Assembly (NCBI RefSeq): GCF_900105125.1
Contig: NZ_LT629750.1
Span: 4,491,001-4,555,000, forward strand
Reading direction: 5' to 3'
Origin: Bradyrhizobium canariense
GTDB taxonomy: Bacteria > Pseudomonadota > Alphaproteobacteria > Rhizobiales > Xanthobacteraceae
Length of the DNA: 64,000 nt
A program made the translations under genes and the position numbers. Below are positions 1 to 64,000 of this stretch, in pieces. The notes beneath the pieces are model-generated. The model worked only from the letters and a program-made list of their open reading frames with translations. It was not told the DNA's origin and did not search any database. How positions within the stretch are numbered: the first letter of the stretch is position 1; each line of letters begins with the position of its first letter.

Positions 1-267
1 CGAGGGAAGGCCGCTGTGGTAGTTATCGACATAGTCGCCGATCACCTTCACTGCGGCGGTGTCGTTCGGTTTCGCCCATCCCATCAGGATGTTGAAATGG
101 CCGTTGTAGCGGTCATCCAGTTGAATGTGGGCTTTGGGCGGCAGCACGACCTCGCGACGGCCATGAGCCGCGAGCCCCTCTTCGATGATTTCGACGACCT
201 TCGACATATCGGGCATCAGCGCCCGTACATCGCTTCGGTTCAAGAACCGGAACTCGACACGCGCCAC
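1..267 (-). CDS. Ornithine cyclodeaminase/mu-crystallin family protein (partial)
   Basis: My own translation of the minus strand gives 89 residues that run off the left edge. They match the N-terminal part of the ornithine cyclodeaminase/mu-crystallin family: an opening helix LMPDMSKVVEIIEEGLAAHG, a proline pair before the first strand (VVLPPK), then GHFNILMGWAK and a conserved-looking NYHSGLPS. The family includes NAD(P)-dependent cyclodeaminases, alanine dehydrogenases and imine reductases; the substrate cannot be told from this piece. The GTG start at 267 lies 4 bp after the stop of the binding-protein gene, so it is probably the last gene seen of the same operon. The C-terminal Rossmann domain lies outside the window. 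Confidence 0.75.
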   Translation of the reverse strand, partial: MARVEFRFLNRSDVRALMPDMSKVVEIIEEGLAAHGRREVVLPPKAHIQLDDRYNGHFNILMGWAKPNDTAAVKVIGDYVDNYHSGLPS

Positions 268-271
268 GGGC

Positions 272-1330
272 TCACCAAGCCGACTTCTTCGCGAGCTCTT
301 CGATTTTGTGCGCATCGAAATCGTTTATCTTGTCGATGTACTCGTTGGTATAGGCGGATTTAACGTCGAAGTCCTTCGGCAACAGCCCCTCTTCTATGGT
401 TGCGTCGGCCAGATCCTTCCATTTGGCATCGATGTTCATGCCCCATTTGGTCACGCCAGGCGGCAGCTTCATCAGGTCAAAACGCGCGTCGAAGATGTGC
501 TCCGACTGCTTGAGCGCCTTTTCCGAATCCTCGCCCTGCGGCGCGGTCGACGGATATAGCTTCCAATGGTTCCGTACCGATCCTTCGGGATTCGCGAAGC
601 CGAAGATCGTCGCTTCGGCGACGCCGCGCGCGATCATGATCGCGCGCTCCGGGTTCGCCGTAATTGTCTCTTCCTTGGCGATCAATACATTGCCTGGCAT
701 CTCATTGGCCCAATCCGGTGCGACCTGGACGAACTCGAAGCCGTTATTTTCCAGTGCCGCAACCGCCGTATCCCACGCTGCCCATACATCGATGGCCTTC
801 TGCCGGAGGGCATTGGCCGCCGGGGCGCCCAGACCGACCGACAGCCATTTGACGTCCCGATCGGGATCGATGTTGCTGCGCTTCAGAATGCTGCGGAGGA
901 ACGGCACCGATCCCGCGCTCATATCCGGTACGCCGATCGTCTTGCCCTTCAGGTCGTCGGCTGTCGTGATGCCGCTGCCCTTCAGCGCGACGACCTGGTA
1001 GATCGGCCGCTGCGCATAGGTGTAGAACGCCTTCACCTTGATTCCCTTCGAGCGCGCAATCATCAGCGCATCGGTGCCGACAGTGGCGTAGTCGACCTGT
1101 CCGCTCGCGACTTGCTGAATGCCTGCGGTCGCGCCGGACAAGCCGATGACCTCGACATCGAGGCCATGCTCCTTCCAAAGCCCCAGGCCGTTGGGAATGG
1201 ACGATTGGGCAGCATGTCCCACCGTGATGCTCGAGGTGGTGACCGCGTAAATCACCTTGTCATTGGCTTGCGCCGCCGTAGCGGACACGGCGGCGAGGGC
1301 CGCCAGCAGCGAGATTATTCGACGTCGCAT
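272..1330 (-). CDS. ABC transporter periplasmic substrate-binding protein (NMT1/SsuA type)
   Basis: 352 residues with a clear Sec signal peptide (basic MRRR, hydrophobic segment, probable cleavage after AAQA at about residue 22). The mature part shows the NMT1/THI5-SsuA fold signatures: GLDVEVIGLSG, a QVASGQVDYATVGTDALM segment, DDLKGKTIGVPD and AIDVWAAWDTAVAALE. It delivers a ligand to the permease and ATPase encoded just upstream. SsuA/TauA-like proteins bind sulfonates, pyrimidines, riboflavin, nitrate or aromatic acids; nothing here fixes the ligand. GAGGTGTC lies at good spacing before the ATG. Neighbouring oxygenase and ornithine cyclodeaminase-like genes suggest the ligand feeds an oxygenase pathway (inference). 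Confidence 0.88.
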   Translation of the reverse strand: MRRRIISLLAALAAVSATAAQANDKVIYAVTTSSITVGHAAQSSIPNGLGLWKEHGLDVEVIGLSGATAGIQQVASGQVDYATVGTDALMIARSKGIKVKAFYTYAQRPIYQVVALKGSGITTADDLKGKTIGVPDMSAGSVPFLRSILKRSNIDPDRDVKWLSVGLGAPAANALRQKAIDVWAAWDTAVAALENNGFEFVQVAPDWANEMPGNVLIAKEETITANPERAIMIARGVAEATIFGFANPEGSVRNHWKLYPSTAPQGEDSEKALKQSEHIFDARFDLMKLPPGVTKWGMNIDAKWKDLADATIEEGLLPKDFDVKSAYTNEYIDKINDFDAHKIEELAKKSAW

Positions 1331-1386
1331 TTTGACACCTCAAACGATGGTTGATTGGTTCGACGATCGGCAACGCGCATTCGAAA

Positions 1387-2229
1387 TCAGATCGACTGCG
1401 AGAAGCCGGCATTCCAGAACATCAGGCGTGATTGCACGAAGCGTACGGCCATGCTCAGGGCGACGCCGAACAGGCCAAGGATGACGAGGATCGCGAACAT
1501 CTGCGCAACATTGAACTGGAAATTGGCTTCCAGAATGAGGTTGCCAAGGCCAGCCTTCGAACCGACGAACTCGCCCACGATGGAGCCAAGGATCGCGAGC
1601 ACAATCGCGACGTTCAGCCCGGCGAATATGAAAGGCAACGCATTGGGCAACCGCACGAGGCGAAATGTTTCCCAACCGGACGCTCCAAGCGAACTCATCA
1701 GATCAAGCTTGCCCTGATCGCATGATTTGAGACCGACGATGGTATTGACCAGGATCGGGAACAGCGCCACGAGCGCGACGATCACGATCTTCGACTCGAT
1801 GCCATAGCCCGCCCAGACGATGATGAGCGGAGCGATCGCAATCTTCGGCAAAGCCTGCAGCGCGATCAGCCAGGGATAGATGGTCCGCTCCACAATGCGA
1901 AACTGTGCGATCAACGCTCCCAGGCCGATACCGAAGAGCGCCGCCAGGAAAAATCCCAAAATGGTCTGCAGCGCCGTAACGTAGAAATGCTGCACGAACA
2001 GCCCGGATTTCAGCCCGTAGTACAGCGACATCGCGATCGCGGTCGGCGCAGGAAGGATGAAGTCGGGCACGTGCAGCACACGTACTGCACCTTCCCAGAT
2101 TACGAGCACAAGCCCGAACGCGGCTGCCGAGATGATGGAGTCGCTCCCGGGAATGCTGCGTCCGCTCAACGCGCCGTTTCCCCCGGCGCGAACCGGACCA
2201 TTTCCTGCGCCTGACAATTTTTCAGTCAT
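1387..2229 (-). CDS. ABC transporter permease (SsuC/TauC type)
   Basis: 280 residues with about six membrane segments (for example SIISAAAFGLVLVIWEGAV and ALFGIGLGALI) and a BPD_transp_1 EAA-like loop near residues 190-215 (GLKSCDQGKLDLMSSLGASG). It is the inner-membrane channel of an ABC importer. I chose ATG 2229 over the longer frame starting at 2319 because GGGAGGG sits just before it and the start overlaps the ATPase stop by 8 bp, typical of translational coupling. It works with the ATPase at 2222-3103 and the binding protein at 272-1330. Confidence 0.9.
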   Translation of the reverse strand: MTEKLSGAGNGPVRAGGNGALSGRSIPGSDSIISAAAFGLVLVIWEGAVRVLHVPDFILPAPTAIAMSLYYGLKSGLFVQHFYVTALQTILGFFLAALFGIGLGALIAQFRIVERTIYPWLIALQALPKIAIAPLIIVWAGYGIESKIVIVALVALFPILVNTIVGLKSCDQGKLDLMSSLGASGWETFRLVRLPNALPFIFAGLNVAIVLAILGSIVGEFVGSKAGLGNLILEANFQFNVAQMFAILVILGLFGVALSMAVRFVQSRLMFWNAGFSQSI

Positions 2230-3103
2230 ATTGGACCCTCCCGAGAACGACTCCGGCGCCACCTTCCGGTTTCTTTTCGTCACCATCGAGCAAGTGTCGA
2301 AGCCTGCGGGTATAGTCACCGAAGGCTGCTTCGCTCAGAAGATCGAGGTTGCGAGGACGCTGCAGGCCGATCGTCACGTCCGCAATGATCCGGCCAGGAC
2401 GCGGCGACATCACGATCACGCGGTCGCTCATGAAGACCGCTTCCGAGATCGAATGCGTGATCATGAAGACGGTTTTCCTTGCCGAATGCCAGATTTTGAG
2501 CAGTTCCAGGTTCATGTGCTCGCGCGTGAGCGCGTCGAGGGCTCCGAACGGTTCATCCATCAGAAGCACGGACGGGTCATGGATGAGTGCCCGTGCGATC
2601 GCGACGCGCTGGCGCATGCCGCCTGAAAGCTCGAACGGATACTTCTTTTCGAAACCCTTCAGTCCGACGAGATCGAGTAGCCAGAACGCACGCTCGATCG
2701 CCTGCTTTCGATCAAGTTTCAGGACCTGCGCGGGCAACAGCACGTTCTGAAGCACCGTCCGCCAAGGCAGCAGGTTGGCGTCCTGAAATACGATTCCAAT
2801 GTCCTTGTTCGGGCCGCTCCGTTTGCTGCCGGTCAGCAGCAAATTTCCATTGTACTGCGTCTCGAGACCGCCGATGATCCGAAGCAATGTCGTCTTTCCA
2901 CATCCTGATGCGCCGATGACCGAGACGAATTCCTGCGCGCGGATGTCCAGACTGATGCCGTGTAACGCATTGATCGTCTCACCGCTTGCCGTCGCATAGA
3001 TCTTGCTCACGTCTTGCAGAGAGACTGCGATGGAGTCGGTCGATGCGCGCCAAGCCGAGCTGCTCGTCGGCGGAAATTCGAGAATGGTGGGCGTCATGCT
3101 CAT
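2222..3103 (-). CDS. ABC transporter ATP-binding protein (SsuB/TauB type)
   Basis: 293 residues with all nucleotide-binding motifs of the nitrate/sulfonate/taurine ATPase family: Walker A GASGCGKTT (about residues 63-71), Q-loop VFQDANLLPW, signature LSGGMRQRVAIARAL, Walker B VLLMDEPFGALDAL and the H-loop ITHSISEA. It powers uptake through the adjacent permease. The first about 30 residues are low complexity, so a start slightly downstream is possible. The 240-bp gap between it and the reductase gene at 3344 could hold a promoter, but I see no clear elements. Confidence 0.92.
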   Translation of the reverse strand: MSMTPTILEFPPTSSSAWRASTDSIAVSLQDVSKIYATASGETINALHGISLDIRAQEFVSVIGASGCGKTTLLRIIGGLETQYNGNLLLTGSKRSGPNKDIGIVFQDANLLPWRTVLQNVLLPAQVLKLDRKQAIERAFWLLDLVGLKGFEKKYPFELSGGMRQRVAIARALIHDPSVLLMDEPFGALDALTREHMNLELLKIWHSARKTVFMITHSISEAVFMSDRVIVMSPRPGRIIADVTIGLQRPRNLDLLSEAAFGDYTRRLRHLLDGDEKKPEGGAGVVLGRVQYD

Positions 3104-3343
3104 GATGATCCAGGCTCCCCGGCGATTTCTCTTTTATTTATGCAAAATGCGGACCAAACCGGATGTCGACGAAATTCAACAGAAGGCTGAACCTGCCACT
3201 GCGTTGAGAGCTGCTTGCTCGAACCAAGCATCGGAAGGGCAGCAGAAATCAGGGCGCCGACGCTGCGATGTCCTGCCGCAACTAGAGCGTCGAGAGCAGT
3301 CATTTTTCCGCGCCTCCGTCAAACTCCGGCTCATTCGCTTTCC

Positions 3344-4303
3344 TCACAGTTGCAGTCGAAGGCGCGGTGTTCTCGCCCGTGATACGCAGATCATCATCGT
3401 CTTGTTCGCAGCACGTTCCTCCGCGGAAAGGAGCGTGTCCCGGTGCTCGGGCTCGCCGCTGATGACGACCGTCTCGCAGGTTCCGCAGACGCCCTGTTCA
3501 CAGGCGCTATTGATGTGGTGCCCGTTGTCGCGGAGGACTTCCAGGATGGTGCGATCGGGCGGCACGGTCAGCACGACGCCGCTTCGCGCGAGCTCGATTT
3601 CGAACGTCGTGTTCTGACCGGCATCGTGCTGCGCCGCGCTGAACCATTCGAAATGAACCTGCTCCGGCGGCCAAGACGACGTCGCCCGCGCGACGGCTTC
3701 CATGAGCGGTTTTGGTCCACAACTGTAAATGTGGGTATCGAGCGATTGCCGACTGACCAACGCATCGACATCGAGAATGGGCGTGTCGCTGAAATAGGCA
3801 TGCACTCGCTCCGGCGCGAGTTTCGCGAGCTCATGGTAAAAGGCGGCATGGTGCTCCGAGCGCGCGCAGTAGTGAAGCGCCCACGCCCGTTTCTCCTCGG
3901 CCAGGGCCGTAACCATCGCCGTAATGGGCGTTATTCCGATGCCGCCGGCAATGAAGAGAGTGGGATGATCGCCCGGTGCCAGCGGAAAATGATTGCGGGG
4001 GCTCCCAATGCTGAGCAAGGTTCCAACGCCAATGCGCTCATGTATACCGCTCGAACCGCCGCGGCTCTGCGGTTCCTTTTTTACGGCAATCGTGTAGGTC
4101 CCGAGCGCCACCGCCTTACCGCACAATGAATATTGCCGGACCGGTCCGCCCGGTACTTGCACGTCGATGTGGGCGCCTGGCGAAAACGGGGCAAGCGCGC
4201 GACCATCGGCCTCCTCCAGATCGAATGTCATCACGTTCGTTGCAGGATGGCCTACGACAGCGACCCGGACCCGACGTAGATCGAGGAGACGGCTCATCAT
4301 CAT
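3344..4303 (-). CDS. VanB-type oxygenase reductase (flavin, NAD, plant-type 2Fe-2S)
   Basis: 319 residues of the phthalate dioxygenase reductase/VanB family. Domains in order: an FMN-binding barrel (RQYSLCG, residues about 55-65), an NAD-binding domain (FIAGGIGITPITAM, about 110; YSCGPKPLMEAV, about 195) and a C-terminal plant-type 2Fe-2S domain with CEQGVCGTC and the fourth cysteine in MMICVSRA. It passes electrons from NAD(P)H to a terminal oxygenase; the Rieske protein at 7409-8596 is the obvious partner. A GntR gene, a Rid protein and a dehydrogenase lie between the two, all on the same strand, so they probably share an operon. Confidence 0.93.
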   Translation of the reverse strand: MMMSRLLDLRRVRVAVVGHPATNVMTFDLEEADGRALAPFSPGAHIDVQVPGGPVRQYSLCGKAVALGTYTIAVKKEPQSRGGSSGIHERIGVGTLLSIGSPRNHFPLAPGDHPTLFIAGGIGITPITAMVTALAEEKRAWALHYCARSEHHAAFYHELAKLAPERVHAYFSDTPILDVDALVSRQSLDTHIYSCGPKPLMEAVARATSSWPPEQVHFEWFSAAQHDAGQNTTFEIELARSGVVLTVPPDRTILEVLRDNGHHINSACEQGVCGTCETVVISGEPEHRDTLLSAEERAANKTMMICVSRARTPRLRLQL

Positions 4304-4357
4304 GTTTCGATGTCGCCGCGTCGAATATCGTAATCAGGATCGGTCATGGCGCCTCCA

Positions 4358-5041
4358 TCAAACCGCGACGTCCAGTGGATTCTTCGGCTGCGTGGCCCTC
4401 GCCTCGGGGTCTATCGCCCGACAGAAAGCGGCTGCATTCTGGATGTGCGTTCGCATCCGCTCCGCGGCGGCTTCGCCGTCACGCTTCTCGAGCGCCTCGA
4501 AAATGCTTTCGATCTCGTGGAAGCCGTCCTGCACGCGATCGAGCGAAACCGAGCAGGCGCGACGTATCCATTGCACTTTGTCGCGCAGATTGTTCAGGAT
4601 ATCGTGCACCAACTGATTGTCGGCAGCCGTGTAGATGGCCTGATGCAGCTGGTTGTCCAAGTCTATGAACGGCTCCGAACGGCCACTGGTGATGCGAGGC
4701 CCGAGCGTGTCGAACGCCATTTTCAGCGCATCGAGCTCCTTCGAAGTGATGCGCACGGCCGCGATGCGCGTCGCGTGCATCTCGAGCACCGTGCGCAGTT
4801 CCGTTACTTCCTGGATGTCCCGGTTCGTGAGCGCCTTCACGAACGTGCCGCTTTGCGGCGAAATCGCGAGCCACCCCTCGCCCTTCAGCCTTGCCAACGC
4901 CGAACGCAAGGGGGAGCGTCCAACCCCAAGCTCGGATGCAAGGCGCGTTTCCGAAAGCCGCTCGCCCAAGCGATATTCCAGCTCCACGATACGGCGCTTG
5001 ATTTCGCGGTAGACGTAGGCGGCCTGGTTCAGTTCACTCAT
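4358..5041 (-). CDS. GntR-family regulator, FadR/FCD subfamily
   Basis: 227 residues. The N-terminal winged helix-turn-helix is plain (ETRLASELGVGRSPLRSALARL, then GWLAISPQSGTFV, residues about 30-70). The rest is an all-helical FCD ligand-binding domain (TELRTVLEMHATRIAA; DNQLHQAIYTAADNQLVHDIL). Members usually repress catabolic operons and respond to an organic acid. Its place inside the oxygenase operon suggests local control. The 14-bp palindrome at 8610-8623 upstream of the Rieske gene is a good candidate operator (inference). AAGGG precedes the ATG. Confidence 0.9.
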   Translation of the reverse strand: MSELNQAAYVYREIKRRIVELEYRLGERLSETRLASELGVGRSPLRSALARLKGEGWLAISPQSGTFVKALTNRDIQEVTELRTVLEMHATRIAAVRITSKELDALKMAFDTLGPRITSGRSEPFIDLDNQLHQAIYTAADNQLVHDILNNLRDKVQWIRRACSVSLDRVQDGFHEIESIFEALEKRDGEAAAERMRTHIQNAAAFCRAIDPEARATQPKNPLDVAV

Positions 5042-5068
5042 CGATAGCCCTTATTTTAGAGAAACCCG

Positions 5069-6337
5069 CTATTCCGGCGCGATCGCAAAACCCTCCACCT
5101 CGAGGGTGACGCCTTCGAGACCCATGGTTCCCAGCGGCACCTCCGTGACCGGCGGCATTTGCGGACTGAACTTGCGCCCTGCAAGCGGAGTGCCGTTGCT
5201 GGCGCTGAACTTGTAGAAGCCCGTGACCTCGACGAGATCCTGCATGCGTGCGCCGAACCCGTCGAGAATACGTCGGATGAACTCCATCGTGTTGTCGGTC
5301 TGCAGCGACATATTTCCGTCGTCGACCACAAGTCCCTTCTCGTTCATCGAGTATTGTCCACCGAGCACGATCAGTCGCCCGACCTTAATGCCTTGCTGGA
5401 ACGAAACGCGGATAGGCCAGTCCCAATGTCCGAGCGGCCAGGATAATGCGCGCGGCAATCGTCCGTCCGCGCCTCGCAAGGCAATGCACTCCTGACGGAT
5501 CATGGCTCCGTCGGGATAGGCCCGAGGTACGGGAACGCCTGTTGCGCCGGGTCCGGGGAATCGAAATGCGTTGCTGCGGACTTCTGCCGCACGCCGCCAA
5601 TCGGCATCTGTGCCTTGCCCGAGATACCACGTGTTAAGCTTGACCACGTCGTCAAGATCGCAGCCAAGCGTGTCGAGCACTTCGGATATGTTGCTGATGG
5701 TCAGTTTCGCCTGCGAAACGATGCCGCCATCGTGAACGATCGCGCCGCGACCATCCTTCGCGGATTGCGCACCAACGAACACGAACTCGCCGCAGCGCAG
5801 CCCGTGGCTGAATTCGCCGCCTCGCGGCCATGCCCAATGGCCGGTGGGATGCCCCGGGCGGCGCGGCGCCTTGCCGTCCGCATTGTCGATCGCGACCGCC
5901 TTGATGAGAACAGCCATGTCCGGTAGCCAAAGTCGCGGCAGCGCCACCAGCGAAATCACCGGCGGCACGTCGCTCCTTACGCAAGAGCGAATGCGGCGAA
6001 GCAGCTCGTCCTCACCGTCGGCGTCGCTTACGGTATGGAACACGAGAAGCTTGACGACATCGGCAGCACGACCTCCAAGCGTCTCCACGGCCCGCCCGAT
6101 CTTGGCCATCGCGGCGTCCACCTGCACCGCGACCCGGCCCGGATTTTGGATGCCTCCGTGCCCATCGCCGTCGTACTGTCCTGCGATCCACATCAGGCGG
6201 CCGAAACGCGAACCCTCGCCTTCCTTGCTCGACACCCGCCAGGCCGCGGACGGGCCGCTTTCAGGGTAGAGAAATCCGTGCACCCGCGCCTCGGTCCCTG
6301 ACGAATTTGCAATCGAGGGCGCCGTGTGTACGGTCAT
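5069..6337 (-). CDS. Protein with three tandem Rid (YjgF/YER057c/UK114) domains
   Basis: 422 residues containing three Rid-like repeats. Each has a strand such as GRLMWIAGQYDGD, GEFVFVGAQSAKDG or GRLIVLGGQYSMNEKG; a helix with QVDAAMAKIGRAVETLG, QAKLTISNISEVLDTLG or QTDNTMEFIRRILDGFG; then a DVVKL- or DLVEV-type strand and a closing segment ending in AVAI, CIAL or GFAI. Rid proteins deaminate reactive enamine/imine intermediates or act as hydrolases in catabolic pathways. A canonical Rid subunit is about 130 residues and trimeric, so this chain could form a covalent pseudo-trimer. Only 1 bp separates its start from the stop of the downstream-facing dehydrogenase gene. The reaction is unknown; an imine or enamine product of the oxygenase step is inference. 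Confidence 0.82.
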   Translation of the reverse strand: MTVHTAPSIANSSGTEARVHGFLYPESGPSAAWRVSSKEGEGSRFGRLMWIAGQYDGDGHGGIQNPGRVAVQVDAAMAKIGRAVETLGGRAADVVKLLVFHTVSDADGEDELLRRIRSCVRSDVPPVISLVALPRLWLPDMAVLIKAVAIDNADGKAPRRPGHPTGHWAWPRGGEFSHGLRCGEFVFVGAQSAKDGRGAIVHDGGIVSQAKLTISNISEVLDTLGCDLDDVVKLNTWYLGQGTDADWRRAAEVRSNAFRFPGPGATGVPVPRAYPDGAMIRQECIALRGADGRLPRALSWPLGHWDWPIRVSFQQGIKVGRLIVLGGQYSMNEKGLVVDDGNMSLQTDNTMEFIRRILDGFGARMQDLVEVTGFYKFSASNGTPLAGRKFSPQMPPVTEVPLGTMGLEGVTLEVEGFAIAPE

Positions 6338-6338
6338 C

Positions 6339-7370
6339 TCAATACTCCCTCACAAGATCGACGACGTTCGCGAGTGGCTGACCTGCGAAATATCGGCGCA
6401 GGTTGCCGAAGAAAATGTCCAGCGTCCGCGGCACATAGGCGTCGATGTCATCAGATTGAACGTGCGGCGTGATGACGAGATTGGGTGTCTCCCAATACGG
6501 CCAGTCGGAGGGCGGCGGTTCGGGGAAGGTAACGTCGATGACCGCTCCGCTCAGATGGACGGTGCGCAGGGCCCTGTCGAGGGCGGCAGGATCGACGAGA
6601 CCTCCGCGCGACATATTGATAAAGCCGGCTCCCTTGCGCATCAACGAGAACTCCTTCTCGCCGAAAAGGAAGCGAGTCTCGGAGGTGAGCGCCGTGTTAA
6701 CCAGCACGATATCCGCACGCGGCAAGAGCGAGTGCAGAGCTTCCGGCGGATGCATCTCATCCACCGCCGGATGCGCAGCGCCGCTTCGCCGAATGCCGAC
6801 CACCTTCATGCCGAAGGCCTTCGCATGTGCAGCTGCGCCACCGCCGATCTGACCGACGCCGACGATCAGCAGCGTCTTGCCGTCGAGCGTGCTCGTGAAG
6901 ATGCGGTTCCATTCGCGATTGCGATGGCTGGTCATGAGCGCCGGGACTTGCGCATTGACCATGAGGAGGCTCATCAGCGCCGATTGCGCCGCCTTCGGCA
7001 CGTGCGCGCCGCTGTTGGTGAGTACGGTAACGCCCTTCGGGACCCAGTCGAGGGGCAGAAGATAGTCGACGCCGGCGCCGAGCACCTGGAGAAATTTCAG
7101 CTTCGGCGCGTCCGCCTTCAGCGTATCCTTGGGGAAGCGATAACTGATCATCGCGTCGGCTTCGGCGGCCGGTCCGCTGTAGTTTTCGCGATCGAAGCTC
7201 CAGGTCGTCGTGATGCATTTCGCAACGTCCGGATGACGCGCGAGCGCCGGCTCGTACTGATCCGGACGAACGATGAAGACCGGCATCAGCGAGCGCGAAT
7301 TCTCGATGAGGATCCGGAAGGGATTGGCTTCCGAATACCGCGCTTTCTCTGCTCCCGTCGGCGATGCCAT
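6339..7370 (-). CDS. D-isomer-specific 2-hydroxyacid dehydrogenase family protein
   Basis: About 343 residues from ATG 7370 (AGGTGA eight bases upstream). A longer frame starting at 7691 overlaps the Rieske gene and its first 100 residues are arginine-rich shadow, so I rejected it. The NAD-binding domain has GVGQIGGGAAAHAKAFGM (about residue 155) followed by GIRRSG, then NMSRGGLVDPAALDRAL with the catalytic-region arginine, and ITPHVQSDD with the usual histidine. The family reduces 2-oxoacids or oxidises D-2-hydroxyacids with NAD(P)H. It probably acts after the oxygenase or Rid steps (inference). Confidence 0.87.
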   Translation of the reverse strand: MASPTGAEKARYSEANPFRILIENSRSLMPVFIVRPDQYEPALARHPDVAKCITTTWSFDRENYSGPAAEADAMISYRFPKDTLKADAPKLKFLQVLGAGVDYLLPLDWVPKGVTVLTNSGAHVPKAAQSALMSLLMVNAQVPALMTSHRNREWNRIFTSTLDGKTLLIVGVGQIGGGAAAHAKAFGMKVVGIRRSGAAHPAVDEMHPPEALHSLLPRADIVLVNTALTSETRFLFGEKEFSLMRKGAGFINMSRGGLVDPAALDRALRTVHLSGAVIDVTFPEPPPSDWPYWETPNLVITPHVQSDDIDAYVPRTLDIFFGNLRRYFAGQPLANVVDLVREY

Positions 7371-7408
7371 GTACTCGTTCACCTGAATCGTTCCCTGCTG
7401 AAATGCCG

Positions 7409-8596
7409 CTATTCCGCCGCCTGGCTCGGCGCCGTTCCCTCCCGCAACGCGCGGGAGTGCGGATCGTCGGGGCCAACGACCTTGTCGATGACGTAGTTTC
7501 CGATGCGGTGCACGACGTATTCCTCGAGGGAATACCGGCCAGGGCGGAACGCACCAGAGTGCATCGCCTTCTGCACCATGGGATTGATCGCGAGGTCCTC
7601 GCGGATGATCTGCGAATATTTGTGATAATATTCGGGACCGACGATGTCCTTGAAGTCCGGCCGCTCGACGGTGCTGCGAGGAAACGTCCAATTCTCCTGC
7701 AGCCGCAGCTTGTCCGGCCCTTCCGGAAGGTATTGCCGGTACTTCATGTAGGATGACGTGATGATGATCTGCAGGCTCGGCTGAAGCCAGATGTGATACA
7801 ACCCTACCTTCCGATCCGCGCTCAGCCCCTCGATTTCCGGCAGCCCCGAATAGGCCACGACGCTCCGCTTGCTGAACATCGCCTCCCAGGGACCATTCGG
7901 ACGCTCGAACTGCCAGTTCTGCGGATTCTTCGGATCATAATGCTGCCGGTGCACGGTGGCGACGTGATAGTTCTCGAACGCGTTCTCCAGCCAGATCTTC
8001 CAATTACAGTCGATCTCGTACGTATCGGCATGCGTCCATTGCATCTGCTCGATGTTGTAGTCGGCAACAAAGGGCGGAAGATCCCCGAGCCAGCTCTTCA
8101 ACGGCGGCGCATCGGCGTTAAAGGTGATGAAGATGAAGCCGCCCCAAACGTCGGAACGGATCGGCATCAGGCCGTAGTCGTCGTTGCGGAAATTCTCGAC
8201 ACCGGCGAGCGGATGCGGCGAACCGGGAATACCCACGAGCTGACCGTTCAACGCGTAGGTCCAACTATGATACGGGCACACGAAGGAGCGGCAACGCCCC
8301 TTGCCCTCGGCGACGACCGCGCCCCGGTGACGGCAAAGAGCAAGATGCGCGCGCACCGTATCGCCGTCGCGAACGACGATCAGAGGCTGCTTGATCAGCT
8401 CGATCGTAAAATAATCGCCCGTGTTGGGAATCTGCTCCACACGGCCGACACACAGCCATTCCTTACGGAAGATGAGTTCGACCTCCCGCTCATACCAATC
8501 CTTGTCGGCGTAGCACCAGGCCGGGAGCGGCCCAGCCTGCCGCAATGGACGGCGCGTCAACTCATATTGCCGCTGGTCGTACATAAAGGACTCCAT
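7409..8596 (-). CDS. Rieske non-haem iron oxygenase, catalytic (alpha) subunit
   Basis: 395 residues. The Rieske centre is CRHRGAVVAEGKGRC followed by PYHSW, giving the C-x-H...C-x2-H ligand set at about residues 88-110. The catalytic domain carries the mononuclear-iron motif ENAFENYHVATVHRQHYD with the bridging-acid region and two histidines. It hydroxylates or O-/N-demethylates an aromatic or heterocyclic substrate using electrons from the reductase at 3344-4303. There is no beta-subunit gene nearby, consistent with an alpha-only oxygenase such as those for vanillate, carnitine or stachydrine. It is the first gene of the minus-strand operon, with a palindrome 14 bp upstream of its ATG. Confidence 0.93.
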   Translation of the reverse strand: MESFMYDQRQYELTRRPLRQAGPLPAWCYADKDWYEREVELIFRKEWLCVGRVEQIPNTGDYFTIELIKQPLIVVRDGDTVRAHLALCRHRGAVVAEGKGRCRSFVCPYHSWTYALNGQLVGIPGSPHPLAGVENFRNDDYGLMPIRSDVWGGFIFITFNADAPPLKSWLGDLPPFVADYNIEQMQWTHADTYEIDCNWKIWLENAFENYHVATVHRQHYDPKNPQNWQFERPNGPWEAMFSKRSVVAYSGLPEIEGLSADRKVGLYHIWLQPSLQIIITSSYMKYRQYLPEGPDKLRLQENWTFPRSTVERPDFKDIVGPEYYHKYSQIIREDLAINPMVQKAMHSGAFRPGRYSLEEYVVHRIGNYVIDKVVGPDDPHSRALREGTAPSQAAE

Positions 8597-8609
8597 GCCG
8601 TCCCAATCA

Positions 8610-8623
8610 ACTAGTTAACTAGT
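8610..8623. promoter_or_regulatory. Perfect 14-bp palindrome, candidate GntR operator
   Basis: ACTAGTTAACTAGT is an exact palindrome 14 bp upstream of the Rieske oxygenase start, where a repressor would block transcription. FadR-type GntR proteins bind short palindromes of this size, and a GntR gene (4358-5041) is in the same operon. Binding is inferred. Confidence 0.5.
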
Positions 8624-9713
8624 AGTACAGCAATGCCTTTAGAACCAGTCAAGAAAAATCTTTTCAGAGCCAACAAGGCCCCCACATCGTTTTCGGCGCG
8701 TTCGGAAGTTCCGGGTCGGAGGAACTTAAAGTCCGAGGACGTTAGTTAGCCCGCAGCCATGCGATGGCGGCCCGCGGCCGCCGCCGACACGATTGGCGCC
8801 GGTCGGCAGCAGGCTTGCTCTGGTCTGGATGCGAACGGGTTTCTCGGCGCGAACGCCCAAACGATGCGGCAAGAGCCTGCTCTCGGTCTGCAGCGCTTGG
8901 TGCGCTATACCTTCGCGCGCCCGGACATGTCGGGAGCTTCGATGGGAGTTTTCGGAAGAGGCGTATGACCCTTCTTTGCGCTGCGATTTGTTGAACCCGG
9001 GATATCGCAGGAGCGATCAACGGGCGTCCGCAGGGCGCGACGAGCTTCTCGACAATTGGCCAACCGCACCAGTTTCACACCAGAAACGGCCTCAACAAAT
9101 CTCAACGAACGCCTGCAATCCGCATCGAAAACGCGGCAACATCAACGAAACTAACGATTCCCCTATCGCTCATAACGGTCTGGTTGCAGGTTCGCGTCCT
9201 GCCGGGCCCACCAATGATATCCGTAACTTATCAGGAGTTCTTTGCCGTAACGGGATCACCGCACCAGAAACGCCTCGCCTCCTCACGCATGGCCATATCT
9301 CAGCCGCTGGCAAAATAGCGCTGCGCCTTCGATCCGACCAGGGACCCTGCCGTTCAATAGTAGCTTCGGCGGCCTCGTCGCACAAAACGGCTGGAGCTCC
9401 TCTCCGCCGAGCGTCCCGTCAACGGTCATCGACCACTTCCGAAGAGTCCGCTTTGCGCCCCAATAGCAGATACTCCGGACTGGTAGTGCGAACGCCTAGC
9501 CTGCCGCACGATCTCTTTATGCAAGGTTCGGATTCGCGTCAGTCTTTTTAGCCGATCGGTCACTGGTAGGGCTGCCGGAAGATGGTCTGGTCCTGCCAGA
9601 TGTCACCGTCCACCGCACAGAAGCAGCCAGGCAAATGCTGCAGACCGGCAAAGCAAAGTGCGGCGGCAGTTCTCTCATTACGCGCGGGGCTGCGAATTTC
9701 GCACACTTCTCGG
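8624..9713. other. About 1.1-kb region without a recognisable gene
   Basis: Open frames here (the longest is 252 codons on the plus strand, 8793-9551) are arginine/serine-rich, lack a convincing start signal and match no family I know. The one recognisable item is the tRNA 3' fragment at 9167-9213. The rest is probably junction DNA left by integration and decay. Confidence 0.5.
9167..9213 (+). other. tRNA(CAT) 3' fragment: anticodon loop to CCA (integration footprint)
   Basis: The sequence reads as the 3' half of an elongator-type CAT-anticodon tRNA: loop CTCATAA (9169-9175), variable region, a perfect T arm GCAGG-TTCGCGT-CCTGC, acceptor strand CGGGCCC and encoded ACCA ending at 9213. A matching 5' half (GGGCCCG acceptor strand and D arm) is absent from the preceding 60 bases. 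Such 3' fragments are left where a tyrosine integrase inserted an element into the tRNA gene. By the usual geometry the element lies to the left of the fragment. Confidence 0.65.
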
Positions 9714-11615
9714 TTAAACCGAAACAAGCCGCGATGGCATGACCTTCTGTGCGACAATCTTTTCCGTCTCGAACTGCTCGAATAGGAGAATTTTGCGCGC
9801 TTCCATTTCGGCAACATTCTTTTCCTTGACATGACCAAATCCCTTGATCATCTCAGGCAGATTGGCAAGCTCGACGGCGATTGCATAATTGCGGACTGTT
9901 AGACGCGAAAGTACATATTCGACCTGCAAAATATAGTCTTCGATCAGTTGCCGCTCCATCCGGCGCTCCGCCGTGTAACCGAAGACATCGAGCGCCGTGC
10001 CCCGCAGGCCCTTGAATCGCGCCAGTAGCTTGAACGCCGTGAAGACCCATGGACCAAAGACACGCTTTCTGAGATCACCCGTGACCGGATCACGCCGCGC
10101 CAGCAATGGCGGCGCCAGGTGGAATTCCAGCCTGTAGTCTCCTTCGAATTGACGATCGAGTTTCTCCAGGAAGGCGCCCTCGGTGTAAAGCCGGGCGACT
10201 TCGTACTCGTCCTTGTAGGCCATCAGCTTGAATAGATTGCTGGCGACAGCCTCGGTCAATGCCTGATCACCCGTGCCGCAGTCGGCTCGCTCGACGCGGG
10301 CGACGATGTCTTCATAGCGCCTCGCATAAGCGAGGTCCTGGTACCGCGCAAGGAACGTCGCATAAGACAAACGCTGCTCCGACCGGGAGAGCGGATTCCC
10401 GACCGGAGCCAGCGCCGGGCGAGCGAATGCCTCGACGGCGGCGGGATCATGCGCGGCCAGCCTTCCCCATCCAAATGTCCGCTTGTTCGCTTCGACGCCA
10501 CCGCCGTTCAGGGTGATGGCCTGATCGATGGCATCGAAGCTAATCGGAATCAGCCCTTTCTGGAACGCGTAACCGAGCAGGAACAGATTGGTCGCGATGG
10601 AATCACCCATCAGTGCGGTTGCGATCCTTGATCCCTCGACGAAATCGATCCCGGCTTCGCCTACCGCCCTCCGCAGCACGCGATGCATCACGTTAGCTTC
10701 GAAATCGACATTGCCGTCCGTGACAAAGGCTGCTGTCGGCGTCAACGACGTGTTGACGACGGCTCGTGTCACGCCACCTTCAAGACGGGAGAGTGCGACC
10801 GGCGACGCCGCGACCACCATATCGCAGCCGAGTAGAAGATCGCAGGCCCCTGCGGCAATGCGGACCGCCGCGATGTCGTCGGGCTTCGGCGCGAGCCGGA
10901 CGTGGCTCATGACGCCGCCGTTCTTCTGCGCCAAGCCGGTGAAATCCAGCACCGAGCACCCTTTGCCCTCGATGTGGGCGGCCATTCCGAGCAACGCGCC
11001 GATCGTCACGACCCCCGTGCCGCCAATGCCCGTCATCAGGATATCGTAGGGTTCCAGCAGCGTCTTGACTTCCGGCATCGGCAACACCGCGAAGAGGTCC
11101 GCAGCACCGTTGCCCTCGGCCTTCACAGGCTTGCGCAGCGTGCCGCCGTGAACCGTCACGAAACTCGGGCAGAAGCCCTCCACGCAAGAGAAGTCCTTGT
11201 TGCAACTCGACTGGTCGATGATGCGCTTGCGGCCGAATTCGGTCTCCAGCGGCTTCACCGACACGCAATTGGATTTCACCGAGCAGTCGCCGCAGCCCTC
11301 GCAGACGAGTTCGTTGATGAAGGCGCGCTTCGGCGGATCTGGATAAAGCCCGCGCTTCCGTCGTCGGCGTTTCTCGGCCGCGCAGGTCTGATCGTAGATC
11401 AGCACGGTCAGGCCACGGGTGTTGCGCAGATCGCGTTGCACGGCGTCGAGCTCGGCACGGTCGTAAAGCGTCACGCTCGGGAGAAACGTGCCTGGGTCGG
11501 TATATTTGTCCGGTTCATCGGAGACGACCACGACGCGAACCGCTCCTTCGGCAGCGACCTGCGCAGCGATCTGCGCGACGCTGAATCCGCCTTCCGCCGA
11601 TTGCCCGCCCGTCAT
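9714..11615 (-). CDS. Indolepyruvate:ferredoxin oxidoreductase-type protein, C-terminal part (frameshifted)
   Basis: 633 residues corresponding to the second half of the long (about 1150-residue) fused 2-oxoacid:ferredoxin oxidoreductase of alpha- and betaproteobacteria. The ferredoxin-like part has CEGCGDCSVKSNC and NKDFSCVEGFCPSF (residues about 80-130). A gamma-subunit domain follows (MTGIGGTGVVTIGALLGM, about 190) and then the C-terminal extension. It begins at an ATG that overlaps the stop of the first half by 4 bp. One extra base near 11635 would join both frames through the family's usual ITYKILYNDAVAMTGG. The enzyme would oxidise an aryl- or acyl-pyruvate to the CoA ester; the substrate here is unknown. 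Confidence 0.85.
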   Translation of the reverse strand: MTGGQSAEGGFSVAQIAAQVAAEGAVRVVVVSDEPDKYTDPGTFLPSVTLYDRAELDAVQRDLRNTRGLTVLIYDQTCAAEKRRRRKRGLYPDPPKRAFINELVCEGCGDCSVKSNCVSVKPLETEFGRKRIIDQSSCNKDFSCVEGFCPSFVTVHGGTLRKPVKAEGNGAADLFAVLPMPEVKTLLEPYDILMTGIGGTGVVTIGALLGMAAHIEGKGCSVLDFTGLAQKNGGVMSHVRLAPKPDDIAAVRIAAGACDLLLGCDMVVAASPVALSRLEGGVTRAVVNTSLTPTAAFVTDGNVDFEANVMHRVLRRAVGEAGIDFVEGSRIATALMGDSIATNLFLLGYAFQKGLIPISFDAIDQAITLNGGGVEANKRTFGWGRLAAHDPAAVEAFARPALAPVGNPLSRSEQRLSYATFLARYQDLAYARRYEDIVARVERADCGTGDQALTEAVASNLFKLMAYKDEYEVARLYTEGAFLEKLDRQFEGDYRLEFHLAPPLLARRDPVTGDLRKRVFGPWVFTAFKLLARFKGLRGTALDVFGYTAERRMERQLIEDYILQVEYVLSRLTVRNYAIAVELANLPEMIKGFGHVKEKNVAEMEARKILLFEQFETEKIVAQKVMPSRLVSV

Positions 11616-13228
11616 CGCGACCGCGTCGTTGTACAGATCTTATATGTGATGTTGATCCTGGCTGCCGCGGCAGCGCGGATGGCCAACAAGCCGCTATGCG
11701 TGTAGGTGCCGTCACCGAGGTTCTGAAAGACGTGTTTTTCGGTTGTAAATGGAGCCTGACCGATCCAGTTGGCGCCCTCCCCACCCATATGGGTGATCGT
11801 TTCCGTATGCCGTTGCGGCATCCACATCGCCATGCCGTGGCATCCGATTCCAGCCATGGCGCGACTGCCTTCCGGCAACTGTGTCGACGTATTGTGGGGA
11901 CACCCTGAACAGAAAAATGGCGTGCGCTGCGACTTGATCTGCGGCGTGCGCGCAACTTCCTCGAACGACTCCAATCGTGCGATCCGCTGCGCGAGATTGG
12001 CACTTCCCTTCCCCAGACGGTCGAGGCGGGACAGGATGGCGCGCGCCACAATCGTCGGCGACAATTCGCCTTCGCTGCGGAGCAGGACGGCGCCATCCTC
12101 ATCGCGCTTGCCCACGACCGAGGGGCGCTCGGCCGGATCCATATTGAAGATCGCGTGGACAAACTGGGTCTCGATGAAGCCCTGCTTCTCCTCGACGACG
12201 AGAACATCCTTCAAACCCTTGGCGAAACGCCGCGCACCTTCGACCTCGAGCGGCCAGGTCAGTCCGACCTTGTAGACCCGCAGCCCAAGATCGGCACAAG
12301 CCTGCTCAGATAGTCCCAGATCAGACAGCGCCTGCCGTACATCGAGATAGGCCTTGCCCGTGGTGAGGATCCCAAAAGTCGCCGCCGGGGAATTGATCGT
12401 CGTGCGGTCAATCGGGTTGGCGCGGACGAAGGCCGCGACCGCGCGCATCTTGGCGCCGTGCAGACGGGCTTCCGCCTCGAGCGGTGGATCCGGCCAGCGG
12501 ATATGCAATCCGCCAGCGGGGGCCTCGAAATCCGTGGGCTCGACGAACTGCATGCGGTCCGGATCGGCTTCGATCGAGGCCGAGCTTTCTGCGGTTTCCG
12601 AAATTGCCTTGAAGCCCACCCAGCATCCGGAGAACCGCGACAATGCGAAGCCATATATGCCAAAATCAAGATATTCCTGCACGGTCGCCGGATTGAGGAT
12701 CGGCATCATCGCCGCCTGAAATACCTGTTCGCTTTGGTGGGCGAGCGTCGACGACTGACAGCCATGATCATCGCCTGCCAATGCGAGAACGCCGCCGAAC
12801 CGCGACGTCCCGGCGGCATTCGCATGTTTCAGCGCGTCTACCGAGCGATCGACGCCGGGGCCCTTGCCGTACCAGATGCCGAACACGCCTTGTACTGTCG
12901 CTCCAGGGAACATGCCGACTTGCTGGCTGCCCCAGACCGACGTAGCTGCGAGATCTTCGTTCAGACCAGGCTGAAATTGGATGTTCTCGGCGGCCAGATA
13001 CTTCTTGGCCGACCATAGCGCATTGTCATAAGTGCCAAGCGGCGACCCACGATAGCCCGAGATAAAGCCGCCGGTGTTGAGACCAGCCTTGGCATCCCGG
13101 GCTCTCTGCATCAGGGGAAGCCGCACGAGCGCCTGGATCCCGGAAAGATAGATACGCCCCGACGGCAACGTGTATTTGTCGTCGAGCGTGACGCGATGCA
13201 GCATTGTTTGTGCCATTACGATTTTCAT
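11612..13228 (-). CDS. Indolepyruvate:ferredoxin oxidoreductase-type protein, N-terminal part (frameshifted)
   Basis: 538 residues covering the pyrimidine- and TPP-binding parts of the fused oxidoreductase: GFISGYRGSPLGTYDNAL (about residue 55), LALAGDDHGCQSST, a 4Fe-4S-type FFCSGCPHNTST and the TPP region GIGCHGMAMW...MGGEGANW. The family sequence continues normally to INITYKI, then runs into CTTTRSR and a stop. Deletion of one C in the coding strand (a G on the plus strand near 11635-11636) explains this. Whether it is a real mutation, a sequencing error or a functional split is open; the ATGA overlap would allow re-initiation of the second half. It lies downstream of two SDR genes in the same orientation. 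Confidence 0.85.
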   Translation of the reverse strand: MKIVMAQTMLHRVTLDDKYTLPSGRIYLSGIQALVRLPLMQRARDAKAGLNTGGFISGYRGSPLGTYDNALWSAKKYLAAENIQFQPGLNEDLAATSVWGSQQVGMFPGATVQGVFGIWYGKGPGVDRSVDALKHANAAGTSRFGGVLALAGDDHGCQSSTLAHQSEQVFQAAMMPILNPATVQEYLDFGIYGFALSRFSGCWVGFKAISETAESSASIEADPDRMQFVEPTDFEAPAGGLHIRWPDPPLEAEARLHGAKMRAVAAFVRANPIDRTTINSPAATFGILTTGKAYLDVRQALSDLGLSEQACADLGLRVYKVGLTWPLEVEGARRFAKGLKDVLVVEEKQGFIETQFVHAIFNMDPAERPSVVGKRDEDGAVLLRSEGELSPTIVARAILSRLDRLGKGSANLAQRIARLESFEEVARTPQIKSQRTPFFCSGCPHNTSTQLPEGSRAMAGIGCHGMAMWMPQRHTETITHMGGEGANWIGQAPFTTEKHVFQNLGDGTYTHSGLLAIRAAAAARINITYKICTTTRSR

Positions 13229-13308
13229 GTGAGCTCGAGGTCTGACGAACCAGCCAAGCCCCCCACTTCATCGGGGTGCAGGCCAACCGTCATAAACGCA
13301 AAGCCGGC

Positions 13309-14067
13309 TCAGTTCATCACGCTGCCGCCGTCAACCGACAGCGTCTGTCCCGTTACGAAATCGCTTGCCGATGAACTCAGGAAAAACATTGCGCCAATCA
13401 GATCCTGTGGATCGGCCTGGCGTTTGAGCGCACGGGTCGCAATGTTTTTCTCCATCACGTCCGCAGGCCAATCCGGATTGTCGCGCATGCTGTCGCTCAT
13501 GGTGAGTCCCGGTGCGATGCAGTTCACCCGAATGCCGTCGTCCCCTAATTCACGTGCCATCGCCCGCGTCATCGAGATGACGGCCCCCTTGGACGCCACG
13601 TAATGCAGCATTCCCGGCGCGCCTTTGATCGCCGTTCCGGACGCAATATTGATGATCTTGCCGTAGCCATTTCGCTTCATCGCGGAGATCACATATTTGG
13701 TGCATTCGAACACCCCGCGCGTGTTGACGGCGAGAACGCGATCCCACTCCTGGCTCTCGATCTGGCCGATCAACTTCGGTTTCAGCGCACCGGCCAGCGC
13801 GGCATTGTTGACGAGAATGTCGATCTTTCCAAAACGCTCGATCACCTGGTCGAAAAAACCCGAGACCGACCTGGGATCGGTAACGTCGAGGTAACCGCCG
13901 AGCGCCTCCCCACCGCCGGCGACAGCCGCCTTGTAGACGACGTCGGTCGATGCGATATCGCCCACGGCAACGCGGGCCCCACGGGACGCCAGCGCGAGGG
14001 CGAACGATGCGCCCAGTCCTTGCGCCGCCCCCGTGACGCAGGCGACCTTTCCGGCAAGATCATCCAT
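13309..14067 (-). CDS. SDR-family oxidoreductase
   Basis: 252 residues from ATG 14067 (GAGGA seven bases upstream, 12 bp after the preceding SDR stop). Classical short-chain dehydrogenase: TGAAQGLGASFALALASRG nucleotide-binding loop, acidic DI after beta-2 (NAD preference, inferred), ILVNNAA, catalytic serine in IINIASGTA, YVASKGA with Tyr and Lys, and a C-terminal VTGQTLSVDGG. It oxidises a hydroxyl group to a ketone or the reverse. With the adjacent SDR it probably does successive steps of one pathway leading to the oxoacid oxidoreductase (inference). A 402-codon frame extends upstream through the neighbouring gene and is spurious. Confidence 0.92.
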   Translation of the reverse strand: MDDLAGKVACVTGAAQGLGASFALALASRGARVAVGDIASTDVVYKAAVAGGGEALGGYLDVTDPRSVSGFFDQVIERFGKIDILVNNAALAGALKPKLIGQIESQEWDRVLAVNTRGVFECTKYVISAMKRNGYGKIINIASGTAIKGAPGMLHYVASKGAVISMTRAMARELGDDGIRVNCIAPGLTMSDSMRDNPDWPADVMEKNIATRALKRQADPQDLIGAMFFLSSSASDFVTGQTLSVDGGSVMN

Positions 14068-14078
14068 ATGCTCAATCC

Positions 14079-14876
14079 TCACGACGCCGACGCCCCGCCA
14101 TCGATCGGGATGACAGTTCCGGTCATGAAGCTCGATGCCTTCGACGCCAGCAACAGGACCAGCCCCTGGATTTCGTCGGGCGTACCGATACGGTTCATCG
14201 GCACCTCCTTGACAAACAGCGACGCCACCTCCGGTTCTTTCAGTCGTCCTCCGCCGATATTGGTCAGGAACGGCCCCGGTGCGACCGCGTTGATCGTGAC
14301 GTTGTCGCTCGCCAGTTCCAGCGCGGATTGACGAACCAGATTGCTGATGGCGGCCTTCGCGGCGACATAGCCGTAGCCGCACAGCCGCTCGCCACGCAGG
14401 CCCGCGACCGACGATGTCACGATGATGCGTCCATATTTGCGGGGACGCATCTGAGCGGAAGCCGCACGAATCGTGACAAAAACGCTGGTTAGATTGATCC
14501 GGAGCAGTTCGTCCCATCGTTTCAGGTCGACCTGCGCCATGCCGCCAGTAGGCGTCAACGGCCCCGGGCCGGCGGACAAGCCGGCATTAGCGCATACGAT
14601 ATCGAGCCGCCCGAATTTTTTTGCCGCCGTCTCGATCGTACTTTCGATCGCGCCGAGATTCGCGACATCGAGCTCAAGCGTGTCGATCTTTAGACCTCGC
14701 TTCGCCAGGAGCTCCGCCGATTTATCGAGTTTCCGGACATCGATGTCCGTCATCATCACGCCCGCACCGTTCTCGGCAAGCACTTCCGCCATCGCGAATC
14801 CAAGCCCGCCGGCAGCACCGGACACAAAAGCTGCCTGCCCGGTCAAATCGAACATTTCAACAGCGGTCAATGTCAT
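14079..14876 (-). CDS. SDR-family oxidoreductase
   Basis: 265 residues. The cofactor loop is SGAAGGLGFAMAEVLAENG, with TDID after beta-2. The NNAG motif appears as CANAGLS, the serine lies in IIVTSSVAGL, and the active Tyr/Lys pair is YVAAKAA; the C-terminus ends in TGTVIPIDGGASAS. It is a classical NAD(P)-dependent SDR, about 30% like its neighbour by eye. Its start is preceded by no strong Shine-Dalgarno. A strong inverted repeat at 14933-14964 separates it from the transporter gene. Confidence 0.92.
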   Translation of the reverse strand: MTLTAVEMFDLTGQAAFVSGAAGGLGFAMAEVLAENGAGVMMTDIDVRKLDKSAELLAKRGLKIDTLELDVANLGAIESTIETAAKKFGRLDIVCANAGLSAGPGPLTPTGGMAQVDLKRWDELLRINLTSVFVTIRAASAQMRPRKYGRIIVTSSVAGLRGERLCGYGYVAAKAAISNLVRQSALELASDNVTINAVAPGPFLTNIGGGRLKEPEVASLFVKEVPMNRIGTPDEIQGLVLLLASKASSFMTGTVIPIDGGASAS

Positions 14877-14932
14877 ACACTCCCATATGATTCGGCTCGC
14901 CAGGCGAGCAACTGATGTAAACTGAAGTAAAT

Positions 14933-14964
14933 ACTGTGGTCTGCAGGATACTGCAGACCACAGT
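14933..14964. terminator. 14-bp perfect inverted repeat with GATA loop
   Basis: ACTGTGGTCTGCAG and its exact reverse complement flank a 4-nt loop, 7 bp beyond the MFS transporter stop. On the minus strand it would end or attenuate the MFS transcript before the SDR genes. No proper U-tract follows on either strand, so a bound dimeric regulator is an alternative. Confidence 0.5.
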
Positions 14965-14971
14965 CCGGCTG

Positions 14972-16276
14972 TCAGGCAGCAGGACGAGCTTTCGACTCCA
15001 CGACAGCGAAGCTTCGACCGGCGGTCTCCGGAAGCAGCAGCGCCGCCAGCAAGCAGAACGCCGTAGCCGGCAGGCCGACCATCATCGCGTTGATCAACTC
15101 ACCTCCAACAGCCGGGACCACCGCGGGTACGACGAACGGCGCGACGCTGCCGACGCCGCGCCCGATCATGTAGATCGTAGATACGGCGCTCGAACGGCTC
15201 TCCACCGGGAACAGCTCGGCAAACCACGGGCCGAACATGCCCGCGCATGTCTGCCCCATCCCCCACAGCATGTACCAGCCGAAGAGCGGCCACAACCAGA
15301 TCGATTCAGGAAACCCCGATTTTGCGGCATAGTACATTCCGGCAAAGCCGATCAACGAGAGCAGCGTTGGCAGGATCACTGCAGCCTTTCGACCGATCTT
15401 GTCGCTGAAGTACCCCAGGATAACGTACGACACGGCGACCGTTATCGCGAGCACCAACGTTATCGTTCGCATCGACTCAGGAGATGCACCGGCGGACGTC
15501 ATCACCCGAGGCATGAATACGGCGATGCTGTAGTAGGCAAACATGTAGCCGGACACCAGGACGACACCCAGAACCGTGTAGCGCAGCGAGCCACCTTTGA
15601 AGATTTCGATCAGCGGATTTCGCGCCTGTTGCTTTTCGACAGGAAGCTCTCCGCTCTTGCGTAGATCGTTATAGGCCGTCCAGAGGCGCGATTCCGGCAT
15701 CGAGATGCGGATGTAGACCATGAGCAGAATGGGCGAACCGCCGATCAAAAGCGCAACCCGCCAGCCCCATTCCGGGCTAAACGAGTTGGTCGCCCACACC
15801 GCAACGACCGCCGCCATGCCGAAACCTCCGGTCGAGGCCGCCTGAATCAGGGAGCTTCCGAAGCCGCGCTTCTTACGATCCCAGACTTCGTTGAACAGAA
15901 CCTCTCCGGCCCCCCACTCGCCGCCCAGCCCGATTCCTGCGATCGCACGAAACACCAGCAGCGAGGTAAAATCCCATGAGAACGCGGAGAGGATGGCGCC
16001 AAACGAGAAAAACCCAAGCGTCATTTGCAACGATGCCTTACGCCCAAACCTATCCCCAAGCCATCCAAAGGCCACCCCGCCTAGAATGGAGCCCGCCAGC
16101 GTAACCGACGTAATAATACCCGCTTGCGTAAGCGTGATGTTCAAATCCTTCTGGATCGCGCCCATCAGAAACGCGACAATCATGACGTTGTAAAAATCGA
16201 GTCCGTATCCAAGAAAGGTCGAGATCAAAACGCTCGCCTTTTCCTTGCCGGTATAATTCCCTGCCGCGACTTCCAT
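14972..16276 (-). CDS. MFS transporter, aromatic acid/metabolite:H+ symporter type
   Basis: 434 residues with 12 predicted membrane segments. The conserved inter-helix loop is GWLGDRFGRKAS (about residue 75) and the matching loop in the second half is GYFSDKIGRKAA; RAIAGIGLGGEWGAGEVLFNE is typical of the AAHS/SHS metabolite symporters. It likely imports an aromatic or carboxylic acid that the neighbouring SDRs and oxoacid oxidoreductase degrade. The substrate is not determined. It is the promoter-proximal gene of this run; the next gene upstream ends 43 bp away on the same strand. Confidence 0.9.
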   Translation of the reverse strand: MEVAAGNYTGKEKASVLISTFLGYGLDFYNVMIVAFLMGAIQKDLNITLTQAGIITSVTLAGSILGGVAFGWLGDRFGRKASLQMTLGFFSFGAILSAFSWDFTSLLVFRAIAGIGLGGEWGAGEVLFNEVWDRKKRGFGSSLIQAASTGGFGMAAVVAVWATNSFSPEWGWRVALLIGGSPILLMVYIRISMPESRLWTAYNDLRKSGELPVEKQQARNPLIEIFKGGSLRYTVLGVVLVSGYMFAYYSIAVFMPRVMTSAGASPESMRTITLVLAITVAVSYVILGYFSDKIGRKAAVILPTLLSLIGFAGMYYAAKSGFPESIWLWPLFGWYMLWGMGQTCAGMFGPWFAELFPVESRSSAVSTIYMIGRGVGSVAPFVVPAVVPAVGGELINAMMVGLPATAFCLLAALLLPETAGRSFAVVESKARPAA

Positions 16277-16318
16277 TGCTTTCCCCCTGATATTTCGCTT
16301 TTTTGTTTTGTATTTATT

Positions 16319-16624
16319 TTAGCTTCGCTCGATGTGCGCGCGTATCCTGTCTCTGCCGTCGACATATCCGTGGCGTCTCGCAGCGACGATCATTTTGTCG
16401 AACTCGTCCTGCCACCCGGAGCTTAACGACGGCCCACTCTGGCTGAGAAGCCAGCCGCGACTTACCCAGACAGCAACATTTCCTTCCATCTCCAGACTTC
16501 CATTGGTCTCGCGAATGCGTTGCGCCAACACATTCTCCGCAACGTCGACGACGGCCTTGAACTTGCCGAGATCCGCCTGTTCAATTAACTGGATTCCCGG
16601 TGCGCTATCGATCCGGATGATCAC
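16319..16624 (-). CDS. Small protein of unknown function in a two-component monooxygenase operon
   Basis: 101 residues beginning at a GTG whose GTGA overlaps the flavin reductase stop. That overlap and the same ATGA-type spacing throughout this operon are the main reasons to believe it. I do not recognise the family. It is soluble and mixed alpha/beta, with a tryptophan-rich middle (VAVWVSRGWLLSQ) and a helical, basic C-terminus (DEFDKMIVAARRHGYVDGRDRI). It could be an accessory subunit of the luciferase-like monooxygenase, but nothing in its sequence shows this. Confidence 0.6.
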   Translation of the reverse strand: MIIRIDSAPGIQLIEQADLGKFKAVVDVAENVLAQRIRETNGSLEMEGNVAVWVSRGWLLSQSGPSLSSGWQDEFDKMIVAARRHGYVDGRDRIRAHIERS

Positions 16625-17139
16625 ATTGTGACCCCGCCGTAGCTTCCGTTAAAGAACACCAGCGGCTCGCCGTCGCGGGCATCCGCGCATACGACCTCTC
16701 CGATCGCTATGCAATGATCGCCACCCGCGAGCAACTCCGTTAATCGAAGCTCCGCAAAGCCGATCGCACCTGCGAAAATTGGTGAACCTGTTTTGCCCGC
16801 ATGCCATTCAACGGAGCTGAACTTGTCGCCTCCCTTGGTCGCGAACACCTTTGAAAGATGACGCTGGTCCTGGTTTAGAAAGTTGATGCAGAACACATTA
16901 CTGCGCTTCAGTGCCAGAAGCGTATCGGAGCCGTTGTTCATGCAGACGATGAACTGCGGCGGCGACAACGAGAGGGAGGTCAATCCGTTCATCGTCAGTC
17001 CGAGCGGCCTGCCGTCGACATCGACCGTGGTGACGATCGCAACGCCCGTCACCCAGCGGCTGGCGACCTGGCGAAAGCTCACCGGATCGATCGTCGGCAG
17101 TTCTTCATCCTGCACGCGACGTGCCACGACCATGCTCAT
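16621..17139 (-). CDS. Flavin reductase, HpaC/two-component monooxygenase type
   Basis: 172 residues of the flavin-reductase-like FMN-binding split-barrel family: FRQVASRWVTGVAIVTT, GLTMNGLTSLSLSPPQFIVCM (conserved S/T before the PP turn), FCINFLNQDQ and a C-terminal GEPLVFFNGSYGG. It makes reduced FMN or FAD with NAD(P)H for a partner oxygenase. Its ATG at 17139 overlaps the stop of the luciferase-like gene by 4 bp (ATGA), so that monooxygenase is the natural partner. A longer frame from 17466 overlaps the monooxygenase gene and was rejected. Confidence 0.92.
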   Translation of the reverse strand: MSMVVARRVQDEELPTIDPVSFRQVASRWVTGVAIVTTVDVDGRPLGLTMNGLTSLSLSPPQFIVCMNNGSDTLLALKRSNVFCINFLNQDQRHLSKVFATKGGDKFSSVEWHAGKTGSPIFAGAIGFAELRLTELLAGGDHCIAIGEVVCADARDGEPLVFFNGSYGGVTM

Positions 17140-18314
17140 AGTCCACCGACCATGGCGGGCGCCGGAGACACAGCGCCGTCCCGCAATGCAGGCATCACCT
17201 CGGAGGCGAACATCTCCATGTTGCGGTATGCCAGTTCGCTGGACAGCGTGCCGAACTGCTGCAGGCAGATCATGTTGCCGAGACCCGTCTTTTCTCTCAT
17301 CGCCTCGATACGCTCGCGCACTGTGCGCGGACTTCCGACGACAACTGTACCTTTCTCGATCAGCTCCTCCAGGGTCTGCGCCTGGACGCCGATGCCGGTC
17401 CTGACTTTTGCCAGCGCAAGGGTCGATGACATCGACGAATAGCCCGGTGGAATCAGCATTTCCCACGGCATCGGCAAATAGTCGTTGAAGAGCCGTTGCA
17501 GCGGGATCCGCGCTTCTTCACGCGCACGCTCATCGGTATCCGCAACATAGATAGGCGCAGCCCAGCCGAGTTGATCGCTCGATGCTTCGTACCCGAAGCC
17601 CTTTGCCTCGGAACGATACACCTTGAGATAATTCGCCACCGCATCCGCGGTGCTGAATGTCACAACAAACGGATATTTCCGCTCCGGTGCAGCAGCCCAC
17701 CGGATGGTTTCGGCCGATCCCTGCGATGGAATCCAGATCGGCGGATGCGGCAGCTGGAACGGTCGCGGCCAGACATTCACGTAAGAGAAGTTGTAGTGGT
17801 CGCCCTCATGGGCGAACGGGCCCACCTCGGTCCACGCTTTGACGATCAGCTCATGCGCCTCATAGAAGCGCTGATGCGAGAATGCGGGATTGACACCCGT
17901 TGTGTGATACTCTGCGCCTATGCCGCGAACGAACCCCGCGATCAGACGACCCCTCGACATGTTATCCAGCATCGCAAATTCCTCTGCGATGTTGAGCGGA
18001 TTGCTGACCAGCGGCAGCGCGCGGCCAAAAACGCCGATCTTGACCGTCTTGGTGCGCTGAATAAGCGCGCTGGCGATCAGATTTGGCGCCGGCATCATGC
18101 CGTACGGTGTCTGGTGATGTTCGTTGACGGCGATAACGTCATAGCCGAGGCGCTCGCCCGCGACGAGTTGGTCGATGTAGTCTTCGTATTCTGTAGCACC
18201 CTTCTGAGGGTCGTAATTGCTGTTGGGCATCACGGTCCAGACAGACCGGAACTTCTTGGCCTCGGTGAAGTCCAGATCGCGGTACGGCATCAGGTGAAAG
18301 AGAACGAATTTCAT
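17136..18314 (-). CDS. Luciferase-like (LLM) flavin-dependent monooxygenase
   Basis: 392 residues of the bacterial luciferase family: N-terminal FVLFHLMPYRDLDF, VNEHHQTPYGMMPAP (about residue 70), IGVFGRALPLVSNPLNIAEEFAMLDNMSRGRLIAGFVRG (seen in pieces) and a PHPPIWIPSQGSAETIRWAA substrate-loop region. Group members oxidise substrates with FMNH2 and O2; the reductase encoded immediately downstream supplies it. The start overlaps the hydrolase stop by ATGA. Because flavin reductase is its partner, it is probably FMN-dependent rather than F420-dependent, unlike the protein at 52137-53147. Confidence 0.92.
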   Translation of the reverse strand: MKFVLFHLMPYRDLDFTEAKKFRSVWTVMPNSNYDPQKGATEYEDYIDQLVAGERLGYDVIAVNEHHQTPYGMMPAPNLIASALIQRTKTVKIGVFGRALPLVSNPLNIAEEFAMLDNMSRGRLIAGFVRGIGAEYHTTGVNPAFSHQRFYEAHELIVKAWTEVGPFAHEGDHYNFSYVNVWPRPFQLPHPPIWIPSQGSAETIRWAAAPERKYPFVVTFSTADAVANYLKVYRSEAKGFGYEASSDQLGWAAPIYVADTDERAREEARIPLQRLFNDYLPMPWEMLIPPGYSSMSSTLALAKVRTGIGVQAQTLEELIEKGTVVVGSPRTVRERIEAMREKTGLGNMICLQQFGTLSSELAYRNMEMFASEVMPALRDGAVSPAPAMVGGL

Positions 18315-19090
18315 GCGCTTTTTCCCGTCAGATTCTTGATCGTTTCGACGACGACGTCCGATCGTTCGATGTGAGGAAGATGGCCGCAGTTCTCGACCAA
18401 AGAGATGGCCGCATGCGGAATCCGCTCTTTCCAGCGCTTGACGTACTGCGAAGGTATCAGCCGATCTTCGCTACCCCAGATGATCTGCGTGGGCACCTTG
18501 ATGCGATGCAGCCATTTCTCGAGATGAGGGTTATAGCCACGCGGCTCCCAAGCAAGCTTGGTCGCCGTAAACCGGTTCTTCAGCAGGATCGCCAGTTGCT
18601 CATCGGTCGGCTTCATCGACAACATGCGGTCGGCGATGGCCTGGTTCGCGAACAGGTTTCGTACGCCCTCTTCCGGGCCCCACATGAATGTGTCGCCCAT
18701 CGGAATACCCTTGACGCGTACGCCGGCAGGACCGACGAGCGTGAGGGACGACAATCGCGTCGCGTTACGGACTGCAATTTCGGCTGCGATCCACCCCCCG
18801 AGCGAGGTGCCGACCAATGCGACGTCGGACAGATCGAGCTGCTCGATGAAGTTCAAATAGAACATCGCGATGTCAGGGATCGATGTGATCCATTCGGGGT
18901 CGTCCGATTGCCCGAAGCCGGGATGCTCCGGCACTATCACGTCGAATGACTTTGAAAGTTCTTCAAAAACCGGGAGCCAGACGCTGGCGCCGTTCGCTCC
19001 GTGCAGAAACAGCAGCGGCGAGCCCTGTCCTTGACGCATTATATTGACGCCGATTCCACCTATATCGGTGCGTTTCCCTGCAGGAGGCAT
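18311..19090 (-). CDS. Alpha/beta-hydrolase (C-C hydrolase or esterase type)
   Basis: About 259 residues from ATG 19090 (GAGGG upstream); an in-frame ATG 11 codons earlier lacks a ribosome site. Motifs: oxyanion region LLFLHGANG, nucleophile elbow GTSLGGW, acid WGSEDRLIP and base ENCGHLPHIE, which give a complete Ser-Asp-His triad. The pattern resembles meta-cleavage-product hydrolases and related esterases. It is the first gene of a four-gene operon with 4-bp overlaps; a LysR gene lies just upstream. It probably acts on a product of, or releases a substrate for, the luciferase-like monooxygenase (inference). Confidence 0.9.
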   Translation of the reverse strand: MPPAGKRTDIGGIGVNIMRQGQGSPLLFLHGANGASVWLPVFEELSKSFDVIVPEHPGFGQSDDPEWITSIPDIAMFYLNFIEQLDLSDVALVGTSLGGWIAAEIAVRNATRLSSLTLVGPAGVRVKGIPMGDTFMWGPEEGVRNLFANQAIADRMLSMKPTDEQLAILLKNRFTATKLAWEPRGYNPHLEKWLHRIKVPTQIIWGSEDRLIPSQYVKRWKERIPHAAISLVENCGHLPHIERSDVVVETIKNLTGKSA

Positions 19091-19195
19091 ATCCCTCGCC
19101 CTTATCTTGCTATGAAGCCGCATGTTGAGCGACCGTTCGCAACGACTCTAGCGGCGGGGGTGCTGGCAAGCATAGGTTGGCGCCCTTGATGGGCC

Positions 19196-19212
19196 TATAA
19201 CGATCCGTTATA
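19196..19212. promoter_or_regulatory. TATAACG-ATC-CGTTATA inverted repeat, candidate LysR box
   Basis: A 7-bp perfect inverted repeat with a 3-bp spacer that fits the LysR T-N11-A pattern. It covers the LysR stop codon and lies about 105 bp upstream of the hydrolase operon start, a typical activator-site distance. Regulation of that operon by the adjacent LysR protein is inferred. Confidence 0.45.
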
Positions 19213-20173
19213 ACAACCTAGAGGTTGTCGAAGCATTGTGCATCTTCAGCTTTAGCCAGACCGTCTTCAGCCAGCGCAGCTCGAGTTCGATGCGCTCGAT
19301 AAACTTCTTCGCGGCAACGCTGAGAGGTCTTCGCTCGTCATAGACGACATAAAGGTCAAACGGAATCGACGGCGATAAAATCGGATAGATGAAGAAGTTA
19401 TCCGGCGGCTCTTCCTGCGCAACTTCGTTTGCGACCGAAACGAAGGGAGCAACCACCGCCCAGTCCGACCTCAGCGCGAATTCAGACGACGAAATCGTCC
19501 CGTTGATCTCGATAATTCTTTCAACCTTGATCGTGCCATCGGCTATCCAGTCCCGCACGACACCGCCATAGCTTTGATTCTGTGATGGAAGGATCAGTTT
19601 CAAGGGCTCGGATTGTGTGAGATCAATCGGAGTGAAGTTGGCGCCATTTAAGGGCGTCCCGGACATCAACACGACCTTGTCGCGATAGATCAGCCGCTGA
19701 ACCAATCCCCGCTGCGTCTTTGGCCGCGACCCGATCGCGAAATCGACATGGCCTCCTTTAACCCACTCGACCAGCGTGCCCGTATAGGCCTCGGAGATTG
19801 CGACGTTAACGTTGGGATAGCTTTCTAGAAATGGCGTCAGGATGCGCGGCAAAAGTCCTCTGTTAAACGAGCCGGGTAAGCCGATGCGCACGTCGCCGGT
19901 TACCTTTCCGCCATCTCCGATCTCGGTCATGTCCTGCAACGCGAGCGCGAAATGCTTCGCAATCGGAATACATCTCTCATAGAGGCGGCGGCCTGCAATA
20001 GTCGGCTGCACACCTTTGGGATTGCGCTCGAAAAACTTTATGCCGAACTCGTCCTCCAACCGACGAATCTGCATGCTCAACGCCGGCTGGGCGATCTTTG
20101 CTTTTTCTGCCGCCCGGCTGAAACTGCCCGTTTCATAGATCAGCATGAAGTATTCAATTTGGCGGATATCCAT
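19208..20173 (-). CDS. LysR-family transcriptional regulator
   Basis: 321 residues. The N-terminal winged helix is canonical: MDIRQIEYFMLIYETGSFSR, then AAEKAKIAQPALSMQIRRLE and LFERNPKGVQ-like spacing. The periplasmic-binding-type effector domain follows (DVRIGLPGSFNRGLLPRIL, DFAIGSRP, SDWAVVAPFVSV). It probably activates the same-strand hydrolase-monooxygenase operon just downstream. The effector is unknown. The last 20 residues are basic and unusual in composition but remain in frame. Confidence 0.92.
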   Translation of the reverse strand: MDIRQIEYFMLIYETGSFSRAAEKAKIAQPALSMQIRRLEDEFGIKFFERNPKGVQPTIAGRRLYERCIPIAKHFALALQDMTEIGDGGKVTGDVRIGLPGSFNRGLLPRILTPFLESYPNVNVAISEAYTGTLVEWVKGGHVDFAIGSRPKTQRGLVQRLIYRDKVVLMSGTPLNGANFTPIDLTQSEPLKLILPSQNQSYGGVVRDWIADGTIKVERIIEINGTISSSEFALRSDWAVVAPFVSVANEVAQEEPPDNFFIYPILSPSIPFDLYVVYDERRPLSVAAKKFIERIELELRWLKTVWLKLKMHNASTTSRLL

Positions 20174-21105
20174 GGATCCCGGCTACCTTATGCGATCGCA
20201 ACTGAAGCCACGGCGAAACTGTCCGTTTGCCAAAATATGAATAACTTGCCGCACAAAGGAACTTAAGCGCGATGCAAAAGCGAATTACAGGCACTTTTTG
20301 ATGCCAGATTCGCCTCCCAGGGCGCAACGATAAGCTCATTTGCCTCTGCCCTTTAGCTATCTGACGCCCATTAGTGGACCATGCGGGAGCCGCGGCACGG
20401 AAGTGAAGTGCATCTCTCATCCCCCTCAGTGACGGAATCTTCTAAAGTACCGGCTGACTTCACCAGAGCTACGACATTTTGTTGGTTGATGCCGGTCTCA
20501 CTATCTGAACAGCGATTGATCGCGGACGTCGCGAGTCGGCACCCGCAATTTTGCAACCACGTCGTGGGGTATTTGTCGATACTACAATTTAAACGGGTTA
20601 CCGCAGACGCGTGACATCAAATCGAGTGTTGCTGAGCTCGGCCGCGAGCCCGCAAGCACGGCGGTCAACGGCCGCTTTGATCGCACCATGTCCATCGCCC
20701 TAGCGATACTCTCAATTTTTCTCAATGGTGGGATTAACGTCTCACGATTGCCCATCGTCAAACTTCTTTTCGTGTGCGTGGTGGCTCACGATCGGAGGTT
20801 TCAGCGATGTGCGACCGCGGTAAATGTCAAACTTATACTGCCTCCCCGGCAAAGATGCGTCGTCATCTAAACGCGATGCAATTTTCATATTCGCTCCATG
20901 GCTGCAGTGTCGGCGAGTTGGTTAATCCGTCTTTCGGTGGCATCCAACCATCCCAGAGAACGGCCGTATCGACACAGACGGCGCACTTAAACAGGAACAC
21001 GTTACCGTCACTCTGGAGGACGTAGTTCGATTTCGTACACGCAGCACTCGGCGGCCACCGGGCACATTTCGAACTGTGGATGCCGCGGCCATCTCCCGCA
21101 ATAAA
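20174..21105. other. About 930 bp with no recognisable gene
   Basis: Only frames of 60-90 codons are open, on both strands, without ribosome sites or family motifs. The stretch separates the LysR unit from the MaoC gene and has lower GC than the coding DNA around it. I see no tRNA, inverted repeats of IS type or strong hairpin here. Confidence 0.5.
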
Positions 21106-21582
21106 TCATTGCCTCCTCTTCAAGAACAGATTAATGGCTTTGAGACTGCTTACGATGGCGTTATCTTGATTTACTGCTTCCAAGCGCGATACGACCAAGC
21201 CTCTGTCTGGTTTCGAACGCGAAGGCCTAGCCTCAAGAATCGAAACGCGGAGCCGTAACTGATCACCCGGACGGACTACCTGAAGCCAGCGGACATCATC
21301 GACCCCTGGCGCGGCAAGCGTCGCTACCGCAGACAGATAATTGTCGACGAACAAGCGCATCATCAATCCCATGGTATGCCATCCGCTGGCAATCAGGCCG
21401 CTGTAGCGACCTCTCGCGGCCTTAACCGGATCGATGTGCATCGTTTGCGGATCGAAGCGCTTCGCGAATGAGACAATCTCTGCTTCGCTAACTTCTATGG
21501 GACCGAATTCGAATACCGCGCCGACTTCATAGTCCTCAAAATAGCGATCATCGATCGACACTGTAAAAACTGAAGTGGTCAT
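21106..21582 (-). CDS. MaoC-like hotdog-fold dehydratase
   Basis: 158 residues from ATG 21582 (GGAGGAG upstream). The MaoC/(R)-hydratase signature is present: EIVSFAKRFDPQTMHIDP with the catalytic Asp and His five residues apart, followed by LIASGWHTMGLMMRL. Proteins of this kind hydrate enoyl-CoA esters or dehydrate hydroxyacyl groups. It is the last gene of the region-3 run, 245 bp after the carboxyltransferase-like gene, so it may have its own promoter. It suggests the pathway ends in CoA esters (inference). Confidence 0.88.
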   Translation of the reverse strand: MTTSVFTVSIDDRYFEDYEVGAVFEFGPIEVSEAEIVSFAKRFDPQTMHIDPVKAARGRYSGLIASGWHTMGLMMRLFVDNYLSAVATLAAPGVDDVRWLQVVRPGDQLRLRVSILEARPSRSKPDRGLVVSRLEAVNQDNAIVSSLKAINLFLKRRQ

Positions 21583-21827
21583 TTCGCCGACTCCTCCACA
21601 CGCGATCACCGCCCTCTCTGACAAACTATGAACTAGCATTTGCTGCTGGTTCGCTTTTGCATGTTCCTCGAGATCTGGCTGAAAGCTCGACAACTGAGCT
21701 TACTCTGCATCGATCGATATCGGCTCGCTTGTGGATATCAGTGTCCCTTTTCTGATAGTTTATTGAGCCAAAAGCAAGAAAACCTCGCGCAACAGCCGCA
21801 TCGTCGTTCACCGAGATCGCCCCAGTC

Positions 21828-23399
21828 TCACGTCGCCTCAACGGAGAGCGAATAAGCCGGCGTCTGCAGATCAACCCGATCCAGGCCGTCAGCGGCTCTG
21901 ATCACTTCAAGAACATGCGACGCGTCTCCGTACGTTAAATTCTCTCGATTGCTTTTTACCTCAAGATTGACGGAACTCTCAATCGGTGCCGCCACCGCTG
22001 CTTCGACCAATGCTTTAACGGGCCGGTCGACGACCGCGCTCAGGTTGATTCCTTTCGTGAGCCGTCGTGCTTCGGCAAGCGTGGCTTCATCATAGAAAAT
22101 TCGCAATATAAGCTCTTCATCGGACGCGAATGCATTCTGCGCGCGAATCTCCCGCAGCGTGGGCTCGCCGTCGAATGCCAACGGATCGATTGGAGTAGAA
22201 GGCCCTCCGGCAAGCAGCCGATCCAGTACATTTGGATCTATTGGTGCCGGTATCTGTCCATACGAGCCGCGTGCATACAGTTTGAGCTGATCGGGCACCG
22301 TGGCATACCGTTGTCCTGTCGTAACGTTGAGCGTCGCCTGGACGCCCACCAATTGCGACCAGGGAGTCACCATCGGAGGGTGGCCAAGTTCCGCTCGCAC
22401 TTGCGCCATCTCTGTCAAGATCGTTGGTAGGAGATTAAGAGTGCCGGCTTCACGATGTTGGTTTACAAAGTTCGAGATCATGCCTCCCGGAATTTGGTGC
22501 CCACAATATTCCTGGTAAGCTTGTTCATCATATACGACCGGCTTTCCGACCGGCTTGCTGTCGCGCAAAGCTACGTATGCAAAATAGGCATCGATCTTTT
22601 CCACCGCTCGTCGATCCACCCCGCAGTCGAAGCCCAACTTTTCAGTGCTGCGCATAATATCAATTGTTGATGGCAGGGATTCACTGTTTGCGAGCGGCAA
22701 AGCGACTGTCGACACGGAACGCGCTCCGTGACGCATGGCTTCCTCGTAGCACTCCAGCGCCTGACCGGTAGAGGTATGGACGCTGATCAATAAATCCGCG
22801 CGATCCGCAATTGACGACAGAAGAGCTGGCATCAGCGTTTGAGCACGGGCAGCATTCAACAACCCTGCAGGATCACCGAAGTTGATCACATCTACGCCAA
22901 GCTCGACCAGCTCGAGTGCTTTCTTGACGAAATACTCGTCCGTGTGGACCGGACTCTCCGCGTAGCATAAATAGGTCGAAACTTTCAGGCCCTCGCGCTT
23001 GGCACAAGCCATATGGAAGGCAATGTTTCGAAAATCGTTCAGACCGTCGAAAATAAGCATCCAGTCGAAGCCTGCACGTTTGAGGCATCGCAGCATCAGC
23101 GCGGCGATATCATCCGGATAGCGCTTCCATCCAATCAGGTTGCGTCCCCGGACGAGAAATTCGATCGGTGTCTTCGGCATTGCGGCCCGCACCAGGCGAA
23201 GCCGCTTCCAGGGATCCTCTCGTAAAAACCGAATGGCGGTGTCGAATGCGGCACCGCTTGATATGCAGGCCCGCTGAAAACCGGCTTCGTCCAAGGTGCC
23301 TGCAATTCCCAACATCGTCCGCGTATCCATGCGCGTCGCCCATAACGACAACTGGCCGTCGCGCAGGGTTTCCTCAACGAATCTGATTGTTTTAGACAT
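21828..23399 (-). CDS. Pyruvate carboxylase/oxaloacetate decarboxylase-type carboxyltransferase with altered metal site
   Basis: 523 residues: an HMGL-like TIM barrel (ETLRDGQLSLWATRM, residues 9-23) and a PYC_OADA domain (PGGMISNFVNQHREAG; VTPWSQLVGVQATLNV with the conserved Thr). Canonical transcarboxylases bind a metal through the RDG-type Asp, a carbamylated Lys in IKDMAGLL and an HxH pair in HTHDTAG. Here those places read NFGDPAGLL and ISVHTSTG, so the Lys and the first His are missing. It starts 8 bp inside the amidohydrolase gene (ATG 23399 after GGAG). Biotin carboxylase and carrier protein are encoded in the same run, so it may still be the acceptor-side subunit for an unusual substrate, or act as a metal-poor lyase (inference). 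Confidence 0.85.
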   Translation of the reverse strand: MSKTIRFVEETLRDGQLSLWATRMDTRTMLGIAGTLDEAGFQRACISSGAAFDTAIRFLREDPWKRLRLVRAAMPKTPIEFLVRGRNLIGWKRYPDDIAALMLRCLKRAGFDWMLIFDGLNDFRNIAFHMACAKREGLKVSTYLCYAESPVHTDEYFVKKALELVELGVDVINFGDPAGLLNAARAQTLMPALLSSIADRADLLISVHTSTGQALECYEEAMRHGARSVSTVALPLANSESLPSTIDIMRSTEKLGFDCGVDRRAVEKIDAYFAYVALRDSKPVGKPVVYDEQAYQEYCGHQIPGGMISNFVNQHREAGTLNLLPTILTEMAQVRAELGHPPMVTPWSQLVGVQATLNVTTGQRYATVPDQLKLYARGSYGQIPAPIDPNVLDRLLAGGPSTPIDPLAFDGEPTLREIRAQNAFASDEELILRIFYDEATLAEARRLTKGINLSAVVDRPVKALVEAAVAAPIESSVNLEVKSNRENLTYGDASHVLEVIRAADGLDRVDLQTPAYSLSVEAT

Positions 23400-25095
23400 C
23401 TTGCATCTCCGAAGTTGCAACGATCGCATCGTGCACGATCTGCCCATCAACAACAGTCATGTCCGCCTTAAGCTGTGGGAGGAGATCGACGTCACAAGTC
23501 ATCGGATTGCCATCCAGAACGACGAGCTCGGCGGCCATACCCTCTGCGATTGTACCGCGGCTACTTTCCTCCCAGTTCATGTAATGTGGAGTCTGGCAGC
23601 AAATGCGAAGAGCTTCTTCCCGAGTTAGGTTACTCTTGCCGAGCGACTGCCTATTGTGGTCATCCCAGCGCACCAGTGCTTCCCAACATGTGAAGAGCAT
23701 AGATGGCGGCACATTGTCGGAGCCGAGTGCGATGGGAATTCCGGCGTCCAGCACTTCCTTGATGGGAACGGCGTCTTGACCGAGCCGATCGAGACCAAGG
23801 CCTGTTGAATGCGAATATATGAAAGATGGCGTAAGCGAAATCGTAAGGCCAAGTTCACGGATGCGCTTCAACTGATCTGAATTGACCTCGTTGAGGTGGA
23901 ATCCCACGCAGCGCAGATCCTGAAGACGGACCTCCCGGTCGATCTCTTCCAACATCCTGATCGTCCGCTCGGTGGCATGATAGGGCGGGCTAGTGGCGAC
24001 GACCGTGTTAAGGCGTAACCCCAGCCTCGCAGCCTCAGTCCCAATCTCGATGAATTCTGAATCGGTAATCCCTTGAGAGAAGAAGCCCGCCCATTGTTCA
24101 TATGGATAATCGCGCGCGATCGGGCCAGCGATATTGGGGTCCGCGTGGTCCACGGTAACTCCGGAAAACCGAAATCTTCCGGTATTTGAACCCCTTCCTC
24201 CAGCCGGCGCAGCCCATTGATAAAGGAGATCGCTGATATCTCGCCTCGATTTCGCCGAGGTCGGCAGGCTGAGCGGCGCAGAGATCCGAACCGAAAGTTC
24301 GCCACGCTCATCGGCTTCGCGATAGGCCCGCATGATCGCGGGCGTTAAGCCATGCGACTCGTATCCCGTCGTTGTGCCTAAGCGACTGTAGGCTCTTGCT
24401 CCCTCCCGCACGGACCGCAAGCGATCGTCCTGCGTAAAGCGTGGTATTTTCTGGAATAGCGTATATTCCAGAATCGAAACGCGGTTCATTTCCAAGAAGA
24501 CGCCGGTCGGCTCGCCCCTGTCATCACGCTCGATCTTGATGTTGTACGGATCCAACGTTTCTTTCGTGATTCCCGCGCTCCGCAACGCGCAGCTATTAGC
24601 AATAGCCGGATACGGCGGACGCGCCCACCACCCCCAAACATTGCGGATGTAAACCGGATGATTGGGCGCGACTTCATCCAAATCGTAACGATTTGGGAAT
24701 CGTCCCTCCCGCAACAGCGATGGATGATTGACATAGTCGAAAGGAGGACCACCCATCGGCATCAGAACAATCCACTCGCCTTCGGGCCGAGATCGAGCGG
24801 CTTCGGCAACTTTATCCACGATTGCGCTCACGGAGTTAAGTCCGACAAGCGAAATACCGCCGCAATTGCGCAACCCTTCGCGATCCATATGCGGATGAGC
24901 GTCAAAGAAACCAGGCAAGACTGATCTGCCGCCAAGGTCGATTTTCCTGGTGTCAGGATGACACAACGCAGACACCTCGGCTGTCGTCCCTACAGCGACG
25001 ATCCGGTCTCCGCGGATCGCCACGGCCTCCGCGATCCTTGACGACCGATCAAGGGTGATGACGTTACCGTTGGTAAGCAGATAGTCCGATTTCAC
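23392..25095 (-). CDS. YtcJ-like amidohydrolase (Amidohydro_3)
   Basis: 567 residues of the metal-dependent amidohydrolase superfamily: N-terminal LLTNGNVITLD composite sandwich, metal motif LPGFFDAHPHM (HxH, about residue 68), a His in CVGFHLNEVNSDQL and the late Asp in ALGSDNVPPS; the C-terminus closes with EGMAAELVVLDGNPM. The GTG start follows CGGAGA. YtcJ-like enzymes hydrolyse N-formyl, amide or cyclic amide bonds. Its stop overlaps the carboxyltransferase start, and a G3E GTPase precedes it, which may help load its metal (inference). Imide, lactam or formyl-amine substrates are all possible. Confidence 0.88.
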   Translation of the reverse strand: MKSDYLLTNGNVITLDRSSRIAEAVAIRGDRIVAVGTTAEVSALCHPDTRKIDLGGRSVLPGFFDAHPHMDREGLRNCGGISLVGLNSVSAIVDKVAEAARSRPEGEWIVLMPMGGPPFDYVNHPSLLREGRFPNRYDLDEVAPNHPVYIRNVWGWWARPPYPAIANSCALRSAGITKETLDPYNIKIERDDRGEPTGVFLEMNRVSILEYTLFQKIPRFTQDDRLRSVREGARAYSRLGTTTGYESHGLTPAIMRAYREADERGELSVRISAPLSLPTSAKSRRDISDLLYQWAAPAGGRGSNTGRFRFSGVTVDHADPNIAGPIARDYPYEQWAGFFSQGITDSEFIEIGTEAARLGLRLNTVVATSPPYHATERTIRMLEEIDREVRLQDLRCVGFHLNEVNSDQLKRIRELGLTISLTPSFIYSHSTGLGLDRLGQDAVPIKEVLDAGIPIALGSDNVPPSMLFTCWEALVRWDDHNRQSLGKSNLTREEALRICCQTPHYMNWEESSRGTIAEGMAAELVVLDGNPMTCDVDLLPQLKADMTVVDGQIVHDAIVATSEMQDV

Positions 25096-25137
25096 GGGAA
25101 GTCTCCGAAGGTTTTTCTGAAAGTCGCGATTATCGCC

Positions 25138-26094
25138 CTATCCGGTCAACGCCAAACCGTTCGCTTTCGCGCACCTCACCGCGGCGTCGGCATGCGTAGA
25201 CGCGACGATGGCGATCAGCCGCGGGCGATCGATGAGGGCGGACGTTTTCAATTGTTGCGCCGGGTAAAGACGCCCTCGAACAACGTGGACAATAAGAGCA
25301 CTCGAGGTCGATTCTAGTTGCGCAATGCCCTTGAGCCTTATCAGTGCGGCGCCGCAGATCTCTACCAATTCTGCGATGAAAGCTAACAGGCTATCGGCGC
25401 TACTTCCTGGCGCATCTTCGATACAGAGGCCTCGCACGTCCGAAGGGCCGTGATCATGAGGACGAACTGAACGCATCGCATTTTGTTGTAGGCCGACGGG
25501 ATCAAACAACTTACTGTTCGACGCAAGGATTTCCTGGCATTTCGACAAAGGCGCAGTGCCATTAATCCTGCGGATTGCTTCCGTCACTGCGGTGGTGTCA
25601 GCTTCCGGAAGATCGACCTTGCTCAACACTATCCGGTCCGCGACCGCGACCTGATTACCAATCGGGCGGTTCCGTTCGAAATGTTGCGGCGGCATCGTGG
25701 CGTCGACGACCGTCAGCACGCCGGCAAGTCGAAAGCGATTTAGCAGTACTGAATCTGCCAGGAATTCCTCGATGAGCGCTAACGGATCCGCCATGCCGGA
25801 CGTTTCGATAACAACGCGCTGAATAGGTGTGGAAGTTCCCCGCGCTTGGGCAAACAGCAGTGCTTGCAGAGCCTTACGAACATCGCCACGCACAGAGCAA
25901 CAAATGCAGCCGCCAGAAAGCGCAACGGCCGGCACGCCGTTGAGCTCAAAGATGTCCTGGTCGATCGCCAAACCGGCAAATTCGTTGACGAGTATGGCCG
26001 TATCAGGCAGCCCGCGTGCAATGACCTGCGTGATAAGGCTCGTTTTTCCGGCACCAAGCGCGCCCGTCACGACAAGTGTTGGCAGTTGCGTCAT
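25138..26094 (-). CDS. G3E-family GTPase, CobW/COG0523 metallochaperone type
   Basis: 318 residues: P-loop GALGAGKTSLI (residues 12-22), metal-binding CICCSVRGDVRKAL (the CxCC motif, about 62-75), Walker B-like VVIETSGMADP, guanine-specificity SKVDLPEAD, and a C-terminal CobW_C domain (ALIRLKGIAQLE). Such proteins deliver zinc or another metal to client enzymes. In this operon the client would be the amidohydrolase (44 bp downstream) or the carboxyltransferase-like protein; that is inference. No zinc-uptake (Zur) genes are nearby, so it looks like a pathway-dedicated chaperone. Confidence 0.9.
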   Translation of the reverse strand: MTQLPTLVVTGALGAGKTSLITQVIARGLPDTAILVNEFAGLAIDQDIFELNGVPAVALSGGCICCSVRGDVRKALQALLFAQARGTSTPIQRVVIETSGMADPLALIEEFLADSVLLNRFRLAGVLTVVDATMPPQHFERNRPIGNQVAVADRIVLSKVDLPEADTTAVTEAIRRINGTAPLSKCQEILASNSKLFDPVGLQQNAMRSVRPHDHGPSDVRGLCIEDAPGSSADSLLAFIAELVEICGAALIRLKGIAQLESTSSALIVHVVRGRLYPAQQLKTSALIDRPRLIAIVASTHADAAVRCAKANGLALTG

Positions 26095-26173
26095 GAATGC
26101 CGACTCTTCCGCGGCGCTTCACCTGCCTCGATCGCAGGCTCACGAAGCTTCAACCGTGCGCTGTTGCCTTCAA

Positions 26174-27163
26174 TCACGGTTTTGGCGCGTATTTCAGGGA
26201 AAAGGTCCCTTCCGGAACCTTCGCCGGGAAGATATCCGTTCCAAGAATAGACGACGCATGAGGGGCAAATGCCTCCAAATCGTCGATCACCCCCTGGTTC
26301 CAGTCAGCCGACAAATCGTGCTTCGTGCGTTTAATCAACAGCTCTAGACCCGCGTCATCGATCCCACTTGGCTTGGCATAGCGTTTCCATTCGTCCGGAT
26401 GCTTGTCGAGATAGTCCAAAGCCTGACGATAAGCAGTGAGTACGCGAGTGACGGCTTCTGGCGAACGTTGCAGAAGCTTTTCATGTACCAACCAGCCAAG
26501 CCACAGCATTTTCTTGCCCGACTTCGCTTGATAATCGTCGACCAAATTCGAAATCGACCTCGCCTCGCCATTTCCCATCAGCTTCGAGGCCAATGGATCG
26601 AGCAGCACAAGCGCATCGATTTCCCCCCGCTTGAGCGCGTTGATCAACACCGGGGGACTGCCATATTGCAGATCGCTCGTTTTCGCGGGATCGAAACCGT
26701 AATAGTCGGCTAACAACGTCCGAAGCAGCATCGTTGCTGTCCCAGTCGGGCCGGCGTAGCTTGCGACTTTCTTGCCCTTGAGATCGCTTAACGATTTGAT
26801 GGAAGAGCCCGGGGGAACGAGAACATCGACGCCCGCTCCCAGCGCTATCGGATAGACAACGGTCCAAGGAGAGCCGGTCGCGCGCCATTGCAATGCGTTG
26901 GTCCACCCTCCGGGACCCATTTCGCTATCGCCCGCTCGCATGGCCTGATAGACCGCTTCGATGTTGGCATACATCTTCAGTTGAAAATCGACCCCATTTG
27001 CCAGATCGAACTTCTGCTCTTTCATGACGTAGATGGGAGCCATGACAAAGACATTTTCGAGCCCCGAGCCTCGAACAACGATTGCAGGCTCACCACGCGC
27101 GGTCGAAAGTTGAAACAAGAAACCAAAACAAGCGGCAAGCTTGAGCAACTTTGCTGGCTTCAT
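26174..27163 (-). CDS. ABC transporter substrate-binding protein (NMT1/SsuA type)
   Basis: About 329 residues with a signal peptide (KLLKLAACFGFLFQLSTARG, probable cleavage near residue 25). The mature protein has the NMT1-like pattern: SGLENVFVMAPIYVMKEQKFD, QAMRAGDSEMGPGG, LSDLKGKKVASYAGPTGTA and LKRGEIDALVLLDPLA. It supplies ligand to the ATPase and permease upstream. It is only distantly like the binding protein at 272-1330, so the two importers probably carry different substrates. I used the ATG at 27163 after the GTG at 27166; both are possible. Confidence 0.88.
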   Translation of the reverse strand: MKPAKLLKLAACFGFLFQLSTARGEPAIVVRGSGLENVFVMAPIYVMKEQKFDLANGVDFQLKMYANIEAVYQAMRAGDSEMGPGGWTNALQWRATGSPWTVVYPIALGAGVDVLVPPGSSIKSLSDLKGKKVASYAGPTGTATMLLRTLLADYYGFDPAKTSDLQYGSPPVLINALKRGEIDALVLLDPLASKLMGNGEARSISNLVDDYQAKSGKKMLWLGWLVHEKLLQRSPEAVTRVLTAYRQALDYLDKHPDEWKRYAKPSGIDDAGLELLIKRTKHDLSADWNQGVIDDLEAFAPHASSILGTDIFPAKVPEGTFSLKYAPKP

Positions 27164-27203
27164 CACCGTAATCGCCCTCTCTGTACCGTCGTTGATATTA
27201 GTT

Positions 27204-28028
27204 TCATTCGACGCTCGAATTCTTTGAGCTGCTGACGAACTCTTCCGCCAGCGTCCGCGTGATCGCCAAAAGCTCGGGATCGTCAGCTTTTCGCGGGCGC
27301 TCCAACGAAACTTTGATCTCGCGGTGGATGCGCCCAGGCCGACTGGCCATCAGCAAGACTCGGTCGGCCAAAAACAACGCTTCGTGCAGGTTGTGCGTGA
27401 CAAAAATCACGGTCTTCCTAGACTTTTGCCAGAGGCTTAGGAGTTCGTAGCGCATGTTGCGCGCGGTAACCTCGTCCAATGCGCTAAAAGGCTCATCCAT
27501 CAAAAGGAGATCGTGGCCTGCTGCGAAAGCTCGGGCAATCGATGCCCGCTGCTGCATTCCGCCCGACAGCTGATGGGGATAACTTTTCCTAAAGCGTGAA
27601 AGGCCGACCAATTCCAACCAATGCGACACGAGTTCATTAACTACTTGACGAGAAGGCGCGTTCTGCCTGAGCACAAACGCAAGATTATCTTCGATAGAGA
27701 GCCACGGAAGCAGGCGCGGCTCCTGAAAAACATAACCGCACAACGTCCGACCGTCGGCCACATCGAGAACGTTCCGGTCGTCAATCCGAGCTTTACCCGA
27801 AAAAGTGCGATCGAGACCGCTCAGGATATTCAAGATAGTCGATTTGCCGCAGCCGGATGGTCCGGCAAGACAGACAAATTCACCGTTCCGCACGACGAGA
27901 TCGACATCTCGCAGCGCCCAAAACCCTTCGCCATCCGAATGACGGAAGGCCTTTGAAATCCGCTCTATAGAAACTTTGGGCTCGTCGGTCCCGAGCAGAG
28001 GCCGGCTTAAGGTGGACGCTTCGGTCAT
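27204..28028 (-). CDS. ABC transporter ATP-binding protein
   Basis: 274 residues from ATG 28028, which overlaps the permease stop by ATGA and has GAGGGCGG upstream. Motifs: Walker A GPSGCGKSTILN, Q-loop VFQEPRLLPW, signature LSGGMQQRASIARAFA, Walker B LLLMDEPFSALDE and H-loop VTHNLHEA. Nitrate/sulfonate/taurine ATPase family. It drives uptake by the importer made with 28025-28888 and 26174-27163. Confidence 0.93.
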   Translation of the reverse strand: MTEASTLSRPLLGTDEPKVSIERISKAFRHSDGEGFWALRDVDLVVRNGEFVCLAGPSGCGKSTILNILSGLDRTFSGKARIDDRNVLDVADGRTLCGYVFQEPRLLPWLSIEDNLAFVLRQNAPSRQVVNELVSHWLELVGLSRFRKSYPHQLSGGMQQRASIARAFAAGHDLLLMDEPFSALDEVTARNMRYELLSLWQKSRKTVIFVTHNLHEALFLADRVLLMASRPGRIHREIKVSLERPRKADDPELLAITRTLAEEFVSSSKNSSVE

Positions 28029-28888
28029 AGCACCGCCCTCGGACGCCATATGAATAGCCGTCGTTCTAATTGTTTGATGATCCCCAGCTCTATGAGAAGC
28101 ATCACCAGCGTGAAAGAAAGCGTCCACGCGAGCACTTGCCGCATATTATAAAGTTGGTACCAATAATTCAGCTTGAAGCCGACCCCCTCAGATCGTCCCA
28201 TCAATTCGGCAAAGACCGTCAATTTCCACATGACGCCAAGACCGAAGCGCGTCGCTGAAAAGAAAAATGGCAACATCTGCGGAAGGAGCACTCCGCTTAT
28301 GCGTCGGGTCCGTGGCACTCCAAAGGCGCGCGCCATCGACGTCAATTTGTTATCGATCGTCTTGACGCCTTCCCAGATGACAATGATCACGCTCGGCAAG
28401 CCGGTGACCGTGATTGCCAGAACTGTCGACACCTCGTTCAAGCCGAACCACATGAACATAAGGATCAAGTACACAAGACCCGGAACTGTGAGAAAAACCA
28501 TTACCCAGATTACGGCGGCAGCCTCCACACGTCGATTAAGTCCCATCGCGATTCCAATTGGAACGCCGATCATCATGGCCGAGATGAAGCTCAGGAACAC
28601 ACGCGAGAGCGTCCAGGCGGCATCGTAAAAAAACTCACCGCTTGCGAGATTGCTCCATAAAGTCGCGAAAACGGGTACAGGCCCGGGTAATACATCGCTC
28701 GGAAGCGTCTTTGACAGGATGAACCAGAAGAATAGGAAGCATGCGACCGACGCAAAATGAATGTAGTTCGTTTGCAAGCGAAGGCGCGGTGCTCCGGCCT
28801 CGATCATGGCGCGATCGGTCGATTCCTTGTCCTCCTGAAGACCGGCTCGGTGTCGCGCTGCGCTGAGTTCGGCTTGGTCAATAATCAC
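28025..28888 (-). CDS. ABC transporter permease
   Basis: 287 residues with a 40-residue cytoplasmic N-terminus and about six membrane spans (HFASVACFLFFWFILS; VIWVMVFLTVPGLVYLILMF). The EAA loop is EGVKTIDNKLTSMARAFGVP (about residues 180-200). SsuC/TauC-type inner-membrane subunit. The start is a GTG with only a weak ribosome site, so an internal ATG at codon 28 (MIEAGAP) is a possible alternative. A 172-bp gap lies between it and the alpha-oxoamine synthase gene, wide enough for a promoter, but none is obvious. Confidence 0.9.
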   Translation of the reverse strand: MIIDQAELSAARHRAGLQEDKESTDRAMIEAGAPRLRLQTNYIHFASVACFLFFWFILSKTLPSDVLPGPVPVFATLWSNLASGEFFYDAAWTLSRVFLSFISAMMIGVPIGIAMGLNRRVEAAAVIWVMVFLTVPGLVYLILMFMWFGLNEVSTVLAITVTGLPSVIIVIWEGVKTIDNKLTSMARAFGVPRTRRISGVLLPQMLPFFFSATRFGLGVMWKLTVFAELMGRSEGVGFKLNYWYQLYNMRQVLAWTLSFTLVMLLIELGIIKQLERRLFIWRPRAVL

Positions 28889-29060
28889 AGCTAGGGCAAT
28901 CTCTCTGCTGATTGAGCAAACTACGAAGCCTTTGCACGCTGGACCATCTGACCTTACGGGGTCAACGGCCCATAAATCGCTGGCGCTCGGGTCGTTAAGT
29001 CTCTGTTTTACAAACAGCTCTTTGAAGTTACGAGAAAGACCAATCTCTCATTTGGTTCGT

Positions 29061-30203
29061 TCATAGAATGCCAAGGCGTCGGGCCACCCGACCAACGGCA
29101 GATACCGCGTCGTCGATATCATCAAGCGAGTGCGCGGCCGACGGCTGTGCACGCAAGCGCGCTTCCCCGCGCGCAACGACGGGATAAGTGATTGCTGCGA
29201 TATAGACGCCTTCATCTAAGAGGCCGCGACTAAGCGCCAAAGCCTTCTCTTCATCACCAATCAAAATTGGCGTAATCGGATGACTGTCGCCCAACAGTGT
29301 TAACCCGAGTGACTGCAATCCGTAGCGCAACCGCCGTGTATTATCGGCCAGTCGTCGAACCGCATCGTCTCCTCGCATGATCCTTTCGATCGCCGCTAGC
29401 GCGCCAGCAGCCGACGATGCAGGTATCGATGACGTGAAAATATAGAACCGGCCATTATCGTGCAGACGATGGATCAGATCGGCCCGTCCAGCGACGTAGC
29501 CTCCCGCTGCACCGCCAAACGCCTTTGATAGTGTACCCGTGTAAAGGTCGATTTGCCCAAGACATTCTTGCAAGGCCGCAGTCCCACGTCCACCCGGACC
29601 CGCCACGCCAGCGGCATGACTTTCATCGACAACCAGTAGCGCATCGTGCTTGCGACAGAGGGCGATCAGCCCGGGTAGATCAGCAAAGTTTCCTTCCATG
29701 CTGAAGACACCGTCGCTGATCACGAGCTTGCGTCCGTCGAAAGGCGTAGCAAGTAATGCTCCAAGATCATCCAAATCGCCATGCTCGTAGACGATTGCTT
29801 CCGCCGAACTGAGCCGGCAGCCGTCGACAATGCTTGCATGATTGAGACGATCGCTAAAAATGCGATCGCCTTTTCCGACCAATGTGCAAGCCACAGCTAC
29901 GTTCGCGGACGTGCATGAATTGAAGAGCAAGGCGGCGTCAACCTGGTGAAATTGCGCCAGCGCATCGCAAAGCGCGTCGTGAAGAGGGGTCGTAGCCAAG
30001 GGCGGGTTAAGCGTCGAACCCAATCCGTACTGTCGTATGGCATCGCAGGCTCGGGAGACGATCTCTTCATCGGCCGCCAATCCCAAATAGTTGTTGGCCG
30101 TAAGCAACAGCATTTCACGACCGTCTAGGATAACCCTCCCTTTTGTCGCTCCAGAAATGACCGGCTTTCGATTGCGAACTAAAGTATCTGGCTTGACGTC
30201 CAT
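29061..30203 (-). CDS. PLP-dependent alpha-oxoamine synthase (Kbl/BioF family)
   Basis: 380 residues from ATG 30203 (GGAG upstream). Family signatures: LLTANNYLGLA, YGLGSTLNPPLATTPLHDAL, IFSDRLNHASIVDGCRL, VDESHAAGVAGPGGRG and the Schiff-base lysine in TGTLSKAFGGAAGG. These enzymes join an amino acid with an acyl-CoA to give an alpha-amino ketone, or split 2-amino-3-ketobutyrate with CoA (Kbl). bioA/B/D genes are absent, so a biotin pathway role is unlikely; a Kbl-like cleavage giving glycine and an acyl-CoA would fit the nearby glycine riboswitch unit, but this is inference. It lies 23 bp downstream of the gamma-glutamyltransferase-like gene. Confidence 0.88.
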   Translation of the reverse strand: MDVKPDTLVRNRKPVISGATKGRVILDGREMLLLTANNYLGLAADEEIVSRACDAIRQYGLGSTLNPPLATTPLHDALCDALAQFHQVDAALLFNSCTSANVAVACTLVGKGDRIFSDRLNHASIVDGCRLSSAEAIVYEHGDLDDLGALLATPFDGRKLVISDGVFSMEGNFADLPGLIALCRKHDALLVVDESHAAGVAGPGGRGTAALQECLGQIDLYTGTLSKAFGGAAGGYVAGRADLIHRLHDNGRFYIFTSSIPASSAAGALAAIERIMRGDDAVRRLADNTRRLRYGLQSLGLTLLGDSHPITPILIGDEEKALALSRGLLDEGVYIAAITYPVVARGEARLRAQPSAAHSLDDIDDAVSAVGRVARRLGIL

Positions 30204-30226
30204 TGCGCTCTCCAACTCTGCACCCT

Positions 30227-31819
30227 CTAAAAGCCGGCCGCATGGCCGTCCTTCCTATGATCAGATCCCGCGACATATCCGCCGTCGACCCGACAGATCA
30301 ATTGTGCGCCGCCGAATCCCCAAGACGCCTCCGGCGGCTCGCGTTGAATCTCATGACCCATTGCTTGCAGCTGCTCGACCACGCTTAGTTCGCAGCCCGT
30401 CTCGATTGCCACCTTTCGGCCGCTGACGAGGCGCCATCGGGGGGCGTCAGAAGCCGCCTGGGGATTTTGCCGGCAGATCAGCGTCCGTAGCAGGAGTTGA
30501 AGATGACCCTGCGCCTGCATTGGCCCACCCATGATGCCAAAACTCATCAAAGGCTTACCTGCTCTTGTTACAAAACCGGGGATAATCGTGTGGAACGGTC
30601 GTTTGCGAGGCGCAACGACATTTGGGTGCGTGGGGTCAAGCGAGAAGCCATAACCGCGATTGTGGAGGCTGATGCCCGTATCCGGGACGACAACGCCTGA
30701 GCCAAATCCTTCGTAGTTTGACTGAATAAATGAGACCATCATCCCACTGGCATCGGCGGTCGCCACATAAACCGTTCCTCCAGCTGTAGGAGCACCCGCC
30801 TTTGGATCGCCTGCTCGTGCCATATCGATAAGGGATGCACGCGATGCGATGTAGGCATCATCGAGCATCGCTGCCGACGACACAGTCATGGCACTTTCGT
30901 CGGCAACAAAAGCGTCCGTATCGACGAGCGCAAGCTTCATCGCTTCAATCTGTAAATGAAGCGCCAGCGCGGTGTCCGGCTTATATTTTTCGATTCCTAA
31001 ATGCCGCAGTAGCTTCAATGCAACGAGCGCAGCAATTCCCTGGGTGCTTGGAGGAATCTCGTGAAGGGTGAAATCGCCATATGCAGCCTGAAGCGTATCA
31101 CACCAGTCCGCTTGGTGAGTGGCCATATCGTCCAAGGTCATCGCACCACCGTGTTCAGCGGCGTGGCGCACGATACGTTCTGCCAAAGCCCCGCGATAAA
31201 ATGCTTCGCCACGACTGCGAGCTATCTGCTGCAGCGACGACGCGACGTTTGAAAAGAGGAAAGTCTCGCCCGCTTCGGGAGCTCGGCCGCTTGGAAGGAA
31301 GGCTTGATTGTATCCGACCGTCGCCGGGTAGTTTCCAGCGACGCGCTGCCAGGTCGAGGCTATGGCCGGGCTTACGATAAATCCATTCTGCGCATAGGAA
31401 ATGGCCGGCTCGAACAGAGATTCGAACGGCAAACGACCAAACTTCTTGCTTAGCGCGACCCAGGCTGAAACCGCTCCGGGCACCGTAACGCTGTCCCAAC
31501 CGCGCCGCGGCATCGTCTTCAGGTTTGAAAAGCGTTCAATGGACCAAGCCGCCGGCGAGCGACCGGATGCGTTGAGACCATGCAGCGCCTTTCCATCCCA
31601 GATGATCGCGAATGCGTCACTTCCAAGACCATTCGCGGTTGGTTCAACGACAGTGAGGGTGATTGCGCTTGCGAGCGCGGCATCGACCGCATTGCCGCCA
31701 GCTTGAAGCATGCGCAACCCAGCCTGAACGGCTAAGGGTTGAGACGTCGCAACGATGTTGCGTGCCGAGACCGGCGCTCGGGCCGACGGATAAGGCAAAT
31801 CATAGGAGAAGTCAGTCAT
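30227..31819 (-). CDS. Gamma-glutamyltransferase-family Ntn hydrolase
   Basis: About 530 residues, the length of the GGT precursor. N-terminal ATSQPLAVQAGLRMLQAGGNAVDAALA and VVEPTANGLGSDAFA are family hallmarks, as is GWDSVTVPGAVSAWVAL. The autoprocessing Thr is probably in AGGTVYVATADASG (about residue 355), and the small subunit has FGSGVVVPDTGISLHNRG and SFGIMGGPMQAQGH. No signal peptide is visible, so it should be cytoplasmic, unlike glutathione-processing GGT. Related enzymes include cephalosporin acylases and gamma-glutamyl-amine hydrolases. It could cleave a gamma-glutamyl or other amide intermediate in this pathway. Confidence 0.88.
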   Translation of the reverse strand: MTDFSYDLPYPSARAPVSARNIVATSQPLAVQAGLRMLQAGGNAVDAALASAITLTVVEPTANGLGSDAFAIIWDGKALHGLNASGRSPAAWSIERFSNLKTMPRRGWDSVTVPGAVSAWVALSKKFGRLPFESLFEPAISYAQNGFIVSPAIASTWQRVAGNYPATVGYNQAFLPSGRAPEAGETFLFSNVASSLQQIARSRGEAFYRGALAERIVRHAAEHGGAMTLDDMATHQADWCDTLQAAYGDFTLHEIPPSTQGIAALVALKLLRHLGIEKYKPDTALALHLQIEAMKLALVDTDAFVADESAMTVSSAAMLDDAYIASRASLIDMARAGDPKAGAPTAGGTVYVATADASGMMVSFIQSNYEGFGSGVVVPDTGISLHNRGYGFSLDPTHPNVVAPRKRPFHTIIPGFVTRAGKPLMSFGIMGGPMQAQGHLQLLLRTLICRQNPQAASDAPRWRLVSGRKVAIETGCELSVVEQLQAMGHEIQREPPEASWGFGGAQLICRVDGGYVAGSDHRKDGHAAGF

Positions 31820-31860
31820 TTTGCACCATACCAACGCATGAGCGTTTCATTGATCGACGA

Positions 31861-33207
31861 TTAAGTTCTGGCGAGAAATACTTCTTCGACCCAGCGCGTA
31901 TTGACGTCGTTTGCCACGTAGTCGTTATTCAGGAGGATGGATTGATGGAAAGGAATCGTCGTTGATACGCCCTCGACTTTGAAAACAGCCAGAGCAGCTT
32001 TGGAGCGCTCGATCGCTTCGTTCCGTGTGCCGGCATGGACCACAAGTTTCGCGATCAGCGAGTCGTAGTATGGGGGTACAAATGTGCCGGCTTCACAATG
32101 CGTATCGATCCGAAGTCCCTCACCCATCGGAAGGAGCCAGTTCTTGATCCTTCCTGGGTTAGGTCGAAATCCTGCGTCGGCATCCTCCGCATTGATACGA
32201 AACTCGATCGCATGCCCCTTCGCGGTCGTATTTGGCATTCCGTCGATCGGCATACCTGACGCTATGCGCAATTGCTCTTCGACGATGTCGACGCCCATAA
32301 TCATCTCGGTGACAGGGTGTTCGACCTGGATTCGGGTATTCATTTCGATAAAGTAGAATCGTCGGCTCGGGCGATCGAAGACGAATTCGATGGTGCCCGC
32401 GTTGCGATAGTTGATTGCACGCGCCAAAGCGACGGCCGCATCGGATATTTCACGACGTATCGCACTGTCGAGTTCATAAGACGGCGCTTCTTCAAGAAGC
32501 TTTTGATGCCGTCTCTGGATCGTACAGTCACGCTCGCCGAGTGCCCGGACATTGCCGTGGGCATCGGCCAGAATTTGCACTTCGATATGGCGGATGTCTT
32601 CAAGGTAGCGTTCCATGTACATACGGCCATCGCCGAATGCAGAAAGCGCCTCGGCGGATGCACGGGAAAATGCTTCCGCCAATTCCCGCTCTTCTCTCAC
32701 TACCCGCATGCCTCGCCCGCCACCACCAGCCGCAGCCTTGAGCAACAACGGAAAGCCGATCGCTTTCGCTTCGAAGGTTGCATCGCGGACATCCGCTAGC
32801 GGCTCGATCGTTCCCGGAACGGTAGCTATTCCTAGACTGGCCGCGGCCTTGCGGGCGTTCACCTTGTCGCCCATCGCGACGATTGTTTCGGCGGCTGGTC
32901 CAATAAATGTGATGCCGTTTTCCTCACAGGCCGACGCGAAGGCCGCATTTTCCGACAAAAACCCGTAGCCTGGATGAATCGCGTCGCACCCTTGCGCAAT
33001 CGCAGCCGTAATAATAGCCGATGCGTTTAAATAGCTTTTTGCCGATGCCGATGGCCCAATACAAATCGCTTTGTGTGACATCCGGGTGTGAAGCATTCCC
33101 CGGTCGGCCTCGGAAAATATCGAGACGACCTCCAGGCCGGATGCGAGAGCGGACCGCGCGATCCGAACGGCAATTTCTCCACGATTGGCTATGAGAACGC
33201 GCTTCAC
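31861..33207 (-). CDS. Biotin carboxylase subunit (AccC-type)
   Basis: 448 residues of a complete ATP-grasp biotin carboxylase: KRVLIANRGEIAVRIARSA, HPGYGFLSENAAFA, glycine loop AAAGGGGRGMRVV, GERDCTIQRRHQKLLEEAPS and catalytic IEMNTRIQVEHPVTE, with the C-terminal GHAIEFRINAED. It carboxylates the biotin on the carrier encoded immediately upstream, using ATP and bicarbonate. Its ATG overlaps the carrier stop by 4 bp. No accA/accD genes are in the window, so this is a pathway-specific carboxylase, not the fatty-acid enzyme; the acceptor subunit is probably 21828-23399. Confidence 0.95.
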   Translation of the reverse strand: MKRVLIANRGEIAVRIARSALASGLEVVSIFSEADRGMLHTRMSHKAICIGPSASAKSYLNASAIITAAIAQGCDAIHPGYGFLSENAAFASACEENGITFIGPAAETIVAMGDKVNARKAAASLGIATVPGTIEPLADVRDATFEAKAIGFPLLLKAAAGGGGRGMRVVREERELAEAFSRASAEALSAFGDGRMYMERYLEDIRHIEVQILADAHGNVRALGERDCTIQRRHQKLLEEAPSYELDSAIRREISDAAVALARAINYRNAGTIEFVFDRPSRRFYFIEMNTRIQVEHPVTEMIMGVDIVEEQLRIASGMPIDGMPNTTAKGHAIEFRINAEDADAGFRPNPGRIKNWLLPMGEGLRIDTHCEAGTFVPPYYDSLIAKLVVHAGTRNEAIERSKAALAVFKVEGVSTTIPFHQSILLNNDYVANDVNTRWVEEVFLART

Positions 33208-33701
33208 TCCGAGGCATCCTCTTTGATGACCATGATCGTTTCATTGAACTCCACCATCGTCGCGTTCTCTGGATACACTGCAGAGATCCTTCCAGAGCGT
33301 TCGGCTCGAACGGTATTCATGACTTTCATAACTTCGATGATGCACAAGGTCGCGCCCGCCTCGATCTTTTGGCCCACCTCAACAAAGGGAGGCGCGTCAG
33401 GCGATGGAGACCGATAAAAAATGCCGAGCATGGGGGATTTGATTTCCGTTCCGGGTACGCTTGGCGCGCGAGACACCGGAGAGGTCGTCGGAGGTGCCAA
33501 AGGCGCTGCCGAGGCGGTTCCGATCGGCGCGAGCCCGGATGGGAGGCTCGTTCGAACGGTTGGCTGCTTGTCGTCTATCTTGATCGCCTTACGAAGCGCC
33601 AGTTGGACCTCACCGTCTCGAAACCGGAGCTCGCGGCATACCGAACGATTGAACAACTCGATGATGGTGACGACGTCGTCTTGATCCATGCTGCGTGTCA
33701 C
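33204..33701 (-). CDS. Biotin carboxyl carrier protein (AccB-type)
   Basis: 165 residues. An N-terminal helical domain (VVTIIELFNRSVCRELRFRD), an Ala/Pro/Thr-rich linker (residues about 55-85) and a C-terminal biotinyl domain with KSPMLGIFYRSPSPDAPPFV and the biotin lysine in CIIEVMKVMNTV. I favour the GTG at 33701 because AAGGA lies eight bases upstream; the ATG at 33689 is the alternative. It heads the run of carboxylase genes and faces the GntR gene across a shared 170-bp promoter region. Confidence 0.92.
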   Translation of the reverse strand: MTRSMDQDDVVTIIELFNRSVCRELRFRDGEVQLALRKAIKIDDKQPTVRTSLPSGLAPIGTASAAPLAPPTTSPVSRAPSVPGTEIKSPMLGIFYRSPSPDAPPFVEVGQKIEAGATLCIIEVMKVMNTVRAERSGRISAVYPENATMVEFNETIMVIKEDASE

Positions 33702-33868
33702 ACTGCGTATCCTTGCCGATAACGTGCTTTGAATTGACGTTTGCCAACGGCACAAAAATGAGCCAATTTGGGCTTTTCGGTCAACGGATGGTGACGACTG
33801 TAACTAAGCCTTTGTTTGAGAAGAAAGATGTTGTTTTGAAAGTGCGTACCAACGCGACAATTGGTTCG

Positions 33869-34567
33869 ATGGAGGATGCAGTGTCAGCAAAACTCGTGTC
33901 AGGACTCGCGGCAGTACGGCGCCTTCTGGATGGCGGAATTTATCCGGTGAATTCACGGCTACCGCCGGAACGAGAGCTTGCCGGCAAATTAGGCATCAGT
34001 CGCGGTTTGCTGCGCGACATTCTGGCCAAGCTAGAGGCCGAGGGCCGGATATGGCGGCACGTCGGACAGGGGACGTTCGTTGGCGGCCGGGCACCACAAT
34101 CTCGCGATGAAATGGCATTAATCAGCAAGCGATCCAATCCGGCAGAGGTGTTCGAAGCGCGCTTAGCCATTGAGCCGCAGTGCGCATCGTTCGCCGCATT
34201 ACGAGCCACGGCCGACGATATTTCCAGACTTCAGCATTGTTTTCAGAAGATGGAACGAGCTCCGAATTCTTCGAACTATTTTCGCTGGGACTCGACGCTA
34301 CACAGAGTTATTGCTGAAGCCGCGCATAGCAATCTTCTGCTGCACCTGTTCGATGCGGTCAATGCAACGCGCGAACAGGTCTTCTGGTCCGACCTTTACC
34401 GTACCGCGATGGCAATCGATGGCCGGGGCACCGCCGACCGAAGAGCGACTGCCTACCGGCAACATGCCGACCTCGTCGAGGCGATTGTAAGACGAAATCC
34501 GGCGACGGCCGAGCGGCTTGCGCGCAAGCACATCGAAGACGTTCGCACCTATCTACTCAATAGCTAG
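33869..34567 (+). CDS. GntR-family regulator, FadR/FCD subfamily
   Basis: About 232 residues. The winged helix reads YPVNSRLPPERELAGKLGISR then GLLRDILAKLEAEGRIWRHVG and QGTFVGG; the FCD domain follows (VFEARLAIEPQCASFAALRA, DSTLHRVIAEAAHSNLLLHLF). It is divergent from the biotin carrier gene and probably represses or activates that operon. The start is uncertain: ATG 33869 fits the family best, GTG 33881 has GGAGG upstream, and in-frame ATGs at 33788 and earlier would add unlikely N-terminal sequence. Confidence 0.88.
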   Translation: MEDAVSAKLVSGLAAVRRLLDGGIYPVNSRLPPERELAGKLGISRGLLRDILAKLEAEGRIWRHVGQGTFVGGRAPQSRDEMALISKRSNPAEVFEARLAIEPQCASFAALRATADDISRLQHCFQKMERAPNSSNYFRWDSTLHRVIAEAAHSNLLLHLFDAVNATREQVFWSDLYRTAMAIDGRGTADRRATAYRQHADLVEAIVRRNPATAERLARKHIEDVRTYLLNS

Positions 34568-35043
34568 GCAAATTACGTAGCCAGATCATGGATGCTCTTT
34601 CGCGCCGCAAGCCAGCCCTTCAGTGGCGGGTCCAGGCGTGCTGCTGCTTTCGAAGTACCCGCGGATGGTCGCTATGGCGCGCCCACAAGACGCGGCTAAG
34701 TAACTCGAACTTCGCCGGTGCCCATCCCTAACCTTTGTCGTCACTGCCGGAAAGCAGCTGGCCGCAGGCAAGATGACCCCCCTCGAGAAATTGACGTGCT
34801 TGGAAAGCTGCTGGTCGGCGGGTATTCGATTAGAGAGTGCGCACGGTCGTCCTTGTGCCCGACGAGCCGGACAGTGAAGTCGTCTCTATTACCGAATAAT
34901 ATAACGCGTGCAGCAAGGCTTCTTGCGCACCTTTGCTGAGCGCGCTCTTCCGAGCATCGCTAGACCGTGTGCAGGGAAGCCGATAATAATCTGCGCGCAA
35001 CCGAGCAGGAAATGATCGCGGTGATTATCGATTCGCCTACGGA
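34568..35043. other. 476-bp convergent intergenic stretch without a recognisable gene
   Basis: It lies between the 3' ends of the GntR and DadA-like genes. Short frames on both strands (60-73 codons) lack ribosome sites and known motifs. I see no strong terminator hairpin with a U-run. Confidence 0.45.
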
Positions 35044-36285
35044 CTAACTTGACGACCTGCCCATCGCCACTTGATCGGCAACGATCCCTGCGGTTGCAGC
35101 TGAAAGCGTCCAGCCTAGGTGGCCGTGACCGGTATTGTAGAAGACCCCTGGCCTCTTGCCAGGTCCGACCCTCGGCATCATATCCGGCATCATCGGCCTG
35201 AGGCCGCACCAGGGCACGACTCGGCTTGTATTCAGCTCCGGAAACAATCGCCTGGTCCAATCGACCAGAGGCTGAACTCGATCGGCGCGAATGTCGCGAT
35301 TTGCACCACTAAATTCTGCCGTACCCGCGACCCGAAATCGATTGGGTCCAAGGCGGCTCGCAACAATCTTGGCTTTTTCATCGAGTAAGCTCACCCAGGG
35401 CGCGGCGTTCTGATTTTCCACGTCCTCAAGTTCAACCGTAATTGAGTAGCCCTTTACCGGATAAACGTTGACTCGGTCCCCAAGTTTGGCCGCCAAATGC
35501 CTGCTTGCAACGCCCGCGCAGATCACAACTGCATCAAAGTGAGCTTTGGCAACGTGACTATCCGACTGCGTCGAAGCCGGAGTCCAATTGATATCGATGC
35601 CATGATCGGACGAAAGTATATCCGAAACCTCGGCATCACTTACGAACTGAACATCTTTTCGCCGACAATAATCCATCAATCCACGCGTAAATTTATGGAT
35701 ATCTCCGGTGAAATCCGACGGTGTAAAAAACCCGCCGAAATATTTACCTTCTAGTGCCGGCTCGATGGAGCGAATTTCCTCAACCGAGACGGCGGTGCGG
35801 ACTAAACCTCCTTCCTCGAGCAGCTTGTTTGCTTCCATCGCGCGACGGAAATCGTCGGCATCATAATAGATGTGAAGGATACCACGCCGTTCGAGATCGA
35901 AGTTTATCTCAGCTTTCTCCGCCATCGCCAGCAGATGCTGCCGGGCCGCAATGGCGAGGCGAGTTGTTGCGATCGTATTTGTTCGGTAGTTGGGAATGTT
36001 GGCGGCGAATTCAGCGAGCCAAGAATACTTGTGCCAGCTCGGGGTCAGATTAAGCGATAACGGTGCATCGTTCTGGAATAGCCATCCCATGCCCTTCATT
36101 ACGGTCGACCAGCTATTCCAAACCTCAGCATTACTGGCGGAAAGCTGGCCACCATTGGCATAGGATGTCTCCATCGCCGCATAACGATGTCGATCAAATA
36201 CGGTGACTTCGTAACCCTTTTCACGAAGAGCATAAGCAGTCGTTGCACCGGTGATACCGGCGCCGATTACAGCGATGTGCGGCAC
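35044..36285 (-). CDS. FAD-dependent D-amino acid dehydrogenase/glycine oxidase-like protein
   Basis: 413 residues of the DadA family: N-terminal FAD site IGAGITGATTAYALREKGYEV, a substrate-domain stretch ETSYANGGQLSASNAEVWNS typical of DadA, VYPVKGYSITVEL, and C-terminal WCGLRPMMPDMMPRVG with GHGHLGWTLSAATAG. It oxidatively deaminates a D-amino acid or glycine to the 2-oxoacid and ammonia, passing electrons to the respiratory chain. The start is a GTG. A tandem glycine riboswitch lies 60 bp upstream, so glycine, or a glycine-yielding compound, is the likely signal and possibly the substrate. Confidence 0.9.
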   Translation of the reverse strand: MPHIAVIGAGITGATTAYALREKGYEVTVFDRHRYAAMETSYANGGQLSASNAEVWNSWSTVMKGMGWLFQNDAPLSLNLTPSWHKYSWLAEFAANIPNYRTNTIATTRLAIAARQHLLAMAEKAEINFDLERRGILHIYYDADDFRRAMEANKLLEEGGLVRTAVSVEEIRSIEPALEGKYFGGFFTPSDFTGDIHKFTRGLMDYCRRKDVQFVSDAEVSDILSSDHGIDINWTPASTQSDSHVAKAHFDAVVICAGVASRHLAAKLGDRVNVYPVKGYSITVELEDVENQNAAPWVSLLDEKAKIVASRLGPNRFRVAGTAEFSGANRDIRADRVQPLVDWTRRLFPELNTSRVVPWCGLRPMMPDMMPRVGPGKRPGVFYNTGHGHLGWTLSAATAGIVADQVAMGRSSS

Positions 36286-36344
36286 TGAAGTTTTCTTTCG
36301 ACCAGAGTGAAGACATGGTTCGAAAGTCGTTCGAACCGGCTATC

Positions 36345-36537
36345 CCCATCTGTCTCGGTACCTGAGAGCTTGATCCGCCGCTCCTCAGAGCTTCAGACTT
36401 CCCCTTCGGTGGACGCTCGAAGCGTCACTCTCCAGATTGTCCAACGATGCGGTCCTTTGTGCCTGAGAGTTTCCCGGGGGGTTGCTCCTTCGGCGCCGAC
36501 GCTGGCCTAGCCAACGCCGATCTCTCCCTCATCGTCT
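36345..36537 (-). promoter_or_regulatory. Tandem glycine riboswitch
   Basis: Reading the minus strand, two glycine aptamers follow one another. The first (36537 to about 36445) has GATGAGGGAGAG, GCGCCGAAGGAGCAA and GGAAACTCTCAGGCAC. The second (about 36444 to 36345) has TCTGGAGAGTGACG, CCACCGAAGGGGAAG and AGCTCTCAGGTACCG. The GAGAG, CCGAAGG and CTCTCAGG boxes are the conserved cores of this class. Between it and the DadA-like start sits a perfect 7-bp hairpin (36317-36337), a plausible expression platform. In most bacteria this riboswitch turns genes on when glycine is plentiful. Confidence 0.9.
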
Positions 36538-36639
36538 GGTCGGACGATTTTGTATCGCAGATGTTCTTGCAGGACGCAAGACACTTAAGCCTGCGCACTC
36601 GCTCTTCTTATTCCGTTGGCTTAAGATGGCAGGCGCTGG

Positions 36640-37030
36640 CTTACTACCTCTCGAGACAGCGCGCACGTCAATACTCTCCTCAAGAGCGTCGATGATGGCC
36701 CCGCGGGTCTCAGGTTTCAGCTCGGTGAGACGAGACGCAGGCGTGCCACGGCGTTTCTGCAGATACAGGAACACAGCTCCTTCAACTAGACGCCGGACTT
36801 CGGAAGAGCCAAGTGGCAGCGCCATCCACCACTTCATTCTTTAGATCGTCGAGTGCCGATTGCTCCGCGGGTGTCAGCGGCTCTCCCACGAGTTCGTCGT
36901 GCGACCAGGCAGCCGAGCCTTGCAAGATGCTGCTCTGCGGCAGGAGAGTCAGTGCTGAACATCGAAGAGAAGTCCGAAGTGAGCAACTGCTCGGCGGTAA
37001 GATTCTCTACGTTTGGAGCTGAAAGAGTGT
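36640..37030 (-). pseudogene. Decayed coding region spread over three frames
   Basis: Successive minus-strand frames each look protein-like but are short: ENLTAEQLLTSDFSSMFST, then LVGEPLTPAEQSALDDLKN, then LGSSEVRRLVEGAVFLYLQ running to DALEES. They would join with two small frameshifts into one soluble protein of about 120 residues that I do not recognise. The end approaches the glycine riboswitch start, so it is probably debris rather than an expressed gene. The stretch 37031-37368 beyond it has no recognisable gene either. Confidence 0.35.
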
Positions 37031-37368
37031 CTCCACAAGGATCGGAAAATCACCGTCGCCGGGTCCCCATTCGCCTTATGTGCAGTCTCTCCCATGCGGA
37101 AAACAAGGGCGCCAGGCCTGTAAAGGAGCCTTATCGAGCCCGGTGCCCGTGACATCGTGGTCACCGACAAGGAGCGCGAACTCCAGGCCCTGAAGATCCA
37201 GCGTGATGCCCATGATCTCGTCGCCGCCTGTCTTCACCACCGGCACGATCTGGATATTGTCACGTCGCCAGAACTGATGGCCAAGGCCGCGCGCGAGATA
37301 GAACCCGAGCGGTTTCTTCCACTTGATTGCATCTTGATTCTTGCATGGGATCAGGATCAACAACACAA

Positions 37369-38349
37369 TCAGTTCCCTGACCTTGACAAGAGCCGTCGCC
37401 CGAGGTCGTCCGCAAAAGCAAGGCAGGTTTCCGCAAGGGAAACGCGGTCCGCGGTAGAGCGCATGATTGTCGGCGCCACTCGCACGGCAGCGCCGGTCGC
37501 TTCAATCTGATCCTGAAGTTGCGCGTCGATCTCGTCGATGACAATTCCCGAGATCAATCCACGATAGTGTTCCGCGATAGTCGTCACCGAAACCGGTCCG
37601 CCGAGTTCCAGCATAATCTTCGCGGCAGGCCCTTTGATCGCGGTGCCGCCGACGATCGGCGACACAGCCACCACTGGTACCTGCAGCGCCCGCAGCCAAT
37701 CGCGGACGCCGGGAATGGCAAGAATCGGATCGATGCTAAGGTAAGGATTGGATGGACAAAAAATAACGGCTGCCGGTCGATCCGCCGCACCGATCCCGAC
37801 AAGCTCGCGGTTGAATCTTGCCGATGTTGAGCCTTCGTAAGATATCTCCGAGACCGGCACCTCACAGCGCAAGCGCACAAAATAATCCTGGAACGAAAAC
37901 AGATCGTCCCCACTGCGAATAACGGTCCTAACCGGCTCATCGGACATCGGCAGTATCCGCGCGACGATACCAAGGGACCGACACAGTTCGGCGGTCACCG
38001 CCGTCAGCGTCGCGCCCCCATTCAGGCGGCTGGTTCTGATGGCGTGGGTCGCGAGATCGCGATCGCCGAGACGAAACCATTCGGGACCGCCAAGCCGGGC
38101 AACCTGCTCCATGAACGCCCAACTCTCGCCCTGCAGACCCCATCCCTGGATCGGATTCGCCAGTCCGGCCAAGGTATACATCACCGTGTCAAGATCGGGC
38201 GAGATGCGCAGGCCGAGATGTTCAAAATCATCGCCGGTGTTGACGACCACGGTCAGCTTCTCGCGCAACACCTGCGCAAGACCGTCGGCAAGCTTCGCGC
38301 CACCGACGCCACCCGCGAGGGCGATCACCTTACCCGAACTTGCATTCAA
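37369..38349 (-). CDS. cofD: 2-phospho-L-lactate (or phosphoenolpyruvate) transferase CofD/FbiA
   Basis: 326 residues. CofD hallmarks: VIALAGGVGGAKLADGLA (residues 8-25), VVVNTGDDFEHLGLRISPDL, LDTVMYTLAGLANP, FLGDRDLATH-like RLGDRDLATHAIRT, FCPSNPYLSIDPILAIPGV and VAVSPIVGGTAIKGPA. It transfers the phospholactyl or phosphoenolpyruvyl group from the GDP-activated precursor to FO, giving F420-0 or dehydro-F420-0. Its start overlaps the cofE stop by ATGA. Last gene of the F420 operon. Confidence 0.95.
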   Translation of the reverse strand: MNASSGKVIALAGGVGGAKLADGLAQVLREKLTVVVNTGDDFEHLGLRISPDLDTVMYTLAGLANPIQGWGLQGESWAFMEQVARLGGPEWFRLGDRDLATHAIRTSRLNGGATLTAVTAELCRSLGIVARILPMSDEPVRTVIRSGDDLFSFQDYFVRLRCEVPVSEISYEGSTSARFNRELVGIGAADRPAAVIFCPSNPYLSIDPILAIPGVRDWLRALQVPVVAVSPIVGGTAIKGPAAKIMLELGGPVSVTTIAEHYRGLISGIVIDEIDAQLQDQIEATGAAVRVAPTIMRSTADRVSLAETCLAFADDLGRRLLSRSGN

Positions 38350-39104
38350 CGAAACAAATCCTTTTCTATTGGACGCAGCAAACCACGCGCGGTACCACGC
38401 TGTGACGGCACAGCCAGCCCACGCGCCAGCACGACCGGAAATCCCTCACCAGCCTGTCCCATAACCAGCGATGCCGCGGCCGCCAGTTCGTCGGCCCATC
38501 CAACCTCCGTCGTCTCGAGTAGCCGGCCGTAGAGGTCGGGCCTCCCGCGCAAGTCGAGCAGAGTCGGCGTGCCGCTGGCGCCGATGGTCGTGCCGATCGT
38601 GCCGTTACGCCAGGCGCGGCCGATGCTATCGATAACGAGCACTCCGATTTCCACGCCGGCTTGCCTCCTGAACGCATCGCACATGAGCTGCGACGAGCGA
38701 TCTGGATCGAGCGGCAACAGCAGGGCGCAATCCGCGCCGTCGACGTTCGACCTATCGATGCCGGCATTCGCCAGAATCATGCCCAGCCGATGTTCGACAA
38801 TAAGGACGCCAGGCCTCGCGCGAACGACCGCCGCCGACTCGGACAGGATCAACTCGACAAGCCGTACATCCTTTCGAGTCACGGCAGCAAGTTCGATCGC
38901 TCGGGGAGACGGGGTCACATTCCTCAGGTCGACACTGCGGCCTTCCGCCTTGGATACGATCTTTTGTGCGTAGACCAGAATATCGTTCGCCTCGAGCTTC
39001 AATTGCGAGACGCGGAGCGCGGACAAGGTGAGATCGACCAGGTCGTCACCCACCTTGACCAGCGGCACACCCTGTAATGGCTGTAGTAACAGACCTTGCG
39101 CCAT
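38346..39104 (-). CDS. cofE: Coenzyme F420-0:L-glutamate ligase CofE
   Basis: 252 residues of the CofE fold: LLQPLQGVPLVKVGDDLVDL, ILVYAQKIVSKAEGR, RLGMILANAGIDRSN, LLLPLDPDRSS and VIDSIGRAWRNGTIGTTIGA. It adds gamma-linked glutamates to F420-0 with GTP. It has the short archaeal-type length; the C-terminal nitroreductase-like FMN domain of actinobacterial FbiB, which reduces dehydro-F420, is missing, so saturation of the precursor must happen elsewhere or the lactyl/3-phosphoglyceryl route is used (inference). ATG 39104 follows AAGAG; 14 bp after npdG. Confidence 0.95.
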   Translation of the reverse strand: MAQGLLLQPLQGVPLVKVGDDLVDLTLSALRVSQLKLEANDILVYAQKIVSKAEGRSVDLRNVTPSPRAIELAAVTRKDVRLVELILSESAAVVRARPGVLIVEHRLGMILANAGIDRSNVDGADCALLLPLDPDRSSQLMCDAFRRQAGVEIGVLVIDSIGRAWRNGTIGTTIGASGTPTLLDLRGRPDLYGRLLETTEVGWADELAAAASLVMGQAGEGFPVVLARGLAVPSQRGTARGLLRPIEKDLFR

Positions 39105-39121
39105 CAATCTCTTTCACTAGA

Positions 39122-39790
39122 TCAGATTGGAAGTCCCGTAATCCGGATGCCGGCATCGGGCACCTTGTAGGTCCGGTTAATCCAGATTAATGCCGATGTC
39201 AGGCTTTCAGCCACCACCGAGTTGGCAAGCGCACCCGCATCGATACCGCGCAAGCCCGCATCGGCCGCCAGTTGAATGCCGATCTGTCGGGCGTCCTTGT
39301 CATCGCTGGCGACGAGCACGTCACATTCAATGTGTGTGTCGAGATGCTTCAGCTTATGTGCGGAGACGTTTTGAAACGCCGAAACGACGCGAACCTGATC
39401 TCCCAATAACGATTGAACTGCAACTACACAGGAGTCCGATTCCGGCAATTGCACCCTTGAGACCTTGGGCGGGACCAGCGGTACCGTAACATCGATCAGA
39501 ATCTTTCCCTGCAACGCATCCTTCAGGGACTCCACTGTCGACATCTGGCCCGAGAACGGCACAGCCAGGACGACAATCTCGGCAAACTGCACGCCGTCCC
39601 GACTCTCGACGCCCCGGATGGCCTCTGTTCCAAGCAGGCCATTCAGCTCCCGCGCCGCCGTCCTTGCTTTTTCGCCATCGCGAGAGCCGATGACGACATC
39701 GTGACCGTGTCGCGCCCAGCGCAGCGCCAGACCTCCACCTTCGGCGCCAGTTCCACCCACGACACAGATCGTATATTTGGTTGAAGCCAT
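39122..39790 (-). CDS. npdG: NADPH-dependent F420 reductase (NpdG/Fno-like)
   Basis: 222 residues with an N-terminal Rossmann motif ICVVGGTGAEGGGLALRWA, GSRDGEKARTAARELN, AEIVVLAVPFSGQMSTVE, ILIDVTVPLVPPK and VVSAFQNVSAHKL, all as in F420H2:NADP+ oxidoreductases. The family moves hydride between NADPH and F420, so here it would reduce F420 for consumer enzymes. It begins 8 bp after cofGH with GAGGAAG at ideal spacing. Confidence 0.92.
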   Translation of the reverse strand: MASTKYTICVVGGTGAEGGGLALRWARHGHDVVIGSRDGEKARTAARELNGLLGTEAIRGVESRDGVQFAEIVVLAVPFSGQMSTVESLKDALQGKILIDVTVPLVPPKVSRVQLPESDSCVVAVQSLLGDQVRVVSAFQNVSAHKLKHLDTHIECDVLVASDDKDARQIGIQLAADAGLRGIDAGALANSVVAESLTSALIWINRTYKVPDAGIRITGLPI

Positions 39791-39798
39791 TATCTTCC

Positions 39799-42210
39799 TC
39801 AGAGGCTTGCTAAACCGTCGCGGACAGAAGTCCTCGAGCCGAACGGCGTCATAGTGAGTTCGGCCAGCGCGGGCGCGCCAAAGCTCGCCTCGTAGCGTTC
39901 TCTCGGTACCGGCCCGTAAAGCGTCGTGCGCTGCTGCGGCCGCCGTCCCAGCGTCTCGATGAGCGCTTCCATCTGTTCAGGCGCGAATTCCTGGCCATGC
40001 TGCGTGCCCGCGGCGCGTGAAATGCTTTCATTCATCAGGGTGCCACCGAGATCATTAACGCCGCTCTGAAGCAGGGCCGCGAGTCCGGCTTCCCCGAGCT
40101 TGACCCACGACGCCTGGATATTGGTGATCAGCGGGTTGAGGACGAGGCGCGAGACCGCATGCATCAACCGCACTTCACGCCATGTCGGCCCGATGCGCGA
40201 CTGTCCCCGCAGCGACATCGGCGCTTCCATATGCACGAACGGCAGCGGCACGAACTCGGTGATGCCGCCGGTTCGTTCCTGCAGGTCGCGCAGATGCAGC
40301 AAGTGCCTGGCCCAGTTTGCCGGATGCTCGATATGGCCGAACATGATTGTGGACGTCGTGCGTAAGCCCACCTCATGCGCCGCCGCGATGACGTCCAGCC
40401 ATTCCCGGGTGTTGAGCTTGTCGGGGCAGATCGATGCCCTCACCTCGTCATCGAGTATTTCGGCCGCCGTGCCAGGCAACGAGCCGAGACCGGCGTCGCG
40501 CAGAATTTCGAGATAGCGGCGCGTACCCATTCCGAGCGTCGACGCGCCCTGCGAAATCTCCAGCGGCGAGAACGCGTGCACATGCATGCCCGGTACCTCC
40601 GCCTTCACCACACGCAGCAGTTCCAGATACTTTTCGCCGGTATAGCTTGGGTTGATGCCGCCCTGCATGCAGACTTCAGTCGCGCCGCGATCCCACGCCT
40701 CGCGCGCGCGCCGCGCCACTTCATCCAGCGCCAGGTCATAGGGCTTGCCGCGCAGAGTCTCGCTGGTCTTTCCTTTCGAGAACGCGCAAAAGCTGCATCG
40801 ATAGCTGCAAACATTGGTATAGTTGATATTCCGGTTGACCACATAACGGACGACAGCGCCATTCATCCGTGCTCTCAGTTCATCCGCGGCGGAACAGATG
40901 ACATCGACGTCGCCGCTTCGGGCCGAGAACAGCCTGACGATGTCTCCTTCCGACAGGCGCGATCCTGCTGCCGCGCGCTGGAGCAGCGCATCGATGCCGC
41001 GATCCGCTCGCACTGCAGGCGGCGGCGTCGGCAGACGTTCCAGTGATCCCGGCATCCAGCCGTCCTCGCGGACGAATCCGTCGGCATCGACTTCGCGCAG
41101 CACTTTATGCACCAGCGCGCGATCCAGCCATGTGACCGCATTCGCCACATAGGAAGGATAGATTGCAAGACGTTGTTGCAGGGTGCAGCCGGCCCTCTCC
41201 GTCGCGCTTTGAAGCTGTGCGATCTCCGGCCAGGGCGCTTCCGGGTTGACGTGGTCGGCGGTCACGGGGGAAATGCCGCCCCAATCATTGATACCCGAGT
41301 CCAGCAATTCCGGAAAATCCGAATAGCTAAGATTGGGCGGCACCTGAATGTTCATGGCCGCGCCGAAGATGTGCCGAGCGACGGCGGCGGACCAGAGCAG
41401 ATCGTCGATATCCGGTTCCCGGCTGTTTGCAAAGCGCGTATCGGGCTTGGCCCGGAAATTCTGAATGATGATTTCCTGAAGATGACCGTAGCGCTCGTGC
41501 AGATTCTTCAACGCCAGCAGCGATTGAATGCGTTCGAGCCGAGTCTCGCCGATACCGATCAGAATCCCGCTGGTGAACGGAATGCGTTGGCGGCCGGCTG
41601 CGGCGATCATCGCCATTCGAAGCTGCGGGTCCTTGTCAGGCGAGCCGAAATGCGCGCCGCCGCGTTCACCCAGCCGAGGCGAAATCGTTTCCAGCATGAT
41701 CCCTTGCGAAACGCTGACCCTGCGCAGCCGCACAAGTTCTTCCTCGGTCATCACGCCGGCGTTGACGTGAGGCAGGAGGCTGGTTTCCTTCAGGATCAGC
41801 GCGCAAACCGCAGCCAGGTAGTCCATCGTCGTTGCAAAGCCGAGTTCGCGCAGCGCCTCGCGCGCGGCCCCATAACGCAATTCCGGCTTATCGCCCAGTG
41901 TGAACAAGGCTTCGCGACATCCCATCTTCTCGCCCGCCCGGGCAATGGACAGTACGTCTTCAGGCGACAGGAACGGCTTTCGAACCTGCCGGGGACTTTG
42001 GGCAAAGGTGCAGTAACCGCACACGTCCCGGCAAAGCTGAGTCAACGGAATAAACACCTTGCGCGAATAGCTGATCGCTGAGCCATGACCTTCTCGCTTC
42101 AAAGCCCGTGATCGACCCAGCAATTCCTGAAGCGGCTGGGCTTCGAATGTCGCGAGCCGCAGACGAGCTTCCTCGTGCGAAAACAGACGCGTGATTTCTG
42201 CCGTCAGCAT
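39799..42210 (-). CDS. cofGH: FO synthase, fused CofG-CofH (FbiC type)
   Basis: 803 residues with two radical SAM domains in CofG-then-CofH order. The first 4Fe-4S motif is CRDVCGYC (Cys 60, 64, 67) within FIPLTQLCRDVCGYCTFA; the second is CSYRCSFC near residue 468 after RNINYTNV. Other family motifs are GDKPELRYG, VNAGVMTEEELVRLR, AWDRGATEVCMQGGINPSY and MFGHIEHPANWARHL. It joins 5-amino-6-ribitylaminouracil with tyrosine to make FO, the F420 chromophore. This fused form is typical of actinobacteria and of the few F420-making proteobacteria; methanogens keep two genes. AAGGGA precedes the ATG. Confidence 0.96.
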   Translation of the reverse strand: MLTAEITRLFSHEEARLRLATFEAQPLQELLGRSRALKREGHGSAISYSRKVFIPLTQLCRDVCGYCTFAQSPRQVRKPFLSPEDVLSIARAGEKMGCREALFTLGDKPELRYGAAREALRELGFATTMDYLAAVCALILKETSLLPHVNAGVMTEEELVRLRRVSVSQGIMLETISPRLGERGGAHFGSPDKDPQLRMAMIAAAGRQRIPFTSGILIGIGETRLERIQSLLALKNLHERYGHLQEIIIQNFRAKPDTRFANSREPDIDDLLWSAAVARHIFGAAMNIQVPPNLSYSDFPELLDSGINDWGGISPVTADHVNPEAPWPEIAQLQSATERAGCTLQQRLAIYPSYVANAVTWLDRALVHKVLREVDADGFVREDGWMPGSLERLPTPPPAVRADRGIDALLQRAAAGSRLSEGDIVRLFSARSGDVDVICSAADELRARMNGAVVRYVVNRNINYTNVCSYRCSFCAFSKGKTSETLRGKPYDLALDEVARRAREAWDRGATEVCMQGGINPSYTGEKYLELLRVVKAEVPGMHVHAFSPLEISQGASTLGMGTRRYLEILRDAGLGSLPGTAAEILDDEVRASICPDKLNTREWLDVIAAAHEVGLRTTSTIMFGHIEHPANWARHLLHLRDLQERTGGITEFVPLPFVHMEAPMSLRGQSRIGPTWREVRLMHAVSRLVLNPLITNIQASWVKLGEAGLAALLQSGVNDLGGTLMNESISRAAGTQHGQEFAPEQMEALIETLGRRPQQRTTLYGPVPRERYEASFGAPALAELTMTPFGSRTSVRDGLASL

Positions 42211-42307
42211 GATCGTCCCTTCGGGCCGCGCGCTTCCCGCGTTCCGGTCAACATTAGATGATTAGATACCCCCGGTAACAAGCACATCTACATGTCTCCC
42301 GTGTAGG

Positions 42308-43840
42308 TCAACTCTCGAAGATCGGGGCCGGAGCAGGCGGTTCCTCGACGCCATGCTTGCGCCATTTCAAATAGATCTGCGTTCCGATCAGGATGACACA
42401 AAGCGCGAGAAAGACGGCGCTGATCGGCCGCTCCACGAATACTGCGAAATCGCCCCGCGAGATCAGCATCGTTCTGCGGAGATTTTCCTCGAAGCGGGGC
42501 CCGAGAACGAAACCGAGAAGTATCGGCGCTGGATGAAAGCCAAGCGTCAGCAGCACGTAGCCGGCAATGCCGATCGCGAGCGTTTCGCCGACCTGAAACA
42601 GGTCGTTGTTCGTGCTGTAGACCCCGACGCAAACGAAAAACAGGGCGCTGGGATATAGATACTTGTAGGGCACCGTAAGCAGATTTACCCACAGCCCGAT
42701 CAGCGGCACGTTGAGAACGACAAGAAGAATATTTCCGACCCAGAAGCTTGCGATCAGGCCCCAGAAAATATCGGGATGGTCACTGATCAGTTGCGGACCG
42801 GGGCTAATTCCCTGAATCGTAAGCGCCGCAAGGAGCAATGCCATTACCGCGTCGCCGGGAATGCCGAGACTCATCGTCGGAATGAAATCGCCCTGCACCG
42901 CGGAATGCGTCGAGGCTTCCGGAGCGGCAACTCCCTCGATCGCGCCGCGGCCGAATCTCTCGGGCGTCTTCGAGAGCTTCTTTTCAGTGGCATATGAGAT
43001 GAACGAAGCGATCGTCGGGCCCGTTCCGGGAATGAGCGCGCACAAACTGCCGATGATCGTCCCGCGCAGCATTGGAAGCGATGCCGCCTTGAGATCCGCC
43101 CGGCTAGGCCGCATGTCCCGGAGTCGGAGCTTCGCCCGAGACGCATGAAGAGGAACGATCTTGTTTACGCTTTTTAGAAACTCGGCGACGCCGAACAAGC
43201 CGAGAGCCAGCGCGACGACGTCGATGCCGTCGGCCAGATTAAGCAGACCGAACGTGAATCGTTCCGTTCCGTTCAACGCGTCCGAGCCGACGAGGCCGAG
43301 CGTCAGGCCGAGCGTCGTCATTGCAACGCCCTTCAGCGGAGACCCGCGCGTCAACGTCGAGCCTGCCAGAAGCCCCAACAGCATCAGTGAACAAATTTCC
43401 GGAGGACCGAATTTCAGCGCCACGCTGACAAGCACGGGCGCGAAAAAGATCATTTCGGTTATGCCGAACGATGCGCCGACGAACGACGCCAGCATCGTGA
43501 TCCCCAAAGCGGTTCCGCCCCTGCCTTGCTGCGTGAGCGGGTAGCCATCCAGGCAGGTCACCGCATGCGGCGGGTGACATGGCAGGTTCAGCAGGATCGA
43601 GCAGATCGCTCCGCCATATTGGGCGCCGTAATAGATGCCCGCCAGCATCAGAATGGCCGCCACAGGCGGCATCGAAAATGTAACGGGAAGCAGAATCGAA
43701 ATCGCCGCCATCACCCCCATGCCGGGAAGGACGCCGACGAGATTGCCCATCAATACCCCGGCGAGACACGCCAGGAAGTTGTGCGGCTGGAATGCCACTC
43801 CAAAACCATGAGATAGATCCGCTATCGCCGTCGCAAACAT
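42308..43840 (-). CDS. Tripartite tricarboxylate transporter, large membrane subunit TctA
   Basis: 510 residues and about 12 spans with the TctA hallmarks: GNLVGVLPGMGVMAAISILLP, IYYGAQYGGAICSILLNLP, TCLDGYPLTQQGRGGTALG, SLCALIPGTGPTIASFISYA and FIPTMSLGIPGDAVMALLL. It is the secondary-transport channel of a TctABC system. The stop of tctB is 4 bp upstream. It lies 97 bp before cofGH on the same strand, so one transcript could cover both transport and F420 synthesis. Confidence 0.93.
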   Translation of the reverse strand: MFATAIADLSHGFGVAFQPHNFLACLAGVLMGNLVGVLPGMGVMAAISILLPVTFSMPPVAAILMLAGIYYGAQYGGAICSILLNLPCHPPHAVTCLDGYPLTQQGRGGTALGITMLASFVGASFGITEMIFFAPVLVSVALKFGPPEICSLMLLGLLAGSTLTRGSPLKGVAMTTLGLTLGLVGSDALNGTERFTFGLLNLADGIDVVALALGLFGVAEFLKSVNKIVPLHASRAKLRLRDMRPSRADLKAASLPMLRGTIIGSLCALIPGTGPTIASFISYATEKKLSKTPERFGRGAIEGVAAPEASTHSAVQGDFIPTMSLGIPGDAVMALLLAALTIQGISPGPQLISDHPDIFWGLIASFWVGNILLVVLNVPLIGLWVNLLTVPYKYLYPSALFFVCVGVYSTNNDLFQVGETLAIGIAGYVLLTLGFHPAPILLGFVLGPRFEENLRRTMLISRGDFAVFVERPISAVFLALCVILIGTQIYLKWRKHGVEEPPAPAPIFES

Positions 43841-43844
43841 CGCG

Positions 43845-44309
43845 TCACCAGTTCAGCACGGGGAGAGGGATTTTCAGCCCGTATGAAAACAGCGCGATGC
43901 CGAGAACGCTCATGCCGGCAGCGAGGACGGACGCACTCTTGAAGCTGGAATTTTTATCGCCAAGCGCGGAAACGAAGACGCATGCGAATGTCGCCGGCAG
44001 CAGGCCGTACCTTTCGGCGAGAAAAATGAAGAGCGACATCCCGGCGATAATGCAGACCCATCCCCGCCACTCAGGAGCGCCGATATCTTCCGGCTCGTGC
44101 TGGTTCGCTGCGGCGCTACCCGCGCTGACGAAGATAAGTACCCCTACCGCCAGCAGAACGCCTCCCAGTATTATCGGGAAGAACCCTGAACCCATCATCT
44201 CTGCTGTACCGAGATCGTAGCGGCTGGCCTGGGCGATCGTTCCCAGACCGATCAGCGCTATCAGGCCGCCGGCATAGTGATCCTTGTGACCTCCCACGAA
44301 CGGCTTCAT
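43845..44309 (-). CDS. Tripartite tricarboxylate transporter, small membrane subunit TctB
   Basis: 154 residues with four predicted membrane segments (GGLIALIGLGTIAQASRY; FFPIILGGVLLAVGVLIFVS; GWVCIIAGMSLFIFLAE; SVLAAGMSVLGIALFSYGL). GTAEMMGSGFFPIILGG is the usual TctB motif. It pairs with TctA downstream and takes ligand from the binding protein upstream. Confidence 0.9.
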   Translation of the reverse strand: MKPFVGGHKDHYAGGLIALIGLGTIAQASRYDLGTAEMMGSGFFPIILGGVLLAVGVLIFVSAGSAAANQHEPEDIGAPEWRGWVCIIAGMSLFIFLAERYGLLPATFACVFVSALGDKNSSFKSASVLAAGMSVLGIALFSYGLKIPLPVLNW

Positions 44310-44418
44310 CTATCCGATTTCCCGCCGTGCAACTCGAAAATTGATTCGCCCCAAACCACGTCGAACGCGTTACCTCCGTGGCAGAATGTAACCCGCGACA
44401 ACGCGGTGGGCCGCATCT

Positions 44419-45387
44419 TCATTGCGGCTTGACGCCCGCCGCTTCAAGCACGGCGTGGTACTTTTTTACTTCGGAAATCAGCAGCTCGCGCAGTTCTTCC
44501 GGGCTGCTGGGTGCTGGCTCAAAGCCCTGAGCATCAAAGGCCTTGATCATCTCGGGCGACTTCACGGCCGTGGCGATCGACTGGTTAATGAAGTTGACAA
44601 TTTCGGGCGGCGTGTTGGCAGGCGCCAGGATCGAACTCCAATTCGCCATATCGAAGCCTTTTTGAATGGTCTCATCGAACGTCGGCACATCAGGAAGGAT
44701 CGCGGAACGCTTGATGCTGGTCACGCCCAGCGCCTTCAACGTGCCGGCCTTGATCGATGGCAACGCGCTCGGATCGCCGAAGCCGAAGTCAACGACATTT
44801 CCCAGCACCGCCGTCAGCAGCGGCCCCGAGCCGTTGAAGGGAACGTGCCGCGCATCGATCTTGGTAGCGGCGACCATCATTTGCGCGGCCAAATACGGAC
44901 CGGCACCGATCCCGGTCGTTCCGTAGTTCAATTTACCCGGCTTGCTGCGCGCCAGCGCCAGCAAATCAGCCATCGAATTCACGCCGAGCGAGGGATTGAC
45001 CAGCAATATGAACGGCGAGGTCGACAGGCGCGAGATCGGCGTAAAGCTCTTGACGGGATCGTATCTGAGGTTGCTGTAGAGGCTGGCAGCAACGGTGTGA
45101 GAAACGCTGTTTAAATAGAGCGTGTAGCCATCGGGCGCCGAATTGGCCACGTACGCCGCGCCGATGGTCGTCCCGGCTCCGGGCTTGTTCTCGACGATGA
45201 CTTGCTGATTCCAAATCTTGCTGAGCTGCGCGGCCAGCGTTCTTGCCTGCGCTTCCGATCCACCTCCCGGCGGAAAGGGAATGATCAGTCGAACAAATTT
45301 GTTGGGATAGTCGAGCGCCTGGGATGCCTGCGCAAAGCCGCATAGCAATATAACCGACAATACGATACGGCTCAGTTTCATGACCAC
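44419..45387 (-). CDS. Tripartite tricarboxylate transporter substrate-binding protein (TctC/Bug)
   Basis: 322 residues with a signal peptide (LSRIVLSVILLCGFAQASQA). Bug-family signatures: VRLIIPFPPGGGSEAQARTLA, QQVIVENKPGAGTTIGAAYV, APDGYTLYLNSVS and LNYGTTGIGAGPYLAA. Bug proteins bind carboxylates such as citrate, glutamate or aspartate derivatives and aromatic acids. With an isoaspartyl dipeptidase upstream, an amino-dicarboxylate or peptide-like acid is a fair guess, not shown. The start is a GTG after GGAGA. Confidence 0.92.
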   Translation of the reverse strand: MVMKLSRIVLSVILLCGFAQASQALDYPNKFVRLIIPFPPGGGSEAQARTLAAQLSKIWNQQVIVENKPGAGTTIGAAYVANSAPDGYTLYLNSVSHTVAASLYSNLRYDPVKSFTPISRLSTSPFILLVNPSLGVNSMADLLALARSKPGKLNYGTTGIGAGPYLAAQMMVAATKIDARHVPFNGSGPLLTAVLGNVVDFGFGDPSALPSIKAGTLKALGVTSIKRSAILPDVPTFDETIQKGFDMANWSSILAPANTPPEIVNFINQSIATAVKSPEMIKAFDAQGFEPAPSSPEELRELLISEVKKYHAVLEAAGVKPQ

Positions 45388-45609
45388 GTCGCTTCTCCAT
45401 TCACTCTCGGCGCGCCCTCTTTCAGGAGATCGCAGAACGTCGCTTACGAACGCTCTGTTTTGCGATCAGGGGCGCAAACACGGGCAGTTCCGACGGAAGC
45501 GGGATCATGCCCGCCGCGCTCGAAACCTTTTGAACGATTGGCCGCAATCAAGGAGATCAAAGCCCTCGCTCAACAATTCCTGAAATCGGCTTTGACGATA
45601 TCGGATACG

Positions 45610-46764
45610 CTATTCGAAGACTCCTTTGACGACCGCCTGTCCGCCATCCACCATCAACTGACCCATGGCGATAACCTTATCGATGGTCAGATCCTCATTG
45701 AGAACGACGAGATCGGCATCCGATCCCGCAGCGATCACACCCTTCCGCGGATAGAGTCGCAAATGCCGGGCCGGATTTGCGCTCACTATGCTTAACGCGG
45801 ATGCAATATCTATGCCTGCATCCACCATGCTCTTGAATTCATAATGGAGAGCGCTGGTCTCCCAGCGCGCCATTGTGGAGTTGCCCCGCGCGTCCGACAG
45901 GTGGGGGTAAACTCCTCCGCCATCGGTGCTCATGCTGAGCCGTTCGAGCGGCACGCTTTTCCCGAGCAAGAACTCCACCGCGTCGGGACACGCGACGAAT
46001 CCCGGAATGGTTCTGATGGTGGTGAGATCTATCGGTCCGCCCAGTTCGCCCCACTTGACCATCTGGTCAAGCACGGCGCCGTTTCGATTGCAGTGCGTGG
46101 GCAAGTAGGTGTTGGGCGGCAGATCGCTCTGTTCGACCGCGTCGAACAGCAGTTGAATGCCTTTCTTTCCCGGTCCGATATGGATGTTGACGAATCCGCC
46201 GCGACCGGCCAGGCGCCCGGCGATGCGGGCGTCGGCACCGATGCGGATGATCTCCTCAAGTGTCGGCTGCGACGAACGTTCGTCCGCGATCGCCACTTCG
46301 CCGATGCCGAGCGCATTGGAAACCAGGACGATGTCCTTCTTGAGATCGCCGGTGAAGGAAGGAAGCGGCAGATCGTAAGCGCCGAGAAGAATGTAAGCCG
46401 ACATTCCTTCGAGCTCGAGAGAGCGCGCTTTCGCCAGCAAGCCCATCAAGTCTCGCGTCAACCCGTCGGCGCCCAGCAATCCGACCACCGTGGTTGTTCC
46501 GTTGGTGGTGAATTCCGTGAGATTCAGTTCGGGCCCGCGGGTGATTGGGCCATTGCTGCCGCCGCCACCAAGTATATGAACATGGCTGTCGATGAACCCA
46601 GGCGCCACTATTTTGCCCTGACAGTCAATTTCCCTGACGTCGGGCAGAGCAACTCGCGGCAAAGAGCTCTCGACGGCTGCGATACGATGATCCGCGACAA
46701 GCACATCGCGAATCCCGACTTCCCTGGGATTATGAAGACGACAGTTCCTCAATACGGTGATCAC
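45610..46764 (-). CDS. iadA: Beta-aspartyl (isoaspartyl) dipeptidase-like amidohydrolase
   Basis: 384 residues strongly resembling IadA: APGFIDSHVHILGGGGSNG with the metal HxH at about residue 62, LTEFTTNGTTTVVGLLGADG, LPTHCNRNGAVLDQ with a metal His, and the catalytic Asp in LSMSTDGGG; C-terminal KGVIAAGSDADLVVLNED. IadA is a binuclear zinc enzyme that cleaves isoaspartyl dipeptides. The bridging carbamylated lysine of IadA probably corresponds to GPGKKGIQ. It overlaps the M20 peptidase stop by ATGA. A related beta-linked or cyclic amide is possible as the true substrate. Confidence 0.85.
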   Translation of the reverse strand: MITVLRNCRLHNPREVGIRDVLVADHRIAAVESSLPRVALPDVREIDCQGKIVAPGFIDSHVHILGGGGSNGPITRGPELNLTEFTTNGTTTVVGLLGADGLTRDLMGLLAKARSLELEGMSAYILLGAYDLPLPSFTGDLKKDIVLVSNALGIGEVAIADERSSQPTLEEIIRIGADARIAGRLAGRGGFVNIHIGPGKKGIQLLFDAVEQSDLPPNTYLPTHCNRNGAVLDQMVKWGELGGPIDLTTIRTIPGFVACPDAVEFLLGKSVPLERLSMSTDGGGVYPHLSDARGNSTMARWETSALHYEFKSMVDAGIDIASALSIVSANPARHLRLYPRKGVIAAGSDADLVVLNEDLTIDKVIAMGQLMVDGGQAVVKGVFE

Positions 46765-47945
46765 GGTTTCGCATCCTCCTGCATCAAGATGAGAGTCCGC
46801 AAAAGAGCGCCGGCTCCAACTGGCAGGCTTTCAGGATCCAGAAACTCTTGCAGGGTGTGAATGCTTCCTCCGGAAGTGACACCCATCGAAGCCGCGGCTA
46901 TGCCAAGAGAAAGAGGGATGTTGGCGTCGGTACTGCCCGGCAACAACGACCCCGTTACCCCAACCCCCGCAAACCCGTCCAGGATAGCCCGGATCAGCGG
47001 ATGACTGGAGGCGATCTCTCCTCCCGGGCGATCTCCAATTACGGAAATTGCAACGTCAATCCGTTCGTCGGCAGGAATGGCGCCGACGATGCCCCGCACT
47101 TCCGCTTCAAGCGCCTGCACGACAGCATGATCCAGCGACCTTATATCGAGCGAGAGACTGGCCTGCTGGGCGATCGCATTGACGGAGGTGCCTCCGTTCA
47201 CGGTTCCGATATTGAGAACGGTCTTCGGATTCGAAGGCACCGCGATCTCGCTTATTTTTCCGGCGACGCGTGCAAGCACATGCACGGCGCTCGGTTTGCC
47301 AGCATCCGCCCAGCTATGACCGCCCGCTGTCTTGACCGCGATTTCCAGCCGCCGCACGCTGATCGCGATGTGATTGACGATACCCAAATTTCCATCGACG
47401 GCGATAACCGCCGAGACCCGATCGCCGTATCGATCCATCAAGGCGCGCATGCCGCGAAGATTGCCCAAACCCTCTTCGCCGACAGAGAATGCCAATATGA
47501 GATCGCACTCCAATCTCACGCCGTTGCGGCGCAACAGTTCCGGCAGCAGAAGCGTGATCGCGGCGGATGCACTATTGTCCCGGATTCCCGGCGCCCGCCA
47601 ATACCGGCCATCCCAGCGGGGCTCGACATTGGTTCCTTCGGGAAACACCGTATCGATATGCGCAACGAGCATGATCGGAGGAGCTCGACACTCGTCCGCA
47701 GGCAGCAAGGCCGTCACGTTGGATAGATGATCGATTTCGACCTGCTTGAGGCCAAACTCGCCAAGCCGGTCGGCGATGTATTGCGCGCGGTCTCCCTCGC
47801 CAAAGGTGGGAGACGGTATTCTGCAGATGGCGAGCGCTTCCTGAACAAGCGCTTCCCCGAAGCCGATATCCACCTCGATCAAATCAAGCAAACCTTGCCC
47901 ACCACTGTTTATTGCACCGTTGCAAACTTGATATGATGATAACAT
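46761..47945 (-). CDS. M20-family metallopeptidase/amidohydrolase
   Basis: Up to 394 residues. M20 motifs: metal/catalytic LVAHIDTVFPEGTNVE, GIRDNSASAAITL, AFSVGEEGLGN with the general-base Glu, and C-terminal LPGSTDANIPLSLG and GGSIHTLQEFLD. A dimerisation domain lies at about residues 200-310. It hydrolyses dipeptides, N-acyl amino acids or carbamates. The ATG at 47945 falls inside the conserved 27-bp promoter motif, so the true start is probably downstream; GTG 47873 (codon 25) is a candidate. First gene of the run leading into iadA, tctCBA and the F420 genes. Confidence 0.85.
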   Translation of the reverse strand: MLSSYQVCNGAINSGGQGLLDLIEVDIGFGEALVQEALAICRIPSPTFGEGDRAQYIADRLGEFGLKQVEIDHLSNVTALLPADECRAPPIMLVAHIDTVFPEGTNVEPRWDGRYWRAPGIRDNSASAAITLLLPELLRRNGVRLECDLILAFSVGEEGLGNLRGMRALMDRYGDRVSAVIAVDGNLGIVNHIAISVRRLEIAVKTAGGHSWADAGKPSAVHVLARVAGKISEIAVPSNPKTVLNIGTVNGGTSVNAIAQQASLSLDIRSLDHAVVQALEAEVRGIVGAIPADERIDVAISVIGDRPGGEIASSHPLIRAILDGFAGVGVTGSLLPGSTDANIPLSLGIAAASMGVTSGGSIHTLQEFLDPESLPVGAGALLRTLILMQEDAKP

Positions 47946-47965
47946 ATTGCCGTCATTGATGCAAG
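47939..47965. promoter_or_regulatory. 27-bp shared motif, copy 1 (candidate RpiR operator)
   Basis: The 27 bases match 53444-53470 at 23 of 27 positions, with a fully shared core CCGTCATTGATGCAAG. The two copies lie in the promoter regions of the M20-iadA-tct-F420 run and of the rpiR/LLM divergent pair. TTGC-N10-GCAA inside this copy is an inverted repeat of the size RpiR-family proteins use. Binding is inferred. Confidence 0.6.
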
Positions 47966-48240
47966 TATTCTGCTATTTCTTCACGGCAAATGTGACCCGA
48001 TCGCCCTGCAAGAATGTCAGGCTGCCCTCGTAGTCGCTTGGGCACGGCACAGCCGAAATTCAATCTGACAAGGCGGCGCACGGCGCGAAACGCGGTTGTC
48101 TCGCGCGATCGCTTGCGGGACGTCGGTCATCGCAGAACGGGAAGAGCCGTCGGCTATCCAGACATCCTCAGCGCGGAACGGGAAACCATCGACAGGCGCG
48201 ATTTTCATGAGAGCCGGTCGGCGCGCGACAGAACGATACG

Positions 48241-50517
48241 TTACTGCCGAGCTTCCTCAATCAATTGCCATAGGCGCGGAGGGGAAAGCGGCAGCTCGTT
48301 CGGCTGGACGTTCAGATGAAACAGGGCGTCGGCCACCGCATTGCCGATCACGCCCGCGACCGGAATTATCCCGCCCTCGCCTGCGCCCTTGGCTCCCAGG
48401 GGATTGTTGGGGCACCGCTTCAACTCAAGCGTAATCGACCGGATGTTGGGAAAGTCGGATGCCGTCGGCAACAGATAGTCGGCAAACGAGCCGGTCAAGA
48501 GCTGGCCTTCGGAATCATAAGCGAGATGCTCCAGAAAGGTCCCGCCGAGGCCCTGCACGATCGACCCGATCGCCTGTCCGTGCAGCGTCAGGGGATTGAT
48601 CATCCGGCCGACGTCCTCGACCGAGAGATAATCGATCACCTTGACATGGCCTGTGCCGGGATCGACCGCGACATATGCCGCCTGCGTGCCGTATGCCCAG
48701 GTATGCTTGCTGTTGAAGAACGAGGCTTCGACCTCCAGCCGAACGTCCGAAAGATTTGAAAACGTCAGGTGATTGCCGGCCTGGCTGACCTCGTCGCCGT
48801 CGATCGAGACATCGGCGGGACTGCAATTGAAGCGTTTCGCAGCGGTCTCGCGAATAAGTTCCTTCAATTTCTCCGCCGCGAGCAGAATTGACGAGCCGCC
48901 CATCACCGTCGAGCGCGAATGATACGAGCCGTAGCCGTCCTTCACATGATCGGTCGATCCGTGATTGATCGTGATCCTCTCAAAAGGAATCTCCATCGCG
49001 TCGGCTGCAATCTGGGCCATGATCGTTTCCAGTCCCTGGCCGATCGCGGACGAGCCGAGATACACCGAAAGCGAACCATCCGTTTCGAGAACGAGCCGCG
49101 CGTCTTCCTTTGGTCCCGCGGCACCGCCCTCTATGAAGCTGCCGATTCCGAGGCCGTGATAATAGCCGTCGATCAACCTGCCGCGCAGTTTGCTCCTGTC
49201 TTCCCATTTGAATTCCGCGAGACAACGATCGAATACCGCGTGATAGTCGCCGCTATCGAGTTCGTTCGTACTTTCGAACGGGGTCACGGTCGGAAGCGGA
49301 TATGGCATCTGGCTGTCCGCGACCAGATTGCGGCGTCGCAACTCAAGACGATCCATCTCAAGATCTCTTGCAACGATATCGATCAAGCGCTCGCGGGCGA
49401 AATCGGCCTCGAACCTTCCCGGCCCCCGGTAGCTGCCGGCCGGAGTCTTGTTTGTCACCAGCATCGAACTCCTGAGATCGACGCTCTCGAAACAATAAGG
49501 ACCGGACATGCATTGCGCGACATTCCGCGGACCAACTGAACCATTTGTCCGGAGATAGGCGCCAATGTCCGCCCAGATCTGACCGCGGAGTCCCAGAAAG
49601 CGCCCGTCACGGCTCACCGCGATCTCAACGTCACACTCAATGTCGCGCGAGTGATTGGCGCTCATCATGTGTTCCCGCCGATCTTCTGTCCACTTCACGG
49701 GTCGCCGCGCGATCATGGCCGCGGCGGGAATCAGATAGTCCTCGGGATAAAATTCTCCCCGCGACCCGAAACCGCCGCCGACATCGACCTCGACCAGCTT
49801 TACGGCGTGCTCGTCCAGGCCGAGAGCAGCGGCAAGCACGCGACGATTGTAAAAGGCCGTCTTTGCCGTGCCCCAGACCGTCATTTCACCCGCAACAGCA
49901 TTCCATTCGGCAACGAAGCCTCGCGGCTCCATGAACATTGCGGTGTGGCGCTGAACTTTAAACCGTTCGCGTCGCACGTAATCTGCAGACTTGAACGCCG
50001 CATCGGCGTCGCCGAGACAAGCCCTCCAGGTAATTGCGGTGTTGGAACCATGGCCTTCGAAAAGAAACGACGGCTCGGTTTCAGCCTGTTCCCGGCCGGC
50101 GACTGCAGGCAGCGTTTCAATATCGAGAGCGATATGCTCCAGGGCATCTTCAGCGATCGCCGCTGTATCGGCGATCACGACCGCAACGGGCTCTCCGACA
50201 TAGCGAACCTTCCGGTCCGCAAGCACCGGCTGATGAAACGGCTCAAGCTCGGGCAGCGATTGCAAGCGCACGGGAATGCGCGGGACGAAATCGCCCAGAC
50301 CGCCGGCGGTCAGGACATGCCTGACTCCCGGTAGTTCGAGAGCGCGGGTGAAGTCGATAGAGCGGATCGTCCCGTGAGCAACGGAACTGCGCAGGATCAC
50401 CGCATAAAGCTGGTCAGGCCGATTGACGTCTGCGACGTAGGTGCCCCTGCCTCGCACCATGCGAAGGTCCTCGACGCGCTCCATCGGACGGCCGACGTAG
50501 GAATTCGAGACCTTCAT
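48241..50517 (-). CDS. Molybdenum hydroxylase large subunit (CoxL/XdhB-like, class II)
   Basis: 758 residues from ATG 50517, which shares one base with the stop of the 2Fe-2S subunit. Domains: Ald_Xan_dh_C at the N-terminus (GRPMERVEDLRMVRGRGTYV) and molybdopterin-binding regions (VDVGGGFGSRGEFYPEDYL; PAGSYRGPGRFEADFARE; GQGLETIMAQIAADA; GAKGAGEGGIIPVAGVIGNA with the active-site Glu). GSYRGPGR in place of AYRCSFR marks it as a xanthine-dehydrogenase-like hydroxylase, not CO dehydrogenase. It hydroxylates a heterocycle or aldehyde with water-derived oxygen. A longer frame extending to 50877 overlaps the small-subunit gene. Confidence 0.93.
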   Translation of the reverse strand: MKVSNSYVGRPMERVEDLRMVRGRGTYVADVNRPDQLYAVILRSSVAHGTIRSIDFTRALELPGVRHVLTAGGLGDFVPRIPVRLQSLPELEPFHQPVLADRKVRYVGEPVAVVIADTAAIAEDALEHIALDIETLPAVAGREQAETEPSFLFEGHGSNTAITWRACLGDADAAFKSADYVRRERFKVQRHTAMFMEPRGFVAEWNAVAGEMTVWGTAKTAFYNRRVLAAALGLDEHAVKLVEVDVGGGFGSRGEFYPEDYLIPAAAMIARRPVKWTEDRREHMMSANHSRDIECDVEIAVSRDGRFLGLRGQIWADIGAYLRTNGSVGPRNVAQCMSGPYCFESVDLRSSMLVTNKTPAGSYRGPGRFEADFARERLIDIVARDLEMDRLELRRRNLVADSQMPYPLPTVTPFESTNELDSGDYHAVFDRCLAEFKWEDRSKLRGRLIDGYYHGLGIGSFIEGGAAGPKEDARLVLETDGSLSVYLGSSAIGQGLETIMAQIAADAMEIPFERITINHGSTDHVKDGYGSYHSRSTVMGGSSILLAAEKLKELIRETAAKRFNCSPADVSIDGDEVSQAGNHLTFSNLSDVRLEVEASFFNSKHTWAYGTQAAYVAVDPGTGHVKVIDYLSVEDVGRMINPLTLHGQAIGSIVQGLGGTFLEHLAYDSEGQLLTGSFADYLLPTASDFPNIRSITLELKRCPNNPLGAKGAGEGGIIPVAGVIGNAVADALFHLNVQPNELPLSPPRLWQLIEEARQ

Positions 50518-50990
50518 CACTTTTCCCCGTCGCGGGCATAGTGACTGCGGGCATCCAGAATAGCCTCCACGATCGGAATGTAGCCGGTGCACCTGCACAG
50601 ATTGCCCGACAGGACCTCTCGTATCCTTTCCTGGTCGGCGTCCGGCTCGTTGGTAAGAAGCGCGTGGGCGGTCGTGATGAAACCCGGCGTACAAAAGCCG
50701 CACTGAAGCGCATGGTGTTTGCGAAACGCTGCCTGCAGGGGTGACAACTCGTCTCCGGACAGCCCTTCGATCGTGACAACCCTTTCGTCCTGTGCCTGCA
50801 CGGCCAGCATCAGGCAGGAGCGGACGGCCTCGCCATTGACGAGCACGGTGCAAGCCCCGCAAACACCATGCTCGCATCCGACATGAGTCCCGGTCCGCCC
50901 CAAACGATCCCTGATACAGTCGACAAGCGTCGTGCGGGGTTCGACGTCCGCGTTGACCGGATCTCCGTTGAGTTCAAATGCAACTTGCAT
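50517..50990 (-). CDS. Molybdenum hydroxylase 2Fe-2S subunit (CoxS-like)
   Basis: 157 residues from ATG 50990. Two 2Fe-2S clusters are complete: plant-type CEHGVCGACTVLVNGEAVRSC (in two adjoining pieces, about residues 40-60) and the helical cluster CGFCTPGFITTAHALL with GNLCRCTGYIPIVEAI. It carries electrons from the molybdenum site to FAD. Order M-S-L matches many carbon-monoxide-dehydrogenase-like and nicotinate-type hydroxylases. Confidence 0.95.
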   Translation of the reverse strand: MQVAFELNGDPVNADVEPRTTLVDCIRDRLGRTGTHVGCEHGVCGACTVLVNGEAVRSCLMLAVQAQDERVVTIEGLSGDELSPLQAAFRKHHALQCGFCTPGFITTAHALLTNEPDADQERIREVLSGNLCRCTGYIPIVEAILDARSHYARDGEK

Positions 50991-51007
50991 CCTGCCTGTC
51001 CAAATCC

Positions 51008-51865
51008 TCAGGAGGTCGAGTGTTGAAGGCCGCGAGCCAGTAACGTACCCAGCAGCGCGCGACGATAGCCACCGGGCGCATGGATGTCGGACGGCGGATC
51101 GATCGATTCCTTCGCTGCCGCTGCCACGGCAGCAATGCAGTCTTCCGTGACCGCATTTCCGTTTAGCGCCGCCTCTGCCGCGGACAGTCTGATCGGGCAA
51201 TCGGCAATGCCGATCGCGCCGATGTGCGCGTCGACCGCGCAATTCCTGTGATCCAGATCATAGAAAAGCAGCACCCCGGCCATCGCGAAGTCGCCTTTTC
51301 TGCGGGCAAACTCCCGAAACGCCCAGCGTCTCGTGGCGGGCCACGCCGGAAGGTGGAGCTCGGTAACAATTTCGTCCGGCTCCAGACTCGTCTGCAACGG
51401 GCCGGTAAAGAACGAGGATGCTTTTTCTACTCGGGTGCCACCGCTTCCCACGATGGTCATCTCGCCGTCGCAGGTCAACGCCACGCCGGGCATCTCGGCA
51501 GACGGGTCCGCATGCGCGAGCGAACCGCCGATCGTTCCCCGGTTACGGACCTGATAATGCGCAACGTGCTTTATGGCTTCCGCAAGCAAAGGATGACTAC
51601 GGACCAATCGCCGGTCATTCTCGATGTCGCACCATCGGACCTTGGCCCCCAACCTGACACCATCGTCGCCGATCGTGATGGTATCGAGATCCTTCAGGTG
51701 CTTGAGATCGACAAGCAGATCGGGCGTAGCGAGACGGAATGCCAGCATCGGCATCAGACTTTGGCCGCCCGAAATCAATTTTGCATTCCCGTTGCCCGAG
51801 GCCAGCAGATTGACAGCTTCAGCCAAAGTCGAAGGCGATGCGTACGCAAAGCTTGGCGGCTTCAT
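51008..51865 (-). CDS. Molybdenum hydroxylase FAD-binding subunit (CoxM-like)
   Basis: 285 residues. FAD motifs AKLISGGQSLMPMLAFRLA (about residue 30) and RNRGTIGGSLAHADPSAEMP (about 110), then the CO_deh_flav_C domain (RKGDFAMAGVLLFYDLDHRN). It delivers electrons to an external acceptor. First gene of the three-subunit enzyme; a 271-bp gap separates it from the F420-type oxidoreductase gene, which faces the same way. Confidence 0.94.
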   Translation of the reverse strand: MKPPSFAYASPSTLAEAVNLLASGNGNAKLISGGQSLMPMLAFRLATPDLLVDLKHLKDLDTITIGDDGVRLGAKVRWCDIENDRRLVRSHPLLAEAIKHVAHYQVRNRGTIGGSLAHADPSAEMPGVALTCDGEMTIVGSGGTRVEKASSFFTGPLQTSLEPDEIVTELHLPAWPATRRWAFREFARRKGDFAMAGVLLFYDLDHRNCAVDAHIGAIGIADCPIRLSAAEAALNGNAVTEDCIAAVAAAAKESIDPPSDIHAPGGYRRALLGTLLARGLQHSTS

Positions 51866-52136
51866 GTCGGCTCCCGGTCAGTGTCGGCGTGATTTACCGG
51901 GATCCTTGGCGGCCGGACGGAACCGGTATCGACGGTTACATCCGCTTGGCCGTCTCGTTTTCTCGTCATGCCCGCTCGCAACGGCGGTCCCCGGATCGGC
52001 CCGCGCTATACAAGCCCCTGTCCTTCCCGCACGCGCTCCCGTCGCGCGATCTCCCGTCATTGACCGATGATTGAATCCCGACCTCCGAATGCCGGCAAGA
52101 AATCTGGTTCACAAGCTCACCTGCGATACTCCGCGC

Positions 52137-53147
52137 CTAATTTCGGGGAGCGAACAGATTGAGAATTGCTTCATTCTGATGCCAGGCCGCGGGCCTGACG
52201 ATCGGAAGATGTACCCCGGCGTCCCGATACTCCTGAATCTTCTTCACGACATCGGCCGGCGTTCCAGCTGCTGTCAGACCCTGGACTGTTTTCTTGCTGA
52301 GGGCCTTTGCCAAGGCTTCCTTGCCTCCCGTCGCATACGCGGAATGAAGACGCGGCAATTCATCCTCGTCGATATAGGGTTCTCCGACGCGCTGTCGCGC
52401 CTTTGACTGCGAGACGGCCTTTTCGGGCATGAACTTGTTAGCGACTTCCCAACGCACCGCGTCGATGGCGGCATCCGGGTCGTCCTCGACCGAGGTATTG
52501 ATGAGAATAGCAACCTGAAAATCGTTCCAGTCGCGCCCCTCTTCCTCGGCCGCCGCTTTCACGATCTTGATAGCGTTGGCTGCATACTCCGGGGATGAAA
52601 CGGTATTGAGAAGGACTCCATCAGCCAATTTGCCAGCAAGCCGAAGACCGGTCGTGCTCGTCGCCGCGAACCAAAGTGGAATCCTGGAACGAACGGGCTT
52701 CCAGCCCAATTGGGCGCCTTCGATTTTCAACAGCTTGCCCTGGTAATCGACCCTGTCTCCAGACAGCATCAGCCGGAAAACCTCGACCCATTCCCGCAGG
52801 GCTAGCGCGGGCGTCACATGCTCGAATCCGTGGCGCTTGGCATGAACCTCTGATGCGGCCCCCGGGCATATCACCATTCGCCCGCCGGAAAACTCGTCGA
52901 GGGTCGCCGCCGTCTGCGCCATCAATACGGGGCTGCGAAGACGGACAATCTGGGTACAGCCCAAACTGATTTTATTGGTGGCCATCGCAAACGCCGCCAT
53001 GGCCGTGACCGAGTCACGCATCAGCGCCCACGTCTCGGAGAAAAATCCAATCTCAAAATTGTGATCCTCCGCCGCACGTACTGCGTTGGCAAAGTCCTGG
53101 ATACGAACGGTGTGGTCGTAGCCCGTAGCAAAACCGATCCTCGTCAT
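52137..53147 (-). CDS. LLM-class oxidoreductase, probably F420-dependent (Mer/FGD type)
   Basis: 336 residues of the luciferase-like TIM barrel in its F420 subgroup: IQDFANAVRAAEDHNFEIGFFSETW, ISLGCTQIVRLRSPVLMAQTAATLDEFSGGRM (in pieces), VICPGAASEVHAKRHGF, RIPLWFAATSTTGLRLAGKLADGVLLN, and C-terminal GTPADVVKKIQEYRDAGV as in methylene-H4MPT reductase-like proteins. No flavin reductase is adjacent, while complete F420 enzymes are encoded 10 kb away. It probably uses F420 or F420H2 on a metabolite of the molybdenum hydroxylase (inference). Divergent from the RpiR gene. Confidence 0.85.
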   Translation of the reverse strand: MTRIGFATGYDHTVRIQDFANAVRAAEDHNFEIGFFSETWALMRDSVTAMAAFAMATNKISLGCTQIVRLRSPVLMAQTAATLDEFSGGRMVICPGAASEVHAKRHGFEHVTPALALREWVEVFRLMLSGDRVDYQGKLLKIEGAQLGWKPVRSRIPLWFAATSTTGLRLAGKLADGVLLNTVSSPEYAANAIKIVKAAAEEEGRDWNDFQVAILINTSVEDDPDAAIDAVRWEVANKFMPEKAVSQSKARQRVGEPYIDEDELPRLHSAYATGGKEALAKALSKKTVQGLTAAGTPADVVKKIQEYRDAGVHLPIVRPAAWHQNEAILNLFAPRN

Positions 53148-53536
53148 TCGAACTTCACCTTGATATCAAGTCTTGCATACCCAGTACGGCGGTCGAAGAT
53201 GACACACCGCTCCGTCCGGAAACGGTGGAGTTTCCGCCGGGACCTATCGCGTTACGCCGATGGCGGGAGAGATCGACACACGCGGCAATGCGCAGTTCTG
53301 GCTGAACGAAAGCAAGGCCCGCCATTACCCGTCGCGAATAAGATGTCTTCGAACCCACCGAGACTTTCCAACGAGACTTCCGAGGGAGAACCCGATTGTT
53401 AACATGCCAAAAAGTGCAGGAGCGCCTGCTATAATTTACCGAGATAACAGTATTCCGTCATTGATGCAAGACTTGCGTTATTGCCTTAATAATAGTCACT
53501 ATGTGACTTCTGAATTCGCAATTCGGAAAAAGGGAG
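53148..53536. promoter_or_regulatory. Divergent promoter region between LLM oxidoreductase and RpiR genes
   Basis: 389 bp with no gene I can support. It holds the second copy of the 27-bp motif (53444-53470), and an AT-richer stretch around 53430-53510. Both transcripts probably start here. Confidence 0.5.
53444..53470. promoter_or_regulatory. 27-bp shared motif, copy 2 (candidate RpiR operator)
   Basis: It matches 47939-47965 at 23 of 27 bases, in the same orientation on the plus strand. The right edge continues as GCAAGACTTGC, a perfect 11-bp inverted repeat with a one-base centre. It lies 67 bp upstream of rpiR and about 300 bp upstream of the LLM gene, consistent with autoregulation (inference). 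Confidence 0.6.
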
Positions 53537-54403
53537 ATGAAGTTGCAAGAAAGAACCCTGCTCGAGCGTTTAAACGTCATCGAGCGATCGCTGTCCGTCA
53601 CCCACAATAAAATCGCGACGTTCCTTTTGAAAAGCGGACACAAAGCGGCATTTTTGACGGCGGCGGAAATCGCATCGAGCGTCGGCGCAAGCGAATCGAC
53701 GGTCGTCCGCTTTGCGAGAATGCTCGGCTTCCACGGCTATCCCGAACTGCAGGATTTCCTGCGCCAGGGGCTGCTTGAAACTCTGTCCCCCGTGGACCGC
53801 CTCATCGGCAGCGACGAAATCAAGGATAAGTCGAAACTCGTCGAGCATCTAGCCGATCGGGAAATCTCCAATCTTCGTGCGGCGCTCGAAACCGTCGACT
53901 GCAAGGCTCTGCAGGAATTGGTGGATGCCATTTGCGCTGCGCGAACCTGTTATATTGTCGGGCTTCGGTCATCGCGTTCGCCAGCCGTCCTGCTGGGCCA
54001 CTATCTCACCAAGATCGCGCCCAAGGTCACGGTCATTGTATCGAGCGATTCCATGTTCGAGCAGCTGAGTTGGGCAAACGAAAAGGATGTCCTGATCGCA
54101 TATTCCTTTCCCCGATACAGCAAGGCGACGGTGGACGCGATTCAGATCGCCAAGTCCGTCGGAGCGCCCACTAGCGCCATTACCGATTCGCAGAATTCGC
54201 CAGCCGCTCAACTCAGCGACTACAGCCTGATCGCCCCTGCCATTTCCGACTTCTACGGCAATTCTTTCGTGGCCGCCGTTGCCATTACCAATCTTTTACT
54301 CGCATTCTGCGTGCACGCCCAGCCGGACGCGGTTCGACAAAATCTCAACCGTTTGGAAAAGGTAGCCTCCCTAAGCGAGCGCTTCGTTCGCTTGACTGGT
54401 TGA
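53537..54403 (+). CDS. RpiR-family transcriptional regulator
   Basis: 288 residues. N-terminal HTH_6 domain: LERLNVIERSLSVTHNKIATF, AAEIASSVGASESTVVRFAR and MLGFHGYPELQDFLRQ (residues about 8-85). A SIS phosphosugar-binding-type domain follows (CYIVGLRSSRSPAVLLGHYL; DVLIAYSFPRYSKATVDAIQ; AITDSQNSPAAQLSDYSL). RpiR proteins sense sugar phosphates or similar compounds. AGGGAG abuts the ATG, so the TTG at codon 3 may be the true start. It probably controls the LLM, molybdenum hydroxylase and peptidase-F420 units through the shared 27-bp motif. Confidence 0.9.
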   Translation: MKLQERTLLERLNVIERSLSVTHNKIATFLLKSGHKAAFLTAAEIASSVGASESTVVRFARMLGFHGYPELQDFLRQGLLETLSPVDRLIGSDEIKDKSKLVEHLADREISNLRAALETVDCKALQELVDAICAARTCYIVGLRSSRSPAVLLGHYLTKIAPKVTVIVSSDSMFEQLSWANEKDVLIAYSFPRYSKATVDAIQIAKSVGAPTSAITDSQNSPAAQLSDYSLIAPAISDFYGNSFVAAVAITNLLLAFCVHAQPDAVRQNLNRLEKVASLSERFVRLTG

Positions 54404-54426
54404 TGAAGACCGTTTTTGAGGCCGGG

Positions 54427-54440
54427 CCGACAAAAGTCGG
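54427..54440 (+). terminator. Weak hairpin after the RpiR gene
   Basis: CCGAC-AAAA-GTCGG, a 5-bp stem 23 bp past the stop, followed by a short T-run (GATTTT) 6-9 bases later. A modest intrinsic terminator at best. Confidence 0.35.
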
Positions 54441-54456
54441 ATACTGATTTTCGGGA

Positions 54457-54552
54457 ATGCAGAAGATCGTCCTGCGGATGCGCAAGGACATCGGCTGGCC
54501 GATTGAATTTACCTTAGACGCCTGTCGACGCGGCGGCATGACTATTGAGCAG
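54457..54552 (+). pseudogene. Tyrosine-recombinase (integrase) C-terminal remnant
   Basis: About 32 codons (MRKDIGWPIEFTLDACRRGG then MT) resemble the catalytic-domain stretch of rhizobial phage-type integrases, where FTLDACRHGGMTELEEAGLT precedes the second active-site box. After MTIEQ the resemblance ends and the frame continues as unrelated sequence; nothing upstream codes for the rest of an integrase. It is a fossil of an integrated element. Confidence 0.5.
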
Positions 54553-54912
54553 CGTTTTAATGCAGGGCGCGCAACGCGAATTGCAGGCAGTCAGCAGCAT
54601 TTGGCCGGAACGTCGACCGGTTACCCGTCGAACGAAGAACCTGCAGTCTAGGTTCCCAACATGTCGGCAGTAACAGAAAATTTTTTCGCCGACCGAGTTT
54701 AAGTTCCCTCGACTGCCAGCGGCATCAGCGGCGCGCCAACGCGGCACGAAGCGCTGACCTGCCGACCGAACACGCCCCTCCAAGAGCCGTTCGGAACTAA
54801 ATCACAGCCAAGGCCTTGTTCCGCATGACGGACAAACCGACGAACCGCGTTTGGTGGTCTCCGCCCTGATCTATCTCAAGTCCCTGGAAACAAGAGCTAA
54901 GGTCGCTGCAAC

Positions 54913-55164
54913 GTGAAAATCCGCCGCCACTCCGAAAGCCACATCGTCGAACTGGAAGACGGATCAACGTGGCGGGTATTCCCCGGCGACCTCGACGTCA
55001 CGCTCAATTGGCGACCAGAGACCGATCTTAAACTCGTCCGCATCGACGACGATGTCAGCTCGCATGCTCTGATAAACTACGGCGACAACAGCCGCGTGCG
55101 CGTGTTGCCGATGAGCGAGAACTGGCCGGTCAAAGAGGTCAAGACGATGCTCAAGGATGGCTAG
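54913..55164 (+). CDS. Small conserved-looking hypothetical protein
   Basis: 83 residues from a GTG (AAGG about 12 bases upstream). Composition and rhythm are those of a real, mainly beta protein: KIRRHSESHIVELEDGSTWR, VFPGDLDVTLNWRPETDLKL, then SSHALINYGDNSRVRVLPM. It has no signal peptide, cysteines or membrane segment. I do not recognise a named family or function. Confidence 0.6.
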   Translation: MKIRRHSESHIVELEDGSTWRVFPGDLDVTLNWRPETDLKLVRIDDDVSSHALINYGDNSRVRVLPMSENWPVKEVKTMLKDG

Positions 55165-55297
55165 CGCGCCCTATAGCGCAGCCTCGAACCCCTCCGTATC
55201 TTCCGCGCCTAACCATGGCGCCCAACGTAACCGTCGAGCGGGATCCAGATATGCGCCCGAGCCCACGTGTTGATCGCAAACACGCGAGACCTCTTGT

Positions 55298-55513
55298 TTA
55301 GCGCGCCCCCTTCAACATGCACGACGTCGAACAAGTGGTCGTGACGCCGTGATCACACTTGATGCAAACGTCCATACATTGATCCCGGTCCTTGGGATTG
55401 TATGAGCCATAAAGGTTGTTCGCGCACTTATTAGTCGAGCCCGTGGTTTCCTCCTGAGGAGAACAAGAGAGCACAAGCAGAGGTATCGCTAGCAAAACAG
55501 CGAAACGCGGCAT
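55298..55513 (-). CDS. Small cysteine-rich lipoprotein
   Basis: 71 residues from ATG 55513, with a strong AGGAGG six bases upstream that decides the start over the longer frame. A lipoprotein signal (PRFAVLLAIPLLVLSC) places the lipidated Cys at residue 17. The short mature part has seven further cysteines (NKCANNLYGSYNP; QCMDVCIKCDHG; TTTCSTSCMLKG), suggesting disulfides or metal binding in the periplasm. No known family; it stands alone on the minus strand. Confidence 0.68.
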   Translation of the reverse strand: MPRFAVLLAIPLLVLSCSPQEETTGSTNKCANNLYGSYNPKDRDQCMDVCIKCDHGVTTTCSTSCMLKGAR

Positions 55514-55769
55514 GGATCCTCCTAAGCCGCCTTGCGAATTAGTGATGATCAATGCGGTATCGGCCCGCGAGTTCCAGTGCTGTGGCTCCGATCAGTCATT
55601 AAGCAAATCGCCCCCCGGGCCTTCTCGAAATTGCTAACGACACGACTCAGTGCCGCCACCAGTTCGTCCGCATAGCCTTTGCTGCACCGTCCCAACCCAA
55701 GGGGAGACGGAACTTAGTCCCCGATGGATTGTTCGTCATCTGAAGTCGTTATATCAAAGGAGGCTCCGT

Positions 55770-55853
55770 ATGGAATTGATCCTCATCGTAGTTATTGTTG
55801 TGCTGTTATTTGGCGGCGGCGGATACTGGGGTCGCCGTAGAGGCCATTGGTAG
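55770..55853 (+). CDS. 27-residue single-span membrane peptide
   Basis: The start follows AGGAGG at ideal spacing. The peptide is one hydrophobic helix (MELILIVVIVVLLFGGGG) and a basic tail (YWGRRRGHW), similar in layout to DUF3309-like rhizobial micro-proteins. Function unknown. A longer frame from 55650 lacks a ribosome site. Confidence 0.6.
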   Translation: MELILIVVIVVLLFGGGGYWGRRRGHW

Positions 55854-56860
55854 GAATTTAGGCTCGCGAATAGCGAAACTCACTTCTTAATTCCACTTTT
55901 AAGGCCTTCTGATCGCCGTCCAGCCAGACATCGCCAGTGCCACTTTACGAACGGACCACACTCCGCCACCGATTTGGCGAGTGGCCCTGCGCGCAGTCCA
56001 GGGACGCTTTCGTTCCGGACGCTTCTTCCAATGTGCCCCAGACCTCCGGGAGATCGGACGATGTTAGCCCACGACGGGACGACGCTGCAAAGGTGCCCGA
56101 ATTGCCAAGGTGTCCCTCTCCCGTAGTGGGGCATCATAGGAGTTTTGAGGGCACCTTAGGCGTGCGACCTCAAGCCGAGCCGAGATCGGCAAGGTCGAGC
56201 GGCTGCTCTTCATCCCACCCGCAACCGGCGCCGCGCCGGATGGGGTGCCCGTCATCCCGATGAAGTTCGGGGAAAGGATCGACGCTTATTATGGCGTCTC
56301 CGTATCGAGATCAGCATTGATGCCGTTTGCCCGAACCGTTCTCCAGGCATGCTCGGGAGCATGCCATGAGCATCAGCGCATCCCTGTTCGACTCCAATAC
56401 GTCGGATTGACCGATCGAAAGATTACGACCTTGCTGGCGACCGCCGGCAGTGTCCGTAGTACCAACCCTAGGCACAAGCGGTGCATCGGCCGACTCATGA
56501 ATCAGGGTGACTCATGACGCACCTCTTGGTGGATCGGCGTGGCTCCATGCCCAATCGGCCGGCGAAGCGCCTGCCGCGTCAGGTGCATCAAATGTGCTGC
56601 ATCATGACTCAGCGCGTCAATAAAATTTGACGCAACTGAGGCACTTCTTCCACGAGGGATGGCCCCCGGAATCGAAGCTGAAAACGCCGTTTGGCGTCTC
56701 GCTGCGTCAGAATGGCTGCGTCATGACTCCATGCGTCAAATGAATTTGAGTCAGGTGCCCCTAGGCAGCGTGCTCGGAAAAACGCGGACGCTAGCGCCCT
56801 TGCCCGCGCCGCGCGCCGCCCCATCTCTCGATCACGGCAACCTATCATCAGGAAACCTTC
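55854..56860. other. About 1 kb without a recognisable gene, ending in a repeat-rich promoter region
   Basis: Short frames on both strands show no motifs or ribosome sites. The right part (56498-56752) holds repeated TGCGTCA/TGACTCA-type elements described separately. Confidence 0.5.
56498..56752. repeat. Cluster of TGCGTCA/TGACTCAT elements with two related inverted repeats
   Basis: Copy A (56598-56645) reads CTGCATCATGACTC, GCGTCAA-TAAAAT-TTGACGC (a perfect 7-bp repeat at 56614-56633). Copy B (56714-56757) reads CTGCGTCATGACTC and GCGTCAAA-TGAA-TTTGAGTC (56733-56752). A third related element, GTGACTCATGACGCAC, lies near 56508, in opposite orientation. They precede the SDR gene by 110-360 bp and look like a multi-site operator. 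The binding protein is unknown. Confidence 0.5.
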
Positions 56861-57607
56861 ATGGCCAAGCTCGACGGCAAGATCGCTCTCATCAGCGGAG
56901 GCACCAGCGGCATCGGTGCGGAGACCGCCAAACTCTTTCAATCCGAAGGCGCGACGGTGGTCGTTACCGGCTCCAGCAAGCGCTCGGTAGAAGCCGCCAA
57001 GGCGGCACTCCCCAGGATCGAGGTTTTGCTCTCGGACGCGAGCAACGTGGCCGCGACCAAGGCCCTGGTCGATCAGGTCAACGCCAAACACGGCCGCATC
57101 GACGTCCTGTTCGTCAACGCCGGCATCGCCAAGTTCTCGCCGATCGAGCAGGTCGACGAGGCCTTCTACGACAGCCAGTTCAACATCAACGTCAAGGGCG
57201 CATTCTTCCTGATCAAGCACGCCATCCCGATCATTCCGGACGGCGGCGCGATCATCCTGACCGCTTCGGTGGCCGGCGCGAACGGCGGCCTGGGAGGCAG
57301 CACAATCTACGGCTCGACCAAGGCGGCGCTACGTTCGTTCGGCCGCACGATCGCCAAGGAGCTGACGCCGCGCGGCATCCGGGTCAACACCATCAGCCCC
57401 GGTCCGATCGTCACCCCGATCCTCGACAAAGGCGGCCTCACGCCAGCTCAGAAGGACAACTTCATCGAGGGTGCCAAGACCCGCATTCCGCTCGGCCGCA
57501 CTGGTACCGCAGCCGAAGTCGCCGCCGCGGCGCTCTACCTTGCCGCCGATGCGACCTATACCACCGGCGCTGAATTGTTCGTCGACGGCGGCTTGATCGA
57601 CCTCTAG
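56861..57607 (+). CDS. SDR-family oxidoreductase
   Basis: 248 residues. Cofactor loop SGGTSGIGAETAKLFQSEG, VVVTGSSKRS after beta-2 (Ser/Lys, suggests NADP), LFVNAGIAKF, catalytic Ser in ILTASVAGAN, IYGSTKAALRSF with the Tyr/Lys pair, and C-terminal TTGAELFVDGGLIDL. Classical NADP-type SDR of the kind often annotated as 3-oxoacyl reductase, here isolated from any fatty-acid gene. The upstream repeat cluster suggests inducible expression, as for stress-responsive SDRs under TetR or LysR control (inference). Confidence 0.92.
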   Translation: MAKLDGKIALISGGTSGIGAETAKLFQSEGATVVVTGSSKRSVEAAKAALPRIEVLLSDASNVAATKALVDQVNAKHGRIDVLFVNAGIAKFSPIEQVDEAFYDSQFNINVKGAFFLIKHAIPIIPDGGAIILTASVAGANGGLGGSTIYGSTKAALRSFGRTIAKELTPRGIRVNTISPGPIVTPILDKGGLTPAQKDNFIEGAKTRIPLGRTGTAAEVAAAALYLAADATYTTGAELFVDGGLIDL

Positions 57608-57772
57608 TCCGCCGGCTTTGCGGATCCAATTTCCCTGAGACTGGATGAACGCGTGGCTCTAAAATACCCGGGCGGCGATCGCAAGACGGCGCGGCGGCCG
57701 CCGGGCTGATCTACCTGTTCGATCGCATTAAGGAGCGCCTCGACGGCCGGCCGATCTGACCAATCTCGCCGT

Positions 57773-58155
57773 TCAAGACGTCCCGGAGGTCGTATCATCG
57801 ACATATTCCGCAACGAGCCCATCCGCGTGCCGGAAGCGGGTCTTCCGCCCCACCGGCGTCGGCTGAACTGGCTCCAACTGCTCGGCACCAGCCTCCTTCA
57901 GGGTTTCAAGGAACGGCTCCAGCGTATCGACCTTGATGGTCAGCCGCGTCGCCTCGAACGGTGCGCGCTTCTCAGGTGGACCCGAATGATCAGCACGGAC
58001 AAGTGCGATGACGAGACGGCGGCCAGCTCCAGCCCTGTCTCGGGATAGCTGAAGCGCAAAGTCTGCTTGCCGGACAGCAGAGCCTTGTAGAAAGAAATGC
58101 TGCGATCCAGCGCGTCCGCATCGACGAACACCCGCGTGTAGGTCTCAAGGATCAT
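57773..58155 (-). pseudogene. VOC/glyoxalase-family protein with a single-base frameshift
   Basis: The first part (YTRVFVDADALDRSISFYK then ALLSGKQTLRFSYPETGLEL) and the second part in the next frame (RAPFEATRLTIKVDTLEPF, then LETLKEAGAEQLEPVQPTPV and FRHADGLVAEYVDD) are the two halves of one VOC-fold domain of about 127 residues. One missing base near 57983-57986 breaks it; restoring one G would read LIIAGPPEKRAPFE. Function of the intact family member would be a metal-dependent lyase, isomerase or resistance protein. Confidence 0.7.
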
Positions 58156-58462
58156 TGGGCTCTCCGTGGCTCATATCGACCGGGCTCAGGCAACCTCAAT
58201 AATATTGTAGGAAGCCTACCGACGCTCGGGGGACGATTGTTCCTGGTCCCGGCAGGCTCGCGCTCAATGTCGAGTATGAGGCGATGCAAGTTGACGGAGA
58301 TCAGGCGCGCGAAGAACTCGCGACCAATTCGGGCTACTCGCCCGGCTCCGGAAATTTCACAACATAGCTGGCTCGCTGACCACGATGGACATCCTGCAAC
58401 GAAGCGGCACGGGCCGGATCATGCTGTCAGATTGGGCGCGCGAAGTCTTGGCTGAGCGGGGG

Positions 58463-59041
58463 TTATTGGCAAGTCGTGGTCGACATGCCACCTCCCAACC
58501 GAGTGGTGAAGCAATTCAGGGTTGGCGGTGGAGCAGGAGCTGCCGGTTCCGGCACGGCTTGTGGGACCTGCACGATGATCGGCTCCTCAAGTCGAGATGC
58601 CGCACGCTGTGCCGCAGCCATGCTCTCCTCATAATCCCGGTCAGCCTTCCGCTGCGCATCCTCGAGAAGGGCTTGATCGGCGGCCATCTTCTTGCTGACG
58701 TCGATGCCGCAATGAAGCCCTTCCAGCATCAGGAGTCCAAGGCGGGTCATCCCCCGATCAGCCGGGCGCTGGCCTGAAATAACAACGTTCTTCGTTCGCC
58801 GTATCTCAGCGCACACGTAAGCCGGCCAATGCTTAGTCGTTGGCTCATTCAACGGTGCGACCGGATGCACCGGCCCGATCGTCTCGACCGGCGTGCCGTA
58901 TGCCGAGAGGTCCGGTGCGTTGCCAGCCTTCACTGCGGTAACAGATGCCAGTGCTCGATCGGGACAACCAGCGTGACAGGGGCGATTCCACCAGCACCTA
59001 CACGTCCGGGAAGTCGTTGGAGGACGCGAGACGGACAGCAC
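58463..59041 (-). CDS. Hypothetical protein with C-terminal Cys motif
   Basis: The frame is open for 192 codons; the N-terminal 30 residues (SRPPTTSRTCRCWWNRP) look non-coding, so the true start is probably inside. The later part is protein-like: YVCAEIRRTKNVVISGQRP, a helical ADQALLEDAQRKADRDYEES, a Pro/Ala linker, and an NCFTTRLGGGMSTTTC tail that resembles the NC-x-T-x(n)-G-x-T-x-C ending of many proteobacterial hypothetical proteins. Function unknown. Confidence 0.4.
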   Translation of the reverse strand: MLSVSRPPTTSRTCRCWWNRPCHAGCPDRALASVTAVKAGNAPDLSAYGTPVETIGPVHPVAPLNEPTTKHWPAYVCAEIRRTKNVVISGQRPADRGMTRLGLLMLEGLHCGIDVSKKMAADQALLEDAQRKADRDYEESMAAAQRAASRLEEPIIVQVPQAVPEPAAPAPPPTLNCFTTRLGGGMSTTTCQ

Positions 59042-59179
59042 TGAACGCCTACAAATCGTCTGATCTGTGCCAGATCGACCCTAACTACAAAGACGCAAGC
59101 CGGATCATGAAGCCGGGTTTGGGTCGTTTCATATAACAGGGGCTTAAGGTCGCCCCCAAGTCTTAGGCCTAAAGGCAAG

Positions 59180-59207
59180 CTCAAGGGCGGTGAAAACCGC
59201 CCTTGAG
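59180..59207. terminator. 12-bp perfect hairpin with GAAA tetraloop
   Basis: CTCAAGGGCGGT-GAAA-ACCGCCCTTGAG. A very stable GNRA hairpin about 45 bp downstream of a short plus-strand frame. No long U-run follows on either strand, so it may be a terminator of low quality or part of a small RNA. Confidence 0.5.
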
Positions 59208-59485
59208 AAGCAAAGATCCTCGGTCGCGGCCGCTGCTCGACGATTGAAAGGGCCTAATCAATCGAAAAACCAATGACACAGGAGTTCCCACTTTCATCCT
59301 CCCGGGCGCGCCAACATCATCGATGCGAATCTCGATTGTCTGCTGACAATACGAAGCCATCGCAGCCCACCAAGTCTCGTACAACGTGGGCGCAAGATCG
59401 GCGGATTCGATCGCCCGCTCATGCGTTGCGCGCCATAACGAGAGCAGCGGTAAAAGGGATCAGCTACGCAACGACAATCAGATTG

Positions 59486-59512
59486 ATAGGTTCAAATCCC
59501 GGGCCCGCAACA
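59486..59512 (+). other. Degenerate initiator-tRNA 3'-end fragment
   Basis: ATAGGTTCAAATCC followed by CCCGCAAC resembles the T arm and acceptor end of alphaproteobacterial tRNA-fMet, but the T stem no longer pairs and the CCA is damaged. No other tRNA part is near. Possibly an old integration footprint; weak evidence. Confidence 0.3.
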
Positions 59513-59602
59513 GGCGCCCCCACAGACTGGCTCCAATCGTGATTTCTCTTCGTTTGTAAGAATCTGGCAAAGCCAGGAGCAAAATTCGGCGCGTATTCGC
59601 GC

Positions 59603-60502
59603 CTAAACGCCTGTACCGTTGCGCAGCTTAAATTCATCACGCGGTGAATGGCCGAATAGACCCTTGTAGGCCCGGCTAAAAGCCGCCTCCGACTCGTAAC
59701 CGATACTCAGGCCGACCTCGCCGACCCGCGCGCCGCGCTTGGCCAGAAGGCCCCGCGCCAGCGCCAAGCGCCATTCATTGTGGTAGCGCAGCGGGGAACG
59801 GCCCACCAAGGCGGTGAAACGCTCACAAAAGCTCGAACGGGACATTCCTGCGATGCCAGCAAGGGCCTCGATGCTCCAGCGTTGCATGGGGCGCTCATGA
59901 ATGGCTTTCAGCGTCGTCGCGATCCTCGGGTCCGAAAGTCCTCCAAGCCATCCCGACGTATTTCCCTGATGAACCCAGGTGCGCAACGCCCGGATGACCA
60001 CCAGGTCGATGAGCCGGGAAATCATCAAGGCGGCACCTGGCTGGACGTCGCCAGCCTCGACCATCATGAAATGCACGATGCCTTCGAGCCAGCTGGCGCT
60101 CTCCTTCTGCCGAATCTGGATGCATTGAGGCAGAGCGAAAATCATGCCCCGAAGGCTGTCAGGATCGAACCTGAAGCGACAAAGGATAACGGTCGTTGAG
60201 GTATCCGAGGCCGTGAAGCGTAAGCCGCCTGCGCCGCGCGGCAGCAGGACAAGGTCGCCCGTATCAATTATGACCGCCGTGCGGCCGTCTTGCTCTAAGC
60301 GAAGAGCGCCCTTGGTGACGACGCACACATACGCCGCATCGCTTTGCAGCCCTAGCCGGCCCTTCTTTTTGAGCGCGGTTGAATAAACCCGGTCTCCCGT
60401 GAGCTGAATTTGCGACAGCACATGAGACAAAAGGTCGATCGAGGTGTCATCGCCCTCAGCCAAGGCCGGACGAACGGTCAAATTTTCCAGTATTTCAGTC
60501 AT
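59603..60502 (-). CDS. AraC-family transcriptional regulator
   Basis: 299 residues from ATG 60502. The N-terminal half is a cupin sensor (YVCVVTKGALRLEQDGRTAV; TGDLVLLPRGAGGLRF), the C-terminal half has the two AraC helix-turn-helix units: IEALAGIAGMSRSSFCERF then VGRSPLRYHNEWRLALARGL, and VGEVGLSIGYESEAAFSRAY with FGHSPRDEF. Of the AraC_binding_6/cupin-type subgroup often paired with SDR or oxidoreductase genes. It is divergent from the DUF308-like/SDR pair with a 227-bp shared region and probably controls it. Confidence 0.92.
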   Translation of the reverse strand: MTEILENLTVRPALAEGDDTSIDLLSHVLSQIQLTGDRVYSTALKKKGRLGLQSDAAYVCVVTKGALRLEQDGRTAVIIDTGDLVLLPRGAGGLRFTASDTSTTVILCRFRFDPDSLRGMIFALPQCIQIRQKESASWLEGIVHFMMVEAGDVQPGAALMISRLIDLVVIRALRTWVHQGNTSGWLGGLSDPRIATTLKAIHERPMQRWSIEALAGIAGMSRSSFCERFTALVGRSPLRYHNEWRLALARGLLAKRGARVGEVGLSIGYESEAAFSRAYKGLFGHSPRDEFKLRNGTGV

Positions 60503-60729
60503 GGCCAAATTTCATATTAGAACGCATCATTCTACCGCGTGAATGCAAGATGAGACAGCGAAAATCGCAGTTTTTGATTGAATGCCGAAAGCGCTTGCCA
60601 CTTGAAGACTTCAAGATCGAATTATGCTGATCTTCCGGCTTTCATCACACGCTTTCGAGCGGTTCACCTGGGCCTGACCGTCATTTGCGGGACATCACCA
60701 TGTCCGATCACCAACAAAGGAAACTGACC

Positions 60730-61320
60730 ATGAGCCATTCAACCGTCCAGCAATCCAACCAGGGGTCCGTTTCCCATTGGTTGAAGTCTTATTATTTCGT
60801 GCGTGCCGGCGTTGCCGTGGCTTGGGTCGCGAGCGCCTTCACCGTTGGCAAAGCAATGCCGCCGATTGCCACCGCACTCCTTGTCGCCTATCCGCTGTGG
60901 GACGCGGCCGCGAATTTTGTCGACGCCCAGCGCAACGGCGGCCTTATCAACAACTCCAGCCAAGCGCTTAACGTCGTTATCAGTGTGATCGCTGGCGTCG
61001 CTGTCGCGCTGACGATTGGTACAAGCATGAATACGGTCCTCGGTGTGTTCGGTGCGTGGGCCGTGCTGGCAGGCTTGTTCCAGTTGATCACTGGCGTTCG
61101 CCGCTGGCGGACCTACGGCGCTCAATGGGCGATGATCCTGGCTGGTGCTCAGTCCGCAATCGTCGGCGTCGTGTTCATCAAACAGGCGACCGCTCCAGCC
61201 GTCCCTAGCATCACCGATATCGCTCCTTATGCTGCATTTGGCGCTTTTTACTTTCTCATCTCCGCCATCTGGCTAACCGTCAGCGAAGCCCGAGCCAAAA
61301 AGCGCCTGTTGTCTGCCTAA
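60730..61320 (+). CDS. DUF308-like integral membrane protein
   Basis: 196 residues from ATG 60730 (AAAGGAA upstream; an in-frame ATG at 60700 lacks a site). About six hydrophobic spans, for example YYFVRAGVAVAWVASAF, PPIATALLVAYPLWDAA, ALNVVISVIAGVAVALTI and WAMILAGAQSAIVGVVFI, with RW near the ends of helices as in DUF308/HdeD-like proteins. The biochemical role of the group is unknown. Probably co-transcribed with the SDR 37 bp downstream and under the divergent AraC regulator. Confidence 0.8.
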   Translation: MSHSTVQQSNQGSVSHWLKSYYFVRAGVAVAWVASAFTVGKAMPPIATALLVAYPLWDAAANFVDAQRNGGLINNSSQALNVVISVIAGVAVALTIGTSMNTVLGVFGAWAVLAGLFQLITGVRRWRTYGAQWAMILAGAQSAIVGVVFIKQATAPAVPSITDIAPYAAFGAFYFLISAIWLTVSEARAKKRLLSA

Positions 61321-61357
61321 GCCCGGTTACATCAATGAACGAATACCAAACGACAAA

Positions 61358-62152
61358 ATGCACACAGTTCTGATAACCGGGACGTCCAGCGGCATCGGTG
61401 AGGCTGCTGCCAAGGCACTCCTCGCCGATGGCTGGAACGTCGTCGCAACCGCGCGCGATCCGGCAACGGTGTTGCGCGGGGTCGAAAATCCTCGCCTCCT
61501 GAGAGTTCGTCTCGACCTGACCGACACCCAGTCCATTGCGACGGCCTTTGAAGCTGCGTCGAGCCAGTTCTCCGCGATCGACCTTGTCGTCAACAACGCC
61601 GGGATCGGTCTAGGCGGCCCTTTGGAAGCTGTGAGCCTTGACCAGTTGCGCGAGCATCTTGAGGTCAACGTGGTCGGAGTCGCGGCCGTATGTCAGGCGG
61701 CAGCGGCGCATATGCGATCCCACGGCAAGGGGTTAATCATCAACGTCACTTCGCTTGCCGGCCGCGCTGGCATTCCGTTCCTTGCGCCCTATTGCGCCGC
61801 AAAGTTCGCGGTCGAAGGCTTGACCGAAGCCCTTTACTACGAACTTCGCCCATTCAGCATCCGCGTGAAGTTGATCGAACCTGGTGGGGCTCGCACCAAA
61901 TTCTCTCATCTTTGGGCGAGCCACCCTGCCTATTCTTCCGCTGCGGACGATGTACGGCAGACGATGATTACCGGAGCTGAAAAGGCAGCACCTCCCGAAC
62001 GCGTCGCCGAAGTGATCCTGGCTGCTACCAAGGACAACAGCGACCGCCTGCGCTACGCCGCTACAGATGCAGTGCCGGCCTTGCGCATGCTTCGACTTTT
62101 GCCGGATTGGGCCTGGCGCAAGGTGCTGTCGAAGGGTTTTGGCCTCAAGTAG
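61358..62152 (+). CDS. SDR-family oxidoreductase
   Basis: 264 residues. ITGTSSGIGEAAAKALLADGW at the N-terminus, ATARDP after beta-2, LVVNNAGIGLGGPLE, NVTSLAGRAGIPFLAPYCAAKFA with Ser, Tyr and Lys, and RVKLIEPGGARTKF. The layout matches the retinol-dehydrogenase-like SDR subgroup. It ends 23 bp before the target duplication of the IS5-type element. Target of the AraC regulator by position (inference). Confidence 0.92.
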   Translation: MHTVLITGTSSGIGEAAAKALLADGWNVVATARDPATVLRGVENPRLLRVRLDLTDTQSIATAFEAASSQFSAIDLVVNNAGIGLGGPLEAVSLDQLREHLEVNVVGVAAVCQAAAAHMRSHGKGLIINVTSLAGRAGIPFLAPYCAAKFAVEGLTEALYYELRPFSIRVKLIEPGGARTKFSHLWASHPAYSSAADDVRQTMITGAEKAAPPERVAEVILAATKDNSDRLRYAATDAVPALRMLRLLPDWAWRKVLSKGFGLK

Positions 62153-62175
62153 GAGCCGTTGCGCGCGGCTACGCT

Positions 62176-62490
62176 TTAGCAGGCCGTTGAAGAAGTCTTT
62201 GAACGACGTGCGATGAACGGGATGTCGTCGCCATTGAGGAGGCAGATTTCACCTTCGAGTGAGCCGTCATCCCGCAGTTCGGCCCAACCGTCACCATTGG
62301 CAGGCTCCATTTCGTCGTTTCCCTGCCAGCCGAACTGGACGGCATCGCCGTCACAGGGTCCATGAATGGAGCCCGTGAGGCAATCGAAGGCGAACTCGCC
62401 GCCGTCCTCATCGAACAGGATGTAGGCGCCGGCCACGGCCATGTCGTAGCCTGGTGTCTCGACGACCCGCCATCTGCCCCGGATGCTCAT
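62176..62490 (-). CDS. Small passenger protein of the IS element
   Basis: 104 residues starting at an ATG that overlaps the transposase stop by 4 bp. A compact acidic protein: RGRWRVVETPGYDMAVAGAY, GGEFAFDCLTGSIHG, VQFGWQGNDEMEPANGDGW and AELRDDGSLEGEICL. The last codons run through the left inverted repeat and the TAA lies in the duplicated target TTAG. Such acidic passengers are seen with some IS5-like transposases; function unknown. Confidence 0.7.
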   Translation of the reverse strand: MSIRGRWRVVETPGYDMAVAGAYILFDEDGGEFAFDCLTGSIHGPCDGDAVQFGWQGNDEMEPANGDGWAELRDDGSLEGEICLLNGDDIPFIARRSKTSSTAC

Positions 62491-63666
62491 GCCGGTGCCG
62501 CCAGAAGCTTGGGCAGCCGGATCAGATTATAGGCCGCAAGCGCCAGGACGAAGACGGCATCCACCCGGTCGCGGCCTCGTAGCTTGACCTTGGCCAGACC
62601 AGCGGAACTCTTGATCCAGCCGAAGACTTCTTCGATGCGTTTGCGGCAACGCTGGCTGATGTCATAGCCGCTGTGACGTGTGGTACGCGCGTCGATCGCC
62701 GTCTTGCGCCGCTTGCCGGTCTTACTCAGATGTCCGTCGATCGCGATATGCGGCGTAACCGATCTATATCTCAGGTCGTGCACGAACGGCGTGACGTCAT
62801 AGGCCTTATCCGCCCCCACCGTGATCCGCTTGGCGCCACCGCGCTTGTCGATCATGGCAAGCGCAATCTCCCGTTCGGCGGTGCCTGTCGCTTGGCTCAC
62901 TTCACCCAAAACCGCTAAACCATTGCGGTTCTCCATCAGCGCATGGCCCATATAGCTCAGCTTGGCCGGCTGGCCGTCTCCCTTCTTGTAAAGCCGCGCT
63001 TCAGGATCGGTCGTGCTCGCATGGGTCTCGTTGGATCGCTTTTCCTTGTGGAAGCTACGCTCGGCATTGCGTCCCGGACCGTCCTGATCTTTGTCGCTGC
63101 CATCCTTCCGTCGGAAGCTCTTGATCGAAGCCCAAGCTTCAATCAGAGTACCGTCCACCGAGAAGTGATCGCTCGATAGCAGACGCTTGACCTTCGGCTG
63201 CGCCAAAAGCGCGCTCAGGAACTTGGCCGCAATCTCGCCCTCAAGCAGCCGATCGCGGTTCTTCGAGAAGGTCGAATGGTCCCAGACCGCATCGTCCACC
63301 CCAAGCCCAACGAACCAGCGGAACAGAAGATCGAACTCCATCCGCTCCATCAGGTGCCGTTCCGAGCGAACCCCATAGAACGCCTGCAGGAGCATCGCCC
63401 GAAGCAACTTCTCCGGTGCAATCGAGGGGCGGCCGAAGTCCGTGTAGAGCTTGCCGAACTCCCCAGAAAGATCGCCCAGCGCCGCATTCGCCAAGTCCCT
63501 AATCACCCGGAGCGGGTGGTCGGCGCGAACCCGAGCCTCCAGGTCCACATAACTGAAAAGCGAGCCAGACCCTTCGTCACTTCCCCGCATCGCGTCACCT
63601 CAGCAAAATCCTGTCCTAGGGAATCACGATCCAAAACGCTTCGCCAGAGACTTCTTCAACAGCCTG
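62180..63666 (-). mobile_element. IS5-type insertion sequence, about 1,487 bp
   Basis: Inverted ends CAGGC-C/T-GTTGAAGAAGTCT-T/C-TG match at 20 of 22 positions (62180-62201 and complement of 63645-63666). Direct 4-bp copies of TTAG flank them (62176-62179 and 63667-63670), agreeing with the YTAR target preference of IS5. The element carries the transposase and the small passenger gene. Both ends and both open frames look intact, so it is recent. Confidence 0.88.
62487..63590 (-). CDS. IS5-family DDE transposase
   Basis: 367 residues. An N-terminal DUF772-like domain (RADHPLRVIRDLANAALGDL; RPSIAPEKLLRAMLLQAFYG; ERMEFDLLFRWFVGLGVDD) precedes the catalytic domain with Asp in HFSVDGTLIEAW, Asp in TVGADKAYDVTPF and Glu in RIEEVFGWIKSSAG. 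HKEKRSNETHASTTDPEARL is typical of this group. GAGGTGA precedes the ATG. Complete and uninterrupted, thus probably active. Confidence 0.94.
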   Translation of the reverse strand: MRGSDEGSGSLFSYVDLEARVRADHPLRVIRDLANAALGDLSGEFGKLYTDFGRPSIAPEKLLRAMLLQAFYGVRSERHLMERMEFDLLFRWFVGLGVDDAVWDHSTFSKNRDRLLEGEIAAKFLSALLAQPKVKRLLSSDHFSVDGTLIEAWASIKSFRRKDGSDKDQDGPGRNAERSFHKEKRSNETHASTTDPEARLYKKGDGQPAKLSYMGHALMENRNGLAVLGEVSQATGTAEREIALAMIDKRGGAKRITVGADKAYDVTPFVHDLRYRSVTPHIAIDGHLSKTGKRRKTAIDARTTRHSGYDISQRCRKRIEEVFGWIKSSAGLAKVKLRGRDRVDAVFVLALAAYNLIRLPKLLAAPA

Positions 63667-63830
63667 TTAGAGAGTTTATCCAGCACGGCCATGTCCTGCG
63701 CCGACAGCGCGACACGGCAGGCTTCCGCGTTCTCCTCAAGATGCTTCAGCGAGGAGGTGCCGGGGATTGGAATGATGACAGGCGAGCGCTGAAACAGCCA
63801 CGCGAGCGCGATCAGCGCTGGTGTCACATT
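63667..63830 (-). pseudogene. Aldo/keto reductase C-terminal fragment, 3' end split by the IS element
   Basis: The minus strand reads TPALIALAWLFQRSPVIIP then IPGTSSLKHLEENAEA and ALSAQDMAVLDKLS, the C-terminal cofactor-binding part of an aldo/keto reductase. Removing the IS and one TTAG copy continues it as LDKLSKA-stop, so the IS hit the last codons. The N-terminal 250 or so residues are missing; upstream sequence becomes an unrelated plus-strand gene at 63830. Confidence 0.75.
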
Positions 63831-64000
63831 TTCCCTGGCCGCGCGACGAGCTGTATGACATGCCGCATACGACGATGCTGACGAGCATCGTGCAGGGCGG
63901 CACCGCGCTGAACATCGTGCCCGATCGTTGCGTCATGGAATTCGAAGTCCGCGGATTGGGGATAAGCGAGTCCAAATCGGTGACCGACGCGGTCGTCGCC
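63830..64000 (+). CDS. ArgE-like M20 deacetylase, 5'-truncated and running off the window
   Basis: Plus-strand translation of 57 codons: RDELYDMPHTTMLTSIVQGG, TALNIVPDRCVMEFEVRGLG and SESKSVTDAVVA. This is the middle (dimerisation domain) of acetylornithine deacetylase/succinyl-diaminopimelate desuccinylase-type proteins. No start or N-terminal catalytic part precedes it; the sequence to the left is the aldo/keto reductase fragment. It continues beyond the right edge and is probably a pseudogene at its 5' end. Confidence 0.72.

Follow-up and report, generated by a model that had tools for sequence, protein, structure and literature searches.

An F420 gene set at the end of a catabolic gene run in Bradyrhizobium canariense, with cofC probably supplied by other modules of the genome

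Picrate degradation in Rhodococcus and Nocardioides involves NpdG and an F420-dependent hydride transferase encoded inside the degradation gene set (npd), and the F420 synthesis genes are located elsewhere in these genomes. In Alphaproteobacteria, F420 has already been reported from Oligotropha and Paracoccus, in traces (PMC8498797). According to this 2021 review, neither an F420H2-dependent reductase nor an F420-reducing dehydrogenase had been studied in the producers other than Actinobacteria, and the role of the coenzyme there needs experiments (PMC8498797). The locus described here lies in a stretch of 64,000 nucleotides of the Bradyrhizobium canariense genome (hereafter, the window). It encodes the same enzymes and families as the known bacterial F420 clusters (FbiC/CofGH, FbiA/CofD, FbiB/CofE and FbiD/CofC), with a CofGH fused like FbiC, but its CofE presents no fused nitroreductase domain, its operon has no intact cofC, and the genome carries three modules, the window's set being embedded in a catabolic gene run. 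NpdG is found in a degradation set both here and in the npd system, but the window module also carries the F420 synthesis genes. F420 genes in Alphaproteobacteria are already known; what is new is the catabolic modules and a cofC that would be supplied in trans. We consider it probable that the three catabolic modules were gained by horizontal transfer and draw on a common F420 pool while their redundant tail genes erode, the window's cofC having been lost and replaced in trans.

The coding potential of the window was analyzed by profile search (Table 1). The reading frames of cofGH, npdG, cofE and cofD are all open and all four products score above curated cut-offs. Both radical-SAM CxxxCxxC (4Fe-4S) motifs of CofGH fall in columns that are invariant across the three copies of the genome, CofE matches a solved CofE (7uld) over nearly its full length, and CofD is matched over most of its length by a solved CofD (3c3d) and FbiA (6uvx). 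The window therefore contains CofG and CofH with both 4Fe-4S motifs, CofD and CofE. An earlier note, made from the letters of this DNA, had described a tightly packed cofGH, F420:NADP reductase gene, cofE and cofD: coordinates, families and the spacing of 4–14 nt are all borne out (8 nt between cofGH and npdG, 14 nt between npdG and cofE, and a 4-nt overlap of cofE and cofD). Its view that an accessory region here carries a genuine and seemingly complete F420 gene set is supported, except for cofC.

Table 1. Features of the F420 locus and the adjoining catabolic genes (positions in the window).
Feature	Position	Strand	Basis or remark
RpiR/SIS transcriptional regulator	53537..54403	plus, divergent from operon	Pfam HTH_6 + SIS; syntenic and 98% identical in G448
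Mer-like luciferase-like (LLM) oxidoreductase, likely F420 user	52137..53147	minus	PF00296
Mo-hydroxylase FAD subunit	51008..51865	minus	PF00941 + PF03450
Mo-hydroxylase [2Fe-2S] small subunit	50517..50990	minus	157-aa ORF, assigned from reading Cys motifs
Mo-hydroxylase large (molybdopterin) subunit	48241..50460	minus	PF01315, PF02738, PF20256; Pfam matches from longer ORF 48241-50877, start set as in G448
M20 amidase/deacylase	46761..47945	minus	PF01546 + PF07687; ArgE/DapE-like, below NCBIfam cut-offs
Isoaspartyl-dipeptidase-like amidohydrolase	45610..46764	minus	TIGR01975 380.4 bits, cut-off 331.25
TctC solute-binding protein	44419..45387	minus	PF03401
TctB	43845..44309	minus	PF07331
TctA	42308..43840	minus	PF01970
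cofGH, FO synthase fusion	39799..42210	minus	803 aa; NF006687/PRK09234 1118.8 bits, cut-off 1018; also over TIGR03550 and TIGR03551 cut-offs
npdG, NADPH:F420 reductase	39122..39790	minus	TIGR01915 205 bits, cut-off 149.8
cofE, F420-0:L-glutamate ligase	38346..39107	minus	TIGR01916 250.6 bits, cut-off 180.65
cofD, FO phospho-side-chain transferase	37369..38349	minus	TIGR01819 286.7 bits, cut-off 257.45
cofC 5' remnant	37310..37366	minus	directly behind cofD stop; remainder lost or unrecognisable

The four F420 genes end a same-strand run of 13 catabolic and transport genes spanning 15.8 kb (53147 down to 37369). The whole run probably constitutes a single catabolic operon of ~15.8 kb, with the F420 genes as its distal part and the divergent RpiR regulator as its probable control; since five intergenic gaps within the run measure 97–295 nt, a single transcript is a proposal. 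Judging from the gene families, TctCBA would import a substrate, which the Mo-hydroxylase, the M20 enzyme and the amidohydrolase would process, and the Mer-like LLM would transfer hydride with F420. CofGH is predicted to make FO, which CofD and CofE would complete to F420, and NpdG would keep the coenzyme reduced with NADPH. A tRNA search of the window detected no tRNA genes that could mark island borders.

The ten best NCBIfam models for the window LLM are all F420 families, the top one (TIGR03555) reaching 159.6 bits relative to 76.7 bits for the best FMN-type model. Its nearest relative with a solved structure is Mer, the F420-dependent methylene-H4MPT reductase (8qpl; E = 2.6e-40), and it is the most Mer-like LLM of the genome. 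Its score nevertheless remains far below the Mer equivalog cut-off of TIGR03555 (348.7 bits), so its substrate probably differs from that of Mer. Its 710 relatives at E ≤ 1e-60 bear source names that include both Mer and "flavin-dependent". The genome encodes about 33 luciferase-like genes, and the four top TIGR03555 scorers are precisely the LLMs located beside the three F420 clusters. Three randomly chosen positions would each fall within 10.5 kb of an LLM with a probability of 0.00044 (one LLM piece among 34 matches was excluded). These comparisons suggest that the window LLM is likely an F420-using enzyme.

Each of the three clusters of the genome, here labeled A, B and C, contains CofGH, CofE and CofD and lies next to breakdown genes and a probable F420-dependent enzyme of its own; npdG is also found in cluster B (as a 52% match). 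Relative to the window's proteins, the other two copies are 45% and 63% identical for CofD and 49% and 66% for CofE. In a CofGH tree from which three of the 99 rows (L108, L133 and L144) were left out, cluster A groups with L190, L224 and the genus g28 (10 rows, support 99) and cluster C with L167 and Aquamicrobium (3 rows, support 100), both within one 15-row clade (support 98). Cluster B branches elsewhere on a long branch, so its placement is unsure. A recent duplication as the origin of the three clusters was rejected on the basis of this tree and of the CofGH identities of 56–60%. The clusters are most likely separately acquired catabolic modules that arrived by horizontal transfer. A cluster in another genome (G108) follows the same logic as the window module, with cofGH-cofC-M24-PALP-TctC-TctA-Mo-hydroxylase-LLM-LLM-npdG-cofE-cofD arranged on one strand.

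We did not find an intact cofC in the window using a profile of 85 CofC sequences in six frames (best domain, 1.2 bits). Directly behind cofD, only a 5' remnant is present: its CofC N-terminal motif (from 37363) ranks first among 127,954 six-frame positions. A cofC gene follows cofD in 49 of the 51 relatives that could be tested (loci with CofD and sufficient room). However, in the closest CofD relatives (five genomes of g28; 67–68% identity), cofC is located ~14 kb away within the cluster, making its expected place behind cofD weaker than this count suggests. Beyond the first 12–20 codons, the window remnant presents no significant similarity to CofC. A longer pseudogene was rejected, as the frameshift-tolerant alignment score was reached by 9/200 and 11/200 shuffles for the two CofCs of this genome, and by 55, 57, 122 and 155 of 200 shuffles for four other CofCs. 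An intact but diverged cofC was likewise rejected: the six-frame profile yields noise, with the remnant absent from the best 25 domains listed, and tblastn of the genome's own CofCs gives only E-values of 1.2 and 2.9 at the remnant site. The 96-aa ORF that covers the remnant (37076-37366) scores −0.9 bits, a value equaled or exceeded by 114 shuffles among the 3110 listed of 5000. This ORF matches no CofC in the related loci examined (best other match, E = 0.48), and it presents a sub-threshold match to HicA (12.3 bits; cut-off 27). Since the profile, shuffle and ORF tests are all non-significant for the remainder, our claim is limited to the 5' end of cofC.

The whole genome, which the earlier note had proposed to search for CofC/FbiD, contains two intact CofC genes outside the window, both over the TIGR03552 cut-off. 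The description of the operon as being without cofC thus holds for an intact gene in the window, but neither for the genome nor for the remnant behind cofD, and the view that the missing gene leaves the pathway open is not supported. The window's cofC appears to be cut off early in the gene, and CofC encoded in the other modules would now provide the GDP-activated side chain, so that all three modules would share one F420 pool.

The nature of this side chain, left open by the earlier note, can be narrowed. Serine at position 162 of Mrhiz-CofC is given as diagnostic for 3-phosphoglycerate in a passage on this enzyme (PMC8764529). Relative to the 3PG enzyme of Mycetohabitans (Ser162, His145), both CofCs of our genome present Gly at the first position and Thr or Val at the second. 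A 3PG-type CofC was rejected on these residues, and PEP or 2-phospholactate is therefore the likelier substrate. For the PEP route, we found no FbiB-type dehydro-F420-0 reductase in the genome: the FbiB C-terminal model (TIGR03553) yields three matches genome-wide, none over the cut-off, and the best one is BluB, which we discarded as a candidate. The search for this reductase that the earlier note had advised thus returned no known enzyme, and the lack of an FbiB nitroreductase domain that it had noticed in the window extends to the whole genome. In the 3PG-F420 pathway of Mycetohabitans, another proteobacterial route through CofC and CofD, no dehydro-F420 reductase is known either.

The same erosion has probably gone further in a congener, G448, whose genome contains two CofGH, one CofE and one CofC. 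It retains positions 38815-54601 of the window at 92–97% DNA identity except for 241 nt (96.3% over 39108-50471 and 97.0% over 50472-54601), with only 52 nt of the cofE end (92% identity), and the stretch examined contains no cofD, no CofC and no whole CofE. Its cofGH and npdG remain under selection: dN/dS between the window and G448 is 0.101 for cofGH and 0.034 for npdG, the lowest of the seven genes measured (five neighbors, 0.064–0.159). Alternatively, the window's F420 genes could be redundant island leftovers heading for loss, with an FMN-dependent LLM. The truncations of cofC in the window and of cofE/cofD in G448 would fit this scenario, as would broken clusters in other members of the genus (stops inside CofE and a broken-up cluster in G105; stops in G375). 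However, these dN/dS values, the four open frames over cut-offs and the far higher scores of the LLM with F420 than with FMN models render it unlikely.

It is even less probable that each module makes a different F420 species, in tail length or side chain, for its own enzymes rather than simply feeding one pool. The divergence of the three CofD and CofE copies is compatible with such a specialization, and CofD is described as able to filter the activated intermediate in a passage of PMC8764529. However, no intact CofC is encoded in the window module, and its G448 counterpart lacks CofC, CofD and a complete CofE over the stretch examined, so the module must draw on others, and both CofCs share the same non-3PG residue pattern. 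Finally, FO antennas of photolyases require CofGH alone, and G448 keeps cofGH without cofE and cofD, but a module supplying FO for such an antenna instead of F420 chemistry is very improbable given the strongly constrained npdG, the linkage to a catabolic gene set that includes a Mer-like LLM, and the absence of a photolyase among the neighboring genes profiled.

The earlier note had overstated the rarity of F420 in Proteobacteria: within the genus, 42 of 265 genomes encode CofE (40 over the cut-off), and within the family 81 of the 296 genomes sampled do so (79 over the cut-off). Among the flanks examined of 80 related loci, 55 contain an LLM (E < 1e-10), four contain a Mo-hydroxylase and none contains relatives of the PALP, M24 or M20 genes, so these catabolic partners are not general. 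The titles and abstract openings of the open-access literature revealed no such F420 catabolic modules for Bradyrhizobium, Rhizobiales, Alphaproteobacteria or Proteobacteria, and nothing joining F420 with dihydropyrimidinase and luciferase-like proteins.

The locus links F420 synthesis to a defined catabolic gene set, with one or more candidate F420 enzymes in every module, and it offers a testable answer to the role of F420 in these bacteria. It further suggests how the genes of a coenzyme pathway can become distributed among several transferred modules, each of which may lose what another one provides. More tentatively, aerobic Alphaproteobacteria might possess self-contained catabolic operons that come with their own coenzyme: F420 synthesis genes would stand beside those for a transporter, for a Mo-hydroxylase, for ring-opening amidohydrolases and for a Mer-like reductase that uses F420H2 on an N-heterocycle or lactam. 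Cluster B could then encode a reductive pyrimidine- or hydantoin-type pathway with an F420-dependent LLM in place of the NAD(P)H-dependent dihydropyrimidine dehydrogenase, and modules from different donors would make up for each other's missing coenzyme genes within one cell.

The genes cofGH, npdG, cofE and cofD, described in an earlier note as an F420 operon, are all intact, stand in the order claimed and each score above their NCBIfam cut-offs, with intergenic distances of 8, 14 and −4 nt. CofD aligns with solved CofD/FbiA and CofE with solved CofE over most of their lengths. These genes close a minus-strand run of 13 genes, larger than the F420 set originally noted, with gaps of −4 to 295 nt; the run probably forms a single transcript.

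Features of the window (4,491,001-4,555,000 of one 7.84 Mb contig) and F420 clusters of the genome
Feature	Position	Strand	Content
13-gene run (cluster A)	window 53147-37369	−	LLM (luciferase-like oxidoreductase), three Mo-hydroxylase subunits, M20, isoaspartyl-peptidase-like amidohydrolase, TctC, TctB, TctA, cofGH, npdG, cofE, cofD
RpiR regulator	window, from 53537		divergent from the 13-gene run
Frame with cofC remnant	window 37076-37366		96 aa
Separate gene group	window 26174-34567		biotin carboxylase, biotin-lipoyl protein, gamma-glutamyltranspeptidase, aminotransferase, NMT1-type importer; GntR regulator nearby
Further luciferase-like gene	window 17283-18206
Cluster B	5.07-5.10 Mb		cofGH, cofD, cofE, npdG match, cofC ~9 kb from cofGH; Mer-like LLM, class III aminotransferase, deaminase, BmpA-type ABC importer, dihydropyrimidinase/hydantoinase-like amidohydrolase (no model above cut-off in a scan that lacked its first part), carbamoylase-type M20 (TIGR01879, 220 bits; cut-off 204)
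Cluster C	7.07-7.10 Mb		contiguous cofGH-npdG-cofE-cofD-cofC

Models for CofD, CofE and CofH each detected three loci above cut-off, all at the same three regions, and the genome therefore contains three F420 clusters. The CofC model yielded two genes above cut-off in the whole genome, at 5.08 and 7.09 Mb. The reported lack of cofC thus holds for the window, which has a 5' remnant only, but not for the genome, and we infer that CofC is supplied to the window module in trans.

The frame directly after the cofD stop reads as a CofC N-terminus. Scored with a position matrix built from 85 CofCs, this motif ranks first among 127,954 six-frame positions, and its PCK variant is found in only five of the 85 CofCs, including both intact ones of this genome. 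Past about 20 codons behind cofD, no significant CofC similarity was detected. The 80 best of 576 related loci include 51 in which CofD has room behind it, and CofC follows directly on the same strand in 49 of these. Against this position as the expected one stand five genomes of another genus of the family (g28): their CofD is the most similar to that of the window (67–68%), and their cofC lies about 14 kb away, not behind cofD. We read the window cofC as truncated near its start. The open frame that begins with the remnant has a sub-threshold match only to HicA (12.3 bits; cut-off 27).

PMC8764529 assigns the diagnostic role for 3-phosphoglycerate to Ser162 and lists Met91, Cys95 and His145 as additional determinants. 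In alignments, the two intact CofCs carry Gly in place of Ser162 and either Thr or Val in place of His145, residues that make 2-phospholactate or PEP the likelier source of the F420 side chain. The dehydro-F420-0 reductase, for which the earlier note proposed a genome search, did not appear as an FbiB-type gene: matches to the C-terminal model of FbiB all stayed below its cut-off, and the nearest was BluB. If the PEP route is used, the reductase would probably be of another type than the known FbiB.

We further analyzed the origin of the clusters. CofGH of cluster A shares 56% and 60% identity with the other two copies. A CofGH tree was built from 96 rows, after three of the initial 99 had been dropped. 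In it, A clusters with two loci of the same genus (L190 and L224) and with g28 (10 rows, support 99), and C with L167 and an Aquamicrobium locus, L100 (3 rows, support 100). Both A and C fall in a single 15-row clade (support 98), which also contains an Anaerolinea row and L084. B is placed elsewhere on a long branch, which leaves its neighbor unsure. Each module was probably acquired horizontally.

CofE (E ≤ 1e-15) is present in 42 of 265 genomes of the genus (40 above cut-off), with three copies in the present genome only, and in 81 of 296 sampled genomes of the family, where G063 also has three copies. Seven other family genomes carry two, one of these second copies being below cut-off, and broken copies occur in G105 and G375. 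F420 clusters are an accessory trait, gained and lost. The review PMC8498797 reports traces of F420 in Alphaproteobacteria (Oligotropha, Paracoccus), and PMC5794936 notes a complete F420 pathway in forest-soil Rhizobiales. In the same genus, L173 (G105:C156:1-10473) holds an F420 cluster fragmented by stops and frame breaks. The L224 module (G333) is a mosaic: its CofGH is 79% identical to the window's, its CofD and CofE only about 50%, and M24, PALP and LLM genes are interleaved.

The congener G448 carries a window-type module with 96.3% identity to window 39108-50471 and 97.0% to 50472-54601. Homology stops just past npdG: 241 nt of cofE are absent and 52 nt (window 38815-38866) are kept at 92%, followed by unrelated DNA, and cofD is absent from the 8.6 kb fetched behind this piece. 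From position 11406 of L190, the G448 locus, on, after the cut cofE, one frame reads by eye like a putative tyrosine recombinase start, with a later stop. The second F420 cluster of G448 is of the C type and complete. Comparison of the two genomes gives dN/dS values of 0.101 (cofGH), 0.034 (npdG) and 0.064–0.159 (five catabolic and transport genes), which suggests that window-type cofGH and npdG remain under selection despite the tail-gene loss in G448. The dS of the window-type module is 0.07–0.14, against 0.60–0.83 for C-type genes of the same genomes; this difference suggests that the window-type module may have been transferred more recently than the C-type one.

Judged by its gene set, cluster B may reduce a cyclic ureide, open its ring and decarbamoylate the product, which makes cyclic ureides a candidate substrate class. 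This would resemble reductive pyrimidine/hydantoin breakdown in which an F420-type LLM stands in for dihydropyrimidine dehydrogenase. For the window module, a comparable case is the picrate npd system of Rhodococcus and Nocardioides, where NpdG and an F420-dependent hydride transferase belong to a set of degradation genes. An LLM (E < 1e-10) was found in the fetched flanks of 55 of the 80 related loci, and in 35 of the 46 loci of at least 20 kb. The same 80 flanks contained a Mo-hydroxylase in four cases, a Tct gene in one and a hydantoinase-like gene in two, and no PALP, M24 or M20 relatives. Catabolic partners do accompany F420 genes in G108, G063 and G333; in G108 they are flanked on one strand by cofGH-cofC at one end and npdG-cofE-cofD at the other. 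In L192 (G503:C1:5833001-5852000), a second CofC above cut-off lies apart from the single CofGH match of that genome; a hydantoinase-like amidohydrolase and a match to LLM are at most 10 kb away from this CofC. The separate gene group of the window looks like a further catabolic set.

The genome encodes about 33 LLM genes (34 matches, one gene as two pieces). With the model of Mer, the F420-dependent methylene-H4MPT reductase, the top four (159, 149, 125 and 71 bits; fifth, 67) sit in clusters A, B, C and C, 3.6–12.1 kb from cofGH, in a ranking and proximity test chosen after the clusters had been seen. When the window LLM is scored against NCBIfam, F420 families take all of the first ten places (top, 160 bits, versus 77 for the best FMN-type model), and this enzyme probably uses F420. 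It has 710 relatives at E ≤ 1e-60, with mixed source names among the 120 listed. The further luciferase-like gene of the window lies 22.5 kb from cofGH and does not belong to the Mer-like matches.
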